NCBI GenBank assembly: GCA_943789375.1
Contig: CALSTX010000010.1
Span: 124,001-188,000 of the forward strand
From: an uncultured Opitutales bacterium
Lineage (GTDB): Bacteria > Verrucomicrobiota > Verrucomicrobiia > Opitutales > Seribacteraceae
Length of the DNA: 64,000 bases
Reading direction: 5' to 3'
The position numbers and the translations under genes are program-made. How positions within the stretch are numbered: the stretch's first letter is position 1; the number at the start of each line of letters is the position of its first letter. This document shows, in pieces, positions 1 through 64,000 of this stretch. A model generated the notes under the pieces. It made no database searches and was not told the origin of the DNA. It saw only the letters and a list, made by a program, of their open reading frames with translations.

Positions 1-1
1 C

Positions 2-853
2 GAGCTTCAAGTGCAACCAGTTATTCCTTCCCCAAAAACTTATGGGTATCGCTCAAAGCTAACCCCTCATTATGAAAAAAACCGTGAGGGTGTCCCGCGA
101 AAGCTCGGTTTCTTAAAGTATGGATCCAGAAGGATACTCGTCGATGTTCCACACTGCCCTATAGCAACCAGTGCCATTGGTCATGCCCTTCCATCAGCAA
201 GAGAAGAACTTTTTGAAACAGCCAAAAAAAATAAAGGGGGTACTCTTCTCCTCAGAGACACCCAAGAGGGTGTGATTACCAACCCAAATCAGCTTGCGAC
301 CGAACGAGTGAGAGATTTAGTCTTTCAATTTAAGGCAGGAGAATTTTTTCAAAATAACCCTTTTATTCTACCGCAGCTTGTTGATTATGTAATTGAACAG
401 GCAAGTCCGAGTGCTTCAAAAACTTTAATTGATGCATACTGTGGAGGTGGCTTATTTAGTCTGTCAGCAGCCCAGAAATTTCAAAAAGTCGCTGGAATTG
501 AAATTAGCCGTGAAGGATTTGAAGGTGCTCGGACTAATGCATTACTTAATAAAATTGAAAATGCTACATTTTATTTCGGAGATGCTCACTCTATATTTTC
601 TGAATTACAAGACTTACCCAAACCATTCTCCTTAATTATCGATCCTCCCCGCAAGGGATGTGACCCAAACTTTATTGAACAAACCTTAGAGTTTCGCCCT
701 GATAAAATTGTTTATGTCTCCTGTGATCCATCAACCCAGGCTAGAGATGCCAAGATGCTTATTGCAGGCGGTTACAAAATTCTTGCTGTTCAGCCATTTG
801 ATTTATTTCCGCAGACCAGGCATATTGAAAATGTCTTAACCCTGGGAATTTAA
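2..853 (+). CDS. TrmA/RlmC/RlmD-family uracil-C5 RNA methyltransferase, 5' end missing
   Basis: This is the C-terminal 280 or so residues of a SAM-dependent RNA (uracil-5) methyltransferase. The frame is open to the left edge (codons for E-L-Q precede the GTG at 11), so the gene is cut by the window and the GTG is not the true start. Visible elements, numbered from that GTG: a YRSK segment near residue 13, the SAM-binding motif DAYCGGG near 141, the DPPRKG motif near 211, the catalytic-cysteine motif SCDPS near 237, and a terminal HIEN whose Glu matches the general base of the family. The N-terminal TRAM domain and any 4Fe-4S cysteines lie outside the window, so tRNA (TrmA) and 23S rRNA (RlmC/RlmD) specificity cannot be separated. 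Its stop overlaps the stop of the convergent lipoate-ligase gene by 4 bases. Confidence 0.88.
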   Translation, partial: ELQVQPVIPSPKTYGYRSKLTPHYEKNREGVPRKLGFLKYGSRRILVDVPHCPIATSAIGHALPSAREELFETAKKNKGGTLLLRDTQEGVITNPNQLATERVRDLVFQFKAGEFFQNNPFILPQLVDYVIEQASPSASKTLIDAYCGGGLFSLSAAQKFQKVAGIEISREGFEGARTNALLNKIENATFYFGDAHSIFSELQDLPKPFSLIIDPPRKGCDPNFIEQTLEFRPDKIVYVSCDPSTQARDAKMLIAGGYKILAVQPFDLFPQTRHIENVLTLGI

Positions 854-1560
854 ATCCGTTCCCGATTCTTTCGCCAAGCAGAACTCTTAAATTGCTCGCA
901 GAATACTTGCCTCTCTTTCAAAAATTCCGCTGGCCATTCTACCTTTTGAAGATCTTGCTCCAAAAGAACAAGTAATTGTTCCTGAAACTCTTGGTAAAAT
1001 ATTTTTGAATTAAAGGTAGAAAGTTTTACAATCTCCAAAGTCCCTTGCATTAGAATAGCAGACCGTGTCCTCTTCATTGCCGCACCTGCAATTTTTAATT
1101 CTTCTTTCCCCGTCATTAAATCCTTTCCAACAGGTTCATGAAAACAATCACCTGGAATACCTGTCTTTTTCTCGACCTCACAAGGTTGCAGAAAAGTGGT
1201 AATAGATTGGTTGGCGAGTGCCCTCCCCATGGCAGCATGAACAAACTCATAAAGGTCTAGGGATGGAATTTCATACGAGGGGTGTCCTTTCGGTAGTACA
1301 AGACAATAAGTCCAGTCGTTGCCATGTCTTACCAGGCCCCCTCCTGTTGGTCTCCGAATCAAGTTGTCAATAGATTCGCCTGTTTCCCCCTCAACCCATT
1401 GCCATTTTTGCCCATATCCAAAACTGATCTCCGGCTTCGCCCATTCGTAATGACGAAATAAAGGGAGACTGACATTCACGGCTTGCTGCATGAGCCACCA
1501 GTCGGAGGCCATATTTTCAACCCCTGTTTCAAGTAACGATGGATAAACAAGTAAACTCAC
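850..1560 (-). CDS. Lipoate-protein ligase A / octanoyltransferase family protein
   Basis: A 236-aa protein of the BPL/LplA/LipB fold, which attaches lipoate or octanoate to lipoyl domains of 2-oxoacid dehydrogenases and GcvH. The family signature RRPTGGG is near residue 68, followed by the H-G-N-D-W-T-Y strand. Further on are GDCFHEP (near 137) and a Lys in ELKIAGAAMKR (near 155), then the QGTLEI segment matching the HGTL motif. The CF dipeptide before the Lys is reminiscent of LipM-type octanoyltransferases, which use a Cys, but the ATP-dependent LplA activity cannot be excluded. At 236 aa it lacks the LplA C-terminal accessory domain. The lipoyl-bearing PdhC encoded at 48,066-49,397 is a plausible substrate (inference). 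It is convergent with the methyltransferase gene. Confidence 0.8.
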   Translation of the reverse strand: MSLLVYPSLLETGVENMASDWWLMQQAVNVSLPLFRHYEWAKPEISFGYGQKWQWVEGETGESIDNLIRRPTGGGLVRHGNDWTYCLVLPKGHPSYEIPSLDLYEFVHAAMGRALANQSITTFLQPCEVEKKTGIPGDCFHEPVGKDLMTGKEELKIAGAAMKRTRSAILMQGTLEIVKLSTFNSKIFYQEFQEQLLVLLEQDLQKVEWPAEFLKERQVFCEQFKSSAWRKNRERI

Positions 1561-1572
1561 GAATAAATAATC

Positions 1573-2526
1573 TTAGAACTTATGAACATAAACATTTGGC
1601 TTATCAGCGTTTTGTCGGTGCCACCTAAAAAGGTCCTCCGGAAGTAATAACTCTTCAATCTGTTCTTTAACTGACAACGGATTGGTAGTCAGTTTTCCAA
1701 CCAAAGGTGCTAGTTCAAAACCAAGATGCTGGGGCCTAGAATCCCTGGCATGATAGCCCTCCATCGAGCCTTTTTTAATTCGATTTCGAGAAAAACCAAA
1801 ATAATCAAGAATTTGAATACCTAGTTCGTATCTACTTATTTCCTCTGATCCAGCCCAATGAAATAAGCCATTTAAATTTGGTCTTTCTAAAAGCTCAACT
1901 ACGGCAGACGCCACATTTTCAGAAGAACAAGGCTGCCTAATTTCATCGTCAAACAGCGTGAGCGAAGTTCCGTCCTGTATGCTTCGCAAAATCTTTTCAT
2001 GCGGGCTCCTCTTACCATGTGGACTGTTTCCATTGAGGAGTGTGATCCGCAAAATCGCAAGATTCTCCTCGGTTACTGCTAGGACTTTTTTTTCTGCTTC
2101 AAGCTTTTGTCTCCCATATTCATTTAATGGATTTGGTATATCAGTGGACCGGTAAGGTGAAGCAGTCCCGTCAAAGACCATATCAGTGGAAACATGAAGG
2201 AACCGGGCACTCAAATGTGAAGCAATCTCTGCAAGTTTTACTGCACCCTCAATATTTATTGTCCGGGAAAAACTCAGATCTTTGTTTACTGTATCCGGTG
2301 AAGAAATTGCCGCACAGTTTATAATTGCATCTGGCCATGAATCTAAAAGTTTACGCGTCAACTCTTCTTGATTTGAAAGGCATAAAGCTTGAGCACCTCC
2401 AAAAGTAGATTGCTTAGAATATAGCAAGCTCTTGTGATGCCTCTTGGCCAAGGCCCGAGAAACTGCATCACCAAGAAGACCGCTGGATCCAAATAAAGCT
2501 ACTTTCACGACTCCTAGCCTAATCAT
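1573..2526 (-). CDS. RmlD-like NAD(P)-dependent sugar reductase (extended SDR)
   Basis: A 317-aa Rossmann-fold protein of the dTDP-4-dehydrorhamnose reductase (RmlD) / MAT2B-like group. The nucleotide-binding motif GSSGLLG lies at residues 14-20, followed by NCAAISSPD, the STDMVFDG strand near 114 (catalytic Thr/Ser region) and the YGRQK catalytic Tyr-Lys pair near 135-139. Because beta-1 usually starts within a few residues of the N-terminus, a GTG at residue 7 (about position 2,508) is an alternative start. No rmlA/B/C genes are next to it, so the rhamnose pathway is not supported by context and the substrate is unknown. It is followed 12 bases on by the lipoate-ligase gene on the same strand and is divergent from hisC. 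Confidence 0.75.
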   Translation of the reverse strand: MIRLGVVKVALFGSSGLLGDAVSRALAKRHHKSLLYSKQSTFGGAQALCLSNQEELTRKLLDSWPDAIINCAAISSPDTVNKDLSFSRTINIEGAVKLAEIASHLSARFLHVSTDMVFDGTASPYRSTDIPNPLNEYGRQKLEAEKKVLAVTEENLAILRITLLNGNSPHGKRSPHEKILRSIQDGTSLTLFDDEIRQPCSSENVASAVVELLERPNLNGLFHWAGSEEISRYELGIQILDYFGFSRNRIKKGSMEGYHARDSRPQHLGFELAPLVGKLTTNPLSVKEQIEELLLPEDLFRWHRQNADKPNVYVHKF

Positions 2527-2618
2527 TCATGATGATCCTACAATCCGAGAGTTCACAAATTCTCTTTTTGCTTTTCCTTGAACAAAACAGGCTTATCCGA
2601 TAACTTAAAGTTTTTACG

Positions 2619-3725
2619 ATGAACATTTCCCAACTTGCGAATCCTCGCATTCTGGAACAACCCACATATCAACCAGGCAAACCAATCGAAGAAGTTGCCC
2701 GAGAGCAAGGCATTGACCCCCGAGATATTTGCAAGCTTGCCTCTAACGAAAACCCCTGGGGAGCATCGCCTGTTGCTCTTTCGGCTGCTCACAGCGCGCT
2801 CCAGAGTGTTCACCGCTATCCTGACGGAAGTTCGCTTGCTTTGAGAGAAAAGCTTGCAAGTCATCACAAACTCTCGCCAGACCAATTTATCATCGGAAAC
2901 GGATCGAATGAAATCATCGAATTGATTGGTCATGTTTTTTTGAGCGAAGGGGATGAAGTTGTATTCGGAGAATATGCCTTTGTTGTTTATAAATTAGTTT
3001 CGCTTCTTATGGGCGCCAAACCTGTATGCTCTCCCATGCCTGACCTCAAGCATGACCTCAAACAAATGAAAACATTGATTACTGAGCGAACCAAAGTTGT
3101 TTTCCTTCCAAGCCCAAATAACCCAACCGGTACTTCAAATACTGAAGAAGAGATTTTTACTTTCGTTCGTGATCTTCCGGATAACATCATCTTTTGCCTA
3201 GATGAAGCCTATGCGGAATATTTGGAGCAAGCACCAGATTTGCGGGTTTTACTTCGAGAAGGGAAAAAAGTCATTGGGCTCCGTACTTTCTCGAAAATTT
3301 ACGGATTAGCGGGGCTCCGTATAGGCTACGGGTACGGTTGTACTGAGGTGATTGAATTATTACAACAAGCCCGGCAACCTTTCAACACAAACGCGATTGC
3401 CCTTGCCGCGGCAACCGCATCCCTGGAAGACCAAAATTGGGTGAGAGAATGCAGGCGTAAGAACAAGCAGGGATTAGAGCAGCTCCAAGATGCATGTGAC
3501 CGTATCAACCTTCCCTGGATACCTAGCGATGCCAATTTCCTTCTCATTGAAATTGGCGACGGTTACAAAGCCTTTCAAGAACTTCAAGCAATCGGTGTAA
3601 TTACTCGACCTATGCCAAAAGGATTGGAAAAGTATGTGCGTGTGTCCGTTGGGACTACAAATGAAAATGAAATGGCAATGGCAGCCATTGAGAAAATTAT
3701 TCCTCTATTGAAAAATTCAGCCTAA
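2619..3725 (+). CDS. hisC: Histidinol-phosphate aminotransferase
   Basis: A 368-aa fold-type I PLP aminotransferase that converts imidazole-acetol phosphate plus glutamate to histidinol phosphate in histidine synthesis. The N-terminal YQPGKPIEEV, the substrate-end motif LASNENPWG, NNPTGT near 168, DEAYAEY, and SKIYGLAGLRIGYG near 224 with the PLP-binding Lys are all classic for HisC. Length is normal. The stop codon shares one base with the ATG of the next gene (TAATG), so the CBS/CorC-type protein is probably translated from the same message. hisF lies 6 kb downstream, not adjacent, so histidine genes are scattered. No Shine-Dalgarno is visible before the ATG. Confidence 0.95.
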   Translation: MNISQLANPRILEQPTYQPGKPIEEVAREQGIDPRDICKLASNENPWGASPVALSAAHSALQSVHRYPDGSSLALREKLASHHKLSPDQFIIGNGSNEIIELIGHVFLSEGDEVVFGEYAFVVYKLVSLLMGAKPVCSPMPDLKHDLKQMKTLITERTKVVFLPSPNNPTGTSNTEEEIFTFVRDLPDNIIFCLDEAYAEYLEQAPDLRVLLREGKKVIGLRTFSKIYGLAGLRIGYGYGCTEVIELLQQARQPFNTNAIALAAATASLEDQNWVRECRRKNKQGLEQLQDACDRINLPWIPSDANFLLIEIGDGYKAFQELQAIGVITRPMPKGLEKYVRVSVGTTNENEMAMAAIEKIIPLLKNSA

Positions 3726-4987
3726 TGACAAGTTTCATGTGGATAATAGCAGGGGTATGGTCAGTGCTCATACTTTTTTCTTCTTACCTGGGAATATTCC
3801 GAACTCTTGTGGACAGAATCCGGTCAGGACTTTCGGCTTCACCCACCAAAACAGATCAGATTTCCAAACTAATTACGACTTCTCTCACCCTACCCAACCA
3901 TGAAAGGCCCTTTCATGTAGAAGCTAGCTTTCTGTCTTCTTTTCAAGTTCTTGTTGGCTATTTCTTCTTACATAACTTCCTGGCCAATACGACTGCTTCT
4001 TACCTGATACCCTGTATTTTTGCTCTTTTGGTGGAAAGAATATCCACATGGCTTTACCCTCGCAAAATTGTCCAATCAGAAAATTTGGACACCCATTTAA
4101 AATTGGGTTTTTTGATGGTCAAGCTCACGACACTTTTATGCATACCCATGCAGTTAATCTTATCTTTCTCTGAAAGATTACTTCAATCTTCTGGGCAAAA
4201 GACTCTGCAGGCAAAAGAAGAGGAAAATGAAGTGGCTGACCATATTCGCATCGTAGGAAGAGAAGGGAGCAACATTGATCCGGATGTTCTTGAAATAATG
4301 GGCAACACCCTGGAAATGAGCCAACTGAAAATCAAGGATGTAATGATTCCCAGAAACCAAGTGCAAATCTTGGACATTAATGATGCGTACCAAAAAAACT
4401 TAGAAATTACCAAGTCTTCGGGGCATACCCGTTTGCCCCTTTGTGAAGGCAATCTCGACCACTGTCTGGGTATTATCCATGTTAAGCACGCATTTCGTAC
4501 CATATCCGATGCTCAGGATATGTTCGATCTCCATCAAATTACGAAATCACCCACTTTGCTCAACAGTGAAGAGTTTCTGCCTGTCGCTCTTAAAAAAATG
4601 ATGAAGCTAAAGGTTCACATGGCCTTAGTAAGAGATGAATTCGGAGGCATTGATGGAGTAATTACACTCGAAGATATTCTCGAAGAAGTAGTGGGCGAAA
4701 TTCAGGATGAATTTGACTCCGAGGAAGATGATGTCGAAATACTGAGTGATGGAGTTTGGAAAATATCAGGCCTCACTGCCTTGCATGCATTACCCGAAGA
4801 GCTTGGGATCTCAGATGAAGATCCGGAAATTTCAAGCCTGGGAGGTATGCTCACCCAAACGATTGGTAAAATCCCGGAGAATCGAGAGGTGTTTGATTTC
4901 CCTACTTTTAAAGTAGAAATCTTAGATGCAGATGATACGAGAGTACAAAGTGTAAAAATTTCCCTTACCAAGCCATCGGTTACTTGA
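3725..4987 (+). CDS. CNNM/CorC-HlyC family membrane protein with CBS pair
   Basis: A 420-aa protein with hydrophobic stretches at about residues 4-24, 78-105 and 128-150, then a CBS-domain pair (about 190-330, starting at KIKDVMIPRNQV and ending at GVITLEDILEEVVGEIQDE) and a C-terminal CorC_HlyC domain (about 340-415, WKISGLTAL). This is the order seen in hemolysin-C/CorC/CNNM proteins, linked to Mg2+/Co2+ homeostasis. The N-terminal part is a poor match to a standard DUF21 membrane domain, which suggests a divergent one. It is translationally coupled to hisC by a one-base overlap, though no functional link is obvious. Confidence 0.82.
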   Translation: MTSFMWIIAGVWSVLILFSSYLGIFRTLVDRIRSGLSASPTKTDQISKLITTSLTLPNHERPFHVEASFLSSFQVLVGYFFLHNFLANTTASYLIPCIFALLVERISTWLYPRKIVQSENLDTHLKLGFLMVKLTTLLCIPMQLILSFSERLLQSSGQKTLQAKEEENEVADHIRIVGREGSNIDPDVLEIMGNTLEMSQLKIKDVMIPRNQVQILDINDAYQKNLEITKSSGHTRLPLCEGNLDHCLGIIHVKHAFRTISDAQDMFDLHQITKSPTLLNSEEFLPVALKKMMKLKVHMALVRDEFGGIDGVITLEDILEEVVGEIQDEFDSEEDDVEILSDGVWKISGLTALHALPEELGISDEDPEISSLGGMLTQTIGKIPENREVFDFPTFKVEILDADDTRVQSVKISLTKPSVT

Positions 4988-5009
4988 GGCTAATTTATAA
5001 TATTACAGC

Positions 5010-6533
5010 TTAGTCTCGCGGAAAAAGGATTATTTTTTCTTTCACTGTTTTACCAGTTAATGTATCTCCCCAAACCAGTTCATCCTCCCACAATTTTATC
5101 GATGGTAGTGCCAGTCTTTCATGGATTTGGGCATGCACCGTCGGCATAACTGGGGATATTGCTACACTGACTAATCTAAGCCCTTCAAGCATCGTCGATA
5201 GGCAAGCACGAAGTGTTTGTAAATCTTGCGGGTCTTCTGACTTGGCAAGCTTCCATGGCAATCGATCATCTGCGTACTTATTAATCGCACGAACAAAACC
5301 AAATATTTCTTCTAAACCAAGATTGAAGCGATAGGCTCGAAAATGCTGTAGCATGGAATTTTTTGCTTTTTCCCAACGTTCCTGTAGTCCAATCTCATAA
5401 CTTTCACAGAGATTTACAGCTGGAACGACTCCGTCTACATAGCTTTGAGTCATATGCAAAAGTCGACTTAACAAATTACCAAGATCATTCCCGAGATCTG
5501 CTCGGTACCTAGACTGAAAACGTTCCAACGAAAATTCGGCATCCTGCCCAACGGTCATTTCTCTCATCACAAAATAGCGAAAGCTATCGGCACCATATTG
5601 ATCGACTAAACTAAGTGGGTCTACTGTTTCGCCCGTACTTTTTGACATCTTAGCCCCTGAAGTCGTCCACCAACCATGAGCTAAAATTGATTGCGGTGTC
5701 TTCAGACCACTGGCGTGCAACATGATTGGCCAATAGACGGCATGGGGGGGAGTGAGAATGTCTTTCCCAATTACATGAAGGTTGGCGGGCCAAAAATTTT
5801 CTCGGTCAGGGTCTTTAGAAACAACTGCAGAATAATAATTGACCAAGGCATCAAACCAAACATAGGTGACAAAATTATCATCAAAAGGTAGCGGTATTCC
5901 CCAAGATAATCTTTCTTTAGGTCGAGATATGCATAAATCATTTAAGGGTTCCTTCAAAAATTCAAGAACTTGTGCCTGCCTGTTTGTGGGTAGAATGAAG
6001 TCTTGATTTTCGGTAATGTGTTGAACGAGCCAATCCTGGTATTTACTTAATTTAAAGAAATAATTGCTTTCTGTTATCTCAGTTACTTCACCAAAAATTT
6101 CTGGCCACTTGCCATCCACCTTATCTTTTTCCTGCAGAAATTGCTCTGCCCGGGTGGAATAAAAGCCTTGATATTCCGTCTGATAAATCTCTCCTTTTTT
6201 ATAAAGAGTCTGCAAAATATTAGATACCACTTTTTTGTGCCTTGTTTCCGTTGTCCGAATGTAATCATCATGAGATACATTTAGTTTTGTAAGCATCTCT
6301 TGAAATTCTGATGCAACTTTGTCACAACGCTCCTGGGGGGATATCCCTTCTTTTTCAGCTCCCTGTTGTACTTTTTGCCCATGTTCATCCAGCCCAGTCA
6401 AAAAGTGAACATTGTGTCCTTCTAATCTCTTCGTCCGGGCAATTACATCAGTGAGTATTTTTTCATAGGCATGACCAAGATGAGGTGAGCCGTTTGCGTA
6501 ATCAATTGCGGTCGTGAGGTAAAAGTTTTTCAT
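5010..6533 (-). CDS. metG: Methionyl-tRNA synthetase, zinc-free knuckle, no C-terminal tRNA-binding domain
   Basis: A 507-aa class I synthetase that charges tRNA-Met. The HIGH-type motif is HLGH at residues 18-21 and the KMSKS motif is intact near 294, followed by the helical anticodon-binding domain (about 350-500). The connective-peptide knuckle after residue 121 reads YQGFYSTRAEQF and continues to ESNYFFKL without the Cys pairs that bind zinc in many MetRSs, so a metal-free knuckle is likely. The EMAP/Trbp111-like C-terminal domain of the longer form is absent; 507 aa matches the short form. It is convergent with the CorC-type gene and divergent from rho across a 197-base region. Confidence 0.95.
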   Translation of the reverse strand: MKNFYLTTAIDYANGSPHLGHAYEKILTDVIARTKRLEGHNVHFLTGLDEHGQKVQQGAEKEGISPQERCDKVASEFQEMLTKLNVSHDDYIRTTETRHKKVVSNILQTLYKKGEIYQTEYQGFYSTRAEQFLQEKDKVDGKWPEIFGEVTEITESNYFFKLSKYQDWLVQHITENQDFILPTNRQAQVLEFLKEPLNDLCISRPKERLSWGIPLPFDDNFVTYVWFDALVNYYSAVVSKDPDRENFWPANLHVIGKDILTPPHAVYWPIMLHASGLKTPQSILAHGWWTTSGAKMSKSTGETVDPLSLVDQYGADSFRYFVMREMTVGQDAEFSLERFQSRYRADLGNDLGNLLSRLLHMTQSYVDGVVPAVNLCESYEIGLQERWEKAKNSMLQHFRAYRFNLGLEEIFGFVRAINKYADDRLPWKLAKSEDPQDLQTLRACLSTMLEGLRLVSVAISPVMPTVHAQIHERLALPSIKLWEDELVWGDTLTGKTVKEKIILFPRD

Positions 6534-6601
6534 TTCCTCTTTTCACTATACCAGAAAGCATGAAAGAACCACATCAAACCATTCGAAGTTTGTTTAGAGG
6601 G

Positions 6602-6630
6602 TTGACTTCATACGGTGCTGCTAAGAATAT
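6602..6630 (+). promoter_or_regulatory. Possible rho promoter
   Basis: TTGACT (6,602-6,607) is followed after 17 bases by GAATAT (6,625-6,630). The -35 box is good and the -10 box weak. It lies 101 bases before the rho ATG in the divergent metG/rho intergenic region. Confidence 0.25.
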
Positions 6631-6651
6631 TGTATTAAACAATTAATTCTT
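6623..6651. promoter_or_regulatory. Imperfect inverted repeat upstream of rho
   Basis: The arms AAGAATATTGT and ACAATTAATTCTT form an AT-rich dyad in the rho leader. It could be an operator or an RNA hairpin. Its proximity to rho makes autoregulation conceivable, but nothing else supports that. Confidence 0.25.
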
Positions 6652-6730
6652 GTTTTTCTTAATCTTTTGATACCCATGCTTACCCTTTGGGTTCAACATT
6701 TGACGGTTCGTCACCCTTTTTTCCATCAGT

Positions 6731-7867
6731 ATGAGCGAAGACATTTCACAAGCTCCTGAAACCATTGAGGTCGAAGGCTTGCTAATCCTAAACGATAATA
6801 AATCGGGCTCCTTGCTCGATCCCAAAAGGGGTGGAAAGACAACCCCTCACGATCCTTTTGTGCCAAGAGAATTAATCAAGCGATTCAAGCTCAAAAAAGG
6901 TTCATTTATTAAAGCAGATGCTATCCCGGACAAGGCAAGACCGAATCCTAAGATTAGATTTATACACGAAGTGGATGGCGTAGCTTTAAATGACCGCAAA
7001 AAGTTGTTTCGTTTTGACCAACTCACCACCATACAGCCCAAGGAAAAATTAAATCTTGAATCCAAAGATGGGCGAATGACAACCCGTGTTCTGGATCTTT
7101 TTTGCCCAATCGGTAAAGGTCAAAGAAGCTTAATTGTTGCTCCACCTCGTGCCGGTAAAACCACCATACTCCATGATATTGCCAAAGGAATCGAAGAAAA
7201 CCATCCTGATTGCCACCTCATGGTCTTACTTATTGATGAGCGCCCGGAGGAAGTTACAGATTTTAGAAGAACAGTGCCGGCAGAAATTTATGCCTCCTCT
7301 AATGATGAAGAAGTAAAAAGCCACCTTCGTATCGCTGAACTTGCGATCGAAAGGGCTAAACGCTTGGTAGAGGCCAAAAAAGATGTAATTCTACTTATGG
7401 ACTCCATCACACGATTATCCCGCGCCTACAATGCTGCTTCGGGAAAAAGCGGGAGAACCATGACAGGTGGTCTTGATGTTCGTGCGTTGGAAAAACCAAG
7501 GCAAATATTTTCTTCCGCCCGAAATTCTGAGGAAGCTGGATCCCTAACCATTGTAGCCACTGCTCTTGTGGAGACAGGCTCAAAAATGGATGAACTCATT
7601 TTTCAGGAATTCAAGGGAACCGGGAACTGTGAAATTGTATTGGATCGAAAAATAGCTGAATTACGATTATGGCCCGCCATCAATTTGGCTTCTTCTGGTA
7701 CCCGAAAAGAAGAAGACCTCATGAATCCAGCAGTTTTGGAAAAAACCTCATTTCTCAGAAGAGCAATGTCTCCAATGAAAATCATTGATGCCGCTGAGAC
7801 CCTTATTGAGCGAATGTCATCCACTTCTTCAAATAAAGAATTTTTAGAGTTAATCCAAACACCTTAA
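6731..7867 (+). CDS. rho: Transcription termination factor Rho (short form)
   Basis: A 378-aa hexameric RNA-dependent ATPase that ends transcription. The OB-fold RNA-binding region spans about residues 14-90, the Walker A loop APPRAGKTT is near 137, the Walker B/Glu segment LLIDERPEEV follows, and the R-loop/Q-loop segments (TRLSRAYN, TGGLDVRALEKP) are present. It is about 40 residues shorter than E. coli Rho because the N-terminal helix bundle is missing. The usual GFLR segment of the primary RNA site reads GSLLD here, and the Lys of the PPKAGKT loop is Arg. The start matches the beginning of the OB-fold; no Shine-Dalgarno is visible. It is transcribed divergently from metG. Confidence 0.96.
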   Translation: MSEDISQAPETIEVEGLLILNDNKSGSLLDPKRGGKTTPHDPFVPRELIKRFKLKKGSFIKADAIPDKARPNPKIRFIHEVDGVALNDRKKLFRFDQLTTIQPKEKLNLESKDGRMTTRVLDLFCPIGKGQRSLIVAPPRAGKTTILHDIAKGIEENHPDCHLMVLLIDERPEEVTDFRRTVPAEIYASSNDEEVKSHLRIAELAIERAKRLVEAKKDVILLMDSITRLSRAYNAASGKSGRTMTGGLDVRALEKPRQIFSSARNSEEAGSLTIVATALVETGSKMDELIFQEFKGTGNCEIVLDRKIAELRLWPAINLASSGTRKEEDLMNPAVLEKTSFLRRAMSPMKIIDAAETLIERMSSTSSNKEFLELIQTP

Positions 7868-7935
7868 CTCATTGACAATTACAGCCTCTGTAGGCATTTT
7901 AGAACGCTTCCCCCTTAATTTCATACTGGCATCCG

Positions 7936-9696
7936 ATGCATAATTTTTCTGATCAGTGTCTAGATCTCGCTAGAGCTCTTTTAGGCAACAATCTCAAGCA
8001 TATTAACGAAGACGGAACGATCACTCCGGCAACAAATGAATCGAGTCGTATCGATGAACCTGGCCATGCTGCCTTAGCAATCGGTGAATTTTTTCGGGCA
8101 ACTGGAGAGGTTGAACTTGCAGGTTTTGATTTATTTGATCTCTCAGCTCGCTGCATCACTCACCAAGCTTTTTCTGAAGAAGCAAGCGATAATGGAATGG
8201 CTTATGCAGCATTGGGCCTTCTCTCTTTTGGAGCGTCTAAGGAAAGAAATCCTGTCTGGGAACGCCTTCTTGACCCTACGCGAGAACAACTAGATGAGTG
8301 TCTTCTTACAAGAACGGAACGAAAAGATCATTACCAGGCTTTTAATGTAGCCAAGTCGGTTGCACGCTTTAGTTTCGGGCTCACCAAGAAAGATGATACC
8401 GGAAAGGTGATCGATAGATTTGTCGACCATTTGGAAAATCACAGCAGTGGCGGATATTTCAACGATGATGAAACTGGACAGACTGGCCTATTTGACATCT
8501 ATGGTTTGCTCTCTTTTGTTTTTATCAGACAAGCTCTGCAACTTCATGCCAATGTTCACCTCAAAGATCGTAAATTGCCTAAATTACGTACCTTTGCAGA
8601 AAAATATATTCGTATGATTCCAGACATGACGAGACAGGACGGCCTTGGTTGGAATTATGGTCGTTCCGTTGGAGCATACGGACAACTTCATTGTATAAGT
8701 ATGATCTTGCAAGCCATGCGAGACCAGTGGATCGCTCCAGAGAAAATGCCACTGTATCTCGACTCATTGCGCAGACTTTTTCAATACTTCTTTGTTACCT
8801 ATCTCGACCAAGACAAAGGCGACCTAGTCATACGGGATGAAGAAAGAAACACTGTCGACAATCACACAACCCGAATTGCCAATTTTGATGCGGCCCGTTA
8901 CCTGTGCCAATGGGCTCGCCTTGCTCGAGTTATTGGAGGTTCTCTTGCCGTACCCGCACCAAACCGATCGAAAACTGGCGGCAGATTCGTCATTTTTGAC
9001 AAGTCTCACAAAAAGGAAAATGGTCTTTTTCTATTCAGAGATGAAAATATTGGCGTTCAATACCAGCTCCCCCTGATCAGCCCTACCCCTACCATTACCT
9101 GTGATAATTTAGCGTTTCCCCACTGCCCTGGTTTATTTGACTGGCCTGTCAACCGCTACCTACCAGTTATGCTACCCGAACTAACTTTCGGTGACACTAC
9201 TATCATTCCATCCTACTACGGTAAGAATTCTGTGACCGGAATTGGTCTTAAAAAATCTTTCTATCTTCGTTTTGAACAACCAGACTTGATTAAAACGGAT
9301 GGTACTTTTGCCTATGGTTTAGGCAGTTGTAGCGTACAATGGAGTTTTGGAGATGGTAAAATCACATCGGAATTTATTTTCAAAGTGAAAAATCAAATTT
9401 CAATGGATAAGATGAGGTTGGCCTTAGTCATTGGGGCACCCCATGATTCCCACAGACTAGGTACTACTCTGCGCCAAGGTCCTGAAGGGCTTCGTGCAAA
9501 TGTAGAAATTGATGACTTTCAAGCACAATGGGGTTCTTTTGAAACTGTAACTGAAGATTCCAGCTTCAGGGGATACTCCGGAAACATCCACTACATCCAA
9601 TACCTGATGCGAGATCACCCCCTCAATATGAGGCCTGGTCAGCAATACAAACTCGTTATGTCCTATCACCCAGATGTGGCATTCGCAGACGAGTAA
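7936..9696 (+). CDS. Unrecognised 586-aa protein, helical N-terminal half and beta-rich C-terminal half
   Basis: I do not recognise this family. The first 350 or so residues are helix-rich with repeated aromatic and acidic patches (DEPGHAALAIGEF, NGMAYAALGLLSF, GLFDIYGLLSF, DGLGWNYGRSVGAYG). That pattern resembles (alpha/alpha) toroid enzymes such as polysaccharide lyases and six-hairpin glycosidases. The rest is strand-rich (SFYLRFEQPDL, CSVQWSFGDG, PGQQYKLVMSYHPD) and could be the beta-sandwich that often follows such toroids. There is no signal peptide, so any sugar substrate would be cytoplasmic. It lies 68 bases after rho and 52 bases before hisF on the same strand. The toroid idea is inference from pattern only. 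Confidence 0.6.
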   Translation: MHNFSDQCLDLARALLGNNLKHINEDGTITPATNESSRIDEPGHAALAIGEFFRATGEVELAGFDLFDLSARCITHQAFSEEASDNGMAYAALGLLSFGASKERNPVWERLLDPTREQLDECLLTRTERKDHYQAFNVAKSVARFSFGLTKKDDTGKVIDRFVDHLENHSSGGYFNDDETGQTGLFDIYGLLSFVFIRQALQLHANVHLKDRKLPKLRTFAEKYIRMIPDMTRQDGLGWNYGRSVGAYGQLHCISMILQAMRDQWIAPEKMPLYLDSLRRLFQYFFVTYLDQDKGDLVIRDEERNTVDNHTTRIANFDAARYLCQWARLARVIGGSLAVPAPNRSKTGGRFVIFDKSHKKENGLFLFRDENIGVQYQLPLISPTPTITCDNLAFPHCPGLFDWPVNRYLPVMLPELTFGDTTIIPSYYGKNSVTGIGLKKSFYLRFEQPDLIKTDGTFAYGLGSCSVQWSFGDGKITSEFIFKVKNQISMDKMRLALVIGAPHDSHRLGTTLRQGPEGLRANVEIDDFQAQWGSFETVTEDSSFRGYSGNIHYIQYLMRDHPLNMRPGQQYKLVMSYHPDVAFADE

Positions 9697-9748
9697 TTTT
9701 CCCCTTTTTTCGAGCTTCCTCACAAGTATATTTTCGGTAAAGTAATAA

Positions 9749-10510
9749 ATGCTTTCGGCTAGAATCATTCCATGTCTTGATGTTGACAATGGTCGTGTTG
9801 TTAAAGGGGTAAAATTCCAAGAGTTAAGAGATGCGGGAAATCCTATTCAAGTTGCCCAAGCTTATGAAAAACAAGGGGCTGATGAATTAGTTTTTCTCGA
9901 TATCACAGCTTCGAGCGATGAAAGAAAAACAATGCGGGATGTGGTCGAACAAACAGTGGCATCCTGTTTTATGCCTGTCACTGTTGGTGGTGGAATTCGC
10001 AACCTTGATAATATTCGTGAAATGCTTTTGAGCGGTGCCGATAAAGTTAGTATCAATACGGCAGCTATTATCGATCCCAGCTTAATCAACAGAGCATCAG
10101 AGCGCTTTGGTAATCAATGTATTGTAGTGGCTATTGATGCTAAAAAGAGAGCCGATGGTGAAGGATGGCTTGTGTATACTCATGGTGGGCGAAAGCCCAC
10201 TGAACTCGATGCAGTAGAGTGGGCAGTGGAGGTTGTCGACCGAGGTGCAGGAGAAATTTTACTCACGAGTATGGATTGCGATGGAACAAAAGCGGGCTTT
10301 GATTTAGACCTTACCAAAGCTGTAAGCGAAGCCGTTTCAGTCCCCGTAATTGCTTCTGGTGGTGTCGGTAATCCATCTCATATGGTCGATGGAATAAAAG
10401 TTGGTAAGGCCAGTGCTGTTTTAGTTGCGAGTATATTTCACTTTGGCGAATACACGGTGGCTGAAGCGAAAAAAGAAATGCAAAGACAAGGCATTCCTGT
10501 TAGGCTATAG
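9749..10510 (+). CDS. hisF: Imidazole glycerol phosphate synthase, cyclase subunit
   Basis: A 253-aa (beta/alpha)8 barrel that joins ammonia from HisH with PRFAR to give IGP and AICAR. The start [12 protein letters not shown] is canonical and places the catalytic Asp at 11. The second catalytic Asp is at 130 in VVAIDAKK. Phosphate-binding loops VGGGIRN and ASGGVGNP are present, and length is normal. hisH is not in the window. It stops 40 bases before the end of the convergent glycosyltransferase gene, with no convincing terminator between. Confidence 0.96.
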
Positions 10511-10550
10511 CACACGGTACCTTTTTTTCAAAATTCAATGCCTTCACAAG

Positions 10551-11672
10551 CTATTGAACAGATTCGTTTAATTCTTTAAAATCTTCTAAAAACTTTCGGG
10601 CAACTTTTTCTACCGTAAATTTTTTAGATTTTTCATATGCAAGAGTAGAAAAAACTTGGTGTTTTGATTCCTTCATTATGACAGTTTGAATAGTCTCTCG
10701 GAGGGAATTTTCGAAATGATTACTATTGGGGACAATGAAAGATGCATCTTCTGGCATGATATCGTTAAAGCATTTTAGTTCAGATACAATTGGTATGCAC
10801 CCCATACTCATAGACTCTAAAACAGAAAGTCCAAAAGTCTCCCCCTTCTCCGCCAAAGATGGGTATATAAAAATTCTGGCAGATTGGTACTCTCTTTTAA
10901 TTTGAGAAGTGTCAAAAATAGGTTCTAGCAATTCTATCTTTGATTCTTCCTCTCCAATCTCGTTCTTAATTTTATTTCGGTATTCTAAACCACCCCCACC
11001 ATGATCGCTTCTCCAAGGACCAATAACCCTAAGCTTCCAGCCATTAGTTACATCCTGATTTATTTTTTTCCATGCTTTTATTAGGGAAAGTACGCCTTTT
11101 TCTGGATGAATACGTCCAAAATACAACAATTGTTTTGGGCGGTCTCTTACAGGTACCAGATTTTCAATTTCCCAGGGAATGGGATAAGGGATCACGGAAA
11201 CTCTCCCAATTTTATCTTTAATTTCCTTTTCTACTGCTTGAGCAACACCAATGCTCGGTACCTGTAATCTCTTGGCTTTTCCGTAAAGTATCAACTGTCC
11301 TTTCGGATATCGGCCAACATGCACATAAATTTTCCCAAACTTTTCTGAAGGAAATAACATCGGCGCCCAAAAACAATTTGTAACAATAATATCAGCAGGT
11401 AATAGTATCTTTCTTGCTCTCCAAATATATGGAAGTTCTAATAACTTCAATAAGTAAGGATTTCGTACCGCGTTTCTCCCTAAAATACGCTTATGGTGAA
11501 CACCTCCAATAAACTCCTCTGAAGGTAAACCATCGCATTGCCGAGATATATGAGTTACTTTATGTCCTTGTGCAGTAAAGGCCTTACCCAGGGCAAACCA
11601 TGCCTTTTCGATAGCACCTCCGCGACAACTAGGAACCGGAAGAAAAGCTCCCTGGAGGATTGTTATTTTCAT
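10551..11672 (-). CDS. GT4-family glycosyltransferase
   Basis: A 373-aa GT-B enzyme. The N-terminal domain opens with MKITILQGAFLPVP and a GG loop (CRGGAIEKAW) typical of GT4 acceptor domains. The C-terminal domain has RPKQLLYFGRIHPEKG and the E-x7-E donor motif ETFGLSVLE in PSLAEKGETFG. The donor and acceptor cannot be read from sequence. Its ATG overlaps the TGA of the upstream glycosyltransferase gene by 4 bases (ATGA), so the two are translationally coupled and are the last genes of the block that begins with the pilus-like locus. Confidence 0.87.
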   Translation of the reverse strand: MKITILQGAFLPVPSCRGGAIEKAWFALGKAFTAQGHKVTHISRQCDGLPSEEFIGGVHHKRILGRNAVRNPYLLKLLELPYIWRARKILLPADIIVTNCFWAPMLFPSEKFGKIYVHVGRYPKGQLILYGKAKRLQVPSIGVAQAVEKEIKDKIGRVSVIPYPIPWEIENLVPVRDRPKQLLYFGRIHPEKGVLSLIKAWKKINQDVTNGWKLRVIGPWRSDHGGGGLEYRNKIKNEIGEEESKIELLEPIFDTSQIKREYQSARIFIYPSLAEKGETFGLSVLESMSMGCIPIVSELKCFNDIMPEDASFIVPNSNHFENSLRETIQTVIMKESKHQVFSTLAYEKSKKFTVEKVARKFLEDFKELNESVQ

Positions 11673-12724
11673 CCTGAAAGAGAAATGTTTTTCGCAAGAT
11701 TTATTAAGTTTTTCGCCGCTTCTTCAATATGAAAATTTTGCAGAAAACATGACTCCGCACACTTTCTAATTTCAACATTCGATTCAATTAACCAATGGTC
11801 GACTAATTGGTTAATCCCTTCTTGGTCATCATTTCTCACTAATCCCGCATTCGATTGTTCGACTTCACGCCATAAGTTTACTTTATTGGTAATATACACG
11901 GGTTTCCCAACTGCAAGAGATTCGGCAACAACCATACCAAAATTCTCTTGATGTGAAGGTAAAATTAATGCGTCGGAGAGCCTAAGCATTTCCCATTTCT
12001 CATTTACATCCAACATACCAGTCCACAAGATCGTTCTTTCACACTTTGAAGATTGGTTCTGTAAAGCCTTTACATAAGAATTCCCCTCTTCGATTGGTCC
12101 TGCTAATACAAGCATGGCGTCTTTTGGGTTACGCTGAATCCAAGTATTTAAGAGCAAGTCGACCCCTTTTTTTTCATGAAATCTGCCTAAATAAAGTAAA
12201 ACTTTTTTGTCTATAAGCTCAGGAAATTTTGACCATAACTTTTTGTGTATAGAGAGATTTTTAGCCGGTGGGGAATCAACGCCTAAACCAATAACTTTCT
12301 CTTCACATCTGTAAGGCATAAAAGTATGCCGTGCTAATTTCATTTCCTCATGAGTTGTGAAGCATAAATAATTTGCATCTCTTACCGAAATACCTTCTTT
12401 CACCAACCAATAAATTTGTTTTTTTAAATGCTTAAATGGATAGGTTTTTTTGAACCAAGGATCAAGCATCCCGTGTGGAAAAATGACATATGGTATTCGG
12501 TGTTTATTTTTAATTTGTAAAGCAATTCTTGAAGGCCAATGCCAAAGGCCATGCACTACATTTAATGTATTACTGGATGAATTCTTATTTATTATCTCAG
12601 GGGTGTCGCAAAGTAAGGAGTTTACCCCAAAATCTTTTAATGCCTGATGAAGGGAGTGAACCGAAGAGGAGACTCCACCTTCACTTGGGTCTAACGAATG
12701 AATCAAATGTCGAAAGACTAGCAA
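11669..12724 (-). CDS. GT4-family glycosyltransferase, TTG start
   Basis: A 351-aa GT-B glycosyltransferase. It starts with a TTG codon (LLVFRHLIHSLDPSEGG), placing the GG loop at the usual distance from the N-terminus. The donor-binding half shows KKVLLYLGRFHEKKG and the E-x7-E motif ENFGMVVAE. A Shine-Dalgarno-like AAGGA overlaps the stop of the preceding giant gene (TAAGGA), nine bases before the TTG, which supports both this start and co-translation with the giant gene 12 bases upstream. A role in glycosylating the giant surface proteins or a capsule is possible, but inferred only from position. Confidence 0.85.
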   Translation of the reverse strand: MLVFRHLIHSLDPSEGGVSSSVHSLHQALKDFGVNSLLCDTPEIINKNSSSNTLNVVHGLWHWPSRIALQIKNKHRIPYVIFPHGMLDPWFKKTYPFKHLKKQIYWLVKEGISVRDANYLCFTTHEEMKLARHTFMPYRCEEKVIGLGVDSPPAKNLSIHKKLWSKFPELIDKKVLLYLGRFHEKKGVDLLLNTWIQRNPKDAMLVLAGPIEEGNSYVKALQNQSSKCERTILWTGMLDVNEKWEMLRLSDALILPSHQENFGMVVAESLAVGKPVYITNKVNLWREVEQSNAGLVRNDDQEGINQLVDHWLIESNVEIRKCAESCFLQNFHIEEAAKNLINLAKNISLSG

Positions 12725-12736
12725 ATTTCTAAATCC

Positions 12737-15700
12737 TTAAAAATCAATGTAATCGTTGAGGCTAAATGAGTAATATCTTTTAGTCCCATTTGATGCAGAA
12801 AAATCTAAGGCGACCCATTCATTTTCTCTTGAAAGGAATACATAGCGGTGGTTTTTACCAATAGCAGCATCGATAGAGAACTGAGGTTTATTGGACCACC
12901 ACCAACCAAGGCCCTCACTGTACGCCCAAAACCCCTCGTCTAAAGTTGCTTTGCTGTAGTAAAGCCAACCAATTTGGGCATGAAAAATCCACGGATATTC
13001 CAAGTCAAAGAAATGACCAAACCAGTCCGTAATTTTCCAATCAAAATTTAGCTCCGTTGCTTCATTTATAATCTGATTAAATTTTAACTGATATCTATAA
13101 TCTATAAGAATTTTTGATATTGCTTGATCAACCGAAAGGGTTGTTAAGCTTTCAATTTCACTTGGAGAAAAAGATCTCGCTTCTTCTTCCATTAATATAA
13201 AAAGTAAAACAACAATCTTATAAATGCTTTCTCGATATGGCTCACTTCCGATAATATATGGAAGGCCTCCTTCAAGACTATACTCTTTGGCCAAGTTAAA
13301 AATAAGGTCTACTGCACAATGCCCTGACTCCGGACCCAAATAACCAACAATTTCGTTAACCGTAAGGTTGCCTGAGCTAAAATTATTATCTCCGCCTGTC
13401 TGTTCGATTGGCATGGCATCTCGCCGCGGTGGGGAATCAATCGAATCATCGGGTCTGCCTCCACGAAGTTCCCAGTACCCATCTTCATAATTCTCCCAAA
13501 ATGATAGCATTCTTGAGGATCCTTGAATTGTTTGCTGTAAACTTGTCTCTTTGGAGTATTTATTTTGATAGCATTGGCGAACAAAATTTCTACGATTTTG
13601 TCCGTAATCAATTGAATTCGCCCTCGATGCTGCTCCCACCATATAAGGAACAGGGCCGAATGCTGATTGATATTCAGGGGAAAATAAGAGCAGATCTATG
13701 TAATTTCTTAACCACTGATCAGATGTAGGTATTATAAAAGCTTTTCCTTCAATAAAAGATGTATAGGAATTGTGAAAGTAACCTAGCGTAATGTGATGTG
13801 CAGCTACAATATCAATGTACTGAGATAAAAGACTGGAGGAGGTTAGCTGTTGAAGATACAACGAATAAGCCTTTTGAACGTCTTGATTATTTTGAGAAAC
13901 TAAAGTATCAAACTTGGCTCGCTCTGAAGAATCCATTGAAATTCCCAGGTTGGTGGCAATACTAGCAGGATTATATGGATCCGGTGAAAAAATATTAATC
14001 AATTGAGTATTGGAGAATATTTCAGGGTCCTCACTGTATGCGACCAACAGAACTTGACCATTTTTGTCGGCATAATTTGTATAATCCACATTCCAATCAA
14101 TCGTGTATGATATTTTTTGAAGTATGCCATTTCCATAGAAAACTGGGACACTTCTCATACTTCCTGTGACCTTGCCGTTAGCATACAAGGTTACATTATT
14201 CAGTCGTGAAAGTTCAGTACTTTCTCCGCTGGCACTCACTGAAACAGATATAGTAGATCCATCATAAACCCCATACCTTCCCTCTTGTTGCTCCAATTCA
14301 ACATCGGTCATATCAAAAGTAATAAGTTCAAAATCTTTGATTTCTACCAATTCAATCGGTGAAACCCTAACATTATTTTCATTGTCTCGAACTTGAGCAA
14401 ATAATTCATAAGTTCCACGAGTTTCTGGAAACCAGTTCTGTAGATATGGAAATTGAAAATCAGGTGTCCCTAACTGAATTCCATTGGCAAAAAAGCGCAC
14501 CTCTTCAATCACCCCAAATCCAGAACTCGAATTTGCCACATCCACTCCGGTTGCAGAAAGGCTTACAATACTTCCCACCTGGTAAGAGCCACTCAAAGGA
14601 CCCAGAGAAATTATGGGTGAATAATCATTTCCTACACTAACGCTTACAAACACTGGTGAAGAAAACGAAAGGTTACCACTTGTATCTTTTGCCCTTACCA
14701 TAAGAGAAAAAATGCCTGTTTTTCCTAAAGGCCCCCAATTAAGACCAAAAGATTGAGCACTAAAGGAATTGCTTTTGTCTGTATTGATTTCGGCTCCATA
14801 AGCTTCTCCATTAACAAAAAGCTGAATAGTTTCCACAGAGTCATCTGGATCAGATGCAACGGCAACAAGACGAATTTCTGAATTTGATGTTATCTGCATA
14901 TCCTCGCTAGGGTACACCAAATCAACAAAGGGCAACTTACTATCTGTTCGTGGAATTATCTCCACTTCGACCGGAGCCGAGACAGCAATATTACCACGGT
15001 TGGTATTAACATTAGGAAGATCTTCTATCTGATCTAAATAAGTAAAGCCACCTTGGCTATCTACGACGTAGGCGTTAATCTTGTAGGCACCGGCTGATTT
15101 AGGTAACCAATCAAAGAAGTAATGGGATGTGAATGGAATTCTCTGCCCTTCTCCAGCAAATCGATCATTTGCAAAAAACATGACACCATTAATCTTACTG
15201 GTCTCATTGACATCATTGTTAAATGCCCAATCAGGATCACTAGCATTTGCTACAAGTCTTATTGATCGGTTCTGGTCATAACCTATGGACCATTTCGAAT
15301 TAGGGATAGGGGTAACCATCTCCACGATGGGAACGGATCCGTTGGTTATCTTGTAGCGCAAAGGGTTACTGTAAGTGGATTTACCTTCGTCATCAACTGC
15401 TTCAACCATGAGCTCGATAAACCCTAGACTGTTAGGGGTGTATTGCACAATGTATTCCGGATCAGATCCGTTATATTGAAAGGAGCCGGGTTGAAACTGG
15501 GGATCTAAAATATCGTCTGCCTGTTTAGGGTTTACCTTGTCTCCATCAATTACCAAAGATAACCTGACCACTTGGCCATCGTGATCCAAAGCAGAGGCAC
15601 GCAAAGATATTGTTTCACCTAAGACAACTTCAGGTTCATTTTTCCCTTTTTCTAAGCCTCCTATAAAATAAATCTGAGCATCAGAGTACCCAGTTCCTGA

Positions 15701-18700
15701 ATTTAATATAACCACGGAGACTACTTCCCCTGTTTCGTAATTTATAACTGCTGAGGCTGATGCTCCTTCCCCATCTCCGTCAATAAAAACTTGTGGGACT
15801 GTATTGTACCCCGAACCATTGTAATCCAAAATAATATTTGAAATACTTCCTGATGAAGTAAAAACTGGTGTTGCCAAAGCCACATTTAATGGAGCAAAAG
15901 ATACTAGAGGCGCGAGTGGTCTAACTACATTTTGAACAATTTTCTGAGATGTAGATATGTTACCAAGGTTGTCATGGGCAATTGAAAATAAATGATACTC
16001 TCCAGGTACAGGTCCATTCCATTCGCCTTTAAAAGGAGGCAAAGCTCGATCTTCAAACTTCCAGAAAAAACCTCCACCAGCTGCAACAAATTCGGTTTTA
16101 ATAATCGCACCATCTGGATCATTTACAGTTGACTCAAATGTTTCAGATTCAATACCTAACCCACCACTGAAGGTAATTTCATTGAGATTTATCGGATTAT
16201 AATTTTGGCCTGGATTATCGATTCGTAAGCTAGCCACCTGTTGACCGAAAAAAGGACTGGGTTCCATGACAGCAGACAAACTTGCCTCAATTCCGCGCGG
16301 ATGGACTACAGTTACATTAGGGGCGGATGAATAGCCAAAGCCGGAAAAGCTCACAAATGTATCTGCAATTCCAGCAGTAGGCGGATCAAAAGGCGGCCCC
16401 AACAATCTGATAACTTCAGCCACTGCATGAGCTCCTGATGCAACTAAATCTACAAAACCACCTTGCAGATAAATCTTAGGGGCAATTTGATAGTTATTTC
16501 CATGATCCACTATTTCTATTTCTATGACCTGCTTAGATAAAGGATCTATTTTTGCAATTGCCGAAGCCCCACTTCCACCTGTCCCAAAGTTATCAAAAAC
16601 GACTTTTGGCTCACTTATGTATCCGTTTCCATTTTCACCTGCGATTATATTTACATTTAAAATTTTCCCATCTGAAGTAAGTGATGCTGTCGCCAATGCA
16701 AGTTTTCGATTACCAGAAAAATAAGGTTTATCAGGAACTTGATCAAATGTTGGCAACACTTCTACGGTGGATAGGTTGGACATTGAAATATTGCCTGTCT
16801 TGTCCTTACCCATAGCATAAAAGTTAAAAATTCCAGTTTCATTGGCTTCCCAGACTGTCGAAAAAGGGTGTTGATCAGGAAACGGAACAGTTAAAGGAAT
16901 CCCAATTTCATCAGTCAAAGGTATATTATCAACAAAAAAACGAAGTGTTTCAAAATCCTTATCCTCGTCTATCGCAAAAGCTACAATTGGAATACTAGAG
17001 CCAAGGGTTATGCTTGTAATTTCATCAACAGAATATTCGTCTATATCTCGCTCCCCAGGTTGCCATACCTGTCCCATCTGAGGTTTATAGGGAGAGGTAA
17101 GGTTTATGACACTTGGTGTAGAGCCTACATTTCCAATCACTTGGATTTGAATGGTCTCATCAATTACATTTTGGTTGCCGTAATTATCAATAAGAGTGAC
17201 GGAAATATTCTTGATTCCGGTAGAATTTGCCTCAAATGAAAATTCATAGTAACCAAGTTCATGGCTTGTAGATTGGGGATCATGCATTAAACTTTCGAAA
17301 GTTCCATTCTGTCCGGTAAAATCGACAGGTGTTCCGTTACTAAATAATTTGATTTCAGCTAATTCAGAAGTGGCACTAGATTCAGCTTTAATAAAAACAT
17401 TTACGATGGATCCTTTTTCATAGCTGGTCAAATCACCTTGCTGGAAACCCAGAAGTGTTGAGGTCTTTGGTGCTAATATAGAGCCGTTTGGCAATCCCAC
17501 ATTGGAAGCAGAACGTATTTTTAAGATTTTATTTAATTTTGATTGTATGTTGGTCATACTATCCGGGAAAGAGCCAACCTGATTACCTAAAAAGTCTCGT
17601 GCAACCATAGAGACTTCATGGGCTCCTTCACTCATGCTTGTAAGGTCTACAACCATGGAGTAAAAATTTGAATCGTTTTGTTTTTGCGCAAAGCCAAGTG
17701 ATTTCGCATCCAGAAAAAATTCCACATTATTTATCCCACTCTCAGAAGATGCCATAGCCGTAAGAGTCATTGTAGACCCTACCTGTAAGCTTTCTTCTTT
17801 CGGTCCTTCAAAAAAAGCAATAGGAGATGACTCTACCATTTCTCTACAGTCAAATGTGAGTGGCTCACTGGAAGAAACATTTCCATTGTCATCCTTTACC
17901 AAGACAACGATGGAATATTCCATAGGGTCATCTAAATAAACAGGGAAAACATAAGGCGGGCTGGTTTTTACCGATTCTTCAGAAACTTCTCCATTAATCG
18001 ACAGCCTTACTTCTGAAATATTAGCGTTTTGGCTGGAAACATTTGCTTCCAAATAGAGGGGCGAATGATTAAAACCTCCACTAATTCGTGCAGCGGGGTA
18101 GCTAGGAGGTGCCGGCAAGGTAACATCCAGAGGTAAAACACTTGTTGTAGTTTCACCTGTTGAAGGTGGTCTTAGGGGAAGGCGTCCTGGTGTAGAAATC
18201 GTTCGGGGTCTAAAGTTTGGGGCAGTCACATAACCTGAGCCCGTTTGTAATTTCCCATCGAACCTGGTTCCTATGTAATAGCGCGTAGATTGTAGATCCC
18301 CTGAAGCATTGAGTTCATAATAGGTACTGATGCTGGCTTCCTCTCCAAGCTTAGTGCTTTGAACCACTGGGGTAACTCGAATGGAAGTATCAAGGAGATC
18401 ATAACCCTGCCCAGAACTCGCCACGGTTAATTTTGTAACTTTACCATAATCTAGTGAACTAACATTCCAGTCTACAATGGGAGTTATTTTGGCACCAGCA
18501 CCCAGACCCGTAACGCTTACATTAGGCATTGTGAAATAGCCACTTCCTATGGGTTCAGTTAAATTTACATCAATAATTGATCCTGTGGTTGAATCCAAAA
18601 CAATAAAGCTACTATTCAAATCGATTGTCTTAAATGGTTTGGTAATTTCTACTGCAGGTGGATCTGAGCCTGTTGTGGAAGAGATATTGTAAATAGCTGA

Positions 18701-21700
18701 ACTTACATAATTACCACTGTTGTCCCAACCGAGGGCAAAAAAGCTAAAATTTCCCGGTTGTTGAGGAGACCACTGGAGGGTGTAATTTGTTGCTTCAGGG
18801 GATTCTGATGATGCCCGAAATAGTTTTTTACCTTCAGGTTTTCCATTAACATAGAATTGAACTCCAATGAAATTACCATCGGCATCACTGCCTTTAGCGA
18901 GCAGGGGAATGGTCGAGGTGGAAGTAATACTATCAAAAACTGGGTCCACCATTTCAACCGTCGGGTTTAGTGATCCTTCAAAATTATTCATGGTTATTAT
19001 TGTAGAAGATGATCCTACGACATTGGACCTTCGATCAAATGCTAGTACTGAAATTTCATGCGTTCCTTGGCCCGTTACCTGAGAGTTATAAAAATTGGAA
19101 TTATTTAATAAGTAGGTGTACCTACCGGTATTTAAAGTATTTCCTACACTAAAAGATGACATATAACCCACGAAGTCATTATCCACAAAGATTCCCATGA
19201 AAGAGACCGCAGAAATATTTTCTTTTACATCGACCACAACGGGTATCGTTGCACTGGAGCCAAAAGAAAAATTAAGCTCCGAAGAAGGAAAAAGAATTTG
19301 AACATCTGTCAGACTATTGGCAAGCTTACTGAGTTGTCGGTTTCGATGATAAATATCTCTTACATTATTTCCATCCAATGAGTTTTGATTTGAAGTAGTA
19401 AAAGCTAAACCTGCTTGCCCCTCTGCATCGCTACTAAAGAAAATATGCCTACCATCTCCACTAATAATCGGAAACCGATTACTCGGCATAGTCGAAGCCA
19501 TACTTGGTAGGTAGTTCACCGGAAAGCCAAAACTGCTCAAACTGACTCTTTCACTCTCATTGGTGTCAAGATCGAAGAGGTAAATGTCGTCCGTTTCATT
19601 GTCGGCAGGGACTATTAAGGAAGGTCGATTGCTTCCGGTTGAGTCTATGTTACTCGAAGTTAAAACTTCAGAGAAACCAAATATGGAGGGTGCTGGGGCA
19701 ATCACTGGTGTTGCTCGGGTAAAACCGGAACCACTAAAAAGCATATTACTTCTAGGAGTGATTAAGACAGAAGAGGGGTTATTGGTGGTAAATTTCCCTG
19801 TTAATGCAGAAAAAGTAAATGATGTGCTCCCGCTAGCATTATTTTCGATTTGTGGACCAGATAGTAGAGATTGCGGGAATGCCCACTGGGTTCTAATAAT
19901 ATTTGTAATGCGATCTCGAATATCGGTGAGTGAATCACCCGCTGTATACCCCACAGTGGTAAGCGCGGTTGTGGCATTAATGGCAAAATCAACCTCAATG
20001 GTTCGGTTTGTATCCGCAATGGTTAGGGTTGTATTTGCAAGACTTGCGGTGGATAAAATCTCTATACCAAAAGATTGTTCAAGGAAAACTTCACCTCGAG
20101 AACCAATATGGATTTTGGTCTGGTCAATTTTTGCATCAGGATAGCCATCTTGATCAATATCAACACCATCCCCTTGTATAGAAATTAAAGAGTCAAGGCC
20201 ACGGGCAGTAGCTACCGCTTCTTGATACCCTGCTCCATTGTTTACCATTTCAACCCGATGAACCAAAGCTCCTCCCGTACGATCGGCAATACTACCTGCC
20301 ACCTGCTCAAAACGAATTAAACCAGCTTCAAAACTTGTACCACCCCGAGGGTTATCCACACTGACAGTGGTAGTATCGAGGTCGTAGTTCTCACCTTCTG
20401 ATACCATAAGGATCGATGAAATTCTACCCAAAGTATCCACTTGGTAAGAAGCGATCGCACCACTTCCGTTTCCGGAAAAATCCTCAATTTTCAGAAAACC
20501 ATTTTGGTACCCTAGTCCGGGGTTTTGAATTTCTATTTCTCCTATACCACCAACTAAAATGGCGGTAGCGGTCGCCTGTTCCGTAGGGTTTGAGAAATAC
20601 ACCCTTCCATCCGACCGGGTCACATTACTATCTAAAAAGTTTGAGGATTTTGTGGCATACACAATAGTTCTTCCATCTTCACTGATTGAAGGCTCCCGAC
20701 TTGGCATATTTCCGCCAACCTCATTTTTTTCACTCACACGATTGAGAGGGATGTTTGTCTGTGAAAGCAACACATCTGTTGTCTTGACCCTGTAAATATC
20801 TCCTTCGGGGTGGGAAATAAATGCTGTAATCACCGCGGTATCTCTAGGAGCTGGAAAATTTGGATCAGGAATGACAGAAACGATGGGGTCAACATAATTG
20901 ATCCCGGGGTTTACGATCCTCACTCCAGATGATTGGATTTGACCGTAACTATTAATCCCGTTTGAAAGGGAAAGAATTGCCCCGCTGCCGGTGCCATTCG
21001 AATCTGTGACTACAATGGACGGGTTACCAAAATAACCCACACCACCACGGTCGACTCGGATGCTGGAAATTCCTTTAAGTAAAAGTAAGTTTGTGGCTTC
21101 CGAGCGAAAAACAATGGTTTCCCCATCTCCACTTATTTCAACCTGATCAGATGGACCACCCATTGCTTCTATATTACTGGCAAATAAACCAAGAAATGAA
21201 TCGCTTGGCCGGTTTACTCGAGCAAGGTAATTGTCTTCCAATCGGAGCAAGAAAACATCAGTTTCCCCGTTGGTATCAACATCATTGGTAAAATTTTGGT
21301 CTGATAAATCTGTAGCATCCGAAACAAAGACGACATTCGACGCATTGTCGTCTATCTTCGGGGTTTTGCTCGCTTTATTACCTTGCGTCAAGGATTTGAT
21401 CTGAGGATCCAATGGGTTGGTGAGATCCCATAAAAAGACCTGTCGCCCAGTGCTGCTATTTCCATTTGTGCTTAAATTTGTTGCGTCTGACTCAAAAACA
21501 ACGAAGTTTCCGTCTCTGTTAATATCAGGGTAAAAACTTCCTTCATTTGGCTCAGTTCCACCCAAGCCCTCAGCTCTTATGATCTGTTGGTTGTAAATTT
21601 TATAAAGAAAAATGTCTTCATGATCATTACCATCGCCAGGGATAAGATCATAAGCTTTCGAGTGGAATACGATTGTGGTACCATCTCCACTTATTCTAGG

Positions 21701-23170
21701 ACGAAGACTATCTCCGTTACCCCCGATATTTGGATTTAAAAAAGAACTAGATATGAGAGTGGAAGGACCACCCACAACAAGATCTTGATAGAAGATTTGT
21801 TGCACACCATTTTGATCCGTTTGTTCGTACACAACCAACCTACCATCTCTACTTGCATGAGGTCTTTCCGACATTCTTGCAGATTCGGTTACCAAGTTTG
21901 TTATTCCACTGTTTTCTGAAACAAGGGTAATGACCGGTGTATTATCTAATGGAAAATCTTGATTGGCAATCGTTACACCCAAATAATAATCGCCCTCTAA
22001 ATTATCCGGCAATTGCTGTATCCAATCCAAATGAATAGTTTCATTGGGTCTCAAGTTTGCTCCAAGACCATTTTCACCAACATCAAACTCTCTAAGAACA
22101 AAATCCTCACTACCCATGAAACTATCATCCTCTGATAGCAGGACTCTGGCAGTAAAATCACCGGTAAGCAAAGAAGTGCCGGTATGGCGAATCGTAAAAC
22201 TGATACGAACTGGATCAAGACCTCTGTAAGTACCCGTGTCTCCATAAAAACTATCCTGTTCGACAGCGAGCGTGACCACTCCGGGATCGACTATCACCGG
22301 AATTTCCATTCGGTTATCAGACCCTTCGGCGTCCTCGACTGTTTCATGGATGATTTGATCACCTGCGGCAAATGCAGGGTCAACCACAGCCTCAATTGAC
22401 CAAGCAGAATCAGGATTTGCATCACCGGGAAGACGAAGGGGTGGCATGGTTATTTGGGGGGTATCTGTTTCTGCTTCTAAAGAAGGCGTTAAACCTAGTG
22501 GGGTCGAAGGCAAGGTCACGCTCTCTTGATCAACAATGATTCCATTTTCTAATAATCTCACAACCAATGGGAAAAATACACCCTCTTGGGTTCTGACTGC
22601 TGCATCATTGCGTACCACCACCACTGGATAAATGTCAGATCCAGGTAAATAATCGTCAGATTGTGTACTTACTGCAGTTACTTGTAGGTTTGGGATCACT
22701 AAAGAAAAAGTGTGGGTAACTTGGTTATTTAACGGGTTGTTCTCAAGAGCCGCACCCTGAACCCGTATCGTCACAGACCAAAGTGCGGTTTCAGTCCATT
22801 TTTGGGCCTGATACCAAGGCATAAAAAAGATGACCTGCCGTGCAGTCGTTACATCATCATTATCGAGCTCTGGGTTTGGTGTAGCAGAAGTAAAGCCGTC
22901 CCAAGTTTGGATGTGAGTACTGATTATTTGACCATCCGGGTCTTTCAATTCTACGGTTGCAATAACCGTCTCACCGCCTGGAACATTGGTTGAATTTGCG
23001 TCTACATGAAAAACTCGACCCGTTATGGCAAAAGCTGAACCGACTAATACCTCAGCGGGTTGGGTACCGGTAAATTCGACAGACAAATCTGTAACCTGAG
23101 CACTCGCTTTTTGGCTCAAGCAAAAGAAACTTAAGACAGAGAATAGAAGCCATTTACACAACTTAATCAT
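12737..23170 (-). CDS. Giant exported protein: CARDB-like, PD40 propeller, Ig-like and GxGY repeats, aromatic C-terminus
   Basis: The frame opens at 23,185 (3,482 codons), but the ATG at 23,170 is preferred. It overlaps the upstream TGA as ATGA and leads into a clean signal peptide (MIKLCKWLLFSVLSFFC up to the KASA cleavage region). Numbering from 23,185: CARDB-like beta domains at about 30-430; PD40/TolB-like propeller blades at about 430-1290, each with an S-x-DG-x-x-I/V-V-F pattern; interleaved GxGY repeats; bacterial Ig-like domains (VNG-x-x-x pattern with FFALGWDNSGN-type strands) from about 1290 to 3050; a helical region at about 3075-3370 faintly like DUF4214; then the tryptophan-rich terminal module. 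Likely extracellular or surface-bound. Function unknown; the propeller and Ig domains suggest a scaffold or adhesin. The gene is intact, unlike its upstream neighbour. Confidence 0.85.
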   Translation of the reverse strand: MIKLCKWLLFSVLSFFCLSQKASAQVTDLSVEFTGTQPAEVLVGSAFAITGRVFHVDANSTNVPGGETVIATVELKDPDGQIISTHIQTWDGFTSATPNPELDNDDVTTARQVIFFMPWYQAQKWTETALWSVTIRVQGAALENNPLNNQVTHTFSLVIPNLQVTAVSTQSDDYLPGSDIYPVVVVRNDAAVRTQEGVFFPLVVRLLENGIIVDQESVTLPSTPLGLTPSLEAETDTPQITMPPLRLPGDANPDSAWSIEAVVDPAFAAGDQIIHETVEDAEGSDNRMEIPVIVDPGVVTLAVEQDSFYGDTGTYRGLDPVRISFTIRHTGTSLLTGDFTARVLLSEDDSFMGSEDFVLREFDVGENGLGANLRPNETIHLDWIQQLPDNLEGDYYLGVTIANQDFPLDNTPVITLVSENSGITNLVTESARMSERPHASRDGRLVVYEQTDQNGVQQIFYQDLVVGGPSTLISSSFLNPNIGGNGDSLRPRISGDGTTIVFHSKAYDLIPGDGNDHEDIFLYKIYNQQIIRAEGLGGTEPNEGSFYPDINRDGNFVVFESDATNLSTNGNSSTGRQVFLWDLTNPLDPQIKSLTQGNKASKTPKIDDNASNVVFVSDATDLSDQNFTNDVDTNGETDVFLLRLEDNYLARVNRPSDSFLGLFASNIEAMGGPSDQVEISGDGETIVFRSEATNLLLLKGISSIRVDRGGVGYFGNPSIVVTDSNGTGSGAILSLSNGINSYGQIQSSGVRIVNPGINYVDPIVSVIPDPNFPAPRDTAVITAFISHPEGDIYRVKTTDVLLSQTNIPLNRVSEKNEVGGNMPSREPSISEDGRTIVYATKSSNFLDSNVTRSDGRVYFSNPTEQATATAILVGGIGEIEIQNPGLGYQNGFLKIEDFSGNGSGAIASYQVDTLGRISSILMVSEGENYDLDTTTVSVDNPRGGTSFEAGLIRFEQVAGSIADRTGGALVHRVEMVNNGAGYQEAVATARGLDSLISIQGDGVDIDQDGYPDAKIDQTKIHIGSRGEVFLEQSFGIEILSTASLANTTLTIADTNRTIEVDFAINATTALTTVGYTAGDSLTDIRDRITNIIRTQWAFPQSLLSGPQIENNASGSTSFTFSALTGKFTTNNPSSVLITPRSNMLFSGSGFTRATPVIAPAPSIFGFSEVLTSSNIDSTGSNRPSLIVPADNETDDIYLFDLDTNESERVSLSSFGFPVNYLPSMASTMPSNRFPIISGDGRHIFFSSDAEGQAGLAFTTSNQNSLDGNNVRDIYHRNRQLSKLANSLTDVQILFPSSELNFSFGSSATIPVVVDVKENISAVSFMGIFVDNDFVGYMSSFSVGNTLNTGRYTYLLNNSNFYNSQVTGQGTHEISVLAFDRRSNVVGSSSTIITMNNFEGSLNPTVEMVDPVFDSITSTSTIPLLAKGSDADGNFIGVQFYVNGKPEGKKLFRASSESPEATNYTLQWSPQQPGNFSFFALGWDNSGNYVSSAIYNISSTTGSDPPAVEITKPFKTIDLNSSFIVLDSTTGSIIDVNLTEPIGSGYFTMPNVSVTGLGAGAKITPIVDWNVSSLDYGKVTKLTVASSGQGYDLLDTSIRVTPVVQSTKLGEEASISTYYELNASGDLQSTRYYIGTRFDGKLQTGSGYVTAPNFRPRTISTPGRLPLRPPSTGETTTSVLPLDVTLPAPPSYPAARISGGFNHSPLYLEANVSSQNANISEVRLSINGEVSEESVKTSPPYVFPVYLDDPMEYSIVVLVKDDNGNVSSSEPLTFDCREMVESSPIAFFEGPKEESLQVGSTMTLTAMASSESGINNVEFFLDAKSLGFAQKQNDSNFYSMVVDLTSMSEGAHEVSMVARDFLGNQVGSFPDSMTNIQSKLNKILKIRSASNVGLPNGSILAPKTSTLLGFQQGDLTSYEKGSIVNVFIKAESSATSELAEIKLFSNGTPVDFTGQNGTFESLMHDPQSTSHELGYYEFSFEANSTGIKNISVTLIDNYGNQNVIDETIQIQVIGNVGSTPSVINLTSPYKPQMGQVWQPGERDIDEYSVDEITSITLGSSIPIVAFAIDEDKDFETLRFFVDNIPLTDEIGIPLTVPFPDQHPFSTVWEANETGIFNFYAMGKDKTGNISMSNLSTVEVLPTFDQVPDKPYFSGNRKLALATASLTSDGKILNVNIIAGENGNGYISEPKVVFDNFGTGGSGASAIAKIDPLSKQVIEIEIVDHGNNYQIAPKIYLQGGFVDLVASGAHAVAEVIRLLGPPFDPPTAGIADTFVSFSGFGYSSAPNVTVVHPRGIEASLSAVMEPSPFFGQQVASLRIDNPGQNYNPINLNEITFSGGLGIESETFESTVNDPDGAIIKTEFVAAGGGFFWKFEDRALPPFKGEWNGPVPGEYHLFSIAHDNLGNISTSQKIVQNVVRPLAPLVSFAPLNVALATPVFTSSGSISNIILDYNGSGYNTVPQVFIDGDGEGASASAVINYETGEVVSVVILNSGTGYSDAQIYFIGGLEKGKNEPEVVLGETISLRASALDHDGQVVRLSLVIDGDKVNPKQADDILDPQFQPGSFQYNGSDPEYIVQYTPNSLGFIELMVEAVDDEGKSTYSNPLRYKITNGSVPIVEMVTPIPNSKWSIGYDQNRSIRLVANASDPDWAFNNDVNETSKINGVMFFANDRFAGEGQRIPFTSHYFFDWLPKSAGAYKINAYVVDSQGGFTYLDQIEDLPNVNTNRGNIAVSAPVEVEIIPRTDSKLPFVDLVYPSEDMQITSNSEIRLVAVASDPDDSVETIQLFVNGEAYGAEINTDKSNSFSAQSFGLNWGPLGKTGIFSLMVRAKDTSGNLSFSSPVFVSVSVGNDYSPIISLGPLSGSYQVGSIVSLSATGVDVANSSSGFGVIEEVRFFANGIQLGTPDFQFPYLQNWFPETRGTYELFAQVRDNENNVRVSPIELVEIKDFELITFDMTDVELEQQEGRYGVYDGSTISVSVSASGESTELSRLNNVTLYANGKVTGSMRSVPVFYGNGILQKISYTIDWNVDYTNYADKNGQVLLVAYSEDPEIFSNTQLINIFSPDPYNPASIATNLGISMDSSERAKFDTLVSQNNQDVQKAYSLYLQQLTSSSLLSQYIDIVAAHHITLGYFHNSYTSFIEGKAFIIPTSDQWLRNYIDLLLFSPEYQSAFGPVPYMVGAASRANSIDYGQNRRNFVRQCYQNKYSKETSLQQTIQGSSRMLSFWENYEDGYWELRGGRPDDSIDSPPRRDAMPIEQTGGDNNFSSGNLTVNEIVGYLGPESGHCAVDLIFNLAKEYSLEGGLPYIIGSEPYRESIYKIVVLLFILMEEEARSFSPSEIESLTTLSVDQAISKILIDYRYQLKFNQIINEATELNFDWKITDWFGHFFDLEYPWIFHAQIGWLYYSKATLDEGFWAYSEGLGWWWSNKPQFSIDAAIGKNHRYVFLSRENEWVALDFSASNGTKRYYSFSLNDYIDF
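12740..13030 (-). other. Tryptophan-rich C-terminal module, copy 1
   Basis: This encodes the last 95 or so residues of the second giant protein. Key residues are DWFGHFF, then YPWIFHAQIGWLYY, then GWWWSN and F, matching position by position the end of the first giant protein. A conserved terminal module on large secreted proteins usually marks sorting or surface attachment; here that is inference. Confidence 0.7.
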
Positions 23171-26100
23171 GGGCGGGTTAACCATTGGTTAGTATTAAAA
23201 TCATAAACTTTAGGGGGATTTTGACCAAGATCAAAATATTTCCATTTCTGGGAGTCACCTTGTTCTATAAAATAAGGAAACACATCTGGATTACTCCACC
23301 ACCAGTTACTGTATACAGCATCCCAAAACCAATAACCATGGGCATCATCTGCATACACATAAAGCCAACCGAGTTGAGAATGATAAACCCAGGAACTTCC
23401 TGTGGAATAGAACGAGCCAAACCAGTCTGAAGAAACCCACATGTTTTCCAAGTTCGTATCACTTGCAAAGGTTAGCCCATTATCAATCCAAATTGCACCT
23501 TGGGTCTCACTCGACTTTCCGCGCCCATCGGACAAAGAAAAAGTAAGTGAAAATTTCTGACCCATCAAGTTTGAGAGTTCATCAGCATCCTCAACAACGA
23601 GATTTCCTGTTGATAGAGATAGAAAGGAAATTCCATCCCCATCTGTGTCAACATTACCAGAAATTATTTCAATTTCCACAGGATCTCCATCATAGTCAAC
23701 CGAAGGGAAATTTTGCACTACTTGATTATGTAAACCATCAGCTTTGCGGAAAATAAATTTAAAGTCATCGGCTTGCGGGGCGAAAAGGTTTAGATCGTTC
23801 AATAAACTACTACTTTGCAAGAGTGAATCCGTTGTGAGCGTTCCCGCTAACGAAGTAACACTACCAACTGCAGTTGCCAACTCTTGGTAAACAGAAATTA
23901 CTTCCTGTTCGACCACCAACTGTTGTTTGGTTAATTCACTAAGCAATTCGCTGGATTCCAAGGATTGGCTTTTTAGGCTTTGGTGTAAGGCATCGGTTTT
24001 CTCTAAAATATCAATAAAAGCTTCCGCTTCATCTGAACTCAGCAAAGTACTATCTATTTCTTCTTCTATCAAAGTTTTCAGCATATCTTCCAATTGCTGA
24101 GGCTCATCTAATATATATATTGGCGAATCTTGGTTGAGGCCGAAAGCAATCTCTCTACTTAGGTTTAAGCTCGAGCTTCCCCGTTTGTAGTCCGATCCTA
24201 ATTTATACTCTAAGAATACCTCAGTTTGCTTAAACAAATTAGCAACCCTAGCGTTTTCAAGTAGCATTTTTCCAGCATTTTCGTCTTCTAGTACTGCTTC
24301 TTTGAGGGGATCGTATGCGGTAATATCTGAAACATTTAGTTCTAAAATTTCATTCAATTTTTCTAGAGATTCGCTTTTCGGGAGGCCCAAATCAATCATA
24401 CTTGAAATGAGCGTTGTTAAAGGCGTCACAACCGAAGCATTCGCATCTGCAGAAAAACTTCCTAGGAATACCGCTCCGGTGGAACCATCCACACCGCCTG
24501 AAACAATGATTCTACCTTCGCTTGAATCGAGAATGCTGTTATTATTTTCATCAAATCTTACAAACTCTTCTTCGGTGATCTTGAGGCTATACTTGCCGTT
24601 TTGGTCGGTAGTTGAAGGTATAGAAAGGTCAGAAATACCATCATTATCGCAGTCAAAAATTACATTAGCACCAACCAAATATCCATCAATTGCATTACCA
24701 CTTAAAGTAAAAGCAGGTGGAGAAACTCGAACGACCAGGGTTTCACTCGCTTGGTTTCCAGATTTATCCGTCACTTCCAATGCAACGCTGTAATCACCCT
24801 CGGCATTTACATCTATATTTTCAATACCACTTAGGTTTACATCATCGGTTAGATCACCATCGTAATTATCATTGGCACTGTAGATTGGCAGCAAAAACTC
24901 CTGGCCTATGGTCAAGATAAGTGGATTTTCAGAAATATTAATGGTGGGCGTTTCACTGTCTACTACATTTACTGTCCTAGTCGTCTCAGAAATATTGCCA
25001 GAAGAATCAACCGCTCTGTATGTAACAGGGTAAGTTCCGACCAAGTTTATATTAGGACTGCCAATAATTGAAACCGTTACAGTATCATTGGCATCTCTGT
25101 TGTCCTGTATATTATACCCTGGCTCTATCCATTCTTCATAAACATCATGCTTAAAAACGGGGCTAAACAAGGTGATGGTTGGACCGTATATGTCCTCAAC
25201 AATTATGGTTTGCGATATGATGGAAGATTTCTCACCAGAAGAGTCGAATGCTTGATAGCTAAGAGTATATGAACCCAAGGGAATGGTTTGATTGGCTTCT
25301 AAATAATTCGAGGACAGGGTTCCGTTAAAGTTAACTAACCGGGGTGACAGGGAACCTTCAAATCGAATAATTAAGTTACTTGGATTTGCAGGATCCCATT
25401 CACCATCTAACACATCCAGGGCAACCACATTGTGAGCAAATTCATAAGATCCTAAGCCATCAGGTATGGAGACTTCAGAGCTAAAATTATTATTAAAACC
25501 TATCGTTGGAGGAGAATCTTTAAGATAAAGGTTGGCACTGAAAATATTTTGGGTCAGGTATCCCGACCATAATTCCATGGGTTCTCCCTTTGAATGAGTA
25601 GCGTTTCCATCCGTATCTAGAAAGGCTGTTATTCTGTGATACTGATTTACCTGTAAATGGGGAAAATTGAAGGCATATGGCTTTGTATGGTTGTAGTCAT
25701 TAATTTCATCTACATTTGTAAAGCTGGCTTTCGCCGCATCCTGGGCAATATTTGCTTCATGTTTTAAATAGAGTGGAAAGTCTAAATGTTGAGGATTAAA
25801 AATTATACCTGATAAAGAAACTGTGGGATCCGAAGAGTTTGGGTTAAGCCCCATGACCAACTCATATCGATCGCTTAACCCGTCAAAGTCGGAGTCGGCG
25901 AGAAGAGGGTTTGTGTTTTGATCTTCGGTTTCGTTTCGGTCATCAATTCCGTCCCCATCTGTATCCCAAAGTAACGGATTTGTAAAAGTTACCATGGTTT
26001 CATTACCGTCATTTAAACCATCCATATCGGTATCGGATAAAAATGGGTGGGTTCCTAATTGATACTCATCCACATTGCTTAAGCCATCATTATCCTCATC

Positions 26101-29100
26101 ACTTGCCCACCAGGTATTATTCTGGTCAATAAAAGAACCGATATACAAATCCAACCATTTTTCTTTAGGTGATAATTCATTTCTTGGAGATGCTCGTACC
26201 AAAGTGCTCGCACTATAAACAACTCCATTCTTTGTAATATTTGCTTCAAGGGTTAGTGTGCCACCGCCAAGATTTAGCTTCAAAACAGCCCCACTCCCAT
26301 GGCCTTTCGGGTCATGAATGATAAATTCCGCATTTTGACTATATCCTGATCCTGAATTTGTTATATTTACATCCAATATTTCACCATAGCTGCCAACCAC
26401 TACACTTGCATTGAAATCGACCCCATTACCATTTAGTGAGACCCGAGATTCATTAGTATAACCTGTACCCCTTCCTAAAATTTGCACCTCTTCCACCCTC
26501 CCCCTTTTGAGAGTAGAAAATAAATTTAAATCCGCGGAACTTCCGGTTGCATTACTAAGAGTGGCCACATTGCTTTGGTTTACATCACTGTAATCTAAGC
26601 TGAAACTCCAGTTTGTATTATTGGTTTCAAAAGGAGCTCCAGTGACATCAAATCCAATGGCTGTAAAGGTAAAGTTTGCCTCCCCTACCCCTTGTATATT
26701 GATTGGCACTTCAACAAAATTCGTACCGTTTCCATCATTGGGTACGATGTAAAAAAGTCCACCAGTCGTGGAATCTAAAGAATCCAAGGTTCCCTGCCAT
26801 GACGAGGTTTCTGAGGAGGAATGCATGAAATCTTCGAAGAAGTCTATCCCGCTTAGAGATGAAGAGTAAGTAACGGTGAAGCGATCATTTGGATTAAAGC
26901 TTGTGGTGTTTTCATCATCGACAATCGTAAGGGTTAGGGAACCGTCTAATTGCCCAACAACTGTTAAATTTGGAACCGCAGAGCTGGTATTGCCTGGGAA
27001 TGGGTTGATTATAATCTGCGGCCTTTCTCCATTTTGAAAGCCTGCCCCAATCCCTTGAATCATTTTCAGTTCCTCCTGGTACTCCTGACTTGCGGTCACG
27101 GACCTCGAGGGTTTGGCCAAGGAGCGAGCCTGGGCAGACCAGACAAGAGTACTTCTGCCAATTCCTCGGTTATCCGTCTCCAGGATTAAGTCTGGCATTC
27201 CGGGAACATATAACACTTGGCTTACTTTTGTTGGATCCGCACTTGGCCTGAAGGTCGATTCCTGGAACAGCATATCTTCCATAAAAACGGCAACATTATA
27301 AAGACCTGGCTCTAAATCTGGGATCATGTAATAACCGGACTGGTCGGTGTAGGCAGTCATATTCCTTTCAGCTGGTTCATTCTCCGCCCAATTCATTCCC
27401 GGTAGCCCATCAGTTACTATAATCTCGGCTCCCATTGCGGGAAGGTGTTCCATACCTGCACCGAAACCGTAATACAGTTTCGATGGAAAACGCTCATCGA
27501 TATATAAGTCTATGTAATCAACCTCACCGGTGGCATCAAATTCATTCGCTCCGTTTAATCTGAAAAGAGAACTTTTATTGGAATCCATCATATTTAGAAG
27601 GTGTTGATTCCCAATTATTACTTCTGCAGTAGCATCATAAGAATCATGATAAGTATTAATAAGGTTCAACGATGGTTGTTCATCAAATAAACTCCTCCAG
27701 CGATGATCCTCAGCATCCTTTGCACTGGTATCAAAATAAGTACCATTTTGATCCAATTGTATTTTCGTTAACCGGGTAGTTGTAAAAGGTGTGGCGCTTG
27801 CCTGCACAAAACCCACCTGACCATCATTTGAGTCAGGTCGGTGAGAGCCATTAAAATCAAACGTTAAACTATCAATATCCCGGCTTTGGCTAAACTTTCC
27901 AAAAGATCTAACCTCTACATCAACAATTCGATCGCCCAGAAAGTCAGCATGGGTAGGAGAGCCAAATAGCCAGTCTTCATCCAAACCAGTTACATCTTTG
28001 GTAAGCAGCACCAACTCCGAAGAAATGGATAGCACATTATGAACCTCCCTGACACCAAATGTTGTTTCATAAGAATGATCCCATGACCAAGGTCTTTCCT
28101 GAAAGCCCTGCCCCGCACCCTGCGGTCTGAAGATTTGGTCATATTCCAAGTTTTTAAGCTCAGGGTCATCAAAAATAACCCGCACCATTTTCCCGTCTTC
28201 ATCAAAGATTGGGATGGCGTCCACTCCTGTGCCCGAACCAGTTAAATCCAGTTCATTAGCCGTATACATATCACCTCCGTCATCCACCACTATTTCCTGA
28301 ATTTCTCCATTCCTTACAAGCAATGTAAATTTGGCATCAAAAGCTTCCCAGTCTTCATACGGAAAACGGGCATAATCATTCACTAGGGCAAAATTAACCT
28401 TGGTACCTCCGCATTTTCGACTCTTGAAATTTACAGACATGTGAGCCGTCGCATTGTAATCAGACCGTAGGTCAAAAATCTGATCATGAAAAACAGATAT
28501 GTTTCCATCAGCCTCACACAAATGTTTGGCTAATTTTACATGCCTGCCCTCCCAGGCAGCTACCTTTTGGGAAGTTGTTTCTTCATCTACTAAAAAACTT
28601 TCATCCACTTCACCGGGGCAATTTTCTGGTGGATAGGAGGATCTTTCAATATGGCCACATTCAACCAGCTGGCCGTTTATGGTCTCTCTTATGTTGGTAC
28701 AGCGCCACACCCGGTTAATTATATCATCATACGGATAATACACATGGTGCTTGGGGGCAACCCCTCTCAAATAAGCAACCGGGTCCCGGTATCCCCGACC
28801 ACTCTCAGTTACGATAATTTTTTCGATTTTTCCATCTCTTATTTTAGCAACGGCATGAGCACGGTCCTCATTGCTATCAATCGCTTCCTCGGTTCGGGCA
28901 CGGTCCCATATTTCAACCCATGGGTGGGAGTGAGATGGTTTATCTGACTGGCCTCGGACCGCATGTTTTCCATCGGTGCATTTATCGCACGGTGGGATTT
29001 CATCCCAAAAGCCACCCAAGCGAACTGTAAAATTTGCATCTTCTTCGTCGGCAATCAGTGGAGTTGTGTGAGATAAAGCAGCCTTCGGTATATTGGTTGA

Positions 29101-31620
29101 GTTGGTATTAAAATAACTTCGACCACCAGCAAATACTTCAATTTTTGAAATATTGCCTTCATCCTCATCAAACTCAGTAATAAAAGCAACCGCCCCATTT
29201 CCTCCACCCCCTGATATTTGGATAGCAGGAAAATAAGCCATGTCACCTGCACCATTAGTAATAAATTTATAGCCCTTGCCTCCATCGACTACCACGATGG
29301 CAGTTTCACCCAGTGTGCCATTACTATCAACCGCAGATGCATTCAATTCTAAGACGGCAGGTCTAAAATCCCACCTGCTGCCATTTTCATCCATATGTTC
29401 AAGCAAGGTTTCCCGTTTTGGATAGCCACCAAAAACCAAAATTTCAATGGGCATGGAGTACCCATATCCTGGGTTATCCAAAACCACATGGGATATGGTT
29501 TTATTAAATTCTGTATGCGAATCATCGGTACGAGGCTCACCCGTGGCATTACGATCACTTTCCCAGTCATAAAATACATGCTCTCCCTGGGGGCCATTGG
29601 ATGAAACAACAAATATGTCTGCATCCAATATCATGTCTTTGTCAGGATCAAAAAAAGTAATAGCATCCCCTTCGAGTCCGACAATTTCAAAAGTGCCAGA
29701 CACATCGTTATATTTCTTAAAAGTAAAATTGTCGTCGTCAATAACTTCAAAGATTAGATACTTTTGATCTGATATAGCGGTTGCGTTACCTAAATAAAAA
29801 ATATCCCCAACTCGTACCTGTTTAGTAAACTGAGTACTTGTATTGCCAATCATCGTATCGTTCAGGTCGAAATTTGGGTTAGTGGAAGTGTAAGAAAAAT
29901 TACCCTCTATTTTTAACTTCGTTGTCGTTCTGAAAGCATGTTCTAAATCTCCGAAAACGGTATCAATCTCAACAAGGGAATCTTTAATTTTTTCTTCTTT
30001 GCCACTTATGGTTATATCAAGGCTATCAAGGTCCCCCCATGAGTCTTGCGTTAAAGTACGCTCAACCTGAGTTGGCCTAAAGCCTTTCCCGCTTATGCGG
30101 ACCGCAGCTTCAGTAAAACCCCCGTCTCCAAACCCTTGGCCTGAATTGACAATCCGAGCCGATGTATTTTTGTCTAAAAAGAAAAGAGAGAAGGCGGTTG
30201 ATTCTTCACCTGTAATCGGAGGATCGACAATTAAATCCGGTGGTTTTACATAACCAAAGAGACCATCAGGGGCAGCATAATTACCGCTTGAATCTATTTT
30301 AACATATTCTAAGGAAAGCCGGGATACATTGCGATCATCGGGAAGGCTAAATGTCGTCATGGTCTCCATTTCTTTGGTCCAAAGAATGCGATCAAGTTTT
30401 GATGCATTGAGTTCCGCAACCGCAAAGGCTTGTCCATAAACTCTCCATCCGGTGTTATCAAATCCATTGCGCCAAGTTGTGTCGGAATCCGGGCGAACCT
30501 TGTAGTATGACATAATCACGGCACTGCCAGAATCATAGGCCAATTTTCCATGATTTGGGGTCTCGGCATTATCAAAAGGATCAAGATCATCTGTTACATT
30601 CCCCTCCTGCCCAAATGAAAAGACAACATCTGGGGTTTCCTTGTACCCGTGCCCTCCCTGATCAATTTTTATGGTTCCGACAGCATCTACAACAGCTTCC
30701 AGTCTTGGGATTTGCTCCCTGCCAAGTTTTAAATCATACAAATAGGAGATTTCGGAAGCCGTTAAAGGTCTGTCATAAATAGTGAAGTCATCAATAGATC
30801 CCCGAAATGTGGAAGTTGCATTGGCCTCACTGGTTTCCATTCTTCCAATGGCCATGAAATTCATATTTTCAACATCCGCAAAAAAGGCACGCTGATCGCC
30901 CGAACTTGCAGCATCATAGGTTTTGGTTTCCGCCAGTTCTCCATCCACCCAGAACGCCGAGGTTGTATCGCCCACCACCAATACAATATGGTGCCAGTCA
31001 TCAGCAGTGGGATCCAGTAAACCATGGGTTACCTCCTGAAGGGCATAAAATTTTGAAACCTCCTGCCCATCGTTAAAAACCTCAAACTGTGGGTATCCAT
31101 TATCCCGTATCATCACCTTGAGATACGATGCATTGTCATCGGTATTGGTGGCTGAAAATACCGTAAGGTCCGCTTCTCCCGATTCGTCCCTACCGCTTGA
31201 TCTAACCCAAAAACTTATGGAGCCTTGAGAGTAACCAGCAAATTCCCGGGCATGAATACTTAAATCTAGGTAACTGTCGTTGTCATCCCAATAAACGGAG
31301 TGACCGTGCCCTTCGCCTGCAAAACTGTCTCCTAAATAACCTGGGTAATCACCTTCTGGACCATTCCCTGGATTCTCTGTGGAGCTACCACCAATTGAGT
31401 CTCCCTCCCCTGGACTATCAAATGGGAAGTCCGGGCCCACTCCCGAGGCATGATATTTATTACCTGAAATATCAAGAAAAGTGCGCCCAGCCAAATACTT
31501 CACTTTCCCATCGGAAAGGGCCTCGGCATACACCCGGACTTCGTCTATGGACCCGTTGAAGTCTGTACTCTGCAAGAGTGCCAGCAAGAAGGTCTTTCTG
31601 AAAAGCAACAGACTGGCCAT
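23167..31620 (-). CDS. Giant exoprotein, C-terminal fragment of the 4,500-codon gene (LamG, TSP3, DUF5011-like, aromatic end)
   Basis: This is a 2,817-codon ORF whose ATG directly follows an in-frame TAG; its first 19 codons read through a shifted stretch, so it is not an independent gene. Elements in order: end of a LamG domain (GSIDEVRVYAEAL, about 23-35); a second LamG (about 100-300); many GxGY repeats; a Cys-containing patch (about 877-1070); an SdrB/carboxypeptidase-regulatory-like domain (about 1400-1460); thrombospondin type 3-like Ca-binding repeats (about 1837-1925, DTDMDGLND, DTDGDGIDD, DSDFDGLSD); two DUF5011/HYR-like Ig domains (about 2140-2300); a cadherin-like segment; and the aromatic terminal module (about 2727-2812). 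Its TGA overlaps the ATG of the next giant gene. Confidence 0.82.
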   Translation of the reverse strand: MASLLLFRKTFLLALLQSTDFNGSIDEVRVYAEALSDGKVKYLAGRTFLDISGNKYHASGVGPDFPFDSPGEGDSIGGSSTENPGNGPEGDYPGYLGDSFAGEGHGHSVYWDDNDSYLDLSIHAREFAGYSQGSISFWVRSSGRDESGEADLTVFSATNTDDNASYLKVMIRDNGYPQFEVFNDGQEVSKFYALQEVTHGLLDPTADDWHHIVLVVGDTTSAFWVDGELAETKTYDAASSGDQRAFFADVENMNFMAIGRMETSEANATSTFRGSIDDFTIYDRPLTASEISYLYDLKLGREQIPRLEAVVDAVGTIKIDQGGHGYKETPDVVFSFGQEGNVTDDLDPFDNAETPNHGKLAYDSGSAVIMSYYKVRPDSDTTWRNGFDNTGWRVYGQAFAVAELNASKLDRILWTKEMETMTTFSLPDDRNVSRLSLEYVKIDSSGNYAAPDGLFGYVKPPDLIVDPPITGEESTAFSLFFLDKNTSARIVNSGQGFGDGGFTEAAVRISGKGFRPTQVERTLTQDSWGDLDSLDITISGKEEKIKDSLVEIDTVFGDLEHAFRTTTKLKIEGNFSYTSTNPNFDLNDTMIGNTSTQFTKQVRVGDIFYLGNATAISDQKYLIFEVIDDDNFTFKKYNDVSGTFEIVGLEGDAITFFDPDKDMILDADIFVVSSNGPQGEHVFYDWESDRNATGEPRTDDSHTEFNKTISHVVLDNPGYGYSMPIEILVFGGYPKRETLLEHMDENGSRWDFRPAVLELNASAVDSNGTLGETAIVVVDGGKGYKFITNGAGDMAYFPAIQISGGGGNGAVAFITEFDEDEGNISKIEVFAGGRSYFNTNSTNIPKAALSHTTPLIADEEDANFTVRLGGFWDEIPPCDKCTDGKHAVRGQSDKPSHSHPWVEIWDRARTEEAIDSNEDRAHAVAKIRDGKIEKIIVTESGRGYRDPVAYLRGVAPKHHVYYPYDDIINRVWRCTNIRETINGQLVECGHIERSSYPPENCPGEVDESFLVDEETTSQKVAAWEGRHVKLAKHLCEADGNISVFHDQIFDLRSDYNATAHMSVNFKSRKCGGTKVNFALVNDYARFPYEDWEAFDAKFTLLVRNGEIQEIVVDDGGDMYTANELDLTGSGTGVDAIPIFDEDGKMVRVIFDDPELKNLEYDQIFRPQGAGQGFQERPWSWDHSYETTFGVREVHNVLSISSELVLLTKDVTGLDEDWLFGSPTHADFLGDRIVDVEVRSFGKFSQSRDIDSLTFDFNGSHRPDSNDGQVGFVQASATPFTTTRLTKIQLDQNGTYFDTSAKDAEDHRWRSLFDEQPSLNLINTYHDSYDATAEVIIGNQHLLNMMDSNKSSLFRLNGANEFDATGEVDYIDLYIDERFPSKLYYGFGAGMEHLPAMGAEIIVTDGLPGMNWAENEPAERNMTAYTDQSGYYMIPDLEPGLYNVAVFMEDMLFQESTFRPSADPTKVSQVLYVPGMPDLILETDNRGIGRSTLVWSAQARSLAKPSRSVTASQEYQEELKMIQGIGAGFQNGERPQIIINPFPGNTSSAVPNLTVVGQLDGSLTLTIVDDENTTSFNPNDRFTVTYSSSLSGIDFFEDFMHSSSETSSWQGTLDSLDSTTGGLFYIVPNDGNGTNFVEVPINIQGVGEANFTFTAIGFDVTGAPFETNNTNWSFSLDYSDVNQSNVATLSNATGSSADLNLFSTLKRGRVEEVQILGRGTGYTNESRVSLNGNGVDFNASVVVGSYGEILDVNITNSGSGYSQNAEFIIHDPKGHGSGAVLKLNLGGGTLTLEANITKNGVVYSASTLVRASPRNELSPKEKWLDLYIGSFIDQNNTWWASDEDNDGLSNVDEYQLGTHPFLSDTDMDGLNDGNETMVTFTNPLLWDTDGDGIDDRNETEDQNTNPLLADSDFDGLSDRYELVMGLNPNSSDPTVSLSGIIFNPQHLDFPLYLKHEANIAQDAAKASFTNVDEINDYNHTKPYAFNFPHLQVNQYHRITAFLDTDGNATHSKGEPMELWSGYLTQNIFSANLYLKDSPPTIGFNNNFSSEVSIPDGLGSYEFAHNVVALDVLDGEWDPANPSNLIIRFEGSLSPRLVNFNGTLSSNYLEANQTIPLGSYTLSYQAFDSSGEKSSIISQTIIVEDIYGPTITLFSPVFKHDVYEEWIEPGYNIQDNRDANDTVTVSIIGSPNINLVGTYPVTYRAVDSSGNISETTRTVNVVDSETPTINISENPLILTIGQEFLLPIYSANDNYDGDLTDDVNLSGIENIDVNAEGDYSVALEVTDKSGNQASETLVVRVSPPAFTLSGNAIDGYLVGANVIFDCDNDGISDLSIPSTTDQNGKYSLKITEEEFVRFDENNNSILDSSEGRIIVSGGVDGSTGAVFLGSFSADANASVVTPLTTLISSMIDLGLPKSESLEKLNEILELNVSDITAYDPLKEAVLEDENAGKMLLENARVANLFKQTEVFLEYKLGSDYKRGSSSLNLSREIAFGLNQDSPIYILDEPQQLEDMLKTLIEEEIDSTLLSSDEAEAFIDILEKTDALHQSLKSQSLESSELLSELTKQQLVVEQEVISVYQELATAVGSVTSLAGTLTTDSLLQSSSLLNDLNLFAPQADDFKFIFRKADGLHNQVVQNFPSVDYDGDPVEIEIISGNVDTDGDGISFLSLSTGNLVVEDADELSNLMGQKFSLTFSLSDGRGKSSETQGAIWIDNGLTFASDTNLENMWVSSDWFGSFYSTGSSWVYHSQLGWLYVYADDAHGYWFWDAVYSNWWWSNPDVFPYFIEQGDSQKWKYFDLGQNPPKVYDFNTNQWLTRP
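23170..23445 (-). other. Tryptophan-rich C-terminal module, copy 2
   Basis: This encodes the terminal 90 or so residues of the first giant protein. Key residues are DWFGSFY, WVYHSQLGWLYVY, GYWFWD and WWWSNPDVFP, aligning with copy 1 at 12,740-13,030. Sharing between two otherwise different giant proteins argues for a common envelope role such as anchoring or export recognition. Confidence 0.7.
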
Positions 31621-33144
31621 CTAAGTAAAATTTTCCTTCGCCGATACACCATCATAAACAATCGCTATATGACTCCAGCCCTGATCATCCGCTTTTCTGG
31701 TAAGAAGCTGGTCATCAAAAGTAAAATTTTGATCTGTAAAATTAAAAGACAACAAGGAGCTTTCTCCACCTAAGTCAAAGCTATGATCACTATGATTGCG
31801 GCTTGAGCCAGAACGAAAGAGTAAAATTCGAGTCACGAGGAAGCTTCCTCGAAAGATTAATTTTGACCCTCCTCCTAATTCCAAATCTAACGCTCTCCCC
31901 TTTACTCCCCAGGTCGTATTGTTTTCAATACCAGTCATGCCCAAGTCCTGAGTGATATCAATATCTTCACCATCCCCCGAAAGTGGTTTATCATCCAGGG
32001 TTGTTCCGCTTTCTTCATCGAGGTCCCAATAATGGGCAAGGTTTTCAAGAATTTCTCGATTCCAGGCAGGGGATGCCTGATAGCGTGCATTATCCTTGTC
32101 ATCAAACAATGATTCATGCCGGTCAAATGTCCATCTCGCCAAAGGCTGTGAAGGATAATGAAGGACCGCCATGGTTGCGTTCGGTTCATAACCTGCACCC
32201 TGGTCATGTATCGTTATCTCCTTGTAAACCTTTTTGGAATCAGGGCCAACCGCATTGGGCGTGACCGTTACATTTGCGTCCTGGCCCGCCCCCCAGACCA
32301 CCACTTCGGGCAGGGGTTCGGATGCGGACCGGGTTTGCCAGGCATTACCAAGAAAGGCGAATGACATACACGGGGAAATGGTGCCGACCCCATCCACATA
32401 CGGAATGGCACTGGCATTGGGTTCATTGATGTAATCCTCCCATAAGCTGGAGCGAAAGATAGAAAGATTCGGCAGATTATCGCGATCATGACCACGACCT
32501 CCATATTGAAGATATAGGCCAGAGTCATCCTGGGTCGTGGGGTGAATATTTATCGCTGTCACATTTGTATCCTGCAACAAAGACTTCGCTCCCGGCCTCG
32601 AGACTAAGAGCAAATTATCAGGATCCCCGATTAACCCTTTTTGAAAATCCTCAATGGTTCCAACTTCATGACTCAGGTAATTCGCAAAAGCACTTCCCCC
32701 AGAGACATTCACATCGGGGCTTCCTATGTAGCCCGAGCCCCGGTCGTCCACAATCGGGGTGACCAGCATGTCCAACTTGATCCGGGATGCTTCATGTTGA
32801 GGGTGATCATAAAACGCTAAGGCATACTTTTGGGCTGTATTATCAAAGTTAAACCTGTGAACCTCCCCTTTCCTTACCGTCAAGTTGGGGGCTTTTACTC
32901 CATCAATTACGTAACTCAATGGATTGTTTTCACCTGTGGGTAAAAACCAGTCCCTTTCATTTCCTGAAATACTCACTTCATGCTCAATAACTTTTGCGGG
33001 CGAGACAAGAACCCGAGCCCCCTGTACAAATTGCTTATCCGAGCGTACAACCCCTGATATCGAAGATTTATTTGAGTTTTGGTAGTCGCCGACCGTGAAG
33101 ACTATATTTTTCGACGAAATGCCCCCTTTCAGATTAGACACCAC
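31621..33144 (-). CDS. Middle fragment of the giant gene: GxGY repeats and LamG domain
   Basis: A 507-codon ORF, but the GTG at 33,144 is not a real start. The same frame reads WFTNEEIESNPAVLNKPSI and so on upstream to about 33,258, where a one-base shift breaks it. It holds a beta-rich region, GxGY repeats (DRGSGYIGSPDVNVSGG, DQGAGYEPN), and from about residue 365 a LamG/concanavalin-like domain (YWDLDEESGTTLDD, GVKGRALDLELGGG). Inside that domain the stretch 31,864-31,792 is out of frame: the annotated frame gives an Arg/Leu-rich run, the other frame gives a normal LamG strand. The in-frame TAG at 31,621 ends it. Sequons N-x-S/T are frequent, about eleven in the in-frame part. Confidence 0.75.
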   Translation of the reverse strand: MVSNLKGGISSKNIVFTVGDYQNSNKSSISGVVRSDKQFVQGARVLVSPAKVIEHEVSISGNERDWFLPTGENNPLSYVIDGVKAPNLTVRKGEVHRFNFDNTAQKYALAFYDHPQHEASRIKLDMLVTPIVDDRGSGYIGSPDVNVSGGSAFANYLSHEVGTIEDFQKGLIGDPDNLLLVSRPGAKSLLQDTNVTAINIHPTTQDDSGLYLQYGGRGHDRDNLPNLSIFRSSLWEDYINEPNASAIPYVDGVGTISPCMSFAFLGNAWQTRSASEPLPEVVVWGAGQDANVTVTPNAVGPDSKKVYKEITIHDQGAGYEPNATMAVLHYPSQPLARWTFDRHESLFDDKDNARYQASPAWNREILENLAHYWDLDEESGTTLDDKPLSGDGEDIDITQDLGMTGIENNTTWGVKGRALDLELGGGSKLIFRGSFLVTRILLFRSGSSRNHSDHSFDLGGESSLLSFNFTDQNFTFDDQLLTRKADDQGWSHIAIVYDGVSAKENFT

Positions 33145-33263
33145 GGCTCTTACGATGTGGTGCCCTGCTTTTTCAAAGACCTTGGTGATACTCGGTTTGT
33201 TTAAGACGGCGGGATTCGATTCAATTTCTTCGTTTGTAAACCACCCAAAACCGATAATCTTTC

Positions 33264-33642
33264 ATGGTTTTGTTGTCGTCCAAATCAAGAACCACCGAGA
33301 TTTCTACAATCTCCCCAATATCAGGGGTTCGCGTGCTGGTTGTGAATGGAAAAATCGGGAACCGTCGAATTTCGATCCAAAGCCGTTTCAAAATTAACCG
33401 CTACATTTAAATATTCCATCGGTGGCGTCCCCCCCTTCCCTATTGGAGTTATGTGAACGCCTGAATCATAATCAGAAAAAGTGTGCCCTGGTAAAAGAAA
33501 GCAATCTGAAAAATCACCCGGTGTGTTAAGGGTCATATCCAGGAGGTTCTGCTCGACTTGAAAATTTGGGAAATCCTGGCCGATTTGAGCTATAAAGTGT
33601 CCATTGATGATCGGTAAGGCCATATTCCGTCGCCTTCCTCCG
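33264..33642 (-). pseudogene. Out-of-frame linker of the giant gene
   Basis: Two successive frames carry the link between the protease fragment and the LamG fragment. 33,640 to about 33,350 reads NMALPIINGHFIAQIGQDFP, then LLDMTLNTPGDFSD, LPGHTFSDYDSGVHI and YLNVAVNFETALDRN, typical of the beta domain after the catalytic part of M6-like secreted proteases. About 33,360 to 33,262 reads TSTRTPDIGEIVEISVVLDL and DDNKTM. Neither piece has its own start or function. Confidence 0.7.
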
Positions 33643-36600
33643 ATAGGAGATCCAATAGGAAGTTAATGCACTCTCCAGTTCATAAAGATCTGGCTCCAGT
33701 TTACCCCGGGGAGACAAAATGGACGCGGGCAACTCCATGCCCCTTAGCCCTCTTGGGCTTCGGGGGCTCAGATCCCTAAGCTCCACCTGAGTGTAGGAAC
33801 CGGTTCCAGTCGGCCGCTGTATCCATGTAGGGTCAATCACCATAAGGATTTGGTTGGCATCATCTAAAACCTCAATTTTAGGTTCTTCTGCATAGCCTCT
33901 TCCCCCCTTGGTAATCCAAAAAGATGGAGTTGAAGTAAAATCCAAACTTGCTTCCGCACCATCGCCACAACCATTAATCCTGATAGAAAAGTTTCCCTCA
34001 TAATAAATCTCACTCAAGGTTTCTTTATTGGAACTACCACTAGGAAATATAAGGTTAAATTCACCCAGTTTTAAAGAGTAGGGCCCGTGTTCATAGTCAT
34101 GCCTGTATAACCTGAAAGTGTTAGCTGGTAAGGTTTCATCTGTTTCTTTTAACTCAGTGGCATTTAGATCAGCCTGGGTAAAAATAAGCCCTGCGATATC
34201 ATTTCCTGCAGATTGTCCAAGATTAAAACCAAAGCCTCTATTTTGTTTCATCGATACCTTGGAGGGTATATTTAGCTCACCAGCAGATATGGGAGCCAAG
34301 TTTCCCATGATAGAATAGGGATTGGCGTAGGAATTAGTAACTCCTTCATCACTATTAGGCCGCTCGCTATGAGAGGTGTAAGTGTTTGCATGATGAAGAT
34401 TGAAGTTGTGACCCAATTCATGAGCTACCGTTTCAGCAAACATATCATTTTGCGGAGGTGCCTGTGCATGGGAACCGGCTTCTCCTAGGTAGCCCAATCC
34501 AATAGCACCAGCTGGGTTGGAGTAACTTGTGACTACCACCCATGAAACTGCCACTCTAGAAACAATAGGTGCCATCTCTGTACTTTCAACTCCATCTATT
34601 AATATCTTGGGGCTGCTGTGATAAAAAGCACCGGAATCCAAAATCTTTATCGCCTCTATTTTTCCGGATGATCCTACAACAGCTTCAGCTTTTGCGGGAA
34701 CAAAGTTTGGGTCAGGTAAACCAGTTTCAGAGTCAATATTACCTCCTTTAAATTGAATAGCTGGCGGAGAAAGAAAACCTTGGCCCGCACCTCCAGCTTG
34801 GACAATCACCGCAGCGACCCCATTAAATGCAGGTCCATAAAAATCCCATTCATCGCTGAGCGAAGCAGCGACTGCCAATGCATTTTCACTAAGGATGGAC
34901 AATTCATCTTCATATTCAACCTCATCAAATATCGAAAAATATTTACCACTACTGTCATAAAGATTACCCGATGAATCGCCATCCGTGATTCTACCCCTAC
35001 TGAACTTATCGTAATTCATGGTTACAGTGGGTGTAATCACCGCTTCAAGCTGAAAGGTACTGTCACTGTTTCGAAGGAAGTATTCTTTTACCTGATCCAT
35101 AGTTTCCTTGAGTTCAGTATGCGAAATAGGTTCATAACTATTTTGCTGAAATTCAGGATACAAAACATTTCCATCACGGTCCACTAGAGGAGCTGAATCT
35201 CCACTCGCTGAATAACCCTCATCCCTGAACCTTGCGGGAACGACAAGCACTTTCCTAAACCCATTAATCGTTCGAAAGTTATTTTCAGTTGTTCCACCAT
35301 CATCGTATTCAATGATGAATGGAAGCTCATAGCCGTCTTTTGCAATGGCAGCCCAACCAGCATCTATCTTATCCATCACCGCATAGGATTCATTGGTGCT
35401 GTTAGGTTCTCCCCCATTAGAAATTTCAGTAGCCTTCCAATTGGAATATCCGTCGGCTACTGTATCTCCGTTTAACCACTTCCAACTTCCTTTGCTTGCG
35501 TTGATCTCAACCGGCGTTGTCGAATTGGTCTCTGAGTTAAATGTTGTGCCATTTTCATCCTCATCATCGGTTGCCCCAATCCAGGCATAGGTCACATTTT
35601 GATCATTATCATCCGAGCCTGGTGGAGCATTAAAAAGAAGATTCTGGATGTAATTATTTTCAGCAGCAGAATTAATACAAACCAACCTGCCATTTTGAGC
35701 CTCGGCCTCGTCATTGGCTTTTTCCCATGTCATCGGAGTAAGCACTAAGTCATATCTTTTTTTCAGATTAACCGTGATCCCATTACTTCCTGCAATGACC
35801 GGATAACTTACAAAATTCTTTTGAACCTGAGCACGTCTTTCTGCGGATACTACTTGTTCTGCAAAAAAATACTTTTCAGCATCGTTAGCAAAAATTAATG
35901 GCTCACCGTTGAAAGAATAAAAAGATTCACCATTTTCTAAATCTGAAGACGAAAAGGGGTATTCGGAAAGGGCGAGGTCTTGCCCCATGGACACACCCCA
36001 AAAAACAAGGTCTTTTACATTATGAATATTTTTTCTTAAACCATAGGTATAAGCTTCAAATTCAATACCTCCTTCAAGTGAAACTTTTTTTTGATTTACA
36101 CACTCTGAATGGTCAGAGCCCTTACATTTATAAAAGCTTGAGAGGTTACCCTTGCCAAATTCCCAAGTCTCGAGGTGAGAGCGGATCGAAATAGGTAAAT
36201 TTTCTGTAACACTAGAATCAATGGCTAAAGAAAGAGCTTTTTGGGGATTCGTTTGGATTAAACTTTTAAAGACTGGTTTCCTTTTTCGGGCTAATTTTTC
36301 CCCCATCTTTAAAAAATGACTTATTTGCCTAGGATCATGCTCCGTACAATTATCATCCAATAAACATGAAAGTTTTTGATAGGATTTCAACCAATTTGCA
36401 AATTCACCTAGTAAAGTTTCATTGTAAACTTTTGTGGTAATCCCATGTGGTAGTTTATTTTGCCTAGAAATCAATACATTCTGTGAAGATTTCAAATCTT
36501 TCTCATCTTCAAAATTTTTTACATCAAGTTTTACATTTTCAGTTCTTTTTTGCGTTTCCTGAAGCAAAATAGATAACATACATGTAATAGATATTGTAAT

Positions 36601-36681
36601 GACACATGCCTGAAAAAAATACTTTCTAAGACCGAGTAAAACGCATAATTTTAAAAGGTAATTTTTAGTACTATTAATCAT
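33526..36681 (-). CDS. N-terminal fragment of the giant gene: C-type lectin domain plus HExxH metalloprotease
   Basis: A 1,051-codon ORF with an N-terminal hydrophobic segment (about residues 10-40) that could be an uncleaved signal or anchor. A C-type-lectin-like domain follows at about 307-460 (WEKANDEAEAQNGRLVCINS, WIGATDDED, WKWLNGD, GEPN, then PFIIEY). A metalloprotease domain of M6/M11 (gametolysin-like) type starts at about 477 (RKVLVVPARFRDEG), with zinc motif HELGHNFNLHH near 750 and a Met-turn YSIMGN. A GxGY-repeat pair is inserted between the first strand region and the zinc helix. The last 35 or so codons before the stop at 33,526 are out of frame; the true continuation is in another frame (INGHFIAQIGQDFP, LLDMTLNTPGDFSD) down to about 33,330. 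Confidence 0.82.
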   Translation of the reverse strand: MINSTKNYLLKLCVLLGLRKYFFQACVITISITCMLSILLQETQKRTENVKLDVKNFEDEKDLKSSQNVLISRQNKLPHGITTKVYNETLLGEFANWLKSYQKLSCLLDDNCTEHDPRQISHFLKMGEKLARKRKPVFKSLIQTNPQKALSLAIDSSVTENLPISIRSHLETWEFGKGNLSSFYKCKGSDHSECVNQKKVSLEGGIEFEAYTYGLRKNIHNVKDLVFWGVSMGQDLALSEYPFSSSDLENGESFYSFNGEPLIFANDAEKYFFAEQVVSAERRAQVQKNFVSYPVIAGSNGITVNLKKRYDLVLTPMTWEKANDEAEAQNGRLVCINSAAENNYIQNLLFNAPPGSDDNDQNVTYAWIGATDDEDENGTTFNSETNSTTPVEINASKGSWKWLNGDTVADGYSNWKATEISNGGEPNSTNESYAVMDKIDAGWAAIAKDGYELPFIIEYDDGGTTENNFRTINGFRKVLVVPARFRDEGYSASGDSAPLVDRDGNVLYPEFQQNSYEPISHTELKETMDQVKEYFLRNSDSTFQLEAVITPTVTMNYDKFSRGRITDGDSSGNLYDSSGKYFSIFDEVEYEDELSILSENALAVAASLSDEWDFYGPAFNGVAAVIVQAGGAGQGFLSPPAIQFKGGNIDSETGLPDPNFVPAKAEAVVGSSGKIEAIKILDSGAFYHSSPKILIDGVESTEMAPIVSRVAVSWVVVTSYSNPAGAIGLGYLGEAGSHAQAPPQNDMFAETVAHELGHNFNLHHANTYTSHSERPNSDEGVTNSYANPYSIMGNLAPISAGELNIPSKVSMKQNRGFGFNLGQSAGNDIAGLIFTQADLNATELKETDETLPANTFRLYRHDYEHGPYSLKLGEFNLIFPSGSSNKETLSEIYYEGNFSIRINGCGDGAEASLDFTSTPSFWITKGGRGYAEEPKIEVLDDANQILMVIDPTWIQRPTGTGSYTQVELRDLSPRSPRGLRGMELPASILSPRGKLEPDLYELESALTSYWISYRRKATEYGLTDHQWTLYSSNRPGFPKFSSRAEPPGYDP

Positions 36682-36748
36682 ATGTCAAAAATCTACCAAA
36701 AGTATATAATTTTATGATAGACCAAATAGATTACTTCAAATCACGCGG

Positions 36749-36784
36749 ATATGCAAAAAATAAACCGACTGGGTCTCTGCATAT
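36749..36784. promoter_or_regulatory. Inverted repeat ATATGCA...TGCATAT between secretin and giant gene
   Basis: Perfect 7-base arms lie 22 bases apart in the 123-base gap after the secretin gene. On the minus strand the interior also holds a small stem (AGACC/GGTTT, plus-strand 36,762-36,776) followed by a T-rich run (36,755-36,760). So this could be a weak terminator that lowers read-through into the giant genes, or an operator for them. Confidence 0.3.
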
Positions 36785-36804
36785 TTAAATTCATTTAAAA
36801 CTTT

Positions 36805-39800
36805 CTATTTAAGTAAACTATTATCACGATCATCTCCCTTAAACGTGCGCCTGATCGTACCAGTTGGCGTCATGATAACGGGATCTTTAAAAATTGACTG
36901 TGGGCTAATATTTTGGATCGTCTCACGCACAGGTGAGCCACCCCTAGAAACTATATTGGCACTAACGAATATAAGGAGATTGCGCTTTTGGTAACTTTCA
37001 GCCGAGGATTGAAAAAGCCTTCCCAATAAAGGAATATTTCCAAGAACCGGAATTTTATCGTTTACTGTTTTGACTTCTTCCCTAGTCAACCCACCGATCA
37101 CTACTGTTGCACCATCAAAAATACTAACGGTTGTCTCTACTTTTCGAGTAGAAAATATAGGCATCAAGTTGCCAGATGGTTGAATGATTGTTTTAGTATC
37201 GTTGATTGCAGCTGAAGGTCCGCCATATTCAACGAAACCATCGAACTCAGTCACTTCTGGTTTAAGAAACAGGTTTATAGAATTGTATTTTTCAACCTTG
37301 GGGCGAACAAATAAAATAACCCCGACTTCACGAAAACCACGTGGTTTGTCTTCTGGACCAACTTCTTCAAACTGGGGCGTTGCTGATTCAATGGTTATAG
37401 CCCCTCCTCCTCCTCCTCCAAGAAGATTTCCACCACCAGGGGGAGTTGGGGCCTCGGCTTTTTCATAGCCAATTGGAAAAATAAACTCTTGGGCAATCGT
37501 GATCGTAGCCTCTTCGCCATCCACCACAGTGATTCTAGGTGCACTTAAAAGATCCGTACCCTGTTTTCTTTTGAGTGCACTAATAAGCAGCTTTGCTTGA
37601 CTCCCGCCTAATATAGTACTCCCCCCTGCACCAAACTGAAATGAATTACTAGATGAGCTTACCAGAGGAGAAACTCCTGCACCAATGTCAACGAAGCCAG
37701 GCAATACAGGAGCGGGCACCGGAAGAGTTACATTAGAAGTTGGATCTAGGGAGTCTTGAATTACTACTGAACTGTCTGAACTTGCTCCAGGGCTATGAGC
37801 TTGGGCAAGTGTACGAGTATTTCCTGTTAAAATGTTACTAAACGAAACAACTGGATTACCCTGAGAGTCAATAATTGGACCACCAGCTTGGTCAACCATG
37901 TAAGAAGGACTTCCCCAACCGAATTGCCAATCAAAGCTTATTTCATCTAAAGCACCTTCTTGAACTTCTAAAAATTTGGTTTCGATTTCTACTTGCTTAC
38001 TTGTATCTTTATCTAAACGGGCCAATATTCTCTCTATTTTATCTAGACTTCTTCGGTCATGGGTAACGATGATAAGAAAACCATCGAAAGCAAAACGATG
38101 GCCTTTGCTTTCATCAAAAGAAATCCCAGCTGCCTCTAGATAAGCCTTTACCTTGAGGTCATCGCCATCGCCACCACCGCCCATTCCACCGCCTCCTGCT
38201 GCAAACGGATCGGCAGCAGCTCCCCCTCCTCCTCCAGATCCACCCGTCATTCTGCGAACTGTTCCTTGAGTAATTTCATATTCTTCTGTTTCTAATCGAC
38301 GGCCTTGTATACTGCCGCCAGTTTTTGAAATAACAATCGCATTGGGTTCAATTTCATAAGTCCAACTTATCGATTCCGTGATCACAGAAATTGCATTTCC
38401 TAATGACATAGGGATCAAAGTAATTGTCACCTTAGGGTACTCTTCTTCGTCAGGTGGCTTCTTAGCATACATCAGTATACCTTTTTTGGTAATATCGGGT
38501 TCGGTTAGATCATTCTGTTTGGCAAGCCTCTGTAAGTCCATAATTACATCTGGCAAAGGGGAGTCAAAATAAGGCGTAGGTGAAACTTGGATAAGATTCA
38601 GTTTTTCCTCTACTTTTGATGTAACATCCTGAACATCAGAGGTTTCCTCGACAACTCGATCAAACACTTTTGGCCGTTCCCACTCTCTTTCAATTTCTTC
38701 AAGCATTTCCTGCCTTGTTTTGAGGTAACCCAAATAACTTTCTTCTTGGCGAATTTTTGAAATCCTTTTCAGCATTTCTTTGGCCTCATAGTTTTCTGAA
38801 AAACGAGTTTCGATAGCACGATAGGTTTCAGTTGCACCAACTAAATCATTATTTACAAACTGCACCTTTGCCCTCATCAAGAGTTCATCAAGCACAGCTT
38901 GGTTATCTTTCCATGAAGGAGTAAATTCAGTTATGTCACGCTTATAAGGATTCCGTTTGTCCATTTCAATTTTCTTGGCAAGCTTATCAGCCAAACCAAG
39001 CTCCTTTTTTACTGCCTTTCCCCCTTCTGACTTTTTTAACCCTGGTCTTCCAAAGGAAAGAGTATCTCCTTGAATATTCTTATCTTGATGAAAACCTAAT
39101 TTGAAAGCATCAATAAATTCATTTGCCTTTGCCCAATCTTTTTTCTCTCGATAGTCTTCAGCTTTAGCTAAATTAATTCGATTCTTTACCAAAGATGCTT
39201 CAAGAATTATGGGCCAAGTAAGGGTGTTCGGTTCAAGATAATTCATGATATTTAGCAGGTCTGACTCCGCTTCATCGTAATTTTTTAGTTTTATATTATC
39301 ACGAGCTTGCCGGAGAATATATTCGGCTTGCTTTGCTTGCTCCTGATTCTTTTCCAATGCTTTTTGAATCTCAGCATCGTAATCTATTTCTGCCTCTATA
39401 CCTAAAGTTTCAGTTTCTGCTGCTCTTCGGCTGTCCTCAATTTTCTTATATTCGATCACCAATTCTTGCACCTCTGCAACTTGCCCTTTTAACATGGCTT
39501 CCCCCATTTTATACCATGTGATCTGTTGTTTTGCTTTATACAAATCACTGATAAGCGCAATTGTTGAATAGCCCTCGGGAATGAGCGAAAGTGCTTCATC
39601 TAATTGTTGAGCAGCTTCCTCATAGCGACCGTCTTCACCTGCTTTTCTTGCCTTCAGTAAAAGTCTCTCACTGAGTCGCATCGTTGAGCTTACTTTTGCC
39701 TGTTCCTGCTCCATGAGACGGTCTAGGTCAGGCTTTGCATCATCTTCAGGCAAACCGGCTTTTGCCCGGATTTCAGCAAGGTCTTGTTTCGCTTTATCTA

Positions 39801-40323
39801 ATTCTTCAACTAATTTCCCAACCAATGATACATCACTTGGACCGTCTTTATTGAGCACAATCTCGCGTTTACGTTTCCTTTCGTTTAATTCTAGAGCAAT
39901 GTTATCACGATACCGATCCAGAAATTGGCTTGCTAGGGAAAACTGTTTCTCTCGCATTGCTTTGGTTGCAAGCTCGTAATATAATTTAGTTTCCTGTTGC
40001 CTTATTTGCGTAAGGTAAAATTGATTTTGAGCGGTTCTTTCGACATTTGAAAGGGCGGATTGAGCGAGTGCTTGAGCATTTTCTAGATCGCCATCCTTTA
40101 ACAGCTGTCGGATTTTTTGTAGAAGAGTTACCAAATTGGTATCCGAACCAATATTGTAATTTGTAACATCACTTTTGGCTGACTGAAACTTTGGAGGGGC
40201 TTCTTGGTTTGGTATTTGTATGTAAGGAATGGACGCTGCATTAGAATCTGATTGACCAAGGACAAAGGAATAGACCGATAGGTAAAAAAAACAGTAAACA
40301 AAATATAAATGTAGATATGACAT
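36805..40323 (-). CDS. Large secretin (GspD/PilQ superfamily), Amuc_1098-like
   Basis: A 1,172-aa outer-membrane channel protein. It has an N-terminal signal segment (residues 1-24), a long TPR/coiled-coil region to about 560, an STN/N0-like domain at about 575-665 (VTITLIPMSLGNAISVITES), a glycine-rich linker at about 690-720, and an N-domain ending in RILARLDKD. The secretin core runs from VEIETKFLEV (about 770) to the signature KIPVLGNIPLLGRLFQ near 1095. The large TPR half is unusual against GspD or PilQ but matches the verrucomicrobial secretin type. It is the last of five genes whose order matches Amuc_1102-1098 of Akkermansia. Probably the exit pore for a pilus-like or type II-like machine. 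Confidence 0.88.
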   Translation of the reverse strand: MSYLHLYFVYCFFYLSVYSFVLGQSDSNAASIPYIQIPNQEAPPKFQSAKSDVTNYNIGSDTNLVTLLQKIRQLLKDGDLENAQALAQSALSNVERTAQNQFYLTQIRQQETKLYYELATKAMREKQFSLASQFLDRYRDNIALELNERKRKREIVLNKDGPSDVSLVGKLVEELDKAKQDLAEIRAKAGLPEDDAKPDLDRLMEQEQAKVSSTMRLSERLLLKARKAGEDGRYEEAAQQLDEALSLIPEGYSTIALISDLYKAKQQITWYKMGEAMLKGQVAEVQELVIEYKKIEDSRRAAETETLGIEAEIDYDAEIQKALEKNQEQAKQAEYILRQARDNIKLKNYDEAESDLLNIMNYLEPNTLTWPIILEASLVKNRINLAKAEDYREKKDWAKANEFIDAFKLGFHQDKNIQGDTLSFGRPGLKKSEGGKAVKKELGLADKLAKKIEMDKRNPYKRDITEFTPSWKDNQAVLDELLMRAKVQFVNNDLVGATETYRAIETRFSENYEAKEMLKRISKIRQEESYLGYLKTRQEMLEEIEREWERPKVFDRVVEETSDVQDVTSKVEEKLNLIQVSPTPYFDSPLPDVIMDLQRLAKQNDLTEPDITKKGILMYAKKPPDEEEYPKVTITLIPMSLGNAISVITESISWTYEIEPNAIVISKTGGSIQGRRLETEEYEITQGTVRRMTGGSGGGGGAAADPFAAGGGGMGGGGDGDDLKVKAYLEAAGISFDESKGHRFAFDGFLIIVTHDRRSLDKIERILARLDKDTSKQVEIETKFLEVQEGALDEISFDWQFGWGSPSYMVDQAGGPIIDSQGNPVVSFSNILTGNTRTLAQAHSPGASSDSSVVIQDSLDPTSNVTLPVPAPVLPGFVDIGAGVSPLVSSSSNSFQFGAGGSTILGGSQAKLLISALKRKQGTDLLSAPRITVVDGEEATITIAQEFIFPIGYEKAEAPTPPGGGNLLGGGGGGAITIESATPQFEEVGPEDKPRGFREVGVILFVRPKVEKYNSINLFLKPEVTEFDGFVEYGGPSAAINDTKTIIQPSGNLMPIFSTRKVETTVSIFDGATVVIGGLTREEVKTVNDKIPVLGNIPLLGRLFQSSAESYQKRNLLIFVSANIVSRGGSPVRETIQNISPQSIFKDPVIMTPTGTIRRTFKGDDRDNSLLK

Positions 40324-40408
40324 CGAACAAACAGGGCAACAGTCGAACTTTTACAAACTCCCTATTGCATACATTCAAGACTGATGGTCAATCTCGAAAA
40401 GGAGTATA

Positions 40409-41698
40409 TTAAAGCAATCTTAACAATTTTTCAATGTGCTGATCTGGCTTTGGTCCTTTTTTGGTAACTAATATTGTTTTATTTACTTCGTCTATTTCCG
40501 TCACCGTGAATAACCTGTCCCCAAAATCAAAGGATATACCCCTGTCAGAGGTCGTAAAAGTAAAAGTTTTATTTTCTAATTTACTCAATGTCATGCGAAC
40601 TTCTATTTTTATATTTCCTGCATAAACTTCTTTCATCTGATTGTTAATTTCAAATGACTTACCACCTAACTGAAAGTCTTTGACCAGTGCCCTTCCAATT
40701 ATTTTGATTCCACCAGTTTTATCATCCTTATATTGTTGAACGACGAATTTTTCGATAACCAACTGCTTTGCTTCTTCTTCAAAAGATGAAGGGACAAGGG
40801 ATGGTTGCCCTCCCTGTCTGTCTAGATTTTTTTTATACGGAATTCCTACCTCAAGCCTATTTCTAACATTAGATGAAGATGAAGGGGTCTGCTTGGTTAA
40901 CATATCTTCAAAATAAGGGGTTTCACCAATCCAACTGACTAATCTGTAGGGATAAGGTTCATTGGAGAACCTGATGAGTTCCATTCCAAACTCTTCTTCC
41001 ATTTCTTCTTTAAAAACGGAAATTTCCGGTATGTTGGTTGTCAGCTTTCCGTTTACTAGATAAATGACAGGGGGTGTAAAAAGATCATAATTTGTTGAAT
41101 TTTCATCTAGATTCTCATGTTTCCATACAGGCCTTTCTGATATTTCATAACTAGAAGCTTCGATATTTTTACGTTGATAATAAGATAGGTGAAGACCTTG
41201 GAGGTTTAACTCTTTGGTGGTGATAAATACAACTTTATGGTCACTCGTTATCGATTCAATTGTTGATAACGGAATATTGGTGTTTTTTCTGTTTTGATAA
41301 ACAGTCAGGGGTTGCCTGAGACTTTGCCAGTTGTTGCTTAATTTAAGTTCATCTTGAGTGGTGAGTCTTCCAGTAATTTGCTGACCATTCTTGAGGTCAA
41401 TCACAACCTCTGCTCTTCTTTTTAGAACAACTTCGATGATGTCATAGGTCTCTACCTCAGAACCATTTGATTCAACAACCGTAATTCTATTGCCAGGCAT
41501 CAAGTTGTGCTTATTTCGTAAAGTCAATTCCGCAAGACCATTATTTATTTCAACCTCAAAAGGCGGCAAGTGGGCTAAAAGTGGACTATCTAAAGTAGAC
41601 TGGCTATTGTTGAAGAGAGAACCTACGGAAAAGCTTGCTAGTAAAAACAAAAGAAATGCTAAAAGCATTTTGTCGTAATAGTCTTTAATTTTGTTCAC
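40409..41698 (-). CDS. Amuc_1099-like membrane-anchored protein of the pilus-like locus
   Basis: A 429-aa protein starting at GTG, with one N-terminal membrane segment (YDKMLLAFLLFLLASFSVGS, about residues 8-27) and a periplasmic beta-rich remainder. It contains repeated short strand patterns around oppositely charged residues (RRAEVVIDLKNGQQITGRL, ISFDFGDRLFTVTEIDEV). I recognise no catalytic motif. Assignment rests on position between the PilO-like gene and the secretin. A PilP/GspC-like role linking the inner-membrane platform to the secretin would fit the architecture, but is inference. Its GTG lies inside the 3' end of the repaired upstream gene (overlap of 14 bases), as expected for a coupled operon. 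Confidence 0.7.
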   Translation of the reverse strand: MNKIKDYYDKMLLAFLLFLLASFSVGSLFNNSQSTLDSPLLAHLPPFEVEINNGLAELTLRNKHNLMPGNRITVVESNGSEVETYDIIEVVLKRRAEVVIDLKNGQQITGRLTTQDELKLSNNWQSLRQPLTVYQNRKNTNIPLSTIESITSDHKVVFITTKELNLQGLHLSYYQRKNIEASSYEISERPVWKHENLDENSTNYDLFTPPVIYLVNGKLTTNIPEISVFKEEMEEEFGMELIRFSNEPYPYRLVSWIGETPYFEDMLTKQTPSSSSNVRNRLEVGIPYKKNLDRQGGQPSLVPSSFEEEAKQLVIEKFVVQQYKDDKTGGIKIIGRALVKDFQLGGKSFEINNQMKEVYAGNIKIEVRMTLSKLENKTFTFTTSDRGISFDFGDRLFTVTEIDEVNKTILVTKKGPKPDQHIEKLLRLL

Positions 41699-41976
41699 TT
41701 GAAAATATTTTAGACTTGGCGTCTTCTATGATATCTGAATTTCCTGAATCAGTTAAAAATTCAACCAGATAATCTTCTTCTGCGTTTTCCCAAATAGTTT
41801 TGTTTTCAAATAAAATGTCAAAGTTGTTTGATACCTTCGTTACATACTCAATGAGAAAAATAAATTCTGAATTAACATCCTTAACGATTGGACTGCTTTT
41901 ACTCTTGGGAATGGGGGTTTGATCGCCAGAATTTCCAAATGGGTTAGGTATAAAATTTAAATCCTCTTGGGGGGTT
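41685..41976 (-). pseudogene. Detached C-terminal part of the Amuc_1100-like gene
   Basis: About 97 codons are open in the frame one base off from the upstream gene, reading EDLNFIPNPFGNSG and on to KDVNSEFIFLIEYVTKVSNN, ending in FSSEQN and TAA at 41,685. It has no start of its own and fills the only sizeable gap in the operon. One extra C in the C6 run (plus-strand G6 at 41,969-41,974) fuses it to the upstream gene as EEPPQEDLNF. Confidence 0.72.
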
Positions 41977-42817
41977 CTTCTATTAATATATCTCTCCTCA
42001 CAGAAATATTTCTTAACATAAACGGTGGTCTTAGTTGGTTTATAAATGTTCGGGCATGCATTGATTGACCTTTAATTGAAACCTTAAAAACGAGACTTTC
42101 GATTTTGCCTTTGGTGCGAAGAAGAAGTTGTTGCTCAGTACCAAGACTTAATTGATCATTTTTAATATACTTAAGATCAACCTCACCAGCATGCTCCCTT
42201 AAAATTTCAACTAATGAAAGACTTTCGGATTCAGTAACAGATTGAGTCAGAATTTCTACAATTTCTTTAATTATTTTGGCTTGTACCCCAATAATATTTG
42301 CCTCTTCTGGATTAAAACTCGGCCAAAAGCCATCGTAAGATGAAAATCCAAACCCAAAGTTATTTTCCGGTTTATTGCTAGTTGACCCAAAGTTGATGGT
42401 GGGCGTTTTATTTGCTGCAGAAGGTAATTCAATTTCTTTGGCACGACACCTAGCTCTCAAAGAAGAAAAAAGTCTAGTTATATCAGCATTTACAGACTCT
42501 GCCGCCTTATTTTTCCACTTAATCATATGATTTTCTCTTGGATTAAGTATCTTTTTCCAGAAGAGAGTCTGCTTCTTTTCGAGAGCCGCGAGTTGATTTA
42601 ATTCACTTTTTGCTTGAGAAAAATCATTGTTAAGATTTTTAAATTCTGCAAGTTCTCCATGGTAATCTTCCTGCAACTTAGCGGCCCTTTTAATTTCCGC
42701 CTCTTTTTCTTTGATTTCTGTAGTTATACTCGAACTGTAAGCCAAGAGAATCACGAAAGATAAAGCTGACAAAACAGAAAATATTACAATTATTAAATTA
42801 TCCTTAACTATATTCAT
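41957..42817 (-). CDS. Amuc_1100-like PilO-type pilus protein, C-terminus cut by a one-base shift
   Basis: A 286-codon ORF with an N-terminal membrane helix (about residues 9-28), a coiled coil (about 30-80) and a periplasmic alpha/beta part with a FVLxNxxxxR-like region near the end (INQLRPPFMLRNISVRRD). That layout is PilO-like, and in the syntenic Akkermansia locus this position is Amuc_1100. The stop at 41,957 comes 10 bases after a run of six C. With seven C the frame continues to 41,685, giving about 377 aa. It starts 4 bases after the PilM-PilN gene ends, so the two are tightly coupled. Whether the truncation is real, a slippage switch or a base-calling error cannot be told from sequence. 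Confidence 0.75.
   Translation of the reverse strand: MNIVKDNLIIVIFSVLSALSFVILLAYSSSITTEIKEKEAEIKRAAKLQEDYHGELAEFKNLNNDFSQAKSELNQLAALEKKQTLFWKKILNPRENHMIKWKNKAAESVNADITRLFSSLRARCRAKEIELPSAANKTPTINFGSTSNKPENNFGFGFSSYDGFWPSFNPEEANIIGVQAKIIKEIVEILTQSVTESESLSLVEILREHAGEVDLKYIKNDQLSLGTEQQLLLRTKGKIESLVFKVSIKGQSMHARTFINQLRPPFMLRNISVRRDILIEEPPKRI
41969..41974. repeat. Six-base G/C homopolymer at the frame break
   Basis: A G6 tract on the plus strand (C6 in the coding sense) lies exactly where the Amuc_1100-like reading frame shifts. Six is short for a classical phase-variable tract, so a lost base is also possible. Confidence 0.6.
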
Positions 42818-42821
42818 TAAT

Positions 42822-44582
42822 TTATAGTTTAGTACTTACTTGGTATTCAAAATGGGTGAAATATTTTCCAAAGAGATCACCCTTACCTTCAATTGAAAAA
42901 ACCTTACGGTTAATTTTACCCACAATAGGAATATCATTTATATAAGTAGTTAAAGCCGCCTGCTTTTGGCTATTTCGATCGATGAGAGCATTGCGTTTTT
43001 CCGATTCTTTTCCAGATAATTCCTCATCTGTCGCCCGAACTAAATATCGGCCTGTGAGCTCTATTTTTATTTCAGGTTTATTTCTATTTCTAACAGGGAC
43101 ACCCCTTATGTTTCCCTTTTTTTCTTGGATAATTATTTCAAGATTATCAAACCAAGTATCAGTAATTTCTGGATGCTCCAAGGTACCCTGTAATTCGTTT
43201 AACAAATTATGTATTTGCCAGCACACCTTTTGTTTTTCTGTGAAAGGTATATTTTTTTTGAAAACTTCATTGGCTAGTCTGTCAATAAATTCAAATTTGC
43301 TTTTTAAATCACTTTGTATGGTCAGGTTTTGAGAAAGTTTTTGTGTGTTTTCCTTTTGCTCAGAAAGGGTTTTGCCTAATTCTTGTAGTTGGCTTTTCGA
43401 CTTCACAAGGCCGGGCAAGGGTAAAAGTGCAAAAACACAACAAGCTAGACAAAGAAAGGGTTTCTTTTTTTGAAAACCTAAGCTTGTTAATTTTGAAGAC
43501 GGTAAAAGGTTTAATGGAGGTGCAAACTTTTTGTCACCTACATCCATGTATATTGTACTAGCTAACCCAACGGGTTCACTTAACATAAAAGGTAGTAATC
43601 CTTGCATCTCTGTAGAGACCCTTGATCCAATCTGAATAATTTTCGTTGGATCAAAATAATCAATACTCAATTGTTGGCTTTGACTGATATACTCAGGCAA
43701 ATGGCGAAGGAGGGCTCCTCTTCCAGCTAAAAATATCCTTTCTGGAGATTTACCTTTTTTCAGGCGTTTGTAAGTTACAATAGAACGGGTAATTTCTTGA
43801 CTAGCTCGTGCCAAAAACTGTTGAGCACAAGATTCAATATTCTGCAAATTTGGGTCATCTGGTGAAAAATTCATGTGACCAGCGAAGTAAGACTTTTTGA
43901 GTTCTTCTGCTTTTCCGAAAAGAACACCCAATCGATCTGCTAAGTTTTGCGTAAGTGCATTGCCTCCTACAGCAATACTTCTGATTAAAAAACCCGTTGG
44001 GTTTATAAAGAGCAAATTAGTAGACTTTGCCCCCATGTTGACCACCAAGGTTTCACTATCGTTTAAACCTATTCCTGACGCTCGCAAAGCATTATAATCT
44101 AAAATTGGTGCGGGCGTTAATTGGGTAGGCGTCAATCCCAATTGTACGATTCGTTCACAGAAAGTTTCAGCGACTTCTGGCTTCACTGCAAAAGCTAAAA
44201 TTTCTTGCTCTACCCCATCGTCATCAATGATCTGGTAATCCCATATTAAGTCTGCCAAAGGAAATGGCATTTTTTGAGAGAGTTCAAATCCGACAATTTT
44301 ATCCTGTTTGTCTTTTTCTACTTTTGGAACTCGAATCGTTTTCGTTAAAAGGAAGCTACCTGGAAAAATAAACCGGGCATTGCCTTTCAATTTGAGCTCA
44401 AGACAGAGAGTTTTTATTCCAGCAATGACTGAATCTAACCATAATGAATCTTGGGTATAATCATGGGTGAGGGTGTGAAGGCCGACCTTATTAAGATTCA
44501 GTACATTATCATCATAGCTAAACACGCTCGCAGAAACATGCGATATTCCGCAATTTATAATTAGCTCATTTTTGGCTGCCAT
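42822..44582 (-). CDS. pilM: PilM-PilN fusion protein, Amuc_1101-like
   Basis: A 586-aa protein. Residues 1-350 are an actin-like ATPase of the PilM/FtsA type: NELIINCGISHVSASVFS opens phosphate loop 1, VVNMGAKSTNLLFI is phosphate loop 2, IRSIAVGGNALTQNLA follows, and IFLAGRGALLRHL is the adenosine motif. A membrane helix sits at about 372-392 (FLCLACCVFALLPLPG), followed by a coiled coil and a small periplasmic domain ending in HFEYQVSTKL, which is the PilN layout. Fusion of the cytoplasmic PilM and membrane PilN parts fits the Amuc_1101 type. It should recruit the inner-membrane platform and interact with the PilO-like product encoded 4 bases downstream. The leader AAATTTTATG lacks a Shine-Dalgarno. 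Confidence 0.87.
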   Translation of the reverse strand: MAAKNELIINCGISHVSASVFSYDDNVLNLNKVGLHTLTHDYTQDSLWLDSVIAGIKTLCLELKLKGNARFIFPGSFLLTKTIRVPKVEKDKQDKIVGFELSQKMPFPLADLIWDYQIIDDDGVEQEILAFAVKPEVAETFCERIVQLGLTPTQLTPAPILDYNALRASGIGLNDSETLVVNMGAKSTNLLFINPTGFLIRSIAVGGNALTQNLADRLGVLFGKAEELKKSYFAGHMNFSPDDPNLQNIESCAQQFLARASQEITRSIVTYKRLKKGKSPERIFLAGRGALLRHLPEYISQSQQLSIDYFDPTKIIQIGSRVSTEMQGLLPFMLSEPVGLASTIYMDVGDKKFAPPLNLLPSSKLTSLGFQKKKPFLCLACCVFALLPLPGLVKSKSQLQELGKTLSEQKENTQKLSQNLTIQSDLKSKFEFIDRLANEVFKKNIPFTEKQKVCWQIHNLLNELQGTLEHPEITDTWFDNLEIIIQEKKGNIRGVPVRNRNKPEIKIELTGRYLVRATDEELSGKESEKRNALIDRNSQKQAALTTYINDIPIVGKINRKVFSIEGKGDLFGKYFTHFEYQVSTKL

Positions 44583-44615
44583 AAAATTTCTATTCTTCTT
44601 TAAGCTGTGTTCCCT

Positions 44616-45317
44616 TTACTTTTTGTCGCCCACCTTCACAGGTCCCATTCCTGCGAGGTAACTAGCATCAATTGTGTGGGCTGGTATGAGCACTCCTTTG
44701 TTTTCCGAACTTTTTGAAACGGCTTGAGATTTAAATGATTCTAAAATCTCTTTGGTTGCACCCCGGTAATCAAAATATACTGCATTAGATAGTTCGAAGT
44801 TAGAATCAGCATGAGAAATTTCTATCACATAACCTATTGGCTTTACTTTGGCTCCTAAAAAACCGTCTCTTTCAGCTACCATAGTAGGGAAAAGAAAGAC
44901 TGCATTTTTGGTAGTTCGATCAAAATCAAGAGTTTGATATTCAATTTCAGCGTCGTAATATTGATAAAAATCAGAGTCTTTAAAACTACCACGAGATCCA
45001 AGAAGATTCTGCTTAAATTTGTTCGCAAAGCATATCCATAATTTTACCTTTACATCGTCTATAAATTTTGGGTTGAAAGCTTGGTTTAAGGTTGAAGGCC
45101 TGCTTCCTTGTAATGCTTCTAACCTTGGGTGGTTTACGAGTTTAAAAGGAACGGTTATTCTAAGCCATTGATCGCTTTCCTTTTTGACGGGAAGTTTGTC
45201 ACTTGTAATATCAAGTTTTGCAAATTCGTCTTCTTCACCAAATACAAACAAGGTTCCAAAGGAAAAAATGGAGGATGAGAATAGATAGAATAAAATTATT
45301 TTCATAGGACTTTGCAT
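44616..45317 (-). CDS. Exported Amuc_1102-like protein, first gene of the pilus-like locus
   Basis: A 233-aa protein with an N-terminal signal sequence (IILFYLFSSSIFSFGTLFVFG, about residues 7-27) and a beta-rich body, beginning with the ITVPFKL strand near 50 and including AEIEYQTLDF and YVIEISHA. No catalytic motif is visible. The size, signal peptide and position directly before PilM match Amuc_1102 of Akkermansia, which has an immunoglobulin-like fold; the identity is by synteny. It starts the minus-strand block and is divergent from the Nudix gene, sharing the 67-base promoter region that holds an inverted repeat. An in-frame ATG at residue 5 (MKIILFYLF) is an alternative start. Confidence 0.7.
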   Translation of the reverse strand: MQSPMKIILFYLFSSSIFSFGTLFVFGEEDEFAKLDITSDKLPVKKESDQWLRITVPFKLVNHPRLEALQGSRPSTLNQAFNPKFIDDVKVKLWICFANKFKQNLLGSRGSFKDSDFYQYYDAEIEYQTLDFDRTTKNAVFLFPTMVAERDGFLGAKVKPIGYVIEISHADSNFELSNAVYFDYRGATKEILESFKSQAVSKSSENKGVLIPAHTIDASYLAGMGPVKVGDKK

Positions 45318-45338
45318 ATATTAAGATTTTATATAGTT

Positions 45339-45361
45339 TCTTATCCTTCCCTAAGATAAGA
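45339..45361. promoter_or_regulatory. Inverted repeat TCTTATC-N9-GATAAGA between divergent operons
   Basis: Perfect 7-base arms lie in the 67-base region between the pilus-like operon (minus) and the Nudix/pdh genes (plus). The position suits an operator acting on either or both promoters. The region is AT-rich, so a chance match is possible. Confidence 0.35.
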
Positions 45362-45384
45362 CATTTTAACAAGCAAAAAACCAA

Positions 45385-45867
45385 ATGCAGTTCAACATTT
45401 CATGCCTTCTCTTCATCAGAAATCATAATAATAAAATTCTTTTGCTTAAGAGAAGGAAATCCCCAAATAAAGGAAAGTGGAGTCCCCCGGGAGGAAAATT
45501 GAATATGGAAGATGGAGAATCACCAGTTGAATGTGCCATAAGGGAAACAAAAGAAGAAACTGGTATGGTACTTGAAGAAACGGATTTACATTTATTTGGT
45601 TATGTTTCGGAGAAATGCTACGAAAATAGTGGTCATTGGTTAATGTTTCTTTTCGACAGTAAGAAAAATATTGAACACTTACCAAAAAAATTTGATGAGG
45701 GATATTTTGAATTTTTCGAAGAAAACGCTATCGACGAGCTAAATATCCCTGACAGTGACCACAAATTGGTCTGGCCTTACTATTTTAAGAGAAATGATAA
45801 TTTTTGGGGATTACGAGCAAAATGGGTTAACGGTGATCCTAAGATTAAGATTGAAGCAAAAGCATAA
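45385..45867 (+). CDS. Nudix hydrolase (MutT-like)
   Basis: A 160-aa nucleoside-diphosphate-X hydrolase. The Nudix box spans about residues 37-60: the GGK at its start, then GES and the REtxEETG core, with the two Glu that bind Mg2+. There are seven residues rather than five between the Gly and the first Glu, a two-residue insertion (LNMED). Such enzymes remove 8-oxo-dGTP or cleave ADP-ribose and similar compounds; the substrate cannot be read here. It is 31 bases before pdhA on the same strand. Confidence 0.88.
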   Translation: MQFNISCLLFIRNHNNKILLLKRRKSPNKGKWSPPGGKLNMEDGESPVECAIRETKEETGMVLEETDLHLFGYVSEKCYENSGHWLMFLFDSKKNIEHLPKKFDEGYFEFFEENAIDELNIPDSDHKLVWPYYFKRNDNFWGLRAKWVNGDPKIKIEAKA

Positions 45868-45898
45868 TAAATAGATAATAAAATTTACTTAAAAATTT

Positions 45899-47071
45899 AT
45901 GGAAGGACTATATCACGACGCCACCCTTGAAGAATCTGATGTTAAAAATAAGAATGACACAGATACTAACACCAGCACACCAAAGCATGATACCTCTAGT
46001 AAACCAGAGGTTAATTTCGCCGAATCTGCTTGTAATCTTACTTTAAGCACATCTTCAAAAATCGATCTGCTTACCCAAATGGTTCGGATCAGAAGGTTTG
46101 AAGAGAGATCCCTTCGAGCTTATCAACAAGGACATATTGGGGGATTTTTACACTTATACATAGGACAAGAAGCTGTTGCTGTTGGTTCTGTGTCAGCTAT
46201 GGGGCAAGATGATCACATAATTACCGCGTACAGGGATCACGGCCATGCATTAGCTGTTGGGATGGACATGGATGAATGTATGGCTGAATTATTTGGAAAA
46301 AAAACAGGATGTTCAAAAGGAAAAGGAGGCTCCATGCATTTTTTTGCACCTGATAAAAACTTTTGGGGCGGTCATGGGATTGTTGGCGGACAGACACCCC
46401 TAGGCTTAGGTATGGCATTTGCCCTCAAACAGGGTGGAAAAAAAGGTGCGTGCCTTTGTTACATGGGAGATGGTGCCACAAATCAAGGACCTTTTTATGA
46501 ATCCCTTAACCTTGCATCTCTATGGAACCTCCCGGTTATTTATATTATTGAAAACAATGGTTATTCGATGGGTACCGCAGAATCACGCCACTCTGCTGGA
46601 GAACCACTTGCAAGAAGAGGTGAAGCATTTGATATCGACTGGTCTGTTACTGAAGGTCACAACATTTATGAAGTTCGAGATACTATCACAAATGCTCTTG
46701 AACAAGCACACAAAGATTGCCGTCCTTCTGTCTTAGAAATTAATACCTATCGGTATCGTGGTCATTCAGTGGCGGATCCAGATCAGACATACAGAAGCAA
46801 AGAAGAGATTGAAGAGTACAAAAAGAATAAAGATCCAATTAGTATCTTCAAGGATCAACTTATCCAGGAGGGTGTCATTTCAGATGAACAAATAACGGAC
46901 ATTGACATAAAGGCTAAAGACGAAGCCGAAGCTTCAGCTGAATTTGCTCTCGCAAGCCCTTATCCAGATCCTTCAGAACTCATGGATCATATTTATTGGG
47001 AAACAGATAATCCTAGCGAATCTAAATCTGAAGGCACCATGTTTTTTGAACTCCCTAAATCCAACCTTTAA
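45899..47071 (+). CDS. pdhA: Pyruvate dehydrogenase E1 component, alpha subunit
   Basis: A 390-aa thiamine-diphosphate enzyme subunit that decarboxylates pyruvate and reductively acetylates the lipoyl group of E2. It shows MVRIRRFEERSLRAYQQG, GGSMHFF, the ThDP motif beginning GDGATNQG near 190 and ending in NNGYSMGT, and the phosphorylation-loop-like YRYRGHSVADPDQTYR. The first 50 or so residues are a polar, Asp/Thr/Ser/Lys-rich extension absent from typical E1-alpha; no internal ATG before the conserved core gives a better start. pdhB begins 2 bases after the stop. Together with pdhC this makes an E1-E2 operon without an E3 gene. Confidence 0.94.
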   Translation: MEGLYHDATLEESDVKNKNDTDTNTSTPKHDTSSKPEVNFAESACNLTLSTSSKIDLLTQMVRIRRFEERSLRAYQQGHIGGFLHLYIGQEAVAVGSVSAMGQDDHIITAYRDHGHALAVGMDMDECMAELFGKKTGCSKGKGGSMHFFAPDKNFWGGHGIVGGQTPLGLGMAFALKQGGKKGACLCYMGDGATNQGPFYESLNLASLWNLPVIYIIENNGYSMGTAESRHSAGEPLARRGEAFDIDWSVTEGHNIYEVRDTITNALEQAHKDCRPSVLEINTYRYRGHSVADPDQTYRSKEEIEEYKKNKDPISIFKDQLIQEGVISDEQITDIDIKAKDEAEASAEFALASPYPDPSELMDHIYWETDNPSESKSEGTMFFELPKSNL

Positions 47072-47073
47072 AA

Positions 47074-48051
47074 ATGGCTATTATTACATACAGAGAAGCA
47101 CTCAACCAAGCCCTTTCTGAGGAAATTGAGCGAGATGAAAATGTTATATTACTTGGAGAAGAAGTCGCTCAATTTAAAGGATCGTATAAAGTATCCGAGG
47201 GGATGTTGGAAAAATATGGACCTAAGAAAATAATTGATACGCCTATAAGTGAGGCAGCTTTCTCGGGGTTAGCAGTCGGTGCTGCGATGATGGGGATGAG
47301 GCCTGTTGTAGAATTTATGTTTTGGAGCTTTTGCTATGTTGCCTTCGACCAAATTTTTAATAACGCTGCTAGCGTTAGGTATATGTCAGGCGGCCTAATC
47401 AATGTCCCTATTGTGTTCAGGGGACCGGCAAATGGTGGAACTAATGTGGGAGCTACCCACTCTCATACACCAGAAAACTTTATTGCTAATACCCCAGGAT
47501 TAAAAGTAATTTGCCCTTCTACTCCCGCTGATGCCAAAGGCATGTTAAAGTCAGCTATTAGAGACAATGATCCTGTTTGCGTTATGGAAAATACGATTCT
47601 GTACAACATGAAAGACGATGTTCCTGAAGATAATGAATTTCTAATTCCTTTGGGTAAAGCAAATGTTTTGCGAGAGGGTGCCGATATATCCATCATAGCC
47701 CACGGGAAAGCGGTGCACACATCATTGGAGGCTGCCAGTGTGCTAGAGGAAAAGCACAATATAAATGCTGAAGTTATTGATCTAAGGTCCATTCGACCCC
47801 TTGATGTGGAAACAATTTTACAATCTGTAAAGAAAACCAACAGAGTTCTTCTTGTGGAGGAGAATAAACCATTCTGTGGGGTTGGGGCTCAAATTTCTTA
47901 CCTCATTCAGGATCGAGCATTTGATTTTCTTGATGCACCCATCAAGAGAGTATCAGCAGTTGATGCACCCCAAGCTTACAGTAAAGCTTTAGAGAATGCC
48001 CAAATCCCTGACCACAATTGTGTCATAGCATCTGCTCTTACAATCCTTTAA
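47074..48051 (+). CDS. pdhB: Pyruvate dehydrogenase E1 component, beta subunit
   Basis: A 325-aa transketolase-like subunit that pairs with PdhA. It has the N-terminal TYREALNQALSEE, the ThDP-side Glu in LGEEVAQFKGSYKVSEG, DTPISEAAFSG, the potassium/loop region FRGPANGG followed by THSHTPE, and the C-terminal transketolase domain from about 195 (ADISIIAHGKAV, EVIDLRSIRPLD, VEENKPFCGVG). Length is normal. It sits 2 bases after pdhA and 14 bases before pdhC. No Shine-Dalgarno is visible; the leader is TTTAAAAATG. Confidence 0.95.
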   Translation: MAIITYREALNQALSEEIERDENVILLGEEVAQFKGSYKVSEGMLEKYGPKKIIDTPISEAAFSGLAVGAAMMGMRPVVEFMFWSFCYVAFDQIFNNAASVRYMSGGLINVPIVFRGPANGGTNVGATHSHTPENFIANTPGLKVICPSTPADAKGMLKSAIRDNDPVCVMENTILYNMKDDVPEDNEFLIPLGKANVLREGADISIIAHGKAVHTSLEAASVLEEKHNINAEVIDLRSIRPLDVETILQSVKKTNRVLLVEENKPFCGVGAQISYLIQDRAFDFLDAPIKRVSAVDAPQAYSKALENAQIPDHNCVIASALTIL

Positions 48052-48065
48052 TTCTATAAAATAAA

Positions 48066-49397
48066 ATGGCTCAAGTAATCGAAATGCCTAAATTAAGCGA
48101 TACCATGGCGGTGGGAACAGTCGTTAAATGGCACAAAACAAAAGGGGACACTGTTTCGAACGGTGATATTCTTGCCGAGATTGAAACAGATAAAGCAACC
48201 ATGGAACTGGAAAACTTCGACGAAGGTGTTCTGCTCGATATCATCGTGGAAGAAGGACACGAGGCACCAATTGGTAGTCCATTGGCAATTGTTGGGGACC
48301 AAAATGAAGATATTTCTTCATTAATTCCATCTGAAAATATAAAAGATGAAACAACGCCCGTTGAAAAAAATAAGGAAATAAAAATAGAATCCAGCGAAGA
48401 AAAGCTACTCTCTCCTGAAGTTTCTTCTAGCGAGTCAAGCTTGCAAGACATTATCGCTGAGCCAAATATTCTAAATAAAAATGATAATGAGCGAGTTCTT
48501 GCATCTCCTCTTGCAAAAAAAATAGCCTTAGAGAATAATATAACCCTCTCTACCATCAAGGGTAGTGGTCCTAGAGGTAGAATAATAAAAAAAGATTTGG
48601 TTAAGCCAGTTGAGTCAACTGACGAAACAATCTTATCGGCTGCCCAGCCAATAGCCAGTTACTCCGAGAGTTCAGTTGGGATTTTATCAGAAAAAATGAT
48701 TCCTGTTTCTAATATGAGGAAAGTGATTGCCTCACGGTTATTGGAATCCAAAACAACGATACCACATTTTTATTTACAGAAAGAAATTAATGCCCAATCG
48801 ATTCGATTAGCTCGCTCCGCGATTAATGAAAAGCTTGCTAGAATTCAGGAGTACACAGATTCTCAACCTCTCAAAATAACCGTTAACGACCTAATTCTCA
48901 AAGCTTGTGCCGAAACCATTAAATGGCATCCCCAAATAAATACCTCATGGGAAATCGAAGAAATAAAGTACCACAAAGATGTAAATTTAGCTTTTGGAGT
49001 TGCCATTGATGATGGATTATTAACCCCAGTCATTCGAAAGGCTGACACTCTTTCACTCAGTTCACTTTCTGGGGAAGCTAAAGAACTCATAGAAAAAGCA
49101 AGAACAAAAAAGTTGATGCCAGAAGAAATGATTGGCTCTACTTTTACAGTCACAAACTTAGGTATGTTTGGAGTAGATTTTTTTAATGGTATTATAAACC
49201 CACCCAATGCAGCAATTCTCTCCGTAGGTGCTAGCAGAAAAAAAGCTGTTATTGGTCCTGAAGGAAATATCATTGCCGGAGAAACAATGATGCTTGGACT
49301 AACCTGTGACCACAGGCTCGTCGACGGGGCTGTCGCAGCTAGTTTTCTAAAGTCTCTAGCAGAGAATCTAGAGAATCCATCAAGTATGCTTGTTTAA
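48066..49397 (+). CDS. pdhC: Dihydrolipoamide acetyltransferase, E2 component of pyruvate dehydrogenase
   Basis: A 443-aa E2 protein. It has one lipoyl domain (residues 1-78) with the modified Lys near 44 in EIETDKATME, a Ser/Glu-rich linker, a peripheral subunit-binding domain at about 145-182 (ASPLAKKIALENN, GSGPRGRIIKKDL), and the catalytic domain from about 215 ending in the active-site motif CDHRLVDGA near 414-421. It transfers the acetyl group from lipoate to CoA and forms the complex core. The lipoyl domain would need the ligase or octanoyltransferase pathway; the LplA/LipM-like gene at 850-1,560 is a candidate. The gene ends 16 bases before the stop of the convergent phosphohexomutase. 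Confidence 0.95.
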   Translation: MAQVIEMPKLSDTMAVGTVVKWHKTKGDTVSNGDILAEIETDKATMELENFDEGVLLDIIVEEGHEAPIGSPLAIVGDQNEDISSLIPSENIKDETTPVEKNKEIKIESSEEKLLSPEVSSSESSLQDIIAEPNILNKNDNERVLASPLAKKIALENNITLSTIKGSGPRGRIIKKDLVKPVESTDETILSAAQPIASYSESSVGILSEKMIPVSNMRKVIASRLLESKTTIPHFYLQKEINAQSIRLARSAINEKLARIQEYTDSQPLKITVNDLILKACAETIKWHPQINTSWEIEEIKYHKDVNLAFGVAIDDGLLTPVIRKADTLSLSSLSGEAKELIEKARTKKLMPEEMIGSTFTVTNLGMFGVDFFNGIINPPNAAILSVGASRKKAVIGPEGNIIAGETMMLGLTCDHRLVDGAVAASFLKSLAENLENPSSMLV

Positions 49398-49413
49398 TAT
49401 AAAATTTACTCGG

Positions 49414-51399
49414 TTAACTTTTCGTTCTTTGCTCCGCATCTTCAACTAACCATTTGGCAATTGTATCGATCAATGCGTTAACCTTCTCCTTTGATTTAAC
49501 AAGATCCAAAGACCCTTTTGCTTCTGAACCGAATATGTAATATTTTATTTTCGGTTCCGTTCCACTTGGCCTGATAGCCACAGAAAAGTCATTTTCTAAA
49601 TTAATAATAAGAAAGTTTTCTAGTGGAAGATTTTCTTCCTCTTCATCTAAGTGACCAGTTTGTAAAAAGTCTTTGATTCCGGTTATCTCAATGTCGGAGA
49701 TTTTGACAGGCGGAGATTTTCGATATGATTTTGCCAATTTGTTTATGGTTTCACTTCCCTCTGCTCCTTCAAAATATATGTTTTCAGTTTTCTCGGCATG
49801 ATAACCATACTTTAAATATAAACTATCAAGAAAATCTAACGCAGTTGAGTTGGAAGATTTCAAAAAAGCAAATAATTCTGCTATGGCAAGTGCTGATGCA
49901 TTCCCATCTTTATCTCTCACCAAATCAACAGGTAGATACCCATAGCTTTCTTCGGCAGCAAGGAACACATACCGAGAATATCTGCTCAGAATATCAATTC
50001 TGGCAAATAAATCTGTATTATCATAATCTAGACCAAGCCCTTCCTTTTCTTTAATTTCTATCGTTGCTTGCTCTTCATACTTTCTAAGCTTTTGGGACAT
50101 CCATTTAAAACCTGTTGGGGTATTGATGCATGAAATTCCATTACCTTGTGCTATTTTACTTAATAATGGGCTGGTTACAAAGGTTTTCAATAATGCAAAA
50201 CCTTTTTGGTTTTCTTCTCTTAGAAGTTGTTTTCTCTTGAATTGCATTAAGCGATATTCAGCCAGCATACATGCAACCTGATTTCCAGTTAAACAATTGA
50301 ATTTACCATCTCCGTCACGAGCAGCAACACCAATTCTGTCGCTATCTGGATCACTGCCTAAAACAAGACTTGAACGAGTTTTTTTAGCGACACTAATACC
50401 CATTTTTAAGGCTTCTGGGTTTTCTGGGTTCGGTGACTTCACTGTACTAAAATTTGGGTCCTGAATATTTTGTTCATCTACAATACAAACTTCCACTCCA
50501 TGGTCCCATAAAGCTGGCACTGCGGTAATCGCACCTGTCCCGTGTATAGGTGTAAACACTAATTTAAGACTTTGGTTTTTTAACATTTCTGGATCCAAAA
50601 CCGCATCTTCTAAAACCGCTCTGTACCCCAGGTCATCAGATGTTGGTAAAGTGGTAATTGGAAAATCTTTAGTATCTACTTCTAAACTTGGTATTAGGTC
50701 ACTGATTGCAATTCTGTTATAATTTTCCACAACTTTATTAGCATGAGGTGGAACCAGCTGTGCTCCGTCATAAAAGTAAGCCTTAAACCCATTATCATGA
50801 AATGGGTTATGGCTCGCTGTTATCACAACTCCTGCATGCGCATAGTTACTTCTTACAGCGAAACTAAGCTGTGGGGTAGAACGAGGACCGTCAAATTTCA
50901 TTGCATAACCACCCATTTGTGCCCATTCATTGGCAACCAAATCGGAAAAGTTAGCAGAAAAATGCCTGACATCGTGTGCAACTACCAAGCGTGGCTGTTC
51001 ATAAATACCCTCCCCTGCCATCCATTGTTTTATATACAGATATAGTGCTTTTGTCGCACGTATTACAGTTAGTTCATTAAGGGTGTTTGCTCCAACAGCT
51101 GCAAATTCTGGACCGCCTGTTGGTGACTTGTTTCCTTTTTCTACTTTTGTGACAGATTTTCCTATTGTTCTGCCTCTCATTCCCCCTGTTCCGAATGCCA
51201 AGTTTGCGTGAAACCGGTCGTTCAATTCTTCCCAGTTTTTATCTGTCAACAATTCTCCTATAGATTCAATAATTCTATCGGGCATTTCTTTGGTATTGAG
51301 ATAAGCCATTAGGTTCTCAAAAGAGGTCTTAATTAGGTTTTCACCTTCATAAGCCTGCTGGACATTATTTATTATTTCTTCAAGTTTGTCTTTTTCCAT
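49414..51399 (-). CDS. Phosphoglucomutase/phosphomannomutase family protein
   Basis: A 661-aa alpha-D-phosphohexomutase that interconverts hexose 1- and 6-phosphates. An N-terminal extension of about 70 residues precedes RFHANLAFGTGGMRG. The phosphoserine loop ITASHNPFHDNGFK is near 190, the metal-binding loop GSDPDSDRIG near 345, the sugar-binding loop AAEESYG near 480, and the phosphate-binding RPSGTEPKIKYY near the C-terminus. All key residues are present. The long form is typical of PGM2-like enzymes, so phosphopentomutase activity is also possible. It is the third gene of a kdsD/ftsB-like/pgm run, 14 bases after the ftsB-like gene. Confidence 0.92.
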   Translation of the reverse strand: MEKDKLEEIINNVQQAYEGENLIKTSFENLMAYLNTKEMPDRIIESIGELLTDKNWEELNDRFHANLAFGTGGMRGRTIGKSVTKVEKGNKSPTGGPEFAAVGANTLNELTVIRATKALYLYIKQWMAGEGIYEQPRLVVAHDVRHFSANFSDLVANEWAQMGGYAMKFDGPRSTPQLSFAVRSNYAHAGVVITASHNPFHDNGFKAYFYDGAQLVPPHANKVVENYNRIAISDLIPSLEVDTKDFPITTLPTSDDLGYRAVLEDAVLDPEMLKNQSLKLVFTPIHGTGAITAVPALWDHGVEVCIVDEQNIQDPNFSTVKSPNPENPEALKMGISVAKKTRSSLVLGSDPDSDRIGVAARDGDGKFNCLTGNQVACMLAEYRLMQFKRKQLLREENQKGFALLKTFVTSPLLSKIAQGNGISCINTPTGFKWMSQKLRKYEEQATIEIKEKEGLGLDYDNTDLFARIDILSRYSRYVFLAAEESYGYLPVDLVRDKDGNASALAIAELFAFLKSSNSTALDFLDSLYLKYGYHAEKTENIYFEGAEGSETINKLAKSYRKSPPVKISDIEITGIKDFLQTGHLDEEEENLPLENFLIINLENDFSVAIRPSGTEPKIKYYIFGSEAKGSLDLVKSKEKVNALIDTIAKWLVEDAEQRTKS

Positions 51400-51413
51400 T
51401 ATATTATAAATTT

Positions 51414-51701
51414 CTATTTTTCCGCCGGAAAACGATACACTCGTTCCCCATTTGCTCCATAACCTAGTTCTTTTCTTGCAGTAGCGTCTTGAAAATCTGG
51501 ATTTTTTCTAAGGTTTTCTAAATACTTTCGATTGTTGTTTGCTTCTCTTCGGAACTCATGAATGTCTTTTTCTAATACAGCTTTGTTACTTTCTCTGTAT
51601 GAAAGTTCATCAAGAGCATCTTTATAGCTTAGTAATAACCAAATTGCTGCACTGATGGCAATACATACAATAATACCTATAAATATTTTGTTTTTATTCA
51701 T
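51414..51701 (-). CDS. FtsB/DivIC-family septum formation initiator-like protein
   Basis: A 95-aa protein with one membrane helix at about residues 6-26 (FIGIIVCIAISAAIWLLLSY), a coiled coil at about 30-70, and a C-terminal region (DFQDATARKELGYGANGERVYRFP) characteristic of the FtsB/DivIC group that bridges divisome proteins in the periplasm. It is one of the few genes here with a clear Shine-Dalgarno (GGAG eight bases before the ATG). It sits between kdsD and pgm with gaps of 22 and 14 bases. Confidence 0.8.
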   Translation of the reverse strand: MNKNKIFIGIIVCIAISAAIWLLLSYKDALDELSYRESNKAVLEKDIHEFRREANNNRKYLENLRKNPDFQDATARKELGYGANGERVYRFPAEK

Positions 51702-51723
51702 GAGCTGCTCCTGAAATTAGGTA

Positions 51724-52695
51724 TTATGAATTAAGAATATCGTGAATTCTAATCATTCCCGAAATACCCTTTTGTGTACAATCTAATACTGGTAAAACTG
51801 AAATAGCTGACTTCCCTTCCTCCATTTTTTCTAATGCAATACCTAATGAAATGTTTGGTTCTATTACCACTGGGTTTAGCGTCATGATATCTTTAGCCTT
51901 TACATCGTTTAATCCATCAAATTTATAAAGTGTTCTTCTTAGATCGCCATCTGTTATCAAGCCAACTAGTTCTTCATTTTTGTTAAGTACGCAAGCGGCC
52001 CCTAATGGATATAATGTCATTTCAATAACCACTTCTTTGACAGATGTGTCTTCATACACGATAGCAGTTTTTTCTTTTTTTTGCATCACATCTTTTACGC
52101 GTAAGACTAAATTTCTACCTAGTTGACCAGCTGGGTGGGTTATAGCATAATCTTTTTCAGTAAAACCTCTTCTATTCATTAATGATGATGCAATAGCATC
52201 ACCAATTGCAGAAGCTACAGCAAAACTAGCCGTTGGAACAATTCCTAGTGGATCAGCTTCAATGCTTACGCTAGCATCTAGTGTTGTATCAACTAACTCT
52301 GATAATACACTGTTTGAGCGTCCGAAAATTCCTACTATCTTTGCCTTTCTGCTTTTCAAAATTGGTGCTAAAGCCAACAATTCTGGAGTCGAGCCACTAT
52401 TTGATAAAAAAATGACCGGGTCACCTGGTTGGTGTATTCCTAGATCTCCATGTAATGCTTCTGATGGATGAAGAAATGATGAAGGGGAACCTGTGCTACA
52501 TAATGTTGCAGATATTTTTTTTCCTAAATGGCCGGATTTACCGATTCCTGAAACTATTATTTTTTTATTTTTGGTTAATAGGATGTTTATAGCATCTATA
52601 AACGATATGGATAACCGATTCGATGCTTTCAAAATTGAATTTGCTTCCTCTTTTAAAACAGCCGTTGCTATTTCTAGGTCTTTGTTTTTTTCCAT
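51724..52695 (-). CDS. kdsD: Arabinose-5-phosphate isomerase (KpsF/GutQ/KdsD family)
   Basis: A 323-aa cytoplasmic enzyme that makes D-arabinose 5-phosphate from ribulose 5-phosphate, the first step to KDO of lipopolysaccharide. The SIS domain covers about residues 30-170 (SGIGKSGHLGKKISATLCST, LHGDLG, FLSNSGSTPE), then ITHPAGQLGR, and two CBS motifs cover about 200-323 (VKDVMQKKEKTA, AKDIMTLNPVVI). Length and motif order are normal. It is first in the kdsD/ftsB-like/pgm run. The leader AAATTTTATG lacks a Shine-Dalgarno. Confidence 0.93.
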   Translation of the reverse strand: MEKNKDLEIATAVLKEEANSILKASNRLSISFIDAINILLTKNKKIIVSGIGKSGHLGKKISATLCSTGSPSSFLHPSEALHGDLGIHQPGDPVIFLSNSGSTPELLALAPILKSRKAKIVGIFGRSNSVLSELVDTTLDASVSIEADPLGIVPTASFAVASAIGDAIASSLMNRRGFTEKDYAITHPAGQLGRNLVLRVKDVMQKKEKTAIVYEDTSVKEVVIEMTLYPLGAACVLNKNEELVGLITDGDLRRTLYKFDGLNDVKAKDIMTLNPVVIEPNISLGIALEKMEEGKSAISVLPVLDCTQKGISGMIRIHDILNS

Positions 52696-52814
52696 AAAAT
52701 TTTAGTTAATTCGACTACTTATACTCTTTCTTCTTTAAAACTCCGATTAAAAAGTTCTTAACTTTGTACTTCTTGTTTGCGGTTAAGAATTTATTGGTTT
52801 GTAACAAATTAATC

Positions 52815-53168
52815 ATGTTTCAAGTTACTTTTTCAGAACAAAGCTTATCCATCCTTAATGATCTTCCTCAAAACGATCAACTAAAGTTGATGGATACATT
52901 AAGCTCTCTCACAAACACCATATTAAACGAATCCGAGTCTGACATAGGTAAGTTTCGTCGAGATAACAAATTATTTTACAGACTGAGAATTGATGACTTG
53001 AGAATATATTTCGAAAAAGTTGATATCGCTTTGCACTGTTTATACATACTTCCAAAAAACTCTCTCAATGATTTTCTTTTTCGATGCAAACTCCCCTCAT
53101 CCGAAAAAGCCGTCTTAGAAAATCACCAAAGCTTCTGGGATTATCTAGAATCTTTAAAAAAGAAATGA
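52815..53168 (+). CDS. Small RelE/ParE-like protein
   Basis: The ATG at 52,815 (MFQVTFSEQS) is preferred over an upstream one at 52,764 because it starts with a short first beta strand. The 117-aa product has the layout of RelE/ParE-fold proteins: strand, helical pair, then FRRDNKLFYRLRIDDLRIYFE, the basic beta hairpin where such proteins contact RNA. A C-terminal helical tail (FWDYLESLKKK) follows. No antitoxin gene is next to it, so a toxin-antitoxin role is not supported; a housekeeping role of the fold is as likely. Confidence 0.6.
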   Translation: MFQVTFSEQSLSILNDLPQNDQLKLMDTLSSLTNTILNESESDIGKFRRDNKLFYRLRIDDLRIYFEKVDIALHCLYILPKNSLNDFLFRCKLPSSEKAVLENHQSFWDYLESLKKK

Positions 53169-53418
53169 CCTTTCTTTATTTGGGTATAACGCCGTGATGT
53201 ATACCTATTTGTTCGAACATTTATTCGATTGTTTGAAGTTTCTACCTTTTATCAATTCTTTGTGTACAAACTTTTTCTATCCTATTACTTGATAATCAAT
53301 TACTTATAAAGATGTTAGAGTTATTCGCTCTTATAATAATAAGATTGTTTATTTAAATTTTCTTTATCTTAATAATTGAAGATTGTTTATTTGTTAATTT
53401 TCTTACAAATATGGAACC
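53169..53418. other. AT-rich region upstream of dnaN
   Basis: These 250 bases hold no ORF. They contain a GGTATA...TATACC hairpin (53,183-53,205), the palindrome TGTTCGAACA (53,210-53,219) and a direct repeat (53,341-53,392). The dnaN promoter must be here. No run of DnaA boxes (TTATCCACA) is seen, so an origin is not supported. Confidence 0.5.
53341..53392 (+). repeat. 14-base direct repeat upstream of dnaN
   Basis: AAGATTGTTTATTT occurs at 53,341-53,354 and again, unchanged, at 53,379-53,392, 38 bases apart. The second copy ends 26 bases before the dnaN ATG. It may be a regulator site. Confidence 0.5.
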
Positions 53419-54546
53419 ATGAAATTTAAAATTAATCGGGATCATTTTAGTTCTGGCATTCAACTTGTCATGAGTGTGGTCGGTTCTAGAAAAACCATGC
53501 CTATCTTGCAAAATGTTCTTATTGAAGCAAAAGATGGTTTAGTTTGGCTTACAACTACTAATTTAGACTTAGGTGCAAAATGTAGTGTGAAAGCAGACAT
53601 TTCTGAAGATGGATCTATAACATTACCGGTAAAGGAACTTGGCAGGATAATACGAGAGCTTGCTGACATGGAGGTAAGCGTAGAAACGCAGGATACACCA
53701 AAAGCAACAATTAGTACTCGAGGGTCTATTTTCAATGTCATAGGAATGGAAAGTAAAGAGTTTCCTCCTTTGCCAGAATTGGAAGATAAAGTACAGTTCG
53801 AATTCGATCGAGAAGAACTCATCAGCATGCTCAAGAGCGTTTCATATGCTCAGTCCGTAAATGAAGAAAGATACATGCTAAAGGGCGTCTTTTTTCAATT
53901 AAACCATGGGAAGTTAGCACTAGTAGCTACTGACGGAAGAAGGTTAGCTGTAACTAAAGGAGATATTACCACAAAAGATGAAGGTGAATTTATTCTTCCA
54001 TCACTATCTGTTAATGAAATCGAAAAACTACCAAAAGTAGGAGAAAAAATAAAAGTGTCTTTCACAGACCGGCAAGTATCTTTCGAGCTTCAAGTAGATG
54101 AAAGTGGAGAGTCGAGTGGTTTTAAAAATTCTATTTATTTAGTATCGAAAGTAGTAGAAGGAAAATACCCAAATTATAAACAGGTAATACCTAAAGATGA
54201 TTTTAATAGTGCCGAAATAGAACGTGAATTAATGCAAGAATGCGTACATAGAGCAGCACTTGTGTCGGACGAAAAAGTAACACTTCGTATAAAAAAAGGT
54301 GTTATGGAGATAACAGGATTGAGCACCCTAGGAGATGCGTGCGAATCAATGAGCGTAAATTATGAAGGCGAGGATTCTACTGTTTCTTTTAATCCTAGAT
54401 TTTTATTGGATCCCTTAAGATCAATACCGCAAGACAAGATTACACTGGACTTTAGGGATGATATGAGTCCGGGTGTGTTTAAAGTAGAGAAACCTAACGA
54501 AGAGGTTGTTTTTCTTTGTGTTGTAATGCCGATTCGAACTGACTAA
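53419..54546 (+). CDS. dnaN: DNA polymerase III beta subunit (sliding clamp)
   Basis: A 375-aa ring-forming processivity factor with three repeated clamp domains, about residues 1-125, 128-255 and 256-375. Recognisable are MKFKINRDHFSSGIQLVMSV, LVATDGRRLAVTK at the end of domain 2, VVEGKYPNYKQVIP, and the C-terminal VVMPIRTD, matching the MPMR-type end that shapes the clamp-binding pocket. Length is normal. dnaA, recF and gyrB are not next to it, so it is separated from the usual origin-linked cluster. The upstream region is AT-rich with a direct repeat. Confidence 0.96.
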   Translation: MKFKINRDHFSSGIQLVMSVVGSRKTMPILQNVLIEAKDGLVWLTTTNLDLGAKCSVKADISEDGSITLPVKELGRIIRELADMEVSVETQDTPKATISTRGSIFNVIGMESKEFPPLPELEDKVQFEFDREELISMLKSVSYAQSVNEERYMLKGVFFQLNHGKLALVATDGRRLAVTKGDITTKDEGEFILPSLSVNEIEKLPKVGEKIKVSFTDRQVSFELQVDESGESSGFKNSIYLVSKVVEGKYPNYKQVIPKDDFNSAEIERELMQECVHRAALVSDEKVTLRIKKGVMEITGLSTLGDACESMSVNYEGEDSTVSFNPRFLLDPLRSIPQDKITLDFRDDMSPGVFKVEKPNEEVVFLCVVMPIRTD

Positions 54547-54580
54547 CGTCTTTTCTAATTAAAATTTATATTACAATTCA

Positions 54581-55717
54581 TCAATTTGAAACTCTAGGAT
54601 ACTGAAACTTCTTACCCTCGAAATTTTTTAGGGTAAAAAATTCATTATTTACATCACTCAAGTAATCTGGATTTATAGGAATTTTTCCTCCACCGTTGGG
54701 GGCGTCTATAACAAATTGGGGGATTGCATAACCAGTTGTATGACCACGAAGACCCTTAATAATATCAATGCCGACGGAAGGGTCTACTCGCAAATGTGAA
54801 CTACCTTTAACTAAATCACATTGATATAAATAGTAAGGTTTAACTTTCATAATTAGTAATCTATGGATCAATTGTTTCATGGTAGAAACACTATCATTAA
54901 TACCCCTCAAAAGAACAGATTGATTACCTAAAGGTATGCCAGAAGAAGCGAGCTTATGACAGGCTTCCCGCAACTCGGTTGTACATTCATTTGGGTGGTT
55001 CACATGAATGCTTATCCAAACGTTAGAGTGGGACTTAAGGGCTTTAATTAAAGAATTTGTAATGCGTTGTGGTAAAAATACTGGAATTCTTGATCCAAAA
55101 CGAACGAATTCAACATGTGGTATTTCAGACAATCTACTCAATATAGAAAAAAGTTTTTCGTCAGAAAGCATAAGCGGATCGCCACCACTGATAAGAACAT
55201 CCCGAATAGTTTCATTGCTTGCAATATAATCAATAGATTGGTCAATTTGGGGATGAAAACCGTAACCTTGAGCATTTGAAACCAGGCGACTCCTAGTGCA
55301 GTATCTACAATAGGCAGCACATCTATCTGTTACTAAAAACAATACCCTGTCAGGATAACGGTGTACAACACCTGGTGCAACCATCGAAGACTCCTCTCCA
55401 ACTGGATCAAGCATCTCCTCTGGTGATTCTAAAGACTCTTTGCCGGAAGGTATAATTTGTTTCCTGAGAGGACAGTTTGGATTGTTGTGATCCAAAAGAT
55501 TAAAAAAATAAGGCGTAACAGCAACAGAAAGCTTGTCTTCAGCTGCGGTGAAACCAAGAATTTCATCATCAGTTAATGTGATAAATTTTTCAAAATCACT
55601 TTTTTTTTGTAAGCGATTGCGCATTTGCCACCGCCAGTCTTTCCATTCAGAATCTGGTATATCAGACCAAACACCTTTGCCAGAAGCCCAGTTTGTTAAG
55701 CTATCGATTGGATACAT
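54581..55717 (-). CDS. kamA: KamA-family radical SAM lysine 2,3-aminomutase
   Basis: A 378-aa radical SAM/PLP enzyme. The 4Fe-4S motif CAAYCRYC (CxxxCxxC) is near residue 135, followed by TRSRLV. GGDPLML is the SAM-side motif, and the PLP-binding Lys lies in NGGGKIPINP near 342. The WRWQMRNRLQ segment near the N-terminus is typical. It moves the alpha-amino group of lysine to the beta position. EpmB, the elongation factor P-modifying relative, is shorter, so both free lysine (beta-lysine or osmolyte) and EF-P roles remain open; no epmA or efp is in the window. It is convergent with dnaN and divergent from the thioredoxin-fold gene. Confidence 0.88.
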   Translation of the reverse strand: MYPIDSLTNWASGKGVWSDIPDSEWKDWRWQMRNRLQKKSDFEKFITLTDDEILGFTAAEDKLSVAVTPYFFNLLDHNNPNCPLRKQIIPSGKESLESPEEMLDPVGEESSMVAPGVVHRYPDRVLFLVTDRCAAYCRYCTRSRLVSNAQGYGFHPQIDQSIDYIASNETIRDVLISGGDPLMLSDEKLFSILSRLSEIPHVEFVRFGSRIPVFLPQRITNSLIKALKSHSNVWISIHVNHPNECTTELREACHKLASSGIPLGNQSVLLRGINDSVSTMKQLIHRLLIMKVKPYYLYQCDLVKGSSHLRVDPSVGIDIIKGLRGHTTGYAIPQFVIDAPNGGGKIPINPDYLSDVNNEFFTLKNFEGKKFQYPRVSN

Positions 55718-55781
55718 GGAAACTTTCTAGAGGTTGATAAGTTAGCAGACAACCATTACTTTTAATGTTATTCAAAGGATA

Positions 55782-56846
55782 ATGAGAAAAAAGATTTTGA
55801 TATATATCTTACTGTCGGTTCAGTTTAGTAATTTACTGTTCGGAAATAGTTTGCCGGAGATAAAACTGAGAAATGTAGATGGTTTAGAATTTACAAACAG
55901 CAACTTATCAAAATCCGAGTTTGTATGTATAATATTGTACTCAAATCATTGCAGAGTGTCGCAGAAATTTGAATTTGCTATTAAAGAAATTGACAAAGAA
56001 TTAAGGGATAAAAACTCAACACTAATAGTTGTATCTCCAAATAACGAAAAAGCAATAATACCCGATGAATTAGCATATTCTGACTTAAGTGATGGAGTGG
56101 AAGATATGAAAAAAAGATATCTTCAAAAAGAATTTAACTTTCCATTCCTGTATGATGGAGAATACCAAACGATTTCCAAGAGCTTAGAAGCGAGTACAAC
56201 TCCGCAGGCATTTTTATTCAACCAAAAGAGAGAACTGATTTATAATGGAAAGATTGGTGATTATAATGAACCAGAAAACCTAGAGAAATCAGATTTGCTA
56301 AGGATATATCATGATGCCTTAAAGGGAAAAAGTAACTTTTTAAAGACAAAAGTTCATGGGAGTTCGATTAAATCTAGTAATATGATAGAAATTGCGAACA
56401 ATATTAAAAGGAAATATTCACAAGAAAAAGTTACAATTAGAAAGATACAAAAATCAACCTTAGAATTTTTCTTAGAATATGGTACTAAAAGACCTACAAT
56501 ATTTTATCTTTGGACCACAACCGATGAGAATAGTAGGGAAAACCTATTGTCTTTATCGGAAATTTTTAAAATATTTAGAAAACGTGGGTTTAAGTTATAT
56601 ACATTATGTGTAGGAGGTACAGCGGAAAAAGCTCTGATAAACTTAAAACATGCCCAGCTTTCTTCGATGAATTTTCATATATCAGGCGAAGATATAGTTC
56701 CTTTGACTAGATATATACCCGTCAATAGTAGAAAGTTAACCCCAATGACTGTATTTTTTGGCTCAAATAAAAACTTTAAAAAATCAGTGATTGGAAAAAT
56801 AAATAAACAAGAATTAAAGAAAATCTTAGTTGAGGAATTGAATTGA
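55782..56846 (+). CDS. Exported thioredoxin-fold (AhpC/TSA-redoxin-like) protein
   Basis: A 354-aa protein with a signal sequence (IYILLSVQFSNLLFG, residues 6-20) and a redoxin-like domain at about 25-180: PEIKLRNVDGLEF as entry strands, FVCIILYSNHCRVSQKFE at the active-site position, FPFLYDGEYQ, and the cis-Pro-containing STTPQAFLFN. Only one Cys stands at the active site (NHCRVSQ), so a CxxC dithiol is absent. A second thioredoxin-like half (about 230-354, RPTIFYLWTTTDENSRENL) has no Cys pair. Role unknown; it may be a peroxidase-like or binding domain. The gene is AT-rich compared with dnaN or kamA, and its 3' end overlaps comEC convergently by 21 bases. Confidence 0.7.
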   Translation: MRKKILIYILLSVQFSNLLFGNSLPEIKLRNVDGLEFTNSNLSKSEFVCIILYSNHCRVSQKFEFAIKEIDKELRDKNSTLIVVSPNNEKAIIPDELAYSDLSDGVEDMKKRYLQKEFNFPFLYDGEYQTISKSLEASTTPQAFLFNQKRELIYNGKIGDYNEPENLEKSDLLRIYHDALKGKSNFLKTKVHGSSIKSSNMIEIANNIKRKYSQEKVTIRKIQKSTLEFFLEYGTKRPTIFYLWTTTDENSRENLLSLSEIFKIFRKRGFKLYTLCVGGTAEKALINLKHAQLSSMNFHISGEDIVPLTRYIPVNSRKLTPMTVFFGSNKNFKKSVIGKINKQELKKILVEELN

Positions 56847-58418
56847 AAAAGTAATAAACAAAACTTGAATTAAAATTATAATAAAAAATTTATAAATTGG
56901 TTTTAAATTAATATTAAATAAAAATATCACAATTATAGGCAATAGTACATATGAAATTTTTGTTATTGTAACACTTATTTTATCATAAAAATAATTAGTA
57001 TCAAAAATTTTCAAAATTAAAAAAATTAATTCATAAGAACTATTTAATATAAAATATAAATCAATATTAAAAACAAAAAAGAAAAAGCAATATATAATGC
57101 AGACAATCATTATGGGGAACGCTAAAGGAACAAGAAGGATATTTGAAATAATTGCAATTGGCACGAACTGATTGAACGAAGCCAATAAGATTAGAAAACT
57201 GCCGGAGAATGATGCTAATGAAGCTGTGAATGGTTTAGTGAACAAACCTAATGTTTTGTTTATATTGTTTTCAAACCTTTCGTTAAAAAACCATATTATT
57301 ACCAAAACAATAGTAAATGATAGTTGGAAACTGACACTAAAAATTGATAATGGATTCGTGATGTATGAAAAAATGAATGCTAAGGCAATGGATGATAATC
57401 CTGATGTCTTTTTTCTCGATAATGAGTTAATTTCCCAAAATGCTAGCATTAAGAATGCCCTAGTTGCTGATATTGGTTCATTTATAAAAATTAAATACAA
57501 ATATAAAATTATAATTACAATTATACTTTTAATTGTGTTTACTTTAATTAAAACATTTAAGATAAGTTTAAATATTAAATACAAAATCCCAAAGTGTAAT
57601 CCACTTACTGCAAATAGATGAATCGTACCAGTTCTAATAAATAGGTTTTTATTATTATTTTCAAAGGACTCTTTATTTCCTGTTGTTAATGCTATTAGAA
57701 ATGATTGAGTATCTTTCTTCAGTTTAGAATAATTTTTGATTTTGCAAATGTATCTATCATGAAGATCACGAAAGAATTTTTCAAAAATATTGAAGTATAA
57801 CTTCTCTTTTAACTTATATACAAATATAGTTAATTGATCTTTTTCATTAGTATATAAAACACCTTTTACTTCTAGTTTTGATGAATCATATCTAAAATTA
57901 TTTACCCTCTCTAAATTTAAAATTATATTTTCCTTTAATAGATGCTTTTTGTATTCAGAGGTTTTAGTTATCTTTGCTCCAATCTTTACCAATCCTTCAT
58001 CCCCCTTCGCTATTCCAGTAGCAGTGATCAGCATTTTTTCTTCGCATTTTATTATTTCCCAAGGACAAGGGCTTACAATTATTGAATTCTGATAGGCAAT
58101 GAAAACACCTAAAATAATAAGCAATATTTTCGTAATTCTATTTCTACATTTTAACACCCAAACACTGTTAAACAGCAATGCAATGATTAGAGCTATGGTT
58201 GTCGTTATGGCTAGGGTGCAATTTTTGCCGAAATAACCGTAAACCGGAGCTAAAATTATTATAGGTATAGCTAAATTTAGGGAAGGCACCCTTTTTCTAA
58301 AATTTTTAAGTTTCCTTCTATATAGCTTGCTCAACTTATTACAATTTGTGATCTTTAGCGATAACTTTACAAAGATATGCTTTATGACCGAAAATACATG
58401 AAAAAGCCATTTTTCCAA
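56826..58418 (-). CDS. comEC: ComEC/Rec2-type membrane protein
   Basis: A 530-aa polytopic protein. The N-terminal part has hydrophobic segments from about residue 47 to 115, then a soluble OB-like region (about 125-230). The competence-domain motif LFAVSGLHFGIL is near 265 and seven or so membrane segments run to the C-terminus. The motif is the hallmark of ComEC, the inner-membrane DNA uptake channel. The metallo-beta-lactamase-like nuclease domain found at the C-terminus of many ComECs is absent, so this is the short form. The frame opens at a TTG (58,418), overlapping the 5' end of the divergent rhomboid gene; the true start is uncertain. The gene is strikingly AT-rich. Confidence 0.82.
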   Translation of the reverse strand: MEKWLFHVFSVIKHIFVKLSLKITNCNKLSKLYRRKLKNFRKRVPSLNLAIPIIILAPVYGYFGKNCTLAITTTIALIIALLFNSVWVLKCRNRITKILLIILGVFIAYQNSIIVSPCPWEIIKCEEKMLITATGIAKGDEGLVKIGAKITKTSEYKKHLLKENIILNLERVNNFRYDSSKLEVKGVLYTNEKDQLTIFVYKLKEKLYFNIFEKFFRDLHDRYICKIKNYSKLKKDTQSFLIALTTGNKESFENNNKNLFIRTGTIHLFAVSGLHFGILYLIFKLILNVLIKVNTIKSIIVIIILYLYLIFINEPISATRAFLMLAFWEINSLSRKKTSGLSSIALAFIFSYITNPLSIFSVSFQLSFTIVLVIIWFFNERFENNINKTLGLFTKPFTASLASFSGSFLILLASFNQFVPIAIISNILLVPLAFPIMIVCIIYCFFFFVFNIDLYFILNSSYELIFLILKIFDTNYFYDKISVTITKISYVLLPIIVIFLFNINLKPIYKFFIIILIQVLFITFSIQFLN

Positions 58419-59237
58419 GAAAGGTTTTCTTTAGTTGATAAACTCATTGTATTACTTCTCACAAGTTTTGTTTTTCAGTCATTTTGTAGTTTATTTGGTT
58501 TCGAAATCTTTTTGATGACCAAGGCTTCTCTGTCAATTGAGGGATTGAGTAATGGTTATGTTTGGACTGTTCTTTCATATGCCGCACTTCATGAAGGGCC
58601 ATTACATTTAATCTTTAATTTACTGGGCATTCATTTTATTGGAAGATCACTCTGTCGAGACTTACAAAATAAAGATTTTGTTTGGCTAACCACTCTATCA
58701 GCAATATTGGGAGGTTTTCTCTGGTTAAGTTTTAATAACGGTAGAGGAAGTCTAATTGGTTCATCTGCAATAGTTTCCGGATACCTATCCCTTTTTTGTC
58801 TGACCAGGCCAAATCAACCAATAAGTTTCCTACTTTTTTTTATTTTACCTGTATCTCTCAAGCCAAAGGTTATCTTTTATGGAGTTCTAGCCCTGGAAGT
58901 ATACGGGTTCATATTTAGTGAGCTTGGTAAAGATGGTGGCATTGCTCACTCCGCTCACTTAGGTGGAATTGTAACGGGATTGCTTTTCTTCTTTTTCCTT
59001 AAAAATGGCTTTACTTTACCTGTCGTGAAATTTCGCTTCTTAAGCAAAAAAAGGGTGAGTTTTATAAAAAAACGCCAAGTTACTCCTGATTTTACCGTTA
59101 ATTTTTCTGATGATTCACACATTCATAACGAAATTGATCGAATCTTGGACAAGATAAATGAACATGGATTCGGTTCAATAACGGATGAAGAAAAAACAAT
59201 TTTAGATAAAGCAAAATCATATTTACAAAAAGATTAA
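58377..59237 (+). CDS. Rhomboid-family intramembrane serine protease
   Basis: A 286-aa protein with six or so membrane segments. ALHEGPLHLIFNLLGIHFIG carries the conserved His and Asn of the second helix. The catalytic Ser lies in GSSAIVSG near 126-133, and the catalytic His in HSAHLGGIVTG near 190. The C-terminal 75 residues are soluble, with helices ending in DRILDKINEHGFGSITDEEK, a tail seen in rhomboids of several phyla. The ATG at 58,398 (MKKPFFQERF) is an equally good start and would reduce the overlap with comEC. prc follows after 5 bases, suggesting a shared message. Confidence 0.87.
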   Translation: MLYDRKYMKKPFFQERFSLVDKLIVLLLTSFVFQSFCSLFGFEIFLMTKASLSIEGLSNGYVWTVLSYAALHEGPLHLIFNLLGIHFIGRSLCRDLQNKDFVWLTTLSAILGGFLWLSFNNGRGSLIGSSAIVSGYLSLFCLTRPNQPISFLLFFILPVSLKPKVIFYGVLALEVYGFIFSELGKDGGIAHSAHLGGIVTGLLFFFFLKNGFTLPVVKFRFLSKKRVSFIKKRQVTPDFTVNFSDDSHIHNEIDRILDKINEHGFGSITDEEKTILDKAKSYLQKD

Positions 59238-59242
59238 ATGTT

Positions 59243-61471
59243 ATGTTATATTCCTACAATTTGATTACCAAAAAATTATTTAGCTTCATATTACTGGTTT
59301 TTTTATCAACTCAATTAGTTTTTGCTAAAGATAGAAACCGATTGGAGCCTACTGCCTTAATGAAATATGAATCTAAATGGCTAGTACAAGCTCTTGAACA
59401 AGCACACTACAAGAAAGTATTTATCGGTGATCTCAATCAGACATTATTTTTGGATTCTTATCTCAGCAAATTGGATCCACAAAAACTTTATTTTACCCAA
59501 GAAGATGTTGATAAATATCATCAAAATATTTCTCCAAACATTATTACATATTTTCGTCAAGGAAACCTTTTTCCTGCTTTTGATATATTCAACACATATC
59601 AAGAAAGGGCTTTGAGTTCACTTGATAATGCAATTCACAAAATTGAACATCCAATTGATTTAAATCAAAGCGTTTATTATTTATTTGATCGAAGTCAAGC
59701 GCCTTGGTCCCTTACAAATGATCAACTGTCATTAACATGGGATAATTTAATTTCTCATGAAATAATAAACGAGATTTTAAATTCGGTTGATTCTAATGTG
59801 ACTGACTTAGAAATTGGTAGTGATAAATTTTTAACTATTCTAACTGATGCGAAGAAACTTTTAAAGGATCGTTACACTCGATGGAAAAAAAATATAAGTG
59901 AATTTGAGCCAGAGGATGTTCAGGAACTTTATTTAACTGCCCTTACTCAAGTTTTTGACCCACACACTACATTCATGAATTTAAAAGAAAAACAAAAATT
60001 TGATCAGGCTATGAACAATGAGTTTGTTGGAATTGGTGCTGTGTTAACTGATGTTGACGGATATTGTACTATTAAGGAGCTTTTACCAGGAGGACCAGCA
60101 GAAGCATCCCGTGAGTTAGAACCTGAGGATATTATCCTTAAAGTAGCTCAATCGCAGGGTGAGTTTGTTGATGTTGTTGATATGAAACTCTCTAAAATTG
60201 TTGAATTGATAAAAGGTCCTAAGGATACAATTGTAAGGCTTGAAATAAAATCAGTTAAAGCATCAACTTCAACAAAGATTGTCAGTATCTTAAGAGATAA
60301 AATAAAATTAACGGGTAAACTTGCCAGGGCCAGTATTCATAATGTTAAGCATAACAATAATAATGTTAAAGTTGGCGTTATCGAATTACCTTCTTTTTAT
60401 GGATCCGCAGGAAGCGGTCCTAAGGCTACTGAAGATGTTGATGAGTTAATTAATGCCCTTAAAAAGAACGATATTGAAGGCTTAATTTTAGATCTTAGAC
60501 GAAATGGAGGAGGTTATCTCAGTGAAGCTGTGAATCTAGCAGGACTCTTCATTTCGCGTGGTCCTGTTGTCCAAGTAAAAAGTACAGACGGAAAAATTAG
60601 GAAAAAATTTGATTTTGACCCCAAGCTTTCTTGGAACAAGCCTTTAATAATTTTAATTTCTAGGTATAGTGCTTCCGCTTCAGAAATTGTCGCAGGTGCA
60701 CTTAAAAATCACAAACGTGCTTTGGTCGTTGGTGATTCTTCAACCCATGGTAAAGGAACTGTTCAATCGTTGTTACAAATGAATGTACCTTTTAATTTTA
60801 TGAGTTCTAATAAGAAAGGTAGTGCCGCGAAAATAACAATCCAAAAATATTACTTGCCATCTGGCGAAAGTACGCAAATTTATGGTGTTAAAAGTGACAT
60901 TTCTATACCATCAATCAACGATTTATTACCTATAGGAGAATCAGATTTAGATAACGCCTTGGAGTGGGACACGATACCTCCCGTCAGTCATAGAAGGCCA
61001 GATTACGAGTTTGTCTACAATGAAAATGAACTGGATTTTATACTGCAATCTAGTTTATCAAGACAAACAAAGTTAGATGAATTTAAGTATATTAATAAAA
61101 ATATTGAAATATTTAAATCAAAGAAAGATAAAAAAGAGGTTTCCCTAAACTTACAAACTCGTTTCGAAGAACGTCTTGTTGATTCGAATATGTCTTTATC
61201 TCTCAAATCCACTTTTAAATCCTTCCAAAGTTTTTCTTTTCCGAAAAAAGATGTTTCTTTAGATATCGTGGAAAAACAGCAAGAAAAGTCTAGAATTGCC
61301 CGAGGAATTTCAAGCCAAGATAAAAACGATATAAATTCTACAGGATTTATCATACCTGAAAGTTTTGATATCAGGTTACATGAGTCTTTTCGAATTATGA
61401 CTGACTGGATTTCTTTCAGAGAACAGGATCAATCATCTTTGGGTGAGAAATCTGATAAAGGAGAAATTTAA
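59243..61471 (+). CDS. prc: C-terminal processing (tail-specific) protease Prc/CtpA
   Basis: A 742-aa periplasmic Ser/Lys protease of family S41. It has a signal peptide (LFSFILLVFLSTQLVFA, cleavage near residue 29), an N-terminal helical domain to about 240 including DPHTTFM, and a PDZ domain at about 262-345 (GIGAVLTDVDGYCTIKELLPGG). The catalytic domain has the Ser in SRYSASASEIVAGAL near 475 and the Lys in HGKGTVQ near 502. A C-terminal DUF3340-like region from about 590 makes it a Prc/Tsp rather than the short CtpA type. It cleaves misfolded or tagged envelope proteins and could act on lipoproteins or penicillin-binding proteins. It ends 4 bases into the convergent prmC gene. Confidence 0.93.
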   Translation: MLYSYNLITKKLFSFILLVFLSTQLVFAKDRNRLEPTALMKYESKWLVQALEQAHYKKVFIGDLNQTLFLDSYLSKLDPQKLYFTQEDVDKYHQNISPNIITYFRQGNLFPAFDIFNTYQERALSSLDNAIHKIEHPIDLNQSVYYLFDRSQAPWSLTNDQLSLTWDNLISHEIINEILNSVDSNVTDLEIGSDKFLTILTDAKKLLKDRYTRWKKNISEFEPEDVQELYLTALTQVFDPHTTFMNLKEKQKFDQAMNNEFVGIGAVLTDVDGYCTIKELLPGGPAEASRELEPEDIILKVAQSQGEFVDVVDMKLSKIVELIKGPKDTIVRLEIKSVKASTSTKIVSILRDKIKLTGKLARASIHNVKHNNNNVKVGVIELPSFYGSAGSGPKATEDVDELINALKKNDIEGLILDLRRNGGGYLSEAVNLAGLFISRGPVVQVKSTDGKIRKKFDFDPKLSWNKPLIILISRYSASASEIVAGALKNHKRALVVGDSSTHGKGTVQSLLQMNVPFNFMSSNKKGSAAKITIQKYYLPSGESTQIYGVKSDISIPSINDLLPIGESDLDNALEWDTIPPVSHRRPDYEFVYNENELDFILQSSLSRQTKLDEFKYINKNIEIFKSKKDKKEVSLNLQTRFEERLVDSNMSLSLKSTFKSFQSFSFPKKDVSLDIVEKQQEKSRIARGISSQDKNDINSTGFIIPESFDIRLHESFRIMTDWISFREQDQSSLGEKSDKGEI

Positions 61472-62346
61472 TTCCTGCAAAAAATAAATCTTCTAACGCC
61501 AGACAGGTCTCTCAATACTTCTACATGTTGAAAACTCTTATCCATTATTGATCTAGTCAAGTCTGCTTGACCGTGTCCAATTTCCAAACAAAAAATCCCA
61601 CCCTCTTTAAGGATTTTTGGTACAACATTTATTAATCCCTCGATATGTTGAAGCCCCTCCTTTTCTGATACCAATGCTAGTTTTGGGTCATAGATTTTAA
61701 CTTCGGGTTGAGATTGTTCCCATTCTTGGATGGATAAATATGGAGGATTTGAAACAACTAAATCATACATTCCCTCTAATTGTTTCCCTGCAAGCCAATC
61801 GAAAGTGTCAAATGTTACTCGCTTTTCGATTCCAGAAAAAGACAGGTTTTCTTCAGCAAGAGCTAAACTTTTCGTAGAACAATCTAGTCCAGTCCCTTGT
61901 GCGTATTTTAGTATATTACACAAAGCGAGAACTATTGCTCCTGAGCCAGTACCTAAGTCTAATATCTTACCGGAAAAATTTGGATCAAGGCGTTCAATGA
62001 TTATTTCGACCAGCCTTTCGGTTTCTGGGCGAGGTATAAGTGCTCTTTCATCGCATTTTAACTTTAAATTGCAAAATTCAACACAACCAAGGAGATGCTG
62101 CAAGGGTCTACGGCTTCCCCTATCAACAACCATATCACGGATTTTGGCAACTTGCTCTTGGGGTACATAATTATCGAACTCGAGATATATTTCTACCCTC
62201 TTTTTGTTAGTTAAAAATGAAACGATCCATTCTGCATCACATTTCGCTGATGGTACGTCTTTTCGGATTAAAAACTCTTTCGATTTTTCAATGATTTCTC
62301 CGTAAGTTAAACGATTATCCTTCATTACTTTTAAGAAGATTATCAA
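61468..62346 (-). CDS. prmC: Release factor glutamine methyltransferase
   Basis: A 292-aa SAM-dependent enzyme that methylates the Gln of the GGQ motif in release factors. It has an N-terminal helical domain for factor binding (about 1-90), LIPRPETERLVE, the SAM motif ILDLGTGSGAIVLAL near 126, and the catalytic NPPY (VVSNPPYLS) near 197. Its frame overlaps the 3' end of prfA by 32 bases, the usual prfA-prmC arrangement, so enzyme and substrate are co-expressed. A later ATG (MKDNRLTYGE, residue 8) is an alternative start with less overlap. Confidence 0.95.
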   Translation of the reverse strand: MIIFLKVMKDNRLTYGEIIEKSKEFLIRKDVPSAKCDAEWIVSFLTNKKRVEIYLEFDNYVPQEQVAKIRDMVVDRGSRRPLQHLLGCVEFCNLKLKCDERALIPRPETERLVEIIIERLDPNFSGKILDLGTGSGAIVLALCNILKYAQGTGLDCSTKSLALAEENLSFSGIEKRVTFDTFDWLAGKQLEGMYDLVVSNPPYLSIQEWEQSQPEVKIYDPKLALVSEKEGLQHIEGLINVVPKILKEGGIFCLEIGHGQADLTRSIMDKSFQHVEVLRDLSGVRRFIFCRN

Positions 62347-63403
62347 GACTTAATTTTTGATAATAACTATTTAAATTTTCAAAGATATGGTCCAAATCAC
62401 CCATTAATGATTCATTTAAAGCATGAGAAGTATAATGAATTCTATGGTCTGTTATTCTACTTTGGGGAAAATTGTAGGTTCTAATTCTTTCGCTTCTATC
62501 TCCTGTTCCGACTTGATCTTTTCGCTCTTTTGCGTATTTCTCTCTTTCTTCATTCTGTTTCACTTTGAGCAAACGAGACCTTAACACCGTCATTGCTTTA
62601 TTTTTGTTTTTGAGTTGAGACCTTTCGTCTGCACAGTAAACATTAATTCCGCTTGGTTTATGAAGCAGTTGAACAGCTGAATCTGTGGTATTAACCCCTT
62701 GACCTCCTGGACCGCTTGCTCTGCAGACACTTATTTCCAAGTCTGAGGGGTCAATATCAATTTCAACTTCTTTTGCTTCCGGTAAAACAGCTACAGTTGC
62801 TGTTGATGTATGTATCCTTCCGCTTGCTTCAGTTACAGGTACGCGTTGAACTCTATGAACACCACTTTCTAACTTTAATTTAGACCAGGCATCCTCTCCT
62901 TTGATCATAAAAATAACTTCCTTAAATCCACCAGAATCTGAAGAACTTTGCGAAAGACATTCTACATTCCAACTTTTGTTTTCACAATATTTACAGTACA
63001 TGCGATACAGATCTAGTGCAAAAAGAGAAGCCTCATTACCACCTGCTCCTGCTCTTATTTCAAGAATTGTGTTTCTACCTACATCGGGGTCTTCGGGAAG
63101 CATTGCAAGTAGAAGGCTTTCGGTAAATAATGTAGCTTTCTTATTAAGATGAACGATATCATCTCTAGCGGTATCTGCAAATTCATCATCATTAAGTAAT
63201 TCTTTGCTTTGGTCGATTTCTATGTTAACTGCATTTAATTTCTCTGCCGTTTCAAGAATATTTTTCAAACGATTATGTTCTCGAGATAGAGAAGATGAAA
63301 GCTGAGCATCCTTAAATATCTCAGGGTTTGACAATTGAGACTCCAATTCATTGTAACGTTGCCGAAAGGGTTCAATGTCTGGTATTATATCCATATCTTT
63401 CAA
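62315..63403 (-). CDS. prfA: Peptide chain release factor 1
   Basis: A 362-aa class I release factor that reads UAA and UAG. The anticodon-like tripeptide PVT (RVQRVPVTEASGR) is near residue 187 and the GGQ motif (GPGGQGVNTTDSAVQ) near 232, spaced as in E. coli RF1; PxT rather than SPF marks it as RF1. The N-terminal helical domain and the C-terminal RIRTYNFPQSRITDHRI segment are intact. It is cotranscribed with prmC, which overlaps its 3' end. The upstream 54 bases separate it from the divergent HAD-like gene. Confidence 0.96.
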   Translation of the reverse strand: MKDMDIIPDIEPFRQRYNELESQLSNPEIFKDAQLSSSLSREHNRLKNILETAEKLNAVNIEIDQSKELLNDDEFADTARDDIVHLNKKATLFTESLLLAMLPEDPDVGRNTILEIRAGAGGNEASLFALDLYRMYCKYCENKSWNVECLSQSSSDSGGFKEVIFMIKGEDAWSKLKLESGVHRVQRVPVTEASGRIHTSTATVAVLPEAKEVEIDIDPSDLEISVCRASGPGGQGVNTTDSAVQLLHKPSGINVYCADERSQLKNKNKAMTVLRSRLLKVKQNEEREKYAKERKDQVGTGDRSERIRTYNFPQSRITDHRIHYTSHALNESLMGDLDHIFENLNSYYQKLSLDNLLKSNEG

Positions 63404-63457
63404 TATATCATAATTTAGGGCAATTCGGAATCCGTAAATATTTAATTACTTCTAATC

Positions 63458-64000
63458 ATGTTACAAATTCACGGACAAAACATAATTGCTTGTGTGTGGG
63501 ACTTCGATAAAACCCTTATACCGGGATACATGCAGACCCCATTATTCAACCATTATTCAATTGATGAGGCTAAATTTTGGAAAGAAGTGAATGAATTACC
63601 ATCATTGTATTCTAGTCGAGGACTTACTGTATCCCCGGACACAATTTATTTAAATCATTTACTTAGTTATGTAAAAAATGGTCCGATGCGCGGATTAACA
63701 AATCAGAAATTACTAGAACTTGGAGCAGAGTTAAAGTTTTGTCCAGGGCTACCAGAGCTTTTCGAGGAATTGCTTGGAATTGCTAACAGCGTAGAGTTCG
63801 AAAGCTATGATTTTAAAGTTGAGCACTACATAATAAGTACAGGCTTATCCCAAATGATTAAGGGTAGCCAGATATTCTCTTTTGTTGAAGATGTTTTTGC
63901 CTGTGAGTTTATTGAGTCACCTGTACCTCCAAATTTTATGAATCAGAGTGAACTTTCTTTACCGTTGGATCTTGAGATATCGCAAGTTGGAATGACGGTA
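63458..64000 (+). CDS. HAD-superfamily hydrolase-like protein, 3' end missing
   Basis: The frame opens at ATG 63,458 and runs off the window after 181 codons. The HAD motif I is clear: [12 protein letters not shown] with the nucleophile Asp and the Asp two residues on (DxDKT). A helical cap-like region follows, and motif II is at [13 protein letters not shown], where Ser/Thr follows hydrophobic residues. Motifs III and IV are outside the window, so substrate and exact family remain open; the layout resembles haloacid dehalogenase-like phosphatases. It is divergent from prfA. Confidence 0.75.

Follow-up and report, generated by a model that had tools for sequence, protein, structure and literature searches.

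Three successive open reading frames (ORFs) on the minus strand of the window, a stretch of 64,000 nucleotides (G000:C10:124,001-188,000, where G000 is the host genome under study and C10 its contig), raise the question whether they represent three genes or the pieces of one giant gene, and whether such a gene would be broken in the organism or only in its assembly (2.73 Mb in 27 contigs). Positions refer to the window unless a contig or locus is named.

23,167-36,681, minus strand: giant gene, approximately 4,505 codons in the span, appearing as three ORFs (extent according to the G026 ortholog)
33,526-36,681, minus strand: first ORF, 1,051 aa, N-terminal part (ORF list)
31,621-33,144, minus strand: second ORF, 507 aa, middle part, internal GTG start (ORF list)
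23,167-31,620, minus strand: third ORF, 2,817 aa, C-terminal part, internal ATG start (ORF list)

The genome nearest to the host, G026 (about 82% identical over the contig), encodes the ortholog on its contig C54 as a single open frame of 4,474 aa which is colinear with the giant gene at 78% DNA identity. The G026 contig is colinear with positions 15,773-64,000 of the window in one alignment (78.7% identity). Compared with the family, the last ~28 codons of the first ORF (33,526-33,610) are out of frame, and in the relatives the match to the second ORF shares one open frame with the match to the first part.

Two queries located on either side of the upstream cluster of breaks, P0001 and P0002, were used to search the genomes of the same genus. 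P0001 matched 24 of the 26 relatives, and in all 20 relatives matching both queries the two matches lay on the same contig in one open frame of up to 5,145 aa, several of these frames being also cut by contig ends. In the four genomes without a P0002 match (G008, G009, G012 and G021) the P0001 matches reach or nearly reach the contig end. The initial annotation had named homologs split at the same points as the finding that would speak against a single gene; these were looked for, and none of the 20 relatives with both matches is split at the break points of the host. The G002 ortholog is split elsewhere, near residue 440 (query residues 434-454), where its contig contains ambiguous bases. As the gene is undivided in close relatives, an artefact is the most likely origin of the split, and we assign a probability of about 0.93 to the reading that it arose in the assembly and that the organism has one intact gene.

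The frame changes were called by a protein-to-DNA alignment that allows frame shifts, with the protein of the G026 ortholog as the reference. Phase tracking on the raw blastn alignment had been tried and was discarded as noisy, one-base gaps pairing up around ordinary indels, and the protein-guided alignment with controls was used in its place. It revealed seven frame changes in the giant gene, all within 33,612-31,567 (33,609-612, 33,341-344, 33,250-253, 31,832-836, 31,795-798, 31,643-647 and 31,567-570 based on G026). The proteins of six relatives place them as follows.

33,609-33,612, minus strand: frame change 1, one-base gain (six of six proteins)
33,338-33,344, minus strand: frame change 2, one-base gain (six of six)
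33,250-33,253, minus strand: frame change 3, one-base gain, frame back afterwards (six of six)
31,832-31,878, minus strand: frame change 4, two-base gain or one-base loss, place varying with the relative (four of six)
31,789-31,798, minus strand: frame change 5, one-base gain (four of six)
31,634-31,647, minus strand: frame change 6, two-base gain or one-base loss (three of six)
31,561-31,570, minus strand: frame change 7, one-base gain, frame back afterwards (three of six)

The changes form two clusters, an upstream one of three (33,612-33,250), on the place of which the six proteins agree within three bases, and a downstream one of four (31,836-31,567), in the stretch of which one of the six proteins, that of G016, ended early. 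The starting frame is regained after each cluster. Five changes were modelled as one-base gains and two as two-base gains; since a gain of two bases has the same effect modulo 3 as a loss of one, the gene as a whole stays in frame. The frame changes at 31,832-31,795 create no stop themselves, and the 507-aa ORF reads through both. When five intact relatives were aligned with one another over the stretch of the breaks, none of the 20 alignments gave a frame change, nor did any of eight pieces covering the remainder of the giant gene when compared with G026. The intact orthologs and these clean controls agree with the proposal of the initial annotation that the three ORFs are one gene. Its seven small shifts were all recovered by the G026-guided alignment, its positions being correct to within ~35 bases of the aligned places, and its balance of five extra and two missing bases, which keeps the frame, agrees with the alignment modulo 3. 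Based on these comparisons of sequences, 23,167-36,681 on the minus strand can be regarded as confirmed to be one gene of approximately 4,500 codons.

Within the break region the 148 shifted codons showed a dN of 0.140 and a dS of 2.21 (dN/dS 0.063), compared with 0.118 and 2.12 (dN/dS 0.056) in the 678 unshifted codons. The share of differences falling on third positions was likewise similar (0.635 shifted, 0.661 unshifted; Fisher p 0.59), and the shifted share differed from one third (p 5e-11). An exception is the poorly conserved segment 31,643-31,567, in which 10 of the residues encoded by its 24 codons are identical and the third-position share is 0.28. The shifted codons are thus under the same overall constraint as their neighbours, which implies that the breaks are either artefactual or very recent; with dS above 2 and near saturation, a very recent real break looks the same as an error in this selection test.

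Frame breaks are not confined to the giant gene. The rpoB gene lies on C10 in two abutting pieces owing to one extra base at C10:213,672, with 99% amino-acid identity to G026, and a family search of the whole genome detected no other rpoB copy. Similarly, gyrA is present in two abutting pieces with one extra base at C10:202,413; the other gyrA match in the genome, which may be parC, is weaker and partial (231.6 bits) and lies on another contig in a 773-aa frame. The split pieces of both genes are loci L070-L073. A cell does not survive the loss of rpoB, and its indispensability means that C10 certainly contains false frame breaks. Furthermore, a second patch of 2.7 kb (C10:69,996-72,730) contains 17 breaks, which are spread over four adjacent genes encoded on both strands: a histidine-kinase-like gene, two pieces of an FGE-sulfatase-like gene and a PDZ/trypsin-like gene.

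Outside the giant gene, 56 and 123 ORFs of G026 were aligned to the host genome, the second set as well as the reverse test being limited to ORFs of at most 1,500 aa. The sets contained 21 and 6 frame changes, respectively, which together with the seven of the giant gene amounts to 34 frame changes over 180 genes. The changes at C10:47,260 and C10:182,369 lie near gene starts, may be start-site differences and were excluded as evidence. In the reverse test, 187 host ORFs compared with G026 gave 16 frame changes, of which eight mirror C10's own breaks or overlap its patches and the other eight are found at most ~32 codons from the start of an ORF, where the choice of start differs. Thus, the same method detected no clear internal frame break in G026 over these 187 ORFs. 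An in-frame TAG was observed in G026 at L075:14,304-14,306, where it splits an FGE-sulfatase-like gene in which the host has a sense codon.

The alignment treats 25 of the 28 breaks of the giant gene and the 56-ORF set as gained bases. The most crowded 2.1-kb stretch contains 11 of all 28 breaks, whereas 2,000 uniform scatters gave 3.6 on average and never more than 8; the giant gene's seven breaks taken alone are within the range reached by such scatters. The longest homopolymer near the breaks averaged 2.61 versus 2.97 at random places, and homopolymer slippage as the cause was thus unsupported. The excess of gains had suggested PacBio CLR as the platform, and this candidate was rejected because the CLR data in the accessible part of PMC5964698 show the opposite bias, with deletions outnumbering insertions. 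As gains dominate and homopolymers are not enriched, no platform was assigned.

Spurious pseudogenes caused by frameshifts, the number of which changes with assembler, platform and coverage, have been described in the accessible text of PMC11017572, and that of PMC12007338 reports gene-fragmenting errors of long-read assemblies, mainly deletions tied to homopolymers. As in the host contig, the cases covered in these parts of both papers concern conserved, constrained and even essential genes that are broken while relatives are intact, and the breaks cluster where the consensus is poor. However, these studies, as far as their accessible sections go, used isolates with reads or near-identical genomes, whereas the present comparison is based on the consensus sequence and a nearest genome that is about 82% identical. 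In contrast to the errors in the part of PMC12007338 considered here, gains dominate in the host contig and homopolymers are not enriched.

If the split is an assembly artefact, it would result from small indels, extra bases in most cases, that were left uncorrected in a patch of 2.1 kb with a poor consensus, and the same contig would carry at least one other such patch as well as scattered single sites. We infer low coverage or missed polishing as the sequencing cause. A misassembly caused by repeats was rejected since P0001 and P0002 have a single match each in the genome. Some observations speak against an error: the frame is regained after both clusters, whereas errors would do so by chance in about 1 of 9 cases, the shifted 24-codon segment 31,643-31,567 is poorly conserved, and the reference G026 is itself not flawless, carrying an in-frame stop codon in one gene. 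It nevertheless seems very unlikely that the gene is really broken in the population as a very recent pseudogene within an otherwise intact locus. The seven indels and the stops do stand in the deposited sequence, and with dS saturated no further sign of a very recent loss would be expected; however, a decaying gene does not collect seven independent indels in 2.1 kb while its remaining 11 kb stay free of them, and rpoB and gyrA, both needed by living cells, are broken on the same contig.

Even less probable is that the patch reflects a wrong join, or a consensus mixed with another strain or a damaged copy, instead of random base-calling error. Such an origin would fit the clustering of the breaks beyond the maximum of the uniform scatters (11 of 28 versus 8), but P0001 and P0002 match only themselves, so that the genome has no second copy of the region, and the identity to G026 is undiminished over most of the patch. 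That the ORFs are three separate genes, or are joined by programmed frameshift decoding with a real biological role, is the least credible of these explanations. Although each ORF has a possible start codon and the frame is regained after both clusters, none of the relatives shows a split at the same places, the seven shifts do not repeat in context and are not conserved, and the internal starts fall within the coding sequence of conserved domains; neither slippery sites nor a conserved split in relatives was seen. The artefactual split of one intact gene is therefore the reading on which the following description of its product is based.

The intact protein starts with a hydrophobic stretch, followed by a C-type lectin domain, a metalloprotease-like stretch, LamG and Ig-like domains and a tryptophan-rich tail.

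35,452-35,736, minus strand: C-type lectin domain (PF00059, 24.6 bits, cut-off 22.6)
34,306-34,554, minus strand: metalloprotease-like stretch (PF13688 Reprolysin_5, 25.5 bits, below the cut-off of 27)
30,745-31,284, minus strand: LamG domain (PF13385, 71.6 bits, cut-off 27.6)
24,724-24,930, minus strand: best of two Ig-like stretches (PF16403, 88.7 bits for the protein, cut-off 27)
23,170-23,454, minus strand: tryptophan-rich C-terminal domain of about 90 residues, unnamed in Pfam and NCBIfam

The domain labels of the initial annotation held in part: the C-type lectin is over its cut-off and LamG well over it, but the metalloprotease falls just below. Neither of the two profiles matching this stretch, PF13688 and PF13582 (21.6 bits, cut-off 22.4), exceeds its curated cut-off as would be expected for an M12-type (metzincin) metalloprotease. 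The zinc site motif of metzincins is HExxHxxGxxH; the stretch reads HELGHNFNLHH, with an asparagine at the position of the glycine. Judging from the position of the gene and from its domains, it probably encodes, when intact, an exported surface protein of giant size that appears to be linked to a pilus-type export locus.

36,805-40,323, minus strand: secretin gene directly upstream of the giant gene (PF00263, 116.8 bits, cut-off 27.5)
12,737-23,185, minus strand: second giant gene, 3,482 aa, overlapping the first giant gene by 19 bases

The best NCBIfam match of the upstream secretin is the Amuc_1098 family (NF042912, 347.6 bits), and a PilM-like gene is located further upstream. Among the 24 same-genus relatives matching P0001, 19 have a secretin match no more than ~1.1 kb upstream of the giant gene, on its strand and contig; the other five (G002, G004, G006, G007 and G019) have no secretin match on the contig of the giant gene. 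With its family match and the nearby PilM-like gene the host secretin resembles the type IV pilus secretin PilQ of Akkermansia muciniphila, Amuc_1098, as presented in the accessible part of PMC4960237, which does not mention a giant gene as a partner of that secretin. However, the host secretin scores well under the family cut-off of 750, which was exceeded in none of 43 genomes. The second giant gene has Ig-like and propeller-like matches and the same kind of tail as the first. A pilus-locus gene (41,957-42,817) lacks one base at ~41,970 in a run of six G and is shortened to 286 aa, compared with 376 aa in its G026 ortholog.

A search with a single tail sequence gave 30 matches in the host genome, and in 24 of the 28 that were fetched from outside the window (L081-L108) the protein ends at most 32 residues from the match. 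An alignment of 13 rows contains nine invariant columns, seven of which are tryptophan. The profile built from it found 37 matches in the host genome, at least three in each of the 42 family genomes searched, and any match in 14 of 50 other genomes of the order. Scanning seven tail copies against Pfam and NCBIfam yielded nothing near a cut-off, solved structures gave no match at an E value of 0.1, and a literature search returned no description of the tail, going by titles and the openings of abstracts. A structure model from a single sequence was poor (mean pLDDT 51). Identical tail sequences were observed on two contigs (L084 on G000:C1 and L085 on G000:C11), which may stem from a gene repeated in the genome or from duplication by the assembly at the end of a contig.

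Known C-terminal sorting domains include PEP-CTERM, GlyGly-CTERM and the type IX secretion tail. Like these, the tail is a short, conserved end domain on many differing large proteins of one genome; unlike them, it comprises about 90 residues, is rich in invariant tryptophans and has no match passing the cut-offs of Pfam and NCBIfam and none among the solved structures. From its sequence and placement it looks like a sorting or anchoring domain. A tentative reading, which may well prove wrong, is that the locus represents a new export and attachment system, in which a type IV pilus-type secretin is genetically paired throughout the genus with giant surface proteins bearing an undescribed tryptophan-rich sorting or anchoring tail, with dozens of carriers per genome in the family.

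The gene calls of C10 are consequently unreliable in patches: the assembly falsely divides rpoB, gyrA, the giant gene and a gene of the pilus locus, and fragments will enter protein databases that draw on this contig. The comparison recovers the unit as it really is, a single giant gene next to a secretin gene, which is a prerequisite for interpreting the locus. Of more interest than the split itself is the unnamed tail domain, which provides a concrete lead to a protein-sorting system in the group of the host.
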